Shown piece after piece: positions 1 to 29,197 of a stretch of DNA of 29,197 nucleotides. The notes under the pieces are model-generated. The model did no database searches and was not told the origin of the DNA. It saw only the letters and a program-made list of their open reading frames with translations. The DNA is taken from IMG/VR virus record IMGVR_UViG_3300027974_000120, positions 1 through 29,197 of that record. The stretch is one strand, 5' to 3'. The stretch comes from a virus. The position numbers and the translations under genes are program-made. Position 1 is the stretch's first letter. Every line of letters starts with the position of its first letter.

Positions 1-2
1 GC

Positions 3-1913
3 GTGTGCCCAACATGCCCACACTGGGGAAAGATAACCAACCCCCTGATCCTTGGACGTGAGTTGTCTGTGGAAGTGGAGGAGAAAGAAATTGAGGTCAA
101 GCTAACGAGTGACAGCACAGTCACGGAGAAAGAAGTCGTCAAAGTCATGCGCCCAACACCGCCTCGTGGTTATGCCTATGGCACCAATGGCGGCATCTTT
201 ATGGAGCGTATGGTCGAAGACGACGAAGGCGTTAAGACAAAGAAGCAAGTGATGCTGTTGCCCTACGAATTGTTCGTGGTGGACATACTCAACAGCAACA
301 ACGACCACACTGTGCACATGATTGCGCTCAGACCCGAAGGGGCAATCAACGTAGTTATGCCGCAAAGAGCCGTGGTCAGCAAGGACGAGACAGTCAAAGC
401 ACTGGCGAGTCAAAACATCGTGGCCTCTTTCGGCCACAACAACGACAAAAACCTTTTTGAATATGTGAGGGCATGCGTGGAAGAATCTAGCACTAACAAA
501 ACCCCAATCAAAGTTCCAGACAGCTATGGTTGGCAACCTGACAACTCGTATGTATTTGCGGGTCGTATCTTTACTAAGGGTAAACCCCCAGTCAAAGTCC
601 CAATGCCGGGCTTGGAGAACATCACCAAGAACACTGAACCGCGTGGCACTATGGAGGCTTGGCGTGCGTTCATCGACATGTTGATTGCCAAGAAGATGTG
701 GGATCACCTAGCCGTTTTGCTTGCCGGTGCTGGCGCTCCTTTCATGCGCTTCACGGGTATCTACGGCATGACCTACCACTGCGCCAGTACCGAATCTGGT
801 ACGGGTAAGACGCTGGCGCTGGAGGCTGCAGCTTCGGTCTGGGGACACCCCACCCACTACCGCACAGGCAAGAGCACATCGCCTGTTGCTATGCAACAAC
901 GCTTAGGTCTGCTCAACAGCCACCCGCTTATCACAGATGAGATCACATCCAAGAACCGAGACGACTTCGAGTGGTTGCCTGAGTTCCTGCTGGACATGAC
1001 CGAAGGCCGTGGCAAAGAGCGTATGGAGTCTGGCTCCAACAAAGAGCGCCTGAACTTGTCGACATGGATGACCAATGCGTTGATGTCTTCCAATACCCAC
1101 ATCGTCGACTACTTGACTGGTGGGCGTACCCACTCATCGGAAGGCGAGTTGCGCCGCTTGCTGGAGTTTGTGCTTGAAGACGAGTTAAAGTGGGAGCCAC
1201 ATGAGATTGAGATCATCAAGTCTTTACAGCACAACTATGGCGTAGCGGGTTACGCCTTGGCTCAGTACCTTGCCGACAACGTTGACCAGTTCCCTAAGAT
1301 AGTTGGCGAAGCTGTTGCGGGTATGTATACTGAGTTCAAGGCAACCAACGATGAGCGCTTCTGGATGGCTGGCGTTGGGGCTTCTATATGCGCCCTTAAA
1401 GCGTTTAAAGAGTTGGGCGTAGCCGACATACCCTACCGCCACATTCTGAACTCCTACAAGAAGGCTGTGGACTATATGCGAGCCAGTATGAAGAGCAGCG
1501 TGCGCACCGCTGTGGATGTACTGAACGCCTATACCCGTGACAACTACGGCAGTTTTGTGGTGATTAAGCCTAGCAAGGGCGGCCTCATGGCTGAACTCGG
1601 TAGCGGCAAGGACATCGATCTGTCGATTACACGCAACAAGGTGTTCGGGCGGGTGGAGCATGAACCTATCCCCAACCACATCGACTACTTTATTGAGGAG
1701 CAACTGCTCAAGGCGTACTGCGCCACTATGAGCTTTGGGTATTCGTCATTTAAGCGCCAGCTTGAACAACTGTACAACGTGGAGTATCTTAAGAAAGATA
1801 TGATGGCCAAGACCAAGGGGCCGCAGATGCGGGTCACAGTTATGAAAATCAGACGCGAGATTATCGAAGCCGATGAAGTACTCCTCACTGCGCCTTCCGT
1901 GGGAGAAAGTTGA
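3..1913 (+). CDS. DUF927-family phage replication ATPase (primase/helicase-like), 5'-truncated
   Basis: The reading frame is open to the left edge, so the true start and an N-terminal part are missing; 636 codons remain. The visible N-terminus has a CPTCPHWGKI stretch, a two-cysteine motif commonly found just before the ATPase core of DUF927 proteins. In this frame a Walker A motif (ESGTGKT) has its lysine near residue 269. A Walker B-like LITDE has the acidic pair near residues 312-313. A STWMTNALMSSN stretch at the expected sensor position and a GGRTHSSEGELRR stretch follow. Family knowledge: DUF927 proteins are P-loop ATPases found in phage and mobile-element replication modules, often fused to primase parts. 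The inferred role is a replicative helicase or primase-helicase acting in the cytoplasm early in infection. Its stop lies 41 bases inside the next gene, which suggests coupled translation. Confidence 0.85.
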   Translation: MCPTCPHWGKITNPLILGRELSVEVEEKEIEVKLTSDSTVTEKEVVKVMRPTPPRGYAYGTNGGIFMERMVEDDEGVKTKKQVMLLPYELFVVDILNSNNDHTVHMIALRPEGAINVVMPQRAVVSKDETVKALASQNIVASFGHNNDKNLFEYVRACVEESSTNKTPIKVPDSYGWQPDNSYVFAGRIFTKGKPPVKVPMPGLENITKNTEPRGTMEAWRAFIDMLIAKKMWDHLAVLLAGAGAPFMRFTGIYGMTYHCASTESGTGKTLALEAAASVWGHPTHYRTGKSTSPVAMQQRLGLLNSHPLITDEITSKNRDDFEWLPEFLLDMTEGRGKERMESGSNKERLNLSTWMTNALMSSNTHIVDYLTGGRTHSSEGELRRLLEFVLEDELKWEPHEIEIIKSLQHNYGVAGYALAQYLADNVDQFPKIVGEAVAGMYTEFKATNDERFWMAGVGASICALKAFKELGVADIPYRHILNSYKKAVDYMRASMKSSVRTAVDVLNAYTRDNYGSFVVIKPSKGGLMAELGSGKDIDLSITRNKVFGRVEHEPIPNHIDYFIEEQLLKAYCATMSFGYSSFKRQLEQLYNVEYLKKDMMAKTKGPQMRVTVMKIRREIIEADEVLLTAPSVGES

Positions 1914-2079
1914 GAAAGGGCAGGGGTTCTTTATCCCCTGCCTAGACACCGAAGCCATGAAAGAGTGGGGCTTGAAGAAAGCCTTCTCCTTGCGGATACT
2001 AGACGCCCACGCTAGCGTGGGCATCCTTGACGGCAAGCTTGGCGTTATGTTTTACCGGAAGCCTCAATCCGTTTCATAG
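1873..2079 (+). CDS. small phage protein of unknown function, overlapping the DUF927 gene
   Basis: A 68-residue protein starting with ATG at 1873, 41 bases before the end of the DUF927 gene and in another frame. The sequence has a motif (PWEKVEKGQGFFIPC) of the sort seen in small phage proteins that begin 'PW..v..G.sFF.P', which supports a real gene rather than a chance frame. No catalytic motif, membrane segment or signal peptide is visible. No convincing ribosome-binding site precedes the start, so it probably depends on translation of the upstream gene. Its 3' end overlaps the end of the giant convergent gene by 35 bases. Two perfect inverted repeats lie within it. Function unknown. Confidence 0.6.
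   Translation: MKYSSLRLPWEKVEKGQGFFIPCLDTEAMKEWGLKKAFSLRILDAHASVGILDGKLGVMFYRKPQSVS
1918..1943. other. perfect inverted repeat (hairpin) just after the DUF927 stop
   Basis: GGCAGGGG (1919-1926) and CCCCTGCC (1935-1942) form a perfect 8-bp stem around an 8-nt loop (TTCTTTAT). A G-T wobble could extend it by one pair. It starts 5 bases after the DUF927 stop codon and lies inside the next coding frame. No T-run follows on either strand, so it is not a textbook intrinsic terminator. It could slow transcription or protect the 3' end of the replication message. Confidence 0.45.
2005..2022. terminator. 18-bp perfect palindrome at the convergent gene junction (possible bidirectional terminator)
   Basis: GCCCACGCTAGCGTGGGC is identical to its own reverse complement over 18 bases and is GC-rich. 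It lies 22 bases past the stop codon of the giant - strand gene, a usual place for a terminator, and just inside the 3' part of the small + strand gene. Neither side has a T-run, so intrinsic termination would be atypical. Alternatives are a protein-binding site or an mRNA-stabilising hairpin. Confidence 0.4.
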
Positions 2080-5000
2080 CCGCTTCAAATTTCTCCGACA
2101 GGGCTTGACGGGCTTCGTCAATCCTATCTATGCGAGCACGCTTCTCGGCGCCTGTCATCTTCTCCATACCCGTTATACGTTCCTCATCTGAGCGCAAGCG
2201 TCCCATCTGCGTCTTGTACTGCGCGGCTAATTTTGCAGCCACAATCTGTGTGCGGTTGTCTGCCAAAAATTCTCTGGCTTCTTCCACGCGTCCTTGCTTG
2301 AGCATGCTGTCGTAAGAGTTCTTGGCTTGCGTAGCTTCCGTGGCCATCCGATACATTACGTCGGCATCAGCCCCACCAAACTTCTTCTGGAACGAGCTAC
2401 CAATAAAGGGCAAGTCTGTCACACGCTTCTCAGGCGCTTCGCCTTTGCTCTCCTTGCGGAACAAACCATCAGCAGCGCCCGCAATAATTAGCGGCAACTG
2501 ACCAAAGTAGCCTGTGGCAAGATGCTCAATCTGCACAGGAGACAAGAAAGGTAACGCCTTACTCATAGCCTTAGCCGCCTCTGTTGTGGCTGCTCCAAAG
2601 CGTTCTTGTGGCGTCTTGCTCTCCATACGAGCCGACTCAATGTTGTTGCCGCTGAAGAAGTTCTTATTGGTAAAGACTTCAAACGCTGGCTTGATAGCCT
2701 GCGGCATAAACTTAGACGAGTAGCCCGGTACTGACTGTAAGAACATATCGCGCAGACCGTCAAACTGTTGCTGGCCATCGGTCTCGGCTTTCATAGCGTC
2801 AACTGCCGCTACAGCCAACGAGAAGAACCAGCCAGCCTCGTAGGGAATTGGTAGCTTGAACGGCTCTTCAACGCCCGGCACAGGGATGAAGAAGTTGCTG
2901 TACTTGTCCTTTGGCTTGGCACGTTTGAAAGCTTCGTCGTCCTCCATCGCCATGGCGTAGACCACGCCTGTAGCAACCAACAGCATGGCGTTGTTGAAGA
3001 ACTTCTGCTTGATCTTCTGCTGCTCTTCAAAAGGCATCTGGCCTGTGGCGGCTTTATACAGTACGTTTAAGCCTTGGATCTGCGCATTGAAGAAGGGGAT
3101 CAAACGACTGGCGTACTGCACTGTGGGCGACAGACCGCGCTTGTAGAAGTTCATAGACTCCATCGTGGCCATATCAGCCTCGACTTCAGACAATCCGTTC
3201 TTACGTGCGTTCTCGTACACCAACGCGCGGGTGGCAGCATCGGCACGCATCGCGGCTCTGTCAAGCCCCGCAAACAACTGGTCAACAGCGCCTTGGTTGT
3301 TACCTGCCAACTGCAAAGCCATCTTGGCAATGTCGTCTGGGTCGCCTGTGAAAATACCGCTCTGGACTAAGCCACGTTTAATAAGCTCTTCGCTTGCCGC
3401 GCTGGTGCCGCGACTCATCCGAACAAACTCACGCCCAGCTTTGGCCACCGCTGTAAGAGGCCCGTAGTTTAGACCGCCCGTAAACGATGCCGCCATTGGG
3501 TCACGAACCAACTGACGCAAAATATAGATTGGCATCCGAGTAACGCCAGAGCGCAAGATGTCGCCGGCTATGCCGCCAATCTTTAAGAACGCTGGGAGCG
3601 TCAGGTGCGCGCCTTCCAAACTCTTCACAATCAACTCGGCAGGGATACCACCCATGATGGTGTCATCGGTCTTAACGCGTACCCAGCGCTCGCCTGTATC
3701 TTCAGGGTCTTTGGGATCTGGCTCTTGGTTAAAACGAATAATGTCCGCGCCAGCTACACCTTTTCCTTTGTGGATCGGCATGGCGTTGGTTGGCTTGCCT
3801 TCTTTATCCAAGGGGCCCTTGCCTGCACCAACAGATTGGAACGCATAGGCTACGTTTCTGGCGGCTAAGTTAGTCAGAGCCTTGTCTGTAATAAGCAACG
3901 TGTTGCGTGGAAGCGACTCTGTCAGGGGCAGGATGCGGGTCTCGCCGCCCTTGAGTTCTGCCAAGTAGGGCTGGTATCTAACATCGCCGATGTTGATAGT
4001 AACCTCATCACTAAAGACAAGATCAGCCATCCCGTTTTCACGGACGCGATAGAACGGAACATAGTCACCGTCTTTAAGCAGCTTGGCTGCCGTTTCTTTG
4101 GGTATTGCGCCAGTCGAAGCCAAGAACTTAATCAAGCCTGCGTTGTACGCGTTGTACGTACTTCGCACAACTTCCAAAGCTTTTTTTAGTTCTGGGTTTG
4201 CGTTGACGTCAGCCATAGCCGCTTTGAGGTCTGCCTCGGTAATCCCCAGATCGCCCAAGTCAAGCTTGGCTAAACCCTTGTTAGCCGCACGTTGTGCGAT
4301 CATGTACGTGGTAGCAAGGTCAACGCGGCCTCTGGCGTTGCCGCCCGGGATGCGCCCTATGGCGTCAAAGACATCCTTGGCACTGTTCTGTCCCGAAGAC
4401 TTAATACCAAAGAAACCCTTCTCGTCTGTGTACAGTTCCATTGGGCCGTTCATCAGCGTGGAGCTAACGACAGCCATCTTCTGGTCAGCTTTGGTCACGC
4501 TGTACATAGCCTGCACAAAGTTCTTGGTGTCCCCCATTTCCTTAGCGCCAGCCTTCAGCGCTTCGCGCAAACCAGCACGCATATCCACCAAGTTCATCTC
4601 GGTCTCAAGCGCAATGTTTCTACCAAGGCGGTCACTGAAAGACTTAGGCTGTGCCACAACGCGGCTAGCCAGATCAGTCAGCGCATCGTCTGAACCAAAC
4701 TGTGCCTTGCGGGAAAACAACAGACCTTCAGACTGACCGACAGGTTGCAGATTCATTGCCAGTATTTCAGGAGCTTGGTCAATGTAAGCGCGTTCGGTAA
4801 ACTCACCATCTTCGTTGCCGCGTTCAATGACGTCAATTCCAGCGGCTTTCAGTTCTTCTGTTGTTTTTTTGATGCCCAATTCTCTGCGCATTTTGTAAAA
4901 CAAACTGTTGGCAAAAAAACGATCGTTGCCTTTGTACGTAGACTTCGTACCGTATTTTTCAAGCAACGCGTCAAGTTGAGGGCGCTCACCAATCGTCATG

Positions 5001-8000
5001 ACTGAGTCAACCCTATAGACTTTTTCACGGGGGATTGCGTCAAGGGAACGATACAGTTGTCCTGTCTTGGGGCGTTCTGTTAACCCTTTAATTTTTCCAA
5101 TATCGAGTGTTTGCGCAGCTTTTAATTGGTTTTTTGCTATTTGCAATTCTTCACGGGCGCTCTCAATGCTGTCAGGCTTGGCTTTTCTTTTTTCTCGGCT
5201 TGCCAAAGTCTCTGTTTGATCTTTAACATTTCGTTCTGCTTTTTTAAGCAGTTGATCCAAATACCTCCTTGCGCCTTTGTTGTTTTGCGGGTCAAGTGTT
5301 CCGCCCTGCGCAACGTCCTGCAAATAATTTGTTAATAAATTGCTCTCATAAATACTCTGCAAATCCGCCACCGGCGTAACACGCGGCCTGTTGGGATCCA
5401 TGTACTTGGCATCCATAGACCTATAGTCTTGATACGATAAGGAGCCGTACCCGGTCTCGTTTGCGGCTTTGCCAAAGGGTATAGCATGCTGATAATACTC
5501 AGCGTAAGTTTTGTCGGGAGTAGTGTACGGACCCGCGCCAATCGAGTTCTCGTTTGCAAAACGTAAATCAAACATGCCCTCGCCAGCACCCGCATACTTT
5601 GTGTCAAACGCCGTAAAAGTAGCATCGCTGCCGTGCCATGTACCGCGAATCTCCAACTGGGCAGCACCATAAGCAAGATTAACCAAGTCGCCGGCTTTAA
5701 GGTTCTTTGAATCAATACCAAAAGCAGAAAGCGCTTTTTTCAGCGTGTCGATTACCAAGCGTAACCAGTTTGCAATCGGTGAACCTTTAGAGCCCAACGC
5801 TGTTGGCCTAACGCCTGCTTTGATCGCTTCTTCAACTGCGTAAGCTAGCAACTCATCATCAAACTGTTCTTTGGACGTTTGCGCAGCTTCCACACGGGCA
5901 AGCGCAGCCTTAGCCACACGCGCTTCTACGGAGTTATCATTTAACTTAGACCAGTTGCGTACAGCGTTGACTAAGCTTTTGTATTGCCCAGCATTGAAAA
6001 GGTTTTTAAAACCAAGGTGCACACCGACTTCGTGTAGCAGTATGCCTAAGCCGTCCCCCTTGGCAATGTTGTTGGCAAACATAAACGCTTTGCCTGTCCT
6101 AGGATCTACAAAAGCTTTAGCGTCTGTAGGAATGTCGCCGGCTTCTGGTGGTTTGGCTCGTTTCACAGTGTACGCATCTTGCAGATCAGCAAAACTAGCA
6201 CTGTCTAAAAACTCTTCAACACTGTTGAATAGCTCAACGCGGCCTTTAGTAAGCCCCGCCCCACCCAGCGCAGTGTCAATTTCTTTCTGTAATTCCGCGA
6301 CACTCAAGCCGTTAACAGCCGCGCCTCGAGAAAACTCCAGTCCGCCTTGCTCATCAAAGTAAACATCTTTCACCGCACCTTCTGCGCGAGTGGTTTCGCC
6401 GTATGCTTCTTCTTCAGTCACCTTACGACGGCGGCCGCGAGTTTTGGTTTCTTTCTCAACGGGTTCAGCAGCGGCTTCTTCTGCGGCTCTGATGTCAGCT
6501 TCGTTGGTTGACTGATACAGCGCTTTCTTAACGCCTTCAAGTTCTTGACGGACAGCACGGCGCTCGTTCTCGTAGTCTTCAACTTCTTGTTTAGCGTTTA
6601 CGATCTCTTCAAGCGAAGGCAGGTTGCTTCGGCCAGTAGCAGGGCGCGCTGCTCTTGCTTGTAGTGTAGTGAGCCGATCTTTAGCGGCTTCTAACTGGTT
6701 GGTCAGCTCTTCGTCACGGCGCTCCAAAATTACTTGAAACTCTGCTTGACGCTCGGCTTCAATTGCTGCTAGTTGTGCTTTGGTCAAGTTCTTCTCACCA
6801 GCCGCACGTTTTTCTGCCAGTGCGTTGGCCTCGGCCACTGCTTGCGCCACTGATGGTGCTTTGATATTGCGCTGCTCAACCAACGGCTGTTTGGTAACGC
6901 CCGGTGTGCGTTTAGACTCTGTTGTACCAGCACGCAGTTTACTTGGAGCGCTTGTAGCGCGACGTGCGCCAGCAGATACACGGCCTTTTAGTGCAAGGTC
7001 TAACTTGGCTTTTTCTTCTGTGCCAACAGATATCTCTGTATTAACCTTGTCAATTTCTCCGTTTAGACGTGCAACAGCTTTGGTTTTACCTTCCTTGATA
7101 GCGTCGTCACGCTCGGCAGTCAGCGCCGCTAAACGATCTGTTGCTTTGCCCAGCTCTTGCACTTGCTCAATGTACTGGTCAATTGCGTCTTGTTCTTCTG
7201 GCGTAGCCTCCCGTACCGCGGGCGCTTCGGCTAGGTTAGTTCTAAGCGGCATGTTGCGTGCACGCATAAAATTAATTGCTTCTTCAAGAGATATTTTGCG
7301 TACAGACAAACGGCTTTGGAGACGGATAGCTGCCCCCAAACCTTTGAACGCTTGTACGTTTTGCTCACCGCCTACATAGGAGCCAGACTTCTTTCTGGCC
7401 GCAGTCACTTTGGCCGTAGCTTCGGCCAACTGCTTGTCGATACTGCCTAGTTCTAGAATCAAAGACAGCAAAGGCTTGTTGTACAACTCGTTATTGTATT
7501 TAACTTCGCTTGCCGCATCGGCAGTAAGCCCACGCTCACGGGCATCACGTTCGGCAGCACCAAGTGCGCGGATTTGCACACCCTTACCAAAACCGGACAT
7601 TGCCACGTTCCAACGCCTTGTGCGTTCGTCAGAGATTTGTCTCTCCAACTGCTGGACATTTGCGTCTTTAGCGCCTTGCACGGCTTGGGTTTTGTCCGCC
7701 TCGGCCTGACGCACCTTGTTGTCAGCTTCTGTAATTTCTGCTTGCGCTGTGCGAATTGTTTCCTGCAGCCTTGCAATTTCATTTTTAGCAGACTCGTTGG
7801 ATTTTTCTAGCGGATCGACTGTGGCTTTGAGTTCAGCTAAACGCTGTTCACCCACCAACACTTTAATCTGTGTACGCACTAAATCCAGAGCGGCTTTAGT
7901 CTGGGTGTATTCGGCTTTGGCTTCTTCATGCAACGCAATCAAATCGTCCAACTCTTTGAACATTGCAATTTCTGCGGCGCCGCCTCTGGCGCGTACGCCG

Positions 8001-11000
8001 GATCGATTGGCTTCTTTAATCAGCTCTTCTTTAGCCTGCTCGTACGATTTAATACGGGCGTTTAGATCGCTGACGCTGAGCTTCAGATTGTTCATCTTCA
8101 GCGCAAGGTTGTCTGTGTTGGTTTGGAACGAAGCCAACTCACCGTTTTCTTTTAAGAACTTAGTCCAGTTCTTAATTTTGCTCATACGTGCAGTAGTGTC
8201 TTTGCTTTCTTTAAGCAGTTGTTTCAAACGCGGCAAAGCTCTGGCCAAGAACGCACGCACAGGAGCCAAATCTTTCTCAGACTGCTTCATGTCTTGTTTT
8301 AGCTTACGAACGTACGGGCTATTCATGAAGCGCTGGAACGACTCAACGTCAGGTCTTGCACCAATATCTAGGCTTGGGCCAGCTTCAATACCACGGCGCT
8401 CAGCTTTCTGTACGCGACTACGCTCATCGGCTGCACCAAACAAAGGCAACTGACCAGCTTGCTCATCACGAACAGTCTCAGCCAGTTTAACCAACTGCTC
8501 CAATTCATTTTGCAAAGACAGCGGTGCGGCTTCAGCACTCTTACCGCGAATCGTTCCGGACACCAGTACTTGTTTGCCAGTGACGGGGTCGGTGCGGTAC
8601 ACAGGTTTGTTAATATCCTGCGCACGTTTCTCAACCGTGGCTCGACCGGGCACACCTTGTGTGCGTTCCTCTTCTTCTGGCTGGGCTACAAAGCCGGGCA
8701 ATTTGCCGGGTTTGCCTGTACTCTCAAGACGCTCCCGTTGCGCGTTCTGCTCCATCTGAGACACAGACGCGGCTTGTCCGGGGGTAGCGCTAGTCTCTCC
8801 CTGCTCGTACTTAAATGCTTCGGTTGGCGTGGTAGTGCTAGCCTGTGCTTGGGATTCTTTTGTTGGTGGGAATGTCTTCAACAATGTAGGGCGATCAGCG
8901 CCTCTTCGTGCCACACCCTCTTCACCATTCTCAATCTTGGTCAGTTGTTGGTCGAGCAGTGTAAGGAAGCCCTGCGACTGCGACACATTCTTAAGCAGCC
9001 CCCTGTCTGCAACAACTTCACCCGCTATATTTTCTTGATTGGCTCTGCCCGACGCTTCTTGTTTGAGCGTCATGTCTGCTTCAGGAATTACCTGCTCAGC
9101 GCGGCGCAAGAAGGCCGCAGCTTCTGGAGACAGCTTGTATGTGGACAGCACTCGGTCAATACGATCACGCAAAGATTCGGCAGTAAGTACTTCGCCAGTG
9201 CCCTCGGCTCGTGGGTGCAATTTAAACTCAGCACCGGGTACGCGTCTAAGTACTCGCTTTTGCTCGCCTTCTGGAACAACTTCTTCGGCTGTAGGCAGTG
9301 TGCCTTCTTCTAAGGGTATACCCTGTAATCGTTGCTGCAACTGACCAAACGCAGCGGATGTCGATGGTGGAGCTTCTTCGTTTCCAAACAACCCCAAGTT
9401 CTCCGTCATAGGAGACGGAGCGTTTTTCATGCGCTGCAGTGCCTGCATCTCTGGCGCCAGCCTAACTTTACGGTCTGCTTCTTCAGCAGCGGCTTGGTCT
9501 GCGGCACGGCTTTGTTCAAGTGCGGCTTGCTCTTCCTCTTCAACAGTTTGCAAACGCGTCTGGTTAGGTTGCGCTGCTTTTACTGCGTTTGCGGCACGAA
9601 GTTCTTCTAACCGCTGTTCAAGACTAGCAAAAACCAAATTCTGCTGGCGCTTGGTTAAACCGGGCAAATAAGCGCGTAGCTGCAAAGTTTGCTGCGCCAT
9701 AGCAGGGTCGGTCATTAAATAACCAACGTAATCTTTAGCGGCTAGTTCTGGTTCTTTTTCATTAGACAGTTGCTGGTCATTAGCCAACTGTATTTGTTTC
9801 GTAGCGTAATCCACTACTTTTTGTTTTGGATTGGCTATCTGCTGTTCATAGTAGCCTTCAAGATCGGGCGCTGCGGCTTTTGTTTTTGCCGTTGAGACTT
9901 CGCCGGTTTGTTCCAACATATAGTCAAACGGAGACATGCCAGCAACACGCGCTTTCTCTGCCTCTTGCTCACGCATTGGTTTAGTGCGGCGGTACTCAGG
10001 AACAATTTCTTGCAGTTGTTTTTGCAAAGCTTGAAGCGAGTCTTGCGCGTCTTTGTACTCCGCTTTCTCAACAGGCGTAGCGTTAGCGCCGGGCTTTTTA
10101 AGCGCCGTCTTCTGCGTTTGAAACTGCGCTAGTAAATCATCGTACTGTTTGCCAATATCAATAGCGTACTTGGGTGTCTGTTTTTCAGCTTCCAGAGCCT
10201 TTGCGTCAGCTTCTTCTTCAGCTTTCTGTTGGGCAGCAGTTAGTTGTTCTTGTTGCAAACGCAATGCACGCTTTTGTTGTTCGGCTTCTTTGGCTTTCTC
10301 TTCAACTTCTGCACGGGCACCAGAGCGTTCAGACACGCGACCAACGGCGCCTAAAGGCGCAAGCAAACCTACTTGATAAGCGGTTTCGCCATACTCTTTC
10401 ATGGCGTCAGGAGATGTCAAAGACAGCCCTGCTTGGTAACGCTCCAACATCTGCTGGGCAATTTCTGTGGGGATCTCGGCTAACGCGCCTGTGGCCAGAC
10501 CTTTAGACAACGTAACGGCTAGGCGTTCTTCGGCTAACTTGGCAACCTGAGCCGCGCTCCGTCCGAGTAGTGCCTCGGCGGGGATACCAGTTAATTTACT
10601 GACAATTTTGCCGCCAAACGGAATAAACGTACCGGCTACATCGAGCGCTCCAGAGGGAATCGCTGTGCCCACAGCTTTGCGCATATCAATACTGATAGGC
10701 TCTCCGGCACGTTCCTGTTCCGCAGCTTGACGCTCTACGTTTTGACCCAAAGCTTGTGTAGTACCGGAAGCCAACGCGCCTAGAGCACCGCCAACCAACT
10801 TGCCCTTTGTACCAAACGCACCGCCAAGCATGGAACCCAAACGGCCACTGGCGGCAAGAGACGCAATGTTTGCGCCTTGCTCTGCAATGGCTCCGGGGAT
10901 TTGACTAACGGCTTCGCCTGCGGCTGGCAGGATACCGCGCTCTTCGTAGAGCTTCTTGACTTTCTCAAAGTCTGCGCCTTCTTCGTAACGGGAACTAATG

Positions 11001-11257
11001 TCTCGGCTACGGGCTAGGCCTGCTTTAGCGGCTTCTTCAGCGTCACCTGTCAGAGATGCGCCAGCGGTGCGGCCAGAGGAAATTAAAGACTCAAGACCCT
11101 TGCTTGCTTGGGCAAGTATGCCTTTTTTACGTGCAGGCTTCTCGGACTCAAAAGCGTCTGGGTATCTTTCTTTAGCCAGCGCCATGGCTTCGTCATACCC
11201 CATGCTGCTGGGAACTTTAAAGGAAGTGCCGTCTGGAAGGGGTAGGTATTTAGCCAT
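2045..11257 (-). CDS. giant virion-type polyvalent protein: zincin-like peptidase + ART-like + LPD38-like domains
   Basis: About 3070 residues. I chose ATG at 11257 because it gives MAKYLPLPDGTSFKVP, a common N-terminal motif of giant phage proteins; a GTG at 11278 would add seven unlikely residues. No clear ribosome-binding site precedes it. In order: the N-terminal motif (5-36); a Gly/Ala-rich, possibly membrane-active stretch (about 100-270); long Glu/Gln/Lys/Ala-rich coiled coils (about 320-1600); a peptidase-like segment with LLHEVGVHLGF (H1742, E1743, H1747), followed by a DELLAYAVEEA helix; an ART-like domain from TWHGSDATFTAFD (W1874) to AYIDQAPEI (about 2165), carrying a charged helical insertion; and an LPD38-like C-terminal region (about 2570-2900) with RQLVRDPMAAS and a hydrophobic helix near 2750. 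Polyvalent proteins are thought to enter the host with phage DNA. The ejection role here is inferred. It is the last gene of the late operon and has its own likely promoter. Confidence 0.85.
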   Translation of the reverse strand: MAKYLPLPDGTSFKVPSSMGYDEAMALAKERYPDAFESEKPARKKGILAQASKGLESLISSGRTAGASLTGDAEEAAKAGLARSRDISSRYEEGADFEKVKKLYEERGILPAAGEAVSQIPGAIAEQGANIASLAASGRLGSMLGGAFGTKGKLVGGALGALASGTTQALGQNVERQAAEQERAGEPISIDMRKAVGTAIPSGALDVAGTFIPFGGKIVSKLTGIPAEALLGRSAAQVAKLAEERLAVTLSKGLATGALAEIPTEIAQQMLERYQAGLSLTSPDAMKEYGETAYQVGLLAPLGAVGRVSERSGARAEVEEKAKEAEQQKRALRLQQEQLTAAQQKAEEEADAKALEAEKQTPKYAIDIGKQYDDLLAQFQTQKTALKKPGANATPVEKAEYKDAQDSLQALQKQLQEIVPEYRRTKPMREQEAEKARVAGMSPFDYMLEQTGEVSTAKTKAAAPDLEGYYEQQIANPKQKVVDYATKQIQLANDQQLSNEKEPELAAKDYVGYLMTDPAMAQQTLQLRAYLPGLTKRQQNLVFASLEQRLEELRAANAVKAAQPNQTRLQTVEEEEQAALEQSRAADQAAAEEADRKVRLAPEMQALQRMKNAPSPMTENLGLFGNEEAPPSTSAAFGQLQQRLQGIPLEEGTLPTAEEVVPEGEQKRVLRRVPGAEFKLHPRAEGTGEVLTAESLRDRIDRVLSTYKLSPEAAAFLRRAEQVIPEADMTLKQEASGRANQENIAGEVVADRGLLKNVSQSQGFLTLLDQQLTKIENGEEGVARRGADRPTLLKTFPPTKESQAQASTTTPTEAFKYEQGETSATPGQAASVSQMEQNAQRERLESTGKPGKLPGFVAQPEEEERTQGVPGRATVEKRAQDINKPVYRTDPVTGKQVLVSGTIRGKSAEAAPLSLQNELEQLVKLAETVRDEQAGQLPLFGAADERSRVQKAERRGIEAGPSLDIGARPDVESFQRFMNSPYVRKLKQDMKQSEKDLAPVRAFLARALPRLKQLLKESKDTTARMSKIKNWTKFLKENGELASFQTNTDNLALKMNNLKLSVSDLNARIKSYEQAKEELIKEANRSGVRARGGAAEIAMFKELDDLIALHEEAKAEYTQTKAALDLVRTQIKVLVGEQRLAELKATVDPLEKSNESAKNEIARLQETIRTAQAEITEADNKVRQAEADKTQAVQGAKDANVQQLERQISDERTRRWNVAMSGFGKGVQIRALGAAERDARERGLTADAASEVKYNNELYNKPLLSLILELGSIDKQLAEATAKVTAARKKSGSYVGGEQNVQAFKGLGAAIRLQSRLSVRKISLEEAINFMRARNMPLRTNLAEAPAVREATPEEQDAIDQYIEQVQELGKATDRLAALTAERDDAIKEGKTKAVARLNGEIDKVNTEISVGTEEKAKLDLALKGRVSAGARRATSAPSKLRAGTTESKRTPGVTKQPLVEQRNIKAPSVAQAVAEANALAEKRAAGEKNLTKAQLAAIEAERQAEFQVILERRDEELTNQLEAAKDRLTTLQARAARPATGRSNLPSLEEIVNAKQEVEDYENERRAVRQELEGVKKALYQSTNEADIRAAEEAAAEPVEKETKTRGRRRKVTEEEAYGETTRAEGAVKDVYFDEQGGLEFSRGAAVNGLSVAELQKEIDTALGGAGLTKGRVELFNSVEEFLDSASFADLQDAYTVKRAKPPEAGDIPTDAKAFVDPRTGKAFMFANNIAKGDGLGILLHEVGVHLGFKNLFNAGQYKSLVNAVRNWSKLNDNSVEARVAKAALARVEAAQTSKEQFDDELLAYAVEEAIKAGVRPTALGSKGSPIANWLRLVIDTLKKALSAFGIDSKNLKAGDLVNLAYGAAQLEIRGTWHGSDATFTAFDTKYAGAGEGMFDLRFANENSIGAGPYTTPDKTYAEYYQHAIPFGKAANETGYGSLSYQDYRSMDAKYMDPNRPRVTPVADLQSIYESNLLTNYLQDVAQGGTLDPQNNKGARRYLDQLLKKAERNVKDQTETLASREKRKAKPDSIESAREELQIAKNQLKAAQTLDIGKIKGLTERPKTGQLYRSLDAIPREKVYRVDSVMTIGERPQLDALLEKYGTKSTYKGNDRFFANSLFYKMRRELGIKKTTEELKAAGIDVIERGNEDGEFTERAYIDQAPEILAMNLQPVGQSEGLLFSRKAQFGSDDALTDLASRVVAQPKSFSDRLGRNIALETEMNLVDMRAGLREALKAGAKEMGDTKNFVQAMYSVTKADQKMAVVSSTLMNGPMELYTDEKGFFGIKSSGQNSAKDVFDAIGRIPGGNARGRVDLATTYMIAQRAANKGLAKLDLGDLGITEADLKAAMADVNANPELKKALEVVRSTYNAYNAGLIKFLASTGAIPKETAAKLLKDGDYVPFYRVRENGMADLVFSDEVTINIGDVRYQPYLAELKGGETRILPLTESLPRNTLLITDKALTNLAARNVAYAFQSVGAGKGPLDKEGKPTNAMPIHKGKGVAGADIIRFNQEPDPKDPEDTGERWVRVKTDDTIMGGIPAELIVKSLEGAHLTLPAFLKIGGIAGDILRSGVTRMPIYILRQLVRDPMAASFTGGLNYGPLTAVAKAGREFVRMSRGTSAASEELIKRGLVQSGIFTGDPDDIAKMALQLAGNNQGAVDQLFAGLDRAAMRADAATRALVYENARKNGLSEVEADMATMESMNFYKRGLSPTVQYASRLIPFFNAQIQGLNVLYKAATGQMPFEEQQKIKQKFFNNAMLLVATGVVYAMAMEDDEAFKRAKPKDKYSNFFIPVPGVEEPFKLPIPYEAGWFFSLAVAAVDAMKAETDGQQQFDGLRDMFLQSVPGYSSKFMPQAIKPAFEVFTNKNFFSGNNIESARMESKTPQERFGAATTEAAKAMSKALPFLSPVQIEHLATGYFGQLPLIIAGAADGLFRKESKGEAPEKRVTDLPFIGSSFQKKFGGADADVMYRMATEATQAKNSYDSMLKQGRVEEAREFLADNRTQIVAAKLAAQYKTQMGRLRSDEERITGMEKMTGAEKRARIDRIDEARQALSEKFEAAMKRIEASGKT

Positions 11258-11290
11258 AAAAATTAAATTGTAGACCACACATTTGTAGCG

Positions 11291-11311
11291 CTCTGGCGGG
11301 TCAGACCAGAG
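11291..11311 (-). other. stem-loop in the leader of the giant gene
   Basis: CTCTGG (11291-11296) pairs perfectly with CCAGAG (11306-11311) around a 9-nt loop. A second, mutually exclusive hairpin, GGTC-A-GACC (11299-11307), overlaps it. Given the likely promoter at 11324-11351, transcription would begin near 11317. The stem would then sit at the very 5' end of the mRNA, about 35 bases before the ATG. It could protect the message or affect its translation. No T-run follows it, so a terminator is less likely. Confidence 0.4.
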
Positions 11312-11323
11312 TACCGTTTAGCT

Positions 11324-11351
11324 ATTGTCGCGCAAATTTATGCGCTGTCAA
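11324..11351 (-). promoter_or_regulatory. sigma70-like promoter for the giant gene
   Basis: On the - strand a perfect -35 box TTGACA (11351-11346) starts one base after the stop codon of the upstream gene. A 16-base spacer follows, then GACAAT (11329-11324), which matches TATAAT at 4 of 6 positions including the important second A and last T. This would start transcription near 11317 and give a leader of about 60 bases. It sits in the largest intergenic gap of the window (about 95 bases). Confidence 0.6.
11330..11345. promoter_or_regulatory. operator-like interrupted palindrome between -35 and -10
   Basis: The spacer between the two promoter boxes reads GCGCATAAATTTGCGC on the - strand. GCGCA and TGCGC are perfect 5-bp inverted arms around an AT-rich 6-base centre. 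The palindrome fills the 16-base spacer exactly. A dimeric repressor bound here would block RNA polymerase. Direct evidence is the symmetry and position only; no repressor gene is visible in the window. Confidence 0.45.
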
Positions 11352-11352
11352 C

Positions 11353-13479
11353 TCATTCGTCACCGGCGTTGCGCACAGTGCCTCTGGGCTCGCTTTCAAA
11401 GCCTAGATTCATAGCGTAAGCAGACAAGAACGGGTTGGTCATAAGCGCAGAACGCAGTCTGTCTTGGTATATTTTGTTTTTTGCGGCCTCAGACGGGGCT
11501 GTGTTGTAGTTCGTATCGTTCTTAAGGTCTGCCATAACTTGCTTTTGAACTTTGGTGAACTCCAACATCTTCTTGTCATCGGCAGCAAAACGCTTAGCCA
11601 TCATTTCGTTGCGTTGGTAGCCGGGGCCGGCTGCAATGTTTGCTTGTTGCAAGTTAATTGCCCCGCCAAACATTGTTTTAGCTTGGTCAGTCGTAATGTC
11701 AAAACGCTTAGCCGTAAAGTTAATCAGGCTCTCAAGCCCTGCGTTGGTGGCGTTGTCAATGTCTTTTTTAGCGGCTCGTAACTCTTTCGAGTCCATACTC
11801 TTTTGGTTAAACCGCACATCTTCCAAACGACCGTAAGCATCGTCTAGCTTGTCACGAGCATCGTTAAGTCTTTCTTGGCTCTTGCGATACGCAGCAGTAC
11901 CGGCCATAGCGCCTTGACCAATATTGGCAAACGCGTTGGGAGATGTGCCGGACATCATTGCCAAACCGGCTTCCAAAAGCGCCAGACCACTGGACTGTCC
12001 TTCTTCTTTGGCAATCCGTTCTTCTTTACCTTTAAGCTTGGCTTCACGGTCTTTGCCGTACTCACCCCGAGCAGCTAAGTCTGCTTGCAATTGTTCGTAG
12101 TCACGCTGTGCCGCAGAAGTTCTGCTCTCAGCCAACTCTTTGTATTGGCGCTCAATATCGTTTAGCTGCGTGTCACGCTTGTTTTGATCCCCTGCAAACA
12201 AGGCATACATGTCCTTGATGCTCTGGGCACTACTACCTGCACCAGCTCCTCCTCCAGCACCACCTCCGCCCCCTTGTTTACCGGCACCAGTATCGGCAAC
12301 GTCCGCGGCTTCGACCGGCTTGGACATTGTGTTGGGGTTGACCTTCAGACCTAAGCGACGTGCTTCGGCATTTGACTGATCGTCGGGGCTGTACGTAGGC
12401 GCCAGCTTTGCCGCCGCTTTTTTGGTTTGTTCTGGCGTAGCCTGTGGATTAGCTTTTTTCCAAGCTTCCAATGCTTCTGTTTCGGCAGGCAAAAGCGCTG
12501 CCGCCCCTGTACCTACAAGCGTGCCCACGCCAGTGCCTATTGGGCCAAACAAAGAACCGAGACCTGCGCCAGCCATAGGTAGCCCTGACCGACCGGCTGT
12601 AAGAGATGCTTGTTTGGCTTTATCTATTGCAGATACGTTCGGGTCGTTGTAGAAGTCGCCTTGCGTGTAACCTTCGTACAGCCCAGAACCCAACCCCACC
12701 ACGCCAGCTGTAGCCGCACCGCCACCCAGTGGTAGTTTGCTGGTCTTTGTAGTGCCAATATCAGACAGCCTGTCAGTGACAGCTTTAACACTTGGGCCTA
12801 CTTTTTGACCTAGTTCAAAAGACTTACTTGGTGCGGCTGTAGGCGTTGCGGCGGTAGGTTTAGGGGCTGCAGGCTTCTGGGGGCCAGAAGTTTCTTTGCC
12901 AAAATCACTCAATATTTTTTGTTTGTCCGCAGGATCTGCATTAGCAAACTGTGACCCAGTTATACCTTTAGCTTTAAGGTACTCTTTAAAACGTTCTTCA
13001 TTAAATACACCCGCTGCATACCCCGGCACACCGCCACCAGACATACGAACCACAGGCTCACTGCGCTGGGCAAAGTCATACATGCCGCCCTGCGCCATAC
13101 CGTCACCAGTTCTTCTGGGGACATCATCACCGTCGCCGTAGCCGGCAATACCACCATCAGCCATACGCTCAATGTTGCGTGCAGGTAAACGTCCAATACC
13201 CTGATCTTCTGGCAGTCCGCCAGCAGCCATACCAGTCACATTACCCATAGCGTCAACGGCAGGGGCTTCGGACATACCCGCAATAGCGGCATCAGCTATC
13301 TTAGGTTGAGGCGCAGCCATACGTGCTTGCGCGGCTTGGCGCAGTTGTTTACGCTGATTACTCTCTGCAACGGCCAAAGACAGAACGTAGGGATTACCCT
13401 TATTCATCATGGCGTATTGTTGCAACAAGCGGTCAGGCATACCGCGCAGGGTTGTCGTGATTTGGTTTACATCAAACAT
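11353..13479 (-). CDS. large Gly/Ala-rich virion protein (probable ejection protein)
   Basis: 708 residues starting with ATG at 13479, four bases after the stop of the upstream gene. Residues 84-158 hold Gly-rich motifs of the form MAxGG(I/V/L)xGY, such as MADGGIAGYGDG and MSGGGVPGYAAG. About 290-330 is a Gly/Ala-rich hydrophobic stretch that could interact with membranes. About 399-415 is an almost pure Gly/Ala linker. About 420-640 is charged and helical, interrupted by GLALLEAGLAMMSGTSP (about 496-526), a motif I associate with uncharacterised phage virion proteins. The C-terminus is charged. No enzyme motif is visible. Its place between two other low-complexity proteins and the giant protein suggests an internal or ejected virion protein; this is inference from context and composition. 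Confidence 0.7.
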   Translation of the reverse strand: MFDVNQITTTLRGMPDRLLQQYAMMNKGNPYVLSLAVAESNQRKQLRQAAQARMAAPQPKIADAAIAGMSEAPAVDAMGNVTGMAAGGLPEDQGIGRLPARNIERMADGGIAGYGDGDDVPRRTGDGMAQGGMYDFAQRSEPVVRMSGGGVPGYAAGVFNEERFKEYLKAKGITGSQFANADPADKQKILSDFGKETSGPQKPAAPKPTAATPTAAPSKSFELGQKVGPSVKAVTDRLSDIGTTKTSKLPLGGGAATAGVVGLGSGLYEGYTQGDFYNDPNVSAIDKAKQASLTAGRSGLPMAGAGLGSLFGPIGTGVGTLVGTGAAALLPAETEALEAWKKANPQATPEQTKKAAAKLAPTYSPDDQSNAEARRLGLKVNPNTMSKPVEAADVADTGAGKQGGGGGAGGGAGAGSSAQSIKDMYALFAGDQNKRDTQLNDIERQYKELAESRTSAAQRDYEQLQADLAARGEYGKDREAKLKGKEERIAKEEGQSSGLALLEAGLAMMSGTSPNAFANIGQGAMAGTAAYRKSQERLNDARDKLDDAYGRLEDVRFNQKSMDSKELRAAKKDIDNATNAGLESLINFTAKRFDITTDQAKTMFGGAINLQQANIAAGPGYQRNEMMAKRFAADDKKMLEFTKVQKQVMADLKNDTNYNTAPSEAAKNKIYQDRLRSALMTNPFLSAYAMNLGFESEPRGTVRNAGDE

Positions 13480-13483
13480 ATTT

Positions 13484-14719
13484 TTAGCCCATGTTATAGA
13501 CAGCTAAGTCCGCCAACCCAGCAGGCGCACTGTCAACAGCGCCGCCTTTAGCAAACAATTTACTAGCGCCCAGCGCTGCTGTGCCAAGACCCGCCACTTG
13601 AGACACCGCAGAAGGTGCTGCTTGGTAAATCGTATTTGATTGCTGGGTCAATGGCAAACCGCGGAGCATGTCAGACATAAAGCCCAACTGCTTGTACGGG
13701 TAGTTCTGGTAGCCCAAGTAGTCTTGGTACTGATTGTTCAGCATGTTCTGGACTTGCTGTTGTTGCTGTGTGCCGTACTGGTTCTGCAACTGATTGATGC
13801 CCACTTGTTGGCCAAACTGGGTCTGGCCTAAATTACCCAACTGACCCGCGCCTGTCAGCGCTGTTTGCAAGCCTTGAAGTCCCAGACCTGCACCGTACTG
13901 GCGTGATTGCTCAGCTAATTGTTGTGCCTGCATTAACTGCTGTTGGTTAGCCAGTTGCGCCTGTAAATCTTGCCCTGCGCCTAATTGTTGTACACCCAGC
14001 TTAGCCTGTAAGTTCTGTCCGCCAACTTGAAGACCTGCTTGTTGATTAGCTAGGTTAGCTTGCAGACGCGCTGCTTGCTCGGTGTTAAATTGCTGCTGGC
14101 CTTGCTGAAAAGCGGCTTGCTGACCCTGCGCAAAGATGTCATTTTGCAGACGGGCTAAGTTGTTTCTTGCTTGCCCACGCATTAGATAGTCGCCACTGCC
14201 ACCAAACGCACCAGCACGAGCAGCCTGAGCACCTTGGATTTGAGATGCAATATCGCTTTGCCGTTGCGCATCCGCCTGCTGGCGTGCCACCACATTTGCC
14301 ATGTAAGGCGACATGTACGCTTCTTGCGTACTAGGGCGTGTGAAAGACTCCGTTGTAACCCCGTGTGAGGGATCCATCTGGTAGTAGTTTAGGCTTGGGT
14401 TCTGTACCGTGTAGGCAGAGAACATCCCGGGGTTGTAAGCGCCGTAGTTAAGTGCTGCTTGAGAAGCCAAGCCAGTTAGGTCTGTAGCTTGTTGCAGTTG
14501 CGGGGCAGTTTGCATACCCTGCGCGCCTTCAAAGGCTTGCTGCTGCATAGGCGTGAACTGAGCGACACGCTCCCCCATGTACTGCATGTAGGGGTTTTGA
14601 GTTGTGTCGGTTACCGCGGCCGCTTTGCCTAGTAAATCCTGTACGTACGGCTTGGCATAGTCAGGAATGGCCGTCTGGGACGACGATATTTGGGAAACTT
14701 GTACTTGTGGTTCAGCCAT
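13484..14719 (-). CDS. Gln-rich virion protein (probable ejection/internal protein)
   Basis: 411 residues. The ATG at 14719 has a good ribosome-binding site (TAAGGAAT) that overlaps the TAA stop of the upstream gene. The N-terminal 160 residues have mixed composition and a YMQYMGERVAQFTPMQQQAF stretch. Residues about 185-330 are strongly Gln/Ala/Leu-rich with a degenerate LQAxLAxQQ repeat, predicting long helices. The C-terminus has LFAKGGAVDS, a short form of the Gly-rich motif found in the two neighbouring proteins. No catalytic residues or signal peptide are visible. Proteins like this occur beside tail and ejection genes in short-tailed phages. A role in the DNA-ejection channel is inferred from position and composition. 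Confidence 0.68.
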   Translation of the reverse strand: MAEPQVQVSQISSSQTAIPDYAKPYVQDLLGKAAAVTDTTQNPYMQYMGERVAQFTPMQQQAFEGAQGMQTAPQLQQATDLTGLASQAALNYGAYNPGMFSAYTVQNPSLNYYQMDPSHGVTTESFTRPSTQEAYMSPYMANVVARQQADAQRQSDIASQIQGAQAARAGAFGGSGDYLMRGQARNNLARLQNDIFAQGQQAAFQQGQQQFNTEQAARLQANLANQQAGLQVGGQNLQAKLGVQQLGAGQDLQAQLANQQQLMQAQQLAEQSRQYGAGLGLQGLQTALTGAGQLGNLGQTQFGQQVGINQLQNQYGTQQQQQVQNMLNNQYQDYLGYQNYPYKQLGFMSDMLRGLPLTQQSNTIYQAAPSAVSQVAGLGTAALGASKLFAKGGAVDSAPAGLADLAVYNMG

Positions 14720-14729
14720 GATCTATTCC

Positions 14730-17700
14730 TTAAGCGGGAAGATATTTGTCAGCACGGCTATTGGCCGCTACTTTATTTTTGCCTGTGGTTTTGCCCCGTG
14801 CACGTTGCACACGATCCATCATGGCGTACAGTTTCTTAGCGCCAGCTTCAGTTGAGCCATTACCCAATTCAGACACGATGCGTGCAGGTACTACAAACTC
14901 ACCATCGGCAAGGCGTGCGGGTTGCTGTTTAGCGCCAATTGTTGCAGGGATGCTATCAGACACGCCATCACCGGGGCCTCTGAGCAAACGACCACCATCA
15001 GAGTAGCTACCCAAGGAACCTAGCCCGCCGCCTACTGCATAGCCAGTCATTGGCATACCGCCCATGGCATAACCCATCAGACCCCCCGCGGCTGCGCCCC
15101 CACTTTCTCGTTTGTCATTTTCAGAACCTCCACCACCGGCTGCTGCTGCTGCTGCGGCTTTATCAGCTTCAGTTTTAGTGGCCGAAGCTTTCTTGGCTTT
15201 AGCGTCACGCCATTTAGCGGCAACTGTAGACAGCGGTACACCCGTAGCGGAAGCAATTTCTTCAGGAGTAAGGTTGTTTTCAATCGCCCAATCGTATGTA
15301 GCGCTGTCTGCTTGGCCTTGGTTGGCTTTAAAGTATGCGGCAATCTCGTTTGGCGACATCAAGTAGTTAGTGCCGCCAGTTGGATCATTGTATTTGGCTA
15401 CATAGTCTTTGTTAAGTCTATAAGTTTTTGCTACTGGGTCAAAAATATATTGCTGATTTGAGTTGCTTGGGTATCCAAGCGTAGCTTCTGCGTACGGGCG
15501 CGCAATCTCACCAACGCCAGACTTGGTCGGGTATGCGCCTTTGCCCATCAGGAAGTTGTACGCAGCCTGCGAGTCACCAGTCATCTTGTTGTACTTGGCG
15601 TCGTAGTAGCGGTTCTTCATCTGCTGCGGAGAAAGCGGTGTCGCCCTAGATGCGACATCAGGACTCAAATTAATTTTGTCCATAAAGTTGGCGTGCTCGA
15701 CATCTGTAGCGTTGGGGTTTTGAGTAATCCAACTGCGATAAAGATCAAGCTGTGCATTTTGGGCAGCGGTTGTAGCGGCTGCTTGTTCTGCAATTTGTTG
15801 TTTGGCCAGTGTTATTGGTGCTACTGTAAACCCGGCTGTGCCGCCGTAGTCAATGATTGGGCCTGTTGTGCCTGTGGTTGTCTCAGAACCAACCCCTGTA
15901 ATTTTGCCTTGGCCAACTTGCGTACCAATAACGGCTGCTGGCCCAGTTGTGCCAACGTATGTACCATCGACTGTAATTTTGTTTGCTGCGGCTGCGGCAT
16001 TAGCGGCAGCTTTATCTGCGGCGGCTTTGGCAATTGCATCAGCTTCTGCTTTAGCTCTTGCTGCTGCGGCAGCGGCTTCGGCGGCAGTTTTACCTTCTGC
16101 TAACGCTTTTAACCTAGCAGCTTCTGCTGCGGCTGCTGCGTCTCTTGCCGCTTTTTCTGCGGCTGCTTTTGCTGCGGCCTCTGCTGCGGCTTTAGCGGCT
16201 GCTGCCGCTGCCGCGTCATCCTCTGCTTTTTTCTTAGCTGCTGCCGCTGCTGCCGCTGCATCATCGTCTGCTTTTTTCTTAGCGGCTGCGGCTGCGGCTG
16301 CGGCTGCGGCATCTGCGGCGGCTTTATCCCTAGCGGCTTTGTCTGCGGCTGCTTTGTCTGCGGCGGCTTTGGCGGCGGCATCACGGGCATCAAAAATCTG
16401 TGATGAAGTCTGGCCAGTAGCACGCAATACATCGGCATCTGTGATGCCGTATGTGCCCATCCCAGTCTGTGCTTGCTCACGAGTCAAATTAGGGTTAGCA
16501 AGCGCGGTGTTAATGTTTTGGCTGAGTCCTGCCAAGCCGCCAGCCGTACCGGTATCACTGTGAGTAGCCGCATATTGCGCAGCGGCAGATAAGCCAGAAC
16601 TACCCAAAGCATTTGCTAATGCTTGGTTTTGCAGTGCAACGTCAGAAGTTTGCGCTAAGAATTGAGGTGCTGTTACTGTTGGCGTAGCTGCCTGCTGAAC
16701 AAAACGTTTTTCGTAATCAGCTTGCTGGTTCTGTGTGCCAGTAATCCGCGCAATATCGGCTGCAGACACGTTGTATGTCTGCATGTCTGCCGCAATTTGT
16801 TTATCAAGTGCTCCAGAAGCTAACTTAGCTTGGTCAAGCCCTGAAAAATAATTAAATACGTCTTGGTCGCCAACAAGCATACCGTCAGCGTATCCGGGCA
16901 CACCGCCATGCGCTAACGCAACAATACCGCCTTCAGCAAAAGGCTTGAATGCGGGTGTGCCGTAATTCTTTGCAGGCACGGGGTTCAGCCTACGATACTG
17001 CCCGTTGGGGCCATAAATAAACTGGTTGATTGTGTCGTTGCCTTGAATGTTTGGTTGTTGCGTGGTTGTTGGAACCATCATGTCAGCCATGATTGGCGAT
17101 GCGGCAGCGGCAAGGTACTTAAAGTTATCTTTTGCAAACTGCATGGGATCGTTGGCAACAGCCTTAGCCCCGGCAGAAGCCATATCACCAAAAGATTGAG
17201 TTGCCGGATTAGCGTTGCTTTTGAGAAATTCATTAAACGCGGTGCCAGAAGAGCCGTCAGTAGCAGTGGCTGCAACATCGCCAAACGCCTGCCCTAAATT
17301 TCCTGAAGAAGACCCCGCTAAAGCTTCAGACAACCCCGCACTTGTACCCGCGCCCATTAGACCTTCGGCTAATCCTGCTCCACCATACGCACCCAATCCG
17401 GCCATGAGGCCGCGAGATAAACTACCAGTAGCCAAAGCCGTTGCGCCCCCCACTGCAACACCCGTACCCACAGCCGCACTAGTACCCAATGCACTACCAA
17501 GCGCGGTTCCAATACCGGGGGCAAAATAGTTTAAAGCTGCGCCTGCCAAAATAGGCAAAATATTGCTCAAAAAGCCGGCTTCAGGAAGTCCTGTATCGGG
17601 GTTAATTGTCAACGAGCCGCCGTGTTTCATGGCCAAGGCTTGCAGCCCCGCAACTTCTTGGGGGGCCATGTGTACCAGCATTGAATCTGGGCCTCGGCCA

Positions 17701-17738
17701 CGGGAGGCCATGTCTGTGGCTAATGCGTGAAGGCTCAT
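14730..17738 (-). CDS. large Ala-rich virion protein with repeated HTH-like motifs
   Basis: 1002 residues. The ATG at 17738 is preceded by a good ribosome-binding site (GAGAGGC). The N-terminus includes MLVHMAPQEVAGLQALAMKHGG, then Gly/Ala-rich hydrophobic segments (about 55-150) that could insert in a membrane. Around 265-287 lie two Gly-rich motifs (FAEGGIVAL, HGGVPGYADG). Residues about 448-588 are an extreme Ala/Lys/Asp/Glu coiled coil of TolA-like composition. Four short motifs resembling helix-turn-helix units begin near residues 322, 430, 689 and 821. The C-terminus has ARLADGEFVVPARIV and LGNGSTEAGAKKLYAMMDRV, a conserved ending I associate with phage virion proteins. A role as an internal or ejected protein is inferred; no enzyme motif is visible. 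Confidence 0.72.
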   Translation of the reverse strand: MSLHALATDMASRGRGPDSMLVHMAPQEVAGLQALAMKHGGSLTINPDTGLPEAGFLSNILPILAGAALNYFAPGIGTALGSALGTSAAVGTGVAVGGATALATGSLSRGLMAGLGAYGGAGLAEGLMGAGTSAGLSEALAGSSSGNLGQAFGDVAATATDGSSGTAFNEFLKSNANPATQSFGDMASAGAKAVANDPMQFAKDNFKYLAAAASPIMADMMVPTTTQQPNIQGNDTINQFIYGPNGQYRRLNPVPAKNYGTPAFKPFAEGGIVALAHGGVPGYADGMLVGDQDVFNYFSGLDQAKLASGALDKQIAADMQTYNVSAADIARITGTQNQQADYEKRFVQQAATPTVTAPQFLAQTSDVALQNQALANALGSSGLSAAAQYAATHSDTGTAGGLAGLSQNINTALANPNLTREQAQTGMGTYGITDADVLRATGQTSSQIFDARDAAAKAAADKAAADKAARDKAAADAAAAAAAAAAKKKADDDAAAAAAAAKKKAEDDAAAAAAAKAAAEAAAKAAAEKAARDAAAAAEAARLKALAEGKTAAEAAAAAARAKAEADAIAKAAADKAAANAAAAANKITVDGTYVGTTGPAAVIGTQVGQGKITGVGSETTTGTTGPIIDYGGTAGFTVAPITLAKQQIAEQAAATTAAQNAQLDLYRSWITQNPNATDVEHANFMDKINLSPDVASRATPLSPQQMKNRYYDAKYNKMTGDSQAAYNFLMGKGAYPTKSGVGEIARPYAEATLGYPSNSNQQYIFDPVAKTYRLNKDYVAKYNDPTGGTNYLMSPNEIAAYFKANQGQADSATYDWAIENNLTPEEIASATGVPLSTVAAKWRDAKAKKASATKTEADKAAAAAAAGGGGSENDKRESGGAAAGGLMGYAMGGMPMTGYAVGGGLGSLGSYSDGGRLLRGPGDGVSDSIPATIGAKQQPARLADGEFVVPARIVSELGNGSTEAGAKKLYAMMDRVQRARGKTTGKNKVAANSRADKYLPA
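15975..16395 (-). repeat. Ala-codon-rich low-complexity tract (coiled-coil segment)
   Basis: Runs of GCN alanine codons alternate with Lys, Asp and Glu codons, encoding blocks such as AAAAKKKADDD. The DNA is a degenerate repeat of GCTGCGGC-like units. It produces long spurious open frames on the + strand. The tract could expand or contract by slippage. Confidence 0.8.
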
Positions 17739-17772
17739 TTTTGCCTCTCAAAATGGGGGTTAGTCAATAATA

Positions 17773-18423
17773 TCATGCTGGGAGCGCGGACACAAATGAA
17801 AGTGTAGCTACAACGGATTGTGTAGTTGGACGGGTGGGGCTTGTTCCAGCGGGGTATGCTTGGATAGTTACAGCAGCGTTTGTAGTTGACCAGTAAATTT
17901 GAATGTAATCGTCAGCATTCATGGACACATAGTAGTTCCAGCCAACAATCTCGTGGGCTTCTTCGCCCGGAGACGCGCTCTTTCGTGCGGGTATAGACAC
18001 ATAGCCTGTCGAGCCTGCAATATCTGTGCCGTTTTGCTTGAGCCAAATGCTGATGTCTTGAATCTGAGTGTCTGTGTTTTGGAACTGCGTACTGAACTGC
18101 AAGTTGTATATGCCTGCGTATGCCGCAGTAATTTTGGAACTACTTATACTTACACTGTTAGCAAAGTCAGTAGTGTTCAGTGTCATCAACGTAGCTGTAT
18201 TAGCTGTAGTTGTTTGGTCTACACTGCTGGAAAACGCCCCGTACGGAAACGCTAAATACCTACCGCCCGTGTTACCTGTAAGTTCTGTAAGCGCGTTTTG
18301 TAATTGGTTAAAGTAAAGACGCAAAACGTTTGTAAACTGATCCTGATAACGGCGCTCGTACGCATCTGTACCCAAAGGCAAGTTGGGTGTTGCGGGGTTA
18401 ATGATCCTGTTTTGTGTTGCCAT
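17773..18423 (-). CDS. C1q/TNF-like jelly-roll virion protein
   Basis: 216 residues starting with ATG at 18423. This ATG overlaps the TGA of the upstream gene by one base (TGATG), a usual sign of coupled translation; the TTG one codon upstream is less likely. The N-terminal 55 residues are helical and carry a YERRYQDQFTNVLRLYFNQL segment, probably an assembly or anchoring helix. From about residue 85 the pattern AAYAGIYNLQFSTQF, a SIWLKQNGTDI segment and MNADDYIQIYW fits a C1q/TNF-like trimeric beta jelly roll, as found in phage receptor-binding or decoration proteins. Its place after the hub-like gene suggests a tail or neck appendage. The fold is pattern-based and the precise role is unknown. 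Confidence 0.65.
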   Translation of the reverse strand: MATQNRIINPATPNLPLGTDAYERRYQDQFTNVLRLYFNQLQNALTELTGNTGGRYLAFPYGAFSSSVDQTTTANTATLMTLNTTDFANSVSISSSKITAAYAGIYNLQFSTQFQNTDTQIQDISIWLKQNGTDIAGSTGYVSIPARKSASPGEEAHEIVGWNYYVSMNADDYIQIYWSTTNAAVTIQAYPAGTSPTRPTTQSVVATLSFVSALPA

Positions 18424-20558
18424 CAACGTCTGCCGTCAGGTCTGATGTCTATGCGAGGAGCGCCAAGCTGCCAGCAGGTGTTGATCTGGTTTGAGCTAAT
18501 CTTAAAAATCATCTGGCGGCCGCGCAAACGTGTAAATATCATGCCCGTAAATTCTTCGGTGATGTAGTATGCGGATGACTTACGTACCGGCTGAGATGCG
18601 TCACTCGTAACGCCAGAGCCTGAGTTGGCTAAACCATACAACTCCATAGTCACAGTGGGTTGAACACCTGTCGGAGAAGTCGTGGCATTTTCAAAGGTCA
18701 GATCGGGGAGGACACGCCACACAAAACCAAAGTTGTGACCATCACCAATGTCAAACTCAGACGAGCTAATGTAAGCGTCAATTGCAACAGGAGTGCCGGT
18801 CGTGTCGTCATTCAAACCTGTCTCGTGGTTAATCAAGTTACCTGTGAGCGTGTTGGGGAAATAGTTTGCCGCAATTGGATATGACTGCAAGCCGGAGTCC
18901 AACCATGCCGTACGTGACATGGTGCCGTAGTACCAGATTTTCTCGAGATAGTTATAAATAACGTACCTGTCGATGTTTGACGAATTGGCTGAGCAATAGA
19001 ACCACCAGACTTCATTGAAGCCTTCGTTTGTGCCGGAAAATACTTGTAAATCCTGCTCTTGGTTAAGGTCACCAAACACGTAGCGGCGCAGGTCACAGTT
19101 AAGCGTTTGCACACGGCCATCGTAAGAGTAAAACTTGTCTACGCCCATCCAGTACACAATACCCGAAGCAATCACAGCCGCGTTAGGGCTCATGATAGAG
19201 ATGTTGTCACCAAGAAGTTGCGATGCCCATACGTACGGGGGGCCAAGGTATTGGAGCGAATATATGCTAACGTCGGTAAATACCACAAACTCTTGACGAG
19301 TCTGTACTACAGCTACAATTTCAGAGCCGTGGGATAGTCGGGTAAACCCTGCTTGGTTAGTTGGGTCTGGCGTCCAGTTATAAACATCGTCTTGCGCTGA
19401 CCATCGAATTAGCATGGGGTCAAGTAGGCTGGAGCCGTAGTCGTTACAACCAAAAGCAATTAAGAAGCGAGAAGCGTCCGACACGGTTATATTGTTCTGC
19501 ACAGTCGGTACATCAACAATTGTAGACACTGTGCCCGTACCTGAACTAGATGTATTGACTTCGTTACCAGCGTTGTCAAGTAAGTTAAACGTAAGCCCAT
19601 TAACTTGGAACACGTAATACGTAGTACCCGCAGTCACGCCTGTTGGTAGCGACCCGCCAGAGAACTGAAGCGCCGCGCCTTCGGTATAAAGTATGGTGGA
19701 GGTCACCACAGTTGGCGAAGCGTTTGTAAATGATACTGTACCACCAAGCGAGTTAAGCAGCACACCACGGGTGTTGACGCCATTATTGGCTGACCAGTAG
19801 TAGATGCCGCCTGTGCGTGGGCCGTAAACTAAATCTTGGCCATAATTAATTTGGTTCCACAAGCGGAGAGAAGATGTGGATGTAAGGCCATAACCCCACG
19901 TACCAATCGTGCCGCCAGCAGGGGGAGGACTACCCCAAGTACCAGCGCCCCAGCCCACAAGCGGAACAGGAATAGCTGGGCCGACATTGATCTGGTATGT
20001 AGCTACAACAGAAGCACCGCCGCCGGGAGAACCTGCAATAGCCGTTGCATTCGGAGTTACTGAAATTACAATCGTGTAAGTATTAGCGTCAAGCACCGTG
20101 ACTTGAAACTGCTGGTTAAGCACCGCAGCCGTAACGTTTGTACCACCACCGCCAATAGTTGCAGCACCGCTAAATGTCACAAAATCGCCCGTTACGCAGC
20201 CGTGGTTTGTGTCTGTAACAGTTACAGTAGTAGAAGCTGTTAATGCAAACGGATTGTTATTGATTGTAGAAGCTGCACGGACAGGCGTGATGTCATAGTA
20301 AATACCGCCTTGGTTGATGTAGAACTTAAGGTTTGTGCCAACGCCAATCAGATTGTCGCCGCCAAGCGTAACCCAATTCCACAAAGAACGGCATACGCCT
20401 TGGAACGAAGCGGCAGACAGCGGCTCCCAACCACCCAGCACTTCTGGATTACCTTGACGGAAGCGGATTTTGTTGCACTCGTACCAACCGCCTTCTGTGG
20501 TGTACCTAGTGTTCTCCCGGTTGACGCCCGGCTTAAACAGAATTTTTTGTAATGGCAT
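18423..20558 (-). CDS. hub/packaged-DNA-stabilisation-like structural protein with Ig-like insertions
   Basis: 711 residues starting with ATG at 20558, three bases after the lysozyme stop. The N-terminus has FKPGVNRENTRYTTEGGWYE and RFRQGNPEVLGGWE, a signature common in phage hub or stabilisation proteins. The body is beta-rich and resembles a propeller (VVFTDVSIYSLQYLGPPYVW, VYWMGVDKFYSYDGRVQT). Two Ser/Thr/Gly-rich segments (about 98-190 and 275-350, the second with LPTGVTAGTTYYVF) look like inserted Ig-like domains. Probable role: the tail hub or tubular protein that seals the head or carries fibres, comparable to P22 gp10 or T7 gp12. I could not verify homology to either. Its start region is coupled to the lysis genes and its end to the jelly-roll gene. 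Confidence 0.65.
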   Translation of the reverse strand: MPLQKILFKPGVNRENTRYTTEGGWYECNKIRFRQGNPEVLGGWEPLSAASFQGVCRSLWNWVTLGGDNLIGVGTNLKFYINQGGIYYDITPVRAASTINNNPFALTASTTVTVTDTNHGCVTGDFVTFSGAATIGGGGTNVTAAVLNQQFQVTVLDANTYTIVISVTPNATAIAGSPGGGASVVATYQINVGPAIPVPLVGWGAGTWGSPPPAGGTIGTWGYGLTSTSSLRLWNQINYGQDLVYGPRTGGIYYWSANNGVNTRGVLLNSLGGTVSFTNASPTVVTSTILYTEGAALQFSGGSLPTGVTAGTTYYVFQVNGLTFNLLDNAGNEVNTSSSGTGTVSTIVDVPTVQNNITVSDASRFLIAFGCNDYGSSLLDPMLIRWSAQDDVYNWTPDPTNQAGFTRLSHGSEIVAVVQTRQEFVVFTDVSIYSLQYLGPPYVWASQLLGDNISIMSPNAAVIASGIVYWMGVDKFYSYDGRVQTLNCDLRRYVFGDLNQEQDLQVFSGTNEGFNEVWWFYCSANSSNIDRYVIYNYLEKIWYYGTMSRTAWLDSGLQSYPIAANYFPNTLTGNLINHETGLNDDTTGTPVAIDAYISSSEFDIGDGHNFGFVWRVLPDLTFENATTSPTGVQPTVTMELYGLANSGSGVTSDASQPVRKSSAYYITEEFTGMIFTRLRGRQMIFKISSNQINTCWQLGAPRIDIRPDGRR

Positions 20559-20561
20559 CGG

Positions 20562-21005
20562 TCAATCCAGTAGGGCGCACTCAGCCGTGCGGCGTTTAAA
20601 CAAGCCCGGCAATACCTTGCCGCCACCTTTAGTCCAGAGCATCAATTGTTCCTTGGCTCCTTCCCAATCATTGGCGTTGATTTTCCTCTTTAATGTGCTT
20701 GTTTGCAAGCGCCCCGTCCCAAGGTTGTAACAGAAATCCACTATGGCATTGCACTTACGAACGTCAGTTATCAGGCCGGGGCAGTTACGCAGCACACCGG
20801 GCAAGTATGTATGTTCTAACTCAATCATCAAAAGCGCCCGTGCCGTGGGTTCATCCATCGGTGGGTCTTCTAAAGTTACCTTGCGTTTGTCTGCGTAGTA
20901 GGTAGAGCCATAGCCGATCGTAGCCACGCCAGCCGGACATAAATACGGCTTGGCGCGGTAGCCCTCAAACTGACGGCATAGACTGGCGGCTAACTCTAGG
21001 TTCAT
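20562..21005 (-). CDS. GH24 endolysin (muramidase) with E-C-T active site
   Basis: 147 residues. It cuts the beta-1,4 bond between MurNAc and GlcNAc in peptidoglycan at the end of infection. The start ATG at 21005 overlaps the holin stop in an ATGA. The catalytic Glu is E14 (QFEGYRAKPY). CPAGVATIGYGST follows, and the C-terminus has the family pattern KGGGKVLPGLFKRR. Spacing to T4 lysozyme (E11, D20, T26) places C23 where the catalytic Asp normally is, and T29 at the Thr. A Cys here is natural in many phage GH24 enzymes, and the T4 D20C mutant is known to be active. There is no signal peptide or SAR anchor, so it depends on the holin for access to the wall. Confidence 0.92.
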   Translation of the reverse strand: MNLELAASLCRQFEGYRAKPYLCPAGVATIGYGSTYYADKRKVTLEDPPMDEPTARALLMIELEHTYLPGVLRNCPGLITDVRKCNAIVDFCYNLGTGRLQTSTLKRKINANDWEGAKEQLMLWTKGGGKVLPGLFKRRTAECALLD

Positions 21006-21496
21006 AGCCCACGTTTAGCTAAAGTACGGTCGAGGAACCAGAAATTTATTGTGCCTGCAAGCAAAGCTGAGAAGTCAGGTGTCATCATGGTTTTAAACAC
21101 TTCTATAGCAGGTGCACCAGCTAACCATGCGTTGTATGCAAACCAAACATGGATGAATGACCAAACGAATAGTACCCAGTAAGTTACGACTGGACGCACA
21201 GAAGCAGACAGACTAGCGGCCCAACCACCAGCGGCTTTGACCATCTCGGCCTGCTGGGTGATGGCATTATTAAACGCATCCATAACACCTACGTCAATAG
21301 CGGCTTCTCTTTGAGCGCCAATCTCAGCTAACTTTTGCTGACCGCGCAGTTGCTCCAGTTCGCACTGGCGGGAGAACATCAATAGCTCATGGGAGCGCTC
21401 ATTCTTCTTGTCAAAGAACTTTAGCACCTCGGGCGCAAGGCGGAACACACCGCCAAAGATGGAGCCTAGTAAGCCACCAGAAAGAATATCTAGCAT
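21002..21496 (-). CDS. holin, three-TM type
   Basis: 164 residues. ATG at 21496 follows a good ribosome-binding site (AAAAAGGATC). Hydrophobic segments lie at about 4-24, 101-124 (Trp-rich: VTYWVLFVWSFIHVWFAY) and 138-157, separated by a charged helical region (30-90) with KFFDKKNERSHELLMF. The ending AGTINFWFLDRTLAKRGL matches the usual C-terminus of the 3-TM holin family that includes GTA-type holins. It is adjacent to and overlaps the lysozyme gene, which supports a lysis role: pores in the inner membrane let the endolysin reach the wall. Its start overlaps the end of the next upstream gene by seven bases. Confidence 0.8.
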   Translation of the reverse strand: MLDILSGGLLGSIFGGVFRLAPEVLKFFDKKNERSHELLMFSRQCELEQLRGQQKLAEIGAQREAAIDVGVMDAFNNAITQQAEMVKAAGGWAASLSASVRPVVTYWVLFVWSFIHVWFAYNAWLAGAPAIEVFKTMMTPDFSALLAGTINFWFLDRTLAKRGL

Positions 21497-21762
21497 TTGT
21501 GATCCTTTTTATCATCGTTTTGCATGAGTTTGATACCACTTAGAAACCCAATCATGCCGCCGATCAGAGTAGAAAAAGCGGGTGAAATCATCTTGAAAAT
21601 TTCTGCGTTGTCCACTTCCTTGGCCCACAGCCCCAACATAAAGGCGATTACCATAGCCAAGACGGAGATGCACAAGGTGGTGCTGACCATTAGCGTGACG
21701 TACAGCGTGAGCTTCTCTTTAGTGTCCGGCACAGGCTTTTGGGGTATTGGTTTTCTGGTCAT
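21490..21762 (-). CDS. small two-TM membrane protein (second holin or antiholin candidate)
   Basis: 90 residues. The start ATG at 21762 overlaps the stop of the upstream gene (ATGA). A short polar N-terminus rich in Pro and Lys is followed by two hydrophobic segments (about 18-45 and 57-80, the second with GGMIGFLSGIKLM) and a very charged tail (QNDDKKDHKC). This layout is typical of small phage holins. With a 3-TM holin next to it, this could be a second holin, an antiholin or another lysis-timing factor. I do not recognise a named family. Confidence 0.6.
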   Translation of the reverse strand: MTRKPIPQKPVPDTKEKLTLYVTLMVSTTLCISVLAMVIAFMLGLWAKEVDNAEIFKMISPAFSTLIGGMIGFLSGIKLMQNDDKKDHKC

Positions 21763-21998
21763 ACAAGTAAATCAATCTCACGTTTCAAGTTGTTGATCTG
21801 AATGTTCAGTGTGACCTGACGCATCCTATAAGCATAAATCTCGTACTCATATTGGTGGAACTTCTTGATTGTTTTATCTACCTGCACCTGCAAGGCGTGT
21901 TCGGCATTTTGCTTTTCCACCTTTTTTATAAATGCTTCTTGTTGCACCATAGCTTGAGGCTGGACTACCGGATACCACTTGTCGTAGCTGACCTTCAT
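21759..21998 (-). CDS. small coiled-coil protein in the lysis cluster, function unknown
   Basis: 79 residues, joined to both neighbours by ATGA overlaps. No membrane segment or signal peptide is seen. From about residue 20 it is highly charged and helical (AFIKKVEKQNAEHALQVQVD, then YRMRQVTLNIQINNLKREID), suggesting a coiled coil. The position beside holin genes suggests a lysis-associated or cytoplasmic helper role, but it lacks the inner-membrane anchor expected of an i-spanin. No function assigned. Confidence 0.55.
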   Translation of the reverse strand: MKVSYDKWYPVVQPQAMVQQEAFIKKVEKQNAEHALQVQVDKTIKKFHQYEYEIYAYRMRQVTLNIQINNLKREIDLLV

Positions 21999-22282
21999 TT
22001 CTTTTCTCGCTCAAGTGCATCTTTATATCCATGAACAACTTTGTTACGCAGCCATGTGGAGTCTGCCGTACCCGCCCACTCGGACAGGTTGTTCCAAATT
22101 ACCACGTATTCCGTTGACTTGCAGTAAGCTGCGTTCTGATCCAGCCACGCCATCATCTGTTTGTGACGCTCGGTCGGGTCGTGAACTGTGTACCCAATCC
22201 CATAGAACTCGCGCACATGACAGCCACTCTTGGCTACGGCTCCGACTAGCCCCAACAGTAATAACAGAAGGAGCCAGCGCAT
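21995..22282 (-). CDS. small exported protein, function unknown
   Basis: 95 residues. The N-terminus (MRWLLLLLLLGLVGAVAKSG) is a strong Sec-type signal peptide or membrane anchor. The C-terminal half has IWNNLSEWAGTADS and LRNKVVHGYKDAL. Two cysteines (C21 and C54) remain after the hydrophobic stretch and could form a disulfide. The sequence before C21 (KSGC) is a poor lipobox because of the Lys at -3. It is joined to the next gene by an ATGA overlap. Its place in the lysis cluster and an envelope location fit a spanin-like or wall-associated role, but nothing in the sequence proves this. Confidence 0.58.
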   Translation of the reverse strand: MRWLLLLLLLGLVGAVAKSGCHVREFYGIGYTVHDPTERHKQMMAWLDQNAAYCKSTEYVVIWNNLSEWAGTADSTWLRNKVVHGYKDALEREKK

Positions 22283-22288
22283 ACATGG

Positions 22289-22786
22289 TTAGGGAGCGTC
22301 AGGCCAAGTGATTGTCCAAGGGAAACCAGACTGTGCAGTGATGTCACGCAGAGCTTGGCGGTATGTAGCCCATGCAGTTTTATCTGCGGTGCTGTCGGCA
22401 ATCTGAGTCCAGTCGCAGTCTTTGAGCATTTGAGTGCGTGAGGCGCGTACACTTGCAGCTTGCTCTGCGTCTTTCATTGCCTTGTATGCAGTCTCTTGTT
22501 CTGCGGCTGTCTGAGCTGGCTGGTCACCTTCGGCGGCACGGTCTGTGAATACGGGGCCGAGAATGTAGTTGGTGTACCACTTGCCTTCAATCTCTGTTAC
22601 GCCTGAACGCATGGAGTATTGATAGACTGTACCGCCTGTGGCTTGTGGGCCTTCAAAGACAATGTCTGCGCCCCACTCGTTGATGACTTCTTCAGTCAAT
22701 AACTTGGGCAATCCCAAGCCTTCATGCAGTCTGCGGAACTCGTCCTCGTACATGACTGCGCCTGTGTTTCTTACACGAATTTGCAT
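22289..22786 (-). CDS. tail (fibre) assembly chaperone, Phage_tail_APC-like
   Basis: 165 residues. The ATG at 22786 has a strong ribosome-binding site (AAAAGGAGC), the best in the operon. The C-terminal 60 residues carry the signature LKDCDWTQIADS, WATYRQALRDITAQSG and FPWTITWPDAP, typical of the Phage_tail_APC family of assembly chaperones encoded next to tail-fibre genes. The N-terminal 100 residues include GKWYTNYILGPVF. The probable role is helping the neighbouring fibre proteins fold or trimerise, without being a major virion part. The gene lies directly downstream of two fibre genes, as expected. Confidence 0.8.
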   Translation of the reverse strand: MQIRVRNTGAVMYEDEFRRLHEGLGLPKLLTEEVINEWGADIVFEGPQATGGTVYQYSMRSGVTEIEGKWYTNYILGPVFTDRAAEGDQPAQTAAEQETAYKAMKDAEQAASVRASRTQMLKDCDWTQIADSTADKTAWATYRQALRDITAQSGFPWTITWPDAP

Positions 22787-22798
22787 GATGTGCTCCTT

Positions 22799-24865
22799 TT
22801 AAGCAATTGCGAGAAAAATATATGAACCGCCGTTGGTGTTTATATCAACGTAATTTTCTGCCGTTAATTGAAATCCAGTTGACGCGGTGGTAACACTGTT
22901 TACAGTTCCTTGTGCATCGGTTGTGTTCAACGTTAAATAATTGTCATTACCAGTAACCATACCACGGGCTGTGTCGTACACCCACCAGTTGCCTGTTGAG
23001 TCTGTGCGTTTGATAAGCACAAACCTAGCCCCGCCAGTAAATCCGCAGTTAATGGTTTGAACTGCGCCCGTACCTGTGTACGCCCCAACTTTGGAAACGC
23101 CGGGGCAAGTGGCAAATAAGTAGGCTACGTAAGTACCGCCAGCACTGTTTGTTGTCCCTGCTGTACCTACTGTAAATACTGATGCTGTAGGCGCTGTATC
23201 ATTCCAAACAACAGAATAAGTTCCAGCCGGTGAATCTGTAAAAAACAATGACTTTGTTGCCCCAGTAGCGGCTGTATAAATAGCCCAGTTTGCGTTAACC
23301 GAGCGCCCTTTTACAATCATCATCTCAGGCACAACACCTAAGTTATGGTTAAACGTAGTGGCGCTTCCCGTCCCTAAATAGCAAACCTCATCAAAAAAAC
23401 TGGGAGCGCGGCGGAATGCCCAGTTTACAAACTTACCTAAACTGCCATAACTTTTATTAAAAAGCGTGGTGTTGCTGTCCATACCTATGTAATAGGTTGG
23501 AGCTTGGTTATTTTGAGCCGCAGTGCCAGAAGAAATTAATTCAGGGGAGTTAGTAGACCCAGACCCGCGTAGGCGGTCAGTCCATGCGGGGCCGTAGTTT
23601 GTGTTTGGTGGGACAGCCGCGTTAACAGACAGATCTACTGGGAAGTTTGTTGTAAATGTTTCCCCAACACCGCCATTACCATTACCTTGGTAAGGTATAA
23701 ATACCTTAGTCGCATCCGTAGGCACTTTCATCGGGCCACGGCGGATGGCTATGTAGATGTAGTTGGCAAAACTTGCAAAAGGGCCAGATGCGTTTGGCGT
23801 GGAGAACCCAGTGGCATTAGGTGCAATAGCACTTGCACCCGAAGATTCTGTGCTATTAAGATTGGGGTACAGCACACTGTAGCCCGTATTGGACATCCTA
23901 CGCATTGTGTCGTAGATTTGCCAGTTTTCTGAACTGCCGCTATTTTTCACAAGAAGCCACTGAACTTCATAGCCAAGATTTACAGGAGCCGTGATTTTCC
24001 CACTGCCATCAGTTACAAACGACCCACAAGTAATAGCATTGTCTGTGCCAGTTAAGCCAAAGCCTCCTGCGTTGTGGGCAAATAGGTAGGCGACATAATC
24101 ATTCCCTGTGTAATTTACTTGGTAGTTATCGCCCAATGTAAAGACGCTAGCCGTTGGAGTTGTGTTGTTCCAGCTCGGGTCTGTACCTGCATTTGTAGAC
24201 GAGTTAAGCACCAGCGTTTGAGTGTTGCCTAATGCCTGATGGTACACATACCAAGGGCCGCCCAATAAATTTCTAACAATCATGCACCCCGGCACTGCAC
24301 CAAGATTGTGCGCTACTTGCCGCCCAGCAGTTGAATTACCTGAGTATGTGACAATGTCAAAAAACTTTGGTTGCTCTCGGAATGTCCATGAGACTTCGTT
24401 TTCGCCTACACCATAGTTTGTACCGACACCATTTGAGTCTGCTCTTAGGGTAAAGCCGTTTGAGTTAAACGCAGAAATGCCAGCAGTGTTTTCTGGAAAT
24501 CCTGTTTGTTGTGCAGCAGCTGAATTTGTATAAAGAATCCGACCACTTGTAAGTCCACGGGCAGAGTCAACAACAGCATTGTTGTATGCGGTCACTCGGT
24601 TTTTCATCCAAACCATGCCGCCATAGGCAGCTAAGTTAATACCATTGGTAATTGTCTGCGTAGCTCCGGTTCCTTGGTACAGGTATGTGCTAAACACATC
24701 CTCGATGTACGCTGGCACATTTCCAGCCGTGGGCCAGATGCCTTGCTTGGTGTATTGCAATGCTTGCTCGACTGTCCACACACCGGGAGCCGCACCCGTT
24801 TCGTATGGGCCTGCTGGTAACACAGGATTTTTTGTAATCAGACCGCCCGAATATTTCGTGCTCAT
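22799..24865 (-). CDS. tail-fibre-like protein with DUF7483-type repeats, paralogue 1
   Basis: 688 residues. ATG at 24865 has a ribosome-binding site (TAGGAAT) overlapping the stop of the upstream paralogue. The N-terminal 50 residues (GVWTVEQ, GIWP) resemble those of the paralogue and probably anchor it to the virion. The rest is at least five related beta modules starting near residues 54, 166, 268, 488 and 595. These alternate between 'G.gatQTI..gi', 'PKFFDIVTYSG', HNLGAVPGCMIV, 'NLGYEVQWLLVK' and 'W.VYDT.RGM' patterns. This is the DUF7483-type repeat seen in phage tail fibres. It ends in SYIFLAIA. The inferred role is host recognition. It lacks the fibronectin-like domain of the paralogue. 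Confidence 0.75.
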   Translation of the reverse strand: MSTKYSGGLITKNPVLPAGPYETGAAPGVWTVEQALQYTKQGIWPTAGNVPAYIEDVFSTYLYQGTGATQTITNGINLAAYGGMVWMKNRVTAYNNAVVDSARGLTSGRILYTNSAAAQQTGFPENTAGISAFNSNGFTLRADSNGVGTNYGVGENEVSWTFREQPKFFDIVTYSGNSTAGRQVAHNLGAVPGCMIVRNLLGGPWYVYHQALGNTQTLVLNSSTNAGTDPSWNNTTPTASVFTLGDNYQVNYTGNDYVAYLFAHNAGGFGLTGTDNAITCGSFVTDGSGKITAPVNLGYEVQWLLVKNSGSSENWQIYDTMRRMSNTGYSVLYPNLNSTESSGASAIAPNATGFSTPNASGPFASFANYIYIAIRRGPMKVPTDATKVFIPYQGNGNGGVGETFTTNFPVDLSVNAAVPPNTNYGPAWTDRLRGSGSTNSPELISSGTAAQNNQAPTYYIGMDSNTTLFNKSYGSLGKFVNWAFRRAPSFFDEVCYLGTGSATTFNHNLGVVPEMMIVKGRSVNANWAIYTAATGATKSLFFTDSPAGTYSVVWNDTAPTASVFTVGTAGTTNSAGGTYVAYLFATCPGVSKVGAYTGTGAVQTINCGFTGGARFVLIKRTDSTGNWWVYDTARGMVTGNDNYLTLNTTDAQGTVNSVTTASTGFQLTAENYVDINTNGGSYIFLAIA
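24056..24079. repeat. 24-bp sequence shared by the two fibre genes (copy 1)
   Basis: Identical over 24 bases to 26105-26128 in the paralogous fibre gene; it encodes the conserved AHNAGGFG segment. Similar near-identical blocks surround it, so it could support recombination between the two genes. Confidence 0.85.
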
Positions 24866-24874
24866 GTTTTATTC

Positions 24875-27142
24875 CTATGCAATGGCAAGAAAGATGTAGC
24901 TTGCGCCATTAGTGTTAATAGCCGCCAAAATTGTTGCATCTACAGTAAAGCCGCCTGTTGATGTAATCACAGAACCAAGCGTTGCAGATTCAGCCGCTGT
25001 GCTATTTAAGAACAAATATGGGTCTGTTAATACAGTCATGCCACGGGCTGTGTCATACACATACCAACCGCCAGTAGCGTCTGTGCGTTTAATAAAAACA
25101 AATCTAGCGCCCCCTGTAAAACCGCAAGCAATAGTTTGAGTTGTTCCATTGCCTGTGTATGTGCCTACTTTAGAAACACCAGCGCAGGTTGCAAATAGGT
25201 AGGCAACAGCATTGAAGTTGTCCAAATCCATTGACCCGCAGTTGATGCCAAAGTCAGTTGTAGTTGGTGCTGAAGAACCCCATAAGTTTGAACCAGAAAC
25301 TTCAGCGTTAGATAAATTAAGGGCAATGTATTTGTTGATGTTGCCGTAATAAACACGCCAGTAATTATCTTTATTACGACCTTTGTAAATAATAAGTTCT
25401 GGAACAACAGTCAGATTATGGTTTACACGTTGGTTTGAACCATTGTTTCCTGTCCAGCAAACCTCATCAAAGAAGCTGGGGGCACGTCTTAAACTGAAAA
25501 AAACTTGGTTATATCCAGTTTCGTTAATATACGCAGCACCTGTTCCTGTTACTTTCAGTTCATTTTGGAATGAATTAAACAATGGAAAATCAGGGTCAAC
25601 ATTGATTTCTGCCCCTGTGTTATCAAATTGAAGCGATCTACCATTACCACGCAATCTGTCGGTTGCATTCCACGAATTAACATCATTACGAACATGGAAA
25701 AAGTTTAAATCTGCGGGGAAGCCAACAGAGATATTTCTGTTTCCGCTTGAATTCCCACTCCATGTTTCTACATCCAACACACTAGTACCCAGCGTAGGCA
25801 CTTTCATCGGGCCCCTGCGAATGGCTATGTAGATCCATAGACCAGTACCACCGGGAGATGCAAAGTTAAATCCAGTTGCGTTTGGACTAACATAATTAAC
25901 CGTTAAATTTTCAGCATCGGATAAATTAGGCCAAAGCACCTTAGAATTACCACTTTCAGGCATTCCACGCATATTGTCGTATAAATACCAATTGCTAGTT
26001 CCATTGGTTCTTTTAAACAAAACCCATTGCGGCTCATATCCTAAATTTACAATATCGCCATTAGCCGCAATCCCACACGAAATCACATTGTCTGTACCAG
26101 TTAGGCCAAAGCCTCCTGCGTTGTGGGCGAAGACATAGGCTACGTAGGATTGACCAGACTGATTATTCCAGTCTTGGTTTCCTACTGTAAACACAGTAGA
26201 TGTAGGTTCTGTGTTGTTCCAATAACTTGATGATGTATCAACGCTGTATGTTTGATTTAAAAATAAAGCACCAGTTGCCCCAACAGAACGGTGATATACA
26301 CCCCAATTTGTCCCGCCAGTTCCTGTATTTTTAATAATAATACAACCGGGAACTGAACCAAGATTATGAGCAACAGTTCTACCAAGATTGCCATCCCCCG
26401 TATAAGTCACAACATCAAAGAACTTTGGTTGCTTGCGGAATGTCCATGAGGCAAAGCTATCTCCACTATCGTTTACACCACCAGTTGTATCTGTGCCAAC
26501 ACTAAAGCCTGTAGTGTTAAACGCAGTCACCATGTTTGCGCTTGAAAATGCTGCCGCAGTTGAGTTAGGTGTAATTACAGAAGAAGTGCCACGAACAGTA
26601 TCAAATACTCTATGTGAATTTGCAACTGTTCTATCTTTAAACCAAACCATTCCACCTTTGGTAGATAAATCAATATTGTTTGTAATTGTCTGTGCCGCGC
26701 CTGTACCCGTATAAAGGTACGTTGAAAACACTTCTTCAATATAAGGTGGCTCAGTCGGTGTAACGCTGTTAGATGCCGCGCTTGCTGGGCCTTGGCCTGC
26801 CGCCGTTGTTGCCGTGACTGTGAACGTGTACGCTGTACCAGCAGTTAAACCCGAAACCGTAACGGGAGAAGATGCGCCTGTGCCTGTGATACCGCCGGGG
26901 CTTGATGTGGCTGTGTAGCTAATGATGCCCGATCCCACATAAGTAGGAGCCGTAAACGCAACAGACGCAGACACAGCACCAGCCGTGGCAGTGCCAATCG
27001 TAGGAGCGCTGGGTAGTGCAGGCCAGTTACCCGAAGCCACACCCTGCATAAACTGCTGTTCAGTCCACACACCCGATGCTGATGAGGCGCTTGTCGTTGG
27101 CGGCGTTGAAGAAAGGATCGCGCCTTTGTAGCGTTTGGACAT
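24875..27142 (-). CDS. tail-fibre-like protein with DUF7483-type repeats and Fn3-like domain, paralogue 2
   Basis: 755 residues starting with ATG at 27142. The first 40 residues (with GVWTEQQFMQGVASGNWP) match the paralogue's N-terminal pattern. About residues 45-130 form a fibronectin type III-like domain (IISYTATSSPGGITGTG, then TVSGLTAGTAYTFTVTATT). The remainder parallels the downstream gene: EVFSTYLYTGTGAAQTI, WTFRKQPKFFDVVTY, AHNAGGFGLTGTDN, IRRGPMKVPT, LRRAPSFFDEVCW, and the same SYIFLAIA end. The two are clearly duplicates that diverged. This copy looks more AT-rich in its middle (about 25200-26700) than the downstream copy, hinting at different recombination histories. Inferred role: receptor binding or a baseplate-side appendage. 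Confidence 0.75.
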   Translation of the reverse strand: MSKRYKGAILSSTPPTTSASSASGVWTEQQFMQGVASGNWPALPSAPTIGTATAGAVSASVAFTAPTYVGSGIISYTATSSPGGITGTGASSPVTVSGLTAGTAYTFTVTATTAAGQGPASAASNSVTPTEPPYIEEVFSTYLYTGTGAAQTITNNIDLSTKGGMVWFKDRTVANSHRVFDTVRGTSSVITPNSTAAAFSSANMVTAFNTTGFSVGTDTTGGVNDSGDSFASWTFRKQPKFFDVVTYTGDGNLGRTVAHNLGSVPGCIIIKNTGTGGTNWGVYHRSVGATGALFLNQTYSVDTSSSYWNNTEPTSTVFTVGNQDWNNQSGQSYVAYVFAHNAGGFGLTGTDNVISCGIAANGDIVNLGYEPQWVLFKRTNGTSNWYLYDNMRGMPESGNSKVLWPNLSDAENLTVNYVSPNATGFNFASPGGTGLWIYIAIRRGPMKVPTLGTSVLDVETWSGNSSGNRNISVGFPADLNFFHVRNDVNSWNATDRLRGNGRSLQFDNTGAEINVDPDFPLFNSFQNELKVTGTGAAYINETGYNQVFFSLRRAPSFFDEVCWTGNNGSNQRVNHNLTVVPELIIYKGRNKDNYWRVYYGNINKYIALNLSNAEVSGSNLWGSSAPTTTDFGINCGSMDLDNFNAVAYLFATCAGVSKVGTYTGNGTTQTIACGFTGGARFVFIKRTDATGGWYVYDTARGMTVLTDPYLFLNSTAAESATLGSVITSTGGFTVDATILAAINTNGASYIFLAIA
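26105..26128. repeat. 24-bp sequence shared by the two fibre genes (copy 2)
   Basis: Identical to 24056-24079, about 2 kb away in direct orientation, at the same place in the protein (AHNAGGFG). Confidence 0.85.
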
Positions 27143-27154
27143 CTTCTACCCCAA

Positions 27155-27550
27155 TCAGGAGATAATTTCGTAACTGATAGTGTATGTAATACCGCTGGCT
27201 GTGCCAGAAGTTACTGTAATAGACTGGTCTTCCGTCAAGTAGATGGCTGTGGTTTTATCAGTCACGATCAATGAAGCATTTGCTGGCACTGACACTGTAG
27301 ACACAATAGGGTAGCCCGTACCGCCTGATGGAGCAGAGCCGGGAGATTGTCCGCCGTTGGTATACACAGATACCGTGGCATTCACAGCAGATGAGCCGTT
27401 TACGTTAGCCGCAACAATCTGGTTGATCTTCAACACCGTACCACTGGCGGCGGCGTTTCTGATTAGCACAACTGCGGATGTAGCGCTGGGTGTTAGGTAA
27501 AATACTGTGCCGGAAGCTGTAGTCGCGGCTAAGAGATTAGGATTTGCCAT
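27155..27550 (-). CDS. small beta-rich virion protein, fibre-associated
   Basis: 131 residues. ATG at 27550 has a ribosome-binding site (TAAGGAAC) overlapping the upstream TAA. The sequence is Ser/Thr/Ala/Val-rich with alternating hydrophobic residues (TVFYLTPSATSAVVLIRN, VSVPANASLIVTDKTTAIYL), predicting a compact beta sandwich. No signal peptide or catalytic residues are seen. Small proteins of this kind occur beside fibre genes in phages and may be fibre caps, connectors or head decoration. The exact role is unknown. Confidence 0.6.
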   Translation of the reverse strand: MANPNLLAATTASGTVFYLTPSATSAVVLIRNAAASGTVLKINQIVAANVNGSSAVNATVSVYTNGGQSPGSAPSGGTGYPIVSTVSVPANASLIVTDKTTAIYLTEDQSITVTSGTASGITYTISYEIIS

Positions 27551-27559
27551 GTTGGTTCC

Positions 27560-28441
27560 TTAGAGGCCAAAGATGAAGGAGATCATAGTCGCTTTGGCTT
27601 GGGATACGCCAGAAGCTGGGATTGCTTGGAATGTAGGTAATGCGCCTGCACCATTACTTGTCAAAATATAGCCTGCTGTACCGGGGCCAGCCGATGCTTG
27701 GAAGTTACCAGTACTTGTTGTTCCGGTAAACACTACGCTGTATGCCGTGGTTGTGGTCAAGCCTGTGCCGCCGTAAGCCGCGCCCAGAGCGTTTGTAGGT
27801 GTCAGTGTATTGGCTGTTAAGTTAGTGCCATCAAACGTTAAGTTGGCTGAATCTGAAAGGTTGCCACTTGCGCCTGCGTATGTCACACGCCCATTGGTCA
27901 AAGACGCATCAGCGATAGCTGCTGCTGAAAGCGTTGTGCCGTCAAATGTAAGGTTAGCAGAACCTGCCAAATTACCTGAACTGTTGTACTGAACCTGTGT
28001 GTTTGAACCGCCAGCCGATGCGCCTACGCGCACGTAGTCTGTACCGTTGAACGCCACCAAAGCTTTATCGCCTACGGCAATCGTGACACCTGTTTGGCCA
28101 CTTGCTTTGATTGTGACTGAGCCACCTGTAGCGTTATTAAGCACCACATAGGTCTTGCTGTAACTTGCGCCGCTGGGAGCCGTGATAACTTTTGTTGTGG
28201 TTAATGTGCCAGTAACCTTTAGGATCGCGTACTGCGCGGTAGTAGAGCCAATGTTTGAAGCAGAAGCATTACCAATGGTATTTACCAGATTAACTGCACC
28301 GTCGCCATTGAGTGTCAATGTACCGGCAATAGCAATGTCCGTGTATTCAGTAATACCATTATTAACAGTGTTGCCCCACGTACCCGAGAGCGTACCTTGC
28401 GTTGGGGTTACTAGGCTTAGATTACTTGTTTCTGCTGCCAT
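27560..28441 (-). CDS. tail-fibre-like structural protein
   Basis: 293 residues. ATG at 28441 follows a ribosome-binding site (TAGGAGC) that overlaps the upstream stop. The N-terminus has SLVTPTQGTLSGTWGNTVN, a common start of phage fibre proteins. A first domain to about residue 140 ends in VAFNGTDYVRVGAS. It is followed by a tandem repeat of about 38 residues (GNLAGSANLTFDGTTL and GNLSDSANLTFDGTNL). The C-terminus has AAYGGTGLTTTTAYSVVF and GYILTSNGAGALPTFQA, known from many phage fibres, then a short hydrophobic end (ATMISFIFGL). No chaperone peptidase domain is visible. Role: part of a fibre or appendage; inferred from motifs and neighbours. Confidence 0.7.
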   Translation of the reverse strand: MAAETSNLSLVTPTQGTLSGTWGNTVNNGITEYTDIAIAGTLTLNGDGAVNLVNTIGNASASNIGSTTAQYAILKVTGTLTTTKVITAPSGASYSKTYVVLNNATGGSVTIKASGQTGVTIAVGDKALVAFNGTDYVRVGASAGGSNTQVQYNSSGNLAGSANLTFDGTTLSAAAIADASLTNGRVTYAGASGNLSDSANLTFDGTNLTANTLTPTNALGAAYGGTGLTTTTAYSVVFTGTTSTGNFQASAGPGTAGYILTSNGAGALPTFQAIPASGVSQAKATMISFIFGL

Positions 28442-28451
28442 TTAAATGCTC

Positions 28452-29197
28452 CTAGGGTGCAGTTGAGATGTTTGTCCAACCAGCGGTTTGGGTATTTCCG
28501 ATATTTTGCCAGTTTGCGTTCTGTGTGTCATCAATTATTTCCCATGTTTTTCTTACCGACTCGCTTGAGGTAATAGCCGCTGTCTCAAGCACACTTGGCC
28601 TGTAAGTCGTGGCCGCTGATTCCGTAGATGTAGCCGCCCCAATCAATTCATCCAAGAACTTGGCAAAAGTTGCCGCGCCAGTCTCAGTTGTAGAGGTTGC
28701 CGTTGTCTCGTTTACAACAAGCCCAAAATAAGCCGTTGCCGCAGTTTCAGACGTAGAGCTTACTGTAGTTTCATTAACATCTGCATTGAAGTAAGTTCCA
28801 ACAATCTGATCCGTCGAGGTAGCCGCTGACTCATTTACAGCCCTTGCAAACGTTGCCGCTATAAACTCTGCCGTAGCCGTAGCCGCTGATTCACTGACCG
28901 ACTGCGCAAAGGTTGCCGCAACTGTCTCTGCTGTACTTGTTGCAGACGATTCTGCCACAGACTCTGTGTAACCTGTAATTGCTGTATTAGTCTCACTAAT
29001 CGCAACATTCTCGGCAACCGTAAACGCAAAACCTGCTTCAACCGACTGAAGATCGGATATTGAACCAATCCCGCCCCAACTTAAATCCCCCCAAGCCCCT
29101 TCACCCCAAGTGCTAAGTGAAGTAATTGACTCCGCGACGATGACAGGAAATATGGCATTCGGTACTTCAGAAGTGGCTGTGGCACGGACTCGGAAAC
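28452..29197 (-). CDS. repeat-rich structural protein, 5' end cut by window
   Basis: The frame is open to the right edge, so the start lies outside; about 248 codons are visible. A start at the GTG at 28958 would be wrong because the frame continues with coherent repeats. The visible N-terminal part has a Trp/Gly-rich WGEGAWGDLSWGG segment (about 29073-29110). It is followed by eight or so degenerate repeats of 20-21 residues of the form VNESAATSTxExxAATFA. The end carries TWEIIDDTQNANWQNI and a shorter echo, QTAGWTNI. Ser/Thr/Ala/Glu-rich repeats of this type occur in large phage appendage proteins. A fibre or tail-associated structural role is likely; nothing enzymatic is visible. Confidence 0.65.
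   Translation of the reverse strand, partial: FRVRATATSEVPNAIFPVIVAESITSLSTWGEGAWGDLSWGGIGSISDLQSVEAGFAFTVAENVAISETNTAITGYTESVAESSATSTAETVAATFAQSVSESAATATAEFIAATFARAVNESAATSTDQIVGTYFNADVNETTVSSTSETAATAYFGLVVNETTATSTTETGAATFAKFLDELIGAATSTESAATTYRPSVLETAAITSSESVRKTWEIIDDTQNANWQNIGNTQTAGWTNISTAP
28556..29018 (-). repeat. tandem degenerate repeats of about 60-63 bp
   Basis: About eight in-frame copies encode 20-21-residue units beginning VAEN, VAES, VSES, VNES, VNET, VNET, LDEL and VLET. The repeats are degenerate at DNA level, so they are old or under diversifying change, but the protein phase is kept throughout. Confidence 0.75.

What the first reader, a model, noticed from the sequence alone, without database searches (positions are those of the whole stretch)
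2045..11257. One gene of about 9.2 kb fuses peptidase-like, ADP-ribosyltransferase-like and LPD38-like regions
Seen: a single uninterrupted frame of about 3070 codons with an HExxxH signature, an ART-like segment and an LPD38-like end, joined by more than a thousand residues of coiled coil. Known: polyvalent proteins are thought to be delivered with phage or plasmid DNA and to act on host defences or host proteins. Inference: this is a virion-borne multi-effector. Between about residues 40 and 1640 I recognise no domain, so new effector domains may be hidden there.
Basis: partly seen in the sequence, partly recalled or inferred. Interest (0 to 1): 0.75.

Follow-up and report, generated by a model that had tools for sequence, protein, structure and literature searches.

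The report
Phage giant protein with self-excising cassette
A freshwater phage makes one 3,070-residue, probably injected protein whose middle module, a metal-dependent peptidase plus a probable effector, is bracketed by two copies of the same short peptide; that peptide changes whenever the peptidase type is swapped, which suggests that the peptidase cuts itself and its cargo free.

Summary
The gene is real: one frame on the MINUS strand, ATG at 11257, stop at 2045, 3,070 aa. It is the last gene of a phage structural operon. LPD38 is confirmed (Pfam E 9e-32) and so is an HExxxH zincin motif. The ART is only weakly supported, and the 'thousand residues of coiled coil' is overstated. It belongs among phage polyvalent proteins (Iyer 2017); a distant LPD38 protein is virion-borne (phage JC1).

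What is new came from comparison with relatives. All 32 distinct full-length relatives carry one zincin upstream of a conserved C-terminal core, in three interchangeable types. Two types each have their own PAIR of short boundary peptides, one before the zincin and one at the core junction. Type A (window): [FLY]S[RKV] at both ends in 28/29 versus 0/45 others. Type B: [FYR]R[TSV] at both ends in 26/36 versus 0/38 others. On the core phylogeny the junction peptide follows the zincin type in about 15 of 15 independent pairs (p 6e-5). In the window both sites (LEFSRG, LLFSRK) lie in low-confidence linkers of the AF2 model.

Best explanation, unproven: they are cis-cleavage sites at which the zincin excises a peptidase-effector cassette. 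Processing by such zincins was proposed before; where they would cut was not, in the papers read.

The parts
2045..11257 (-). whole gene, 3,070 aa from ATG 11257 (alternative GTG start at 11278)
9458..11257 (-). N-terminal block (residues 1-600), kept in most relatives; begins MAKYLPLPDGTSFKVP...YPDAF, then Gly-rich stretch about 100-320
6341..9457 (-). variable, mostly helical stretch (residues 601-1639), replaced in several relatives; low-confidence linker at its end (1592-1647)
6323..6340 (-). boundary site 1, LEFSRG (residues 1640-1645), putative cleavage site upstream of the peptidase
   Evidence: pLDDT under 50 in the model
5654..6322 (-). zincin-like metallopeptidase domain type A (residues 1646-1868)
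6017..6034 (-). HEVGVH motif (HExxxH), residues 1742-1747
4778..5653 (-). ART-like effector segment (residues 1869-2160): WHGS...GAGPY...YAEYY, with a helical insert
   Evidence: weak
4703..4726 (-). boundary site 2, GLLFSRKA (residues 2178-2185), putative cleavage site at the junction with the C-terminal core
   Evidence: pLDDT under 50 in the model
2048..4702 (-). conserved C-terminal core (residues 2186-3070)
2402..2938 (-). LPD38 (PF18857)
13484..14719 (-). nearby gene, homologue of a DNA ejection protein family (phrog_4287)
18423..20558 (-). virion structural gene of the same operon (phrog_3287; a relative is annotated stabilization protein)

Best explanation
The gene encodes a phage polyvalent ejection protein. 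Its N-terminal block and C-terminal LPD38 core form the constant carrier, which is packaged and ejected (inferred). Between them sits an exchangeable cassette: site 1 (LEFSRG) - zincin - ART-like effector - site 2 (LLFSRK). The zincin is inferred to cut the two flanking sites in cis. Because the C-terminal core is the likely packaging part, cutting is more likely inside the capsid or after ejection than before packaging. It would release the peptidase-effector module and separate the N-terminal part from the core. The scissile bond is not known; cutting just before the aromatic or leucine would suit thermolysin-like zincins (own knowledge, inference). Shown: the cassette, its swapping as a unit, the paired peptidase-matched peptides, their lack of predicted fold in the window. 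Inferred: cleavage, its timing, ART activity, and virion location in this phage.
For: (1) Every one of 32 distinct full-length relatives has one recognised zincin motif ahead of the core: HEVG[VA]H (A), HE[VIA][ATV]GH (B) or HExxHA (C). (2) Motif [FLY]S[RKV] in both flanks: A 28/29, B 0/36, C 0/9; [FYR]R[TSV] in both: B 26/36, A 0/29, C 0/9; background 3-7% per 34-aa window. (3) The two ends of one protein resemble each other more than permuted ends: 17.24 versus 15.59, sd 0.31, 0/20,000; also within A (40/10,000) and B (229/10,000). Variants co-change, e.g. L085 MLSRG / MLSRK, L112 FYSRG / LYSKG, L137 EYSVG / LFSVK. (4) On a core tree the junction motif follows zincin type in 14.9 of 15 independent pairs, median p 6e-5. 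(5) Window versus L003: 89% identity before site 1, 30% between, 95% after site 2; LLFSR|KAQFGSDD becomes VTYRT|KAQFGSDD. (6) The zincin-to-junction distance in type A varies from 145 to 609 aa with different cargo, yet the junction peptide stays. (7) All three codons vary at the wobble position within and between sites, so selection is at protein level. (8) Both window sites are in pLDDT<50 segments, one before the zincin part and one after the ART part. (9) Distant DarB-like proteins show [FY]S[VIMA]-type peptides on both sides of their zincin: BcepIL02 AFSV -98 and RFSV +133, plus KFSV before LPD3; JC1, LASTA and Skulduggery similar. (10) Packaging of such a protein: JC1 gp69, MS.
Against: No cleavage has been seen. 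N4 gp50, which has an HExxH domain, is packaged uncut (cited in PMC5512222), and no degradation of the recombinant full-length protein was reported (PMC12633501); but N4 showed no clear pair. Type C zincins mostly lack a convincing pair (3259/10,000). The Bcep22-like counts are only slightly above composition overall (4-6 seen, 2.7-3.6 expected), so there it is position that counts, and POI1126 (upstream) and Parlo (downstream) lack one of the two expected sites. Because the cassette is swapped whole, motif-peptidase linkage alone could be hitch-hiking; the end-to-end similarity rests on only a few independent motif classes. The zincin fold was not confirmed by structure search (searches were filled by helical hairpins).
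Confidence: 0.6

Rival explanations
1. The boundary peptides are only linkers or domain caps that travel with each cassette; recombination in the conserved flanks exchanges whole cassettes, and no cutting takes place there. The zincin may be inactive or act otherwise.
For: Sites 1 and 2 lie inside the exchanged unit, so linkage to the zincin type is expected. Serine codons at the motif are all TCN (58/58, background 64%), so each site may simply be old and inherited. N4 gp50 is uncut although it has HExxH.
Against: Does not explain why the two ends of one cassette share the same peptide, why the peptide differs between cassette types and co-varies within types, or why wobble bases change freely while the residues stay.
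Confidence: 0.22
2. The sites are cut, but by another protease: a phage head-maturation protease or a host protease.
For: Phage maturation proteases cutting many packaged proteins are established for other phages (e.g. the gp245 prohead protease of SPN3US, PMC10052503 abstract). The window is a partial genome, so such a gene cannot be excluded.
Against: The motif follows the type of the zincin in the same chain, in about 15 independent pairs; a trans protease would have to be swapped in step.
Confidence: 0.08
3. The zincin is itself an effector that cuts host proteins, and self-processing is absent or incidental.
For: Listed as a possibility for polyvalent zincins (PMC5512222); the zincin is swapped like an effector.
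Against: A zincin motif is never missing in the 32 distinct full-length relatives, and it always sits upstream of the core whatever the cargo: an obligate rather than optional part. It also leaves the paired peptides unexplained.
Confidence: 0.1

Closest known systems
Phage polyvalent proteins with MPTase, ART and LPD38 domains (Iyer et al. 2017, PMC5512222)
   Same: Giant multidomain protein in the late region; zincin including the HExxxH variant; LPD38 is listed there as phage-only; processing of the chain by the zincin is proposed in general terms
   Different: Paired peptidase-matched boundary peptides and the cassette bounded by them were not found in the passages of that paper searched for motif, cleavage site and linker; the ART-like part here is a divergent, insert-bearing form
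DarB-like giant proteins of Bcep22-like podoviruses (BcepIL02 gp70, JC1 gp69)
   Same: Last large gene of the virion module, zincin followed by the C-terminal LPD38 region (LPD38 reported for JC1 gp69), [FY]S-type peptides around the zincin; JC1 gp69 was detected in virions (PMC9144972)
   Different: 4.5-4.7 kaa with transglycosylase, DNA methylase-like, helicase-like and LPD3 parts; zincin of HEAFH type; core similarity of BcepIL02 gp70 to the window is not significant by phmmer (E 0.15), though LPD38 proteins including one of Ralstonia phage Alix are found by fold
N4 virion RNA polymerase gp50
   Same: Giant ejected protein with an N-terminal domain, a central activity, an HExxH subdomain and a large helical C-terminal part
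   Different: No RNA polymerase domain was recognised in the window; N4 shows no clear paired motif and is packaged uncut
phrog_18222 / uncultured Caudovirales LPD38 proteins (e.g. A0A6J5PFI7)
   Same: C-terminal core; 56% identity in the fold-search alignment to the best BFVD entry
   Different: No function assigned; no cassette analysis was found

Membership tests
Phage polyvalent proteins | Very large protein joining unrelated domains, with an LPD domain | tested here: met
   3,070 aa; PF18857 LPD38 E 9e-32, 111 bits against a cut-off of 27; zincin motif
Phage polyvalent proteins | Located with late or virion genes | tested here: met
   phrog_3287 virion structural protein, tail-fibre family, DNA ejection protein phrog_4287 upstream in the same direction
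Phage polyvalent proteins | Packaged and delivered with the DNA | not testable with these tools
   No virion data for this phage; JC1 gp69 (LPD38) is in virions (PMC9144972)
Zincin-like MPTase of polyvalent proteins (HExxxH set) | HExxxH and a downstream helix with glutamate | tested here: met
   H103 E104 H108 and E163, E170, E171 of A2 invariant in 8 sequences; type A and B profiles match, 95%
Zincin-like MPTase of polyvalent proteins (HExxxH set) | Zincin fold | tested here: inconclusive
   Model mostly at pLDDT 70-90 over the domain, but structure searches were dominated by helical hairpins
ART-PolyVal (PF18760) | Score above Pfam's cut-off | tested here: not met
   No hit in the window protein; divergent relatives in the same slot 12-17 bits against 31.2, L046 100 bits
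ART-PolyVal (PF18760) | ART fold and catalytic residues | tested here: inconclusive
   WHG and GxGPY invariant, profile match over the first 56 residues to the L057 group; the model is poor over the start of the segment
Bcep22-type DarB-like proteins | DNA methylase-helicase dyad | tested here: not met
   No such Pfam or NCBIfam hit in the window protein; BcepIL02 shows methyltransferase and SNF2-type helicase matches
N4-type virion RNA polymerase | T7-like RNA polymerase domain | tested here: not met
   No Pfam hit; the space between the ends is variable and mostly helical in composition

The most novel reading that the evidence does not exclude
Phage polyvalent proteins are cis-processed polyproteins: each zincin type recognises its own short peptide, placed at both edges of an exchangeable peptidase-plus-effector cassette, so that a phage can swap effectors by recombination and the newcomer brings its own scissors and cut sites.
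Probability: 0.5. Interest if true: 0.82.

Novelty: new variant of a known kind. Interest (0 to 1): 0.63.

Why it matters
Iyer et al. proposed that zincins process polyvalent proteins but left open where they cut and whether before or after delivery. The matched peptide pairs name candidate cut sites to within a few residues in dozens of phages. That makes the question directly testable, predicts which proteins are processed (types A, B and Bcep22-like) and which may not be (N4-like), and gives a boundary marker for finding unknown effector cassettes in other giant phage proteins.

Tried and rejected
Pfam on the window protein and on ten unique relative segments found almost no known domain besides LPD38. 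PDB sequence searches with the core and zincin profiles gave only chance hits (Argonaute E 0.28; none). Foldseek/VIA on the 891-aa model found only helical hairpins; the absence of zincin or ART rows there is not evidence. The C-core has no PDB match at E <= 0.001 but many LPD38 viral matches. Phage DNA search, near mode: none; zincin A in cultured phages: none; GTDB genomes: none of the pattern matches was confirmed, so no prophage carrier was found. Considered and set aside: the boundary peptides as DNA recombination repeats or a target-site duplication (wobble bases differ, and the motif changes with the cassette while the flank stays).

Full report
WHAT IS THERE. The gene lies on the minus strand, ATG at 11257, stop ending at 2045, 3,070 aa. 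Residue numbers below count from that ATG (the stored P0001 starts 7 residues earlier). The window is a whole virus record of 29,197 bases, probably a genome fragment. The gene ends an operon of virion genes read in the same direction: tail-fibre-type proteins, lysozyme, a virion structural/stabilization protein, and a DNA-ejection-protein homologue. A primase/helicase-like gene faces it. Pfam recognises only LPD38. The HEVGVH motif is at 1742-1747.

RELATIVES. A scan of IMG/VR gave 63 loci, in contigs of up to about 65 kb. No close phage was found in the GenBank phage collection: cultured phages match only over part of the C-terminal third at about 25% identity, and not at all in the first 1,926 residues. 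No zincin relative was confirmed in the GTDB genomes, which fits a lytic phage but does not prove it. Aligned with its relatives the protein has a conserved N-terminal block (about 1-600), a middle that is replaced wholesale in different relatives, and a conserved core from about 2186. The core matches other viral LPD38 proteins by predicted fold and no solved structure at E <= 0.001.

THE CASSETTE. All 32 distinct full-length relatives have one recognised zincin motif upstream of the core, in three types: A HEVG[VA]H (11, the window's own near-duplicate L002 among them), B HE[VIA][ATV]GH (12), C HExxHA (9). A and B are related by profile (95%). Between zincin and core there may be little, an ART-PolyVal domain (L046, E 2.6e-28), LPD23 (L125, E 2e-20), or divergent ART-like segments as in the window. 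Comparing the window with L003, identity is 89% over the 300 residues before site 1, 30% between the sites and 95% over the 300 after site 2: zincin type and cargo were exchanged as one unit.

THE PAIRED PEPTIDES. In type A proteins a peptide of the form [FLY]S[RKV] stands just before the zincin domain and again at the junction with the core; the window has LEFSRG (1640-1645) and GLLFSRKA (2178-2185). Type B proteins have mostly [FY]R[TSV] at the first place and [FYR]R[TSV] at the second. In 74 dereplicated proteins from the scans, the A motif occurs at both places in 28 of 29 A proteins (the 29th, L109, has its first copy just outside the counting window) and in 0 of 45 others; the B motif at both places in 26 of 36 B proteins and 0 of 38 others; background 3-7% per 34-residue window. 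The motifs were chosen after looking at part of these data, so a motif-free test was added: the best BLOSUM 5-mer between the two ends of each protein gives 17.24 against 15.59 for permuted ends, 0 of 20,000 permutations reaching it. Within type A 40 of 10,000 and within B 229 of 10,000 reach it; type C is not significant. Shared ancestry inflates such numbers, so the junction motif was also tested on a tree of the core with the junction left out: in about 15 independent pairs that differ in zincin type A versus not-A, the motif differs in the same direction in 14.9 (median p 6e-5). Examples of joint change within type A: L085 MLSRG and MLSRK; L112 FYSRG and LYSKG; L137 EYSVG and LFSVK. Codons for F, S and R vary at the third base in both places and between the two places of one gene, so what is kept is the peptide, not the DNA. 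Serine is always TCN there (background 64%), which fits long inheritance of each site.

A DISTANT CASE. The Bcep22-type DarB-like giants are a far branch (phmmer of the window's C-terminal part against BcepIL02 gp70: E 0.15). BcepIL02 gp70 has FSV at 3308 (before the part where LPD3 is reported for JC1), 3520 (98 before the zincin motif) and 3751 (133 after it). JC1, LASTA and Skulduggery carry [FY]S[VMA] at 69-120 before and 128-133 after their zincin motif; POI1126 has only the downstream and Parlo only the upstream one of this form. The total number of such tripeptides is only slightly above composition, so the evidence there is their position. JC1 gp69 was found in CsCl-purified virions with 51 unique peptides (PMC9144972). 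Type C proteins of the HEGTHAAV kind show [FY]AR pairs in some cases (L011, L277, L281). N4 gp50 showed no clear pair.

STRUCTURE. AF2 of residues 1300-2190 with 21 relatives has mean pLDDT 61. Both FSR sites fall in segments below 50 (1592-1647 and 2161-2190), while most of the zincin part (about 1649-1868) is at 70-90; the beginning of the ART part is poor. Structure search of that model was filled by the helical hairpins and tested neither the zincin nor the ART fold.

INTERPRETATION. The simplest account of two equal peptides at the edges of a unit that contains a peptidase, differing from unit to unit with the peptidase type, lying in linkers, and kept at protein level, is that they are the peptidase's own cut sites. 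Processing by zincins in polyvalent proteins was proposed by Iyer et al. (PMC5512222), who cite uncut packaging of N4 vRNAP and cutting of P1 DdrB before packaging; I found no report of matched cut sites in the papers searched. Since the constant core is the likely packaging part, I favour cutting in the capsid or after ejection. Steps not shown: zinc binding, cleavage, timing, ART activity, presence in this phage's virion.

VERDICT. The observation beyond it, paired peptidase-matched boundary peptides around an exchangeable cassette, is statistically solid for types A and B. Its meaning as a cleavage system is likely (0.6) but untested.

Noticed in passing
L031, L012, L042, L047, L127, L128, L131, L135, L136 (e.g. 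L127 residue about 2015 of its frame): Right after the HEVGAH zincin some relatives carry a conserved MSRRTFLRGAVAAVGG-like stretch that resembles a Tat signal peptide inside the giant chain.
   Followed up: partly
L062:7166-8941: A weak YkuD L,D-transpeptidase match (PF03734, E 0.0042, below cut-off) in the variable part of a relative.
   Followed up: no
window 22799-24865 and 24875-27142: Two adjacent paralogous proteins with DUF7483 (E 7e-81 and 1e-86), the second with an fn3 domain; the first matches a tail-fibre family.
   Followed up: no
window 14730-17738 (minus): 1,002-aa protein with long Ala/Lys/Asp low-complexity tracts; a 236-aa antisense ORF (15853-16563) over it looks like a by-product of composition.
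   Followed up: no
L142, L143, L145 (no LPD38 core matched): Proteins with a related zincin but another C-terminus show [FY]SK at -92 and about +350 from the zincin motif (L142 and L143 also at -267), suggesting the pairing reaches beyond this family.
   Followed up: partly
L070 (Phage DSL-LC04) 21245-24451: A 1,068-aa protein annotated DNA transfer protein stands at a similar place after the stabilization-protein gene but is not detectably homologous to the giant's core.
   Followed up: no
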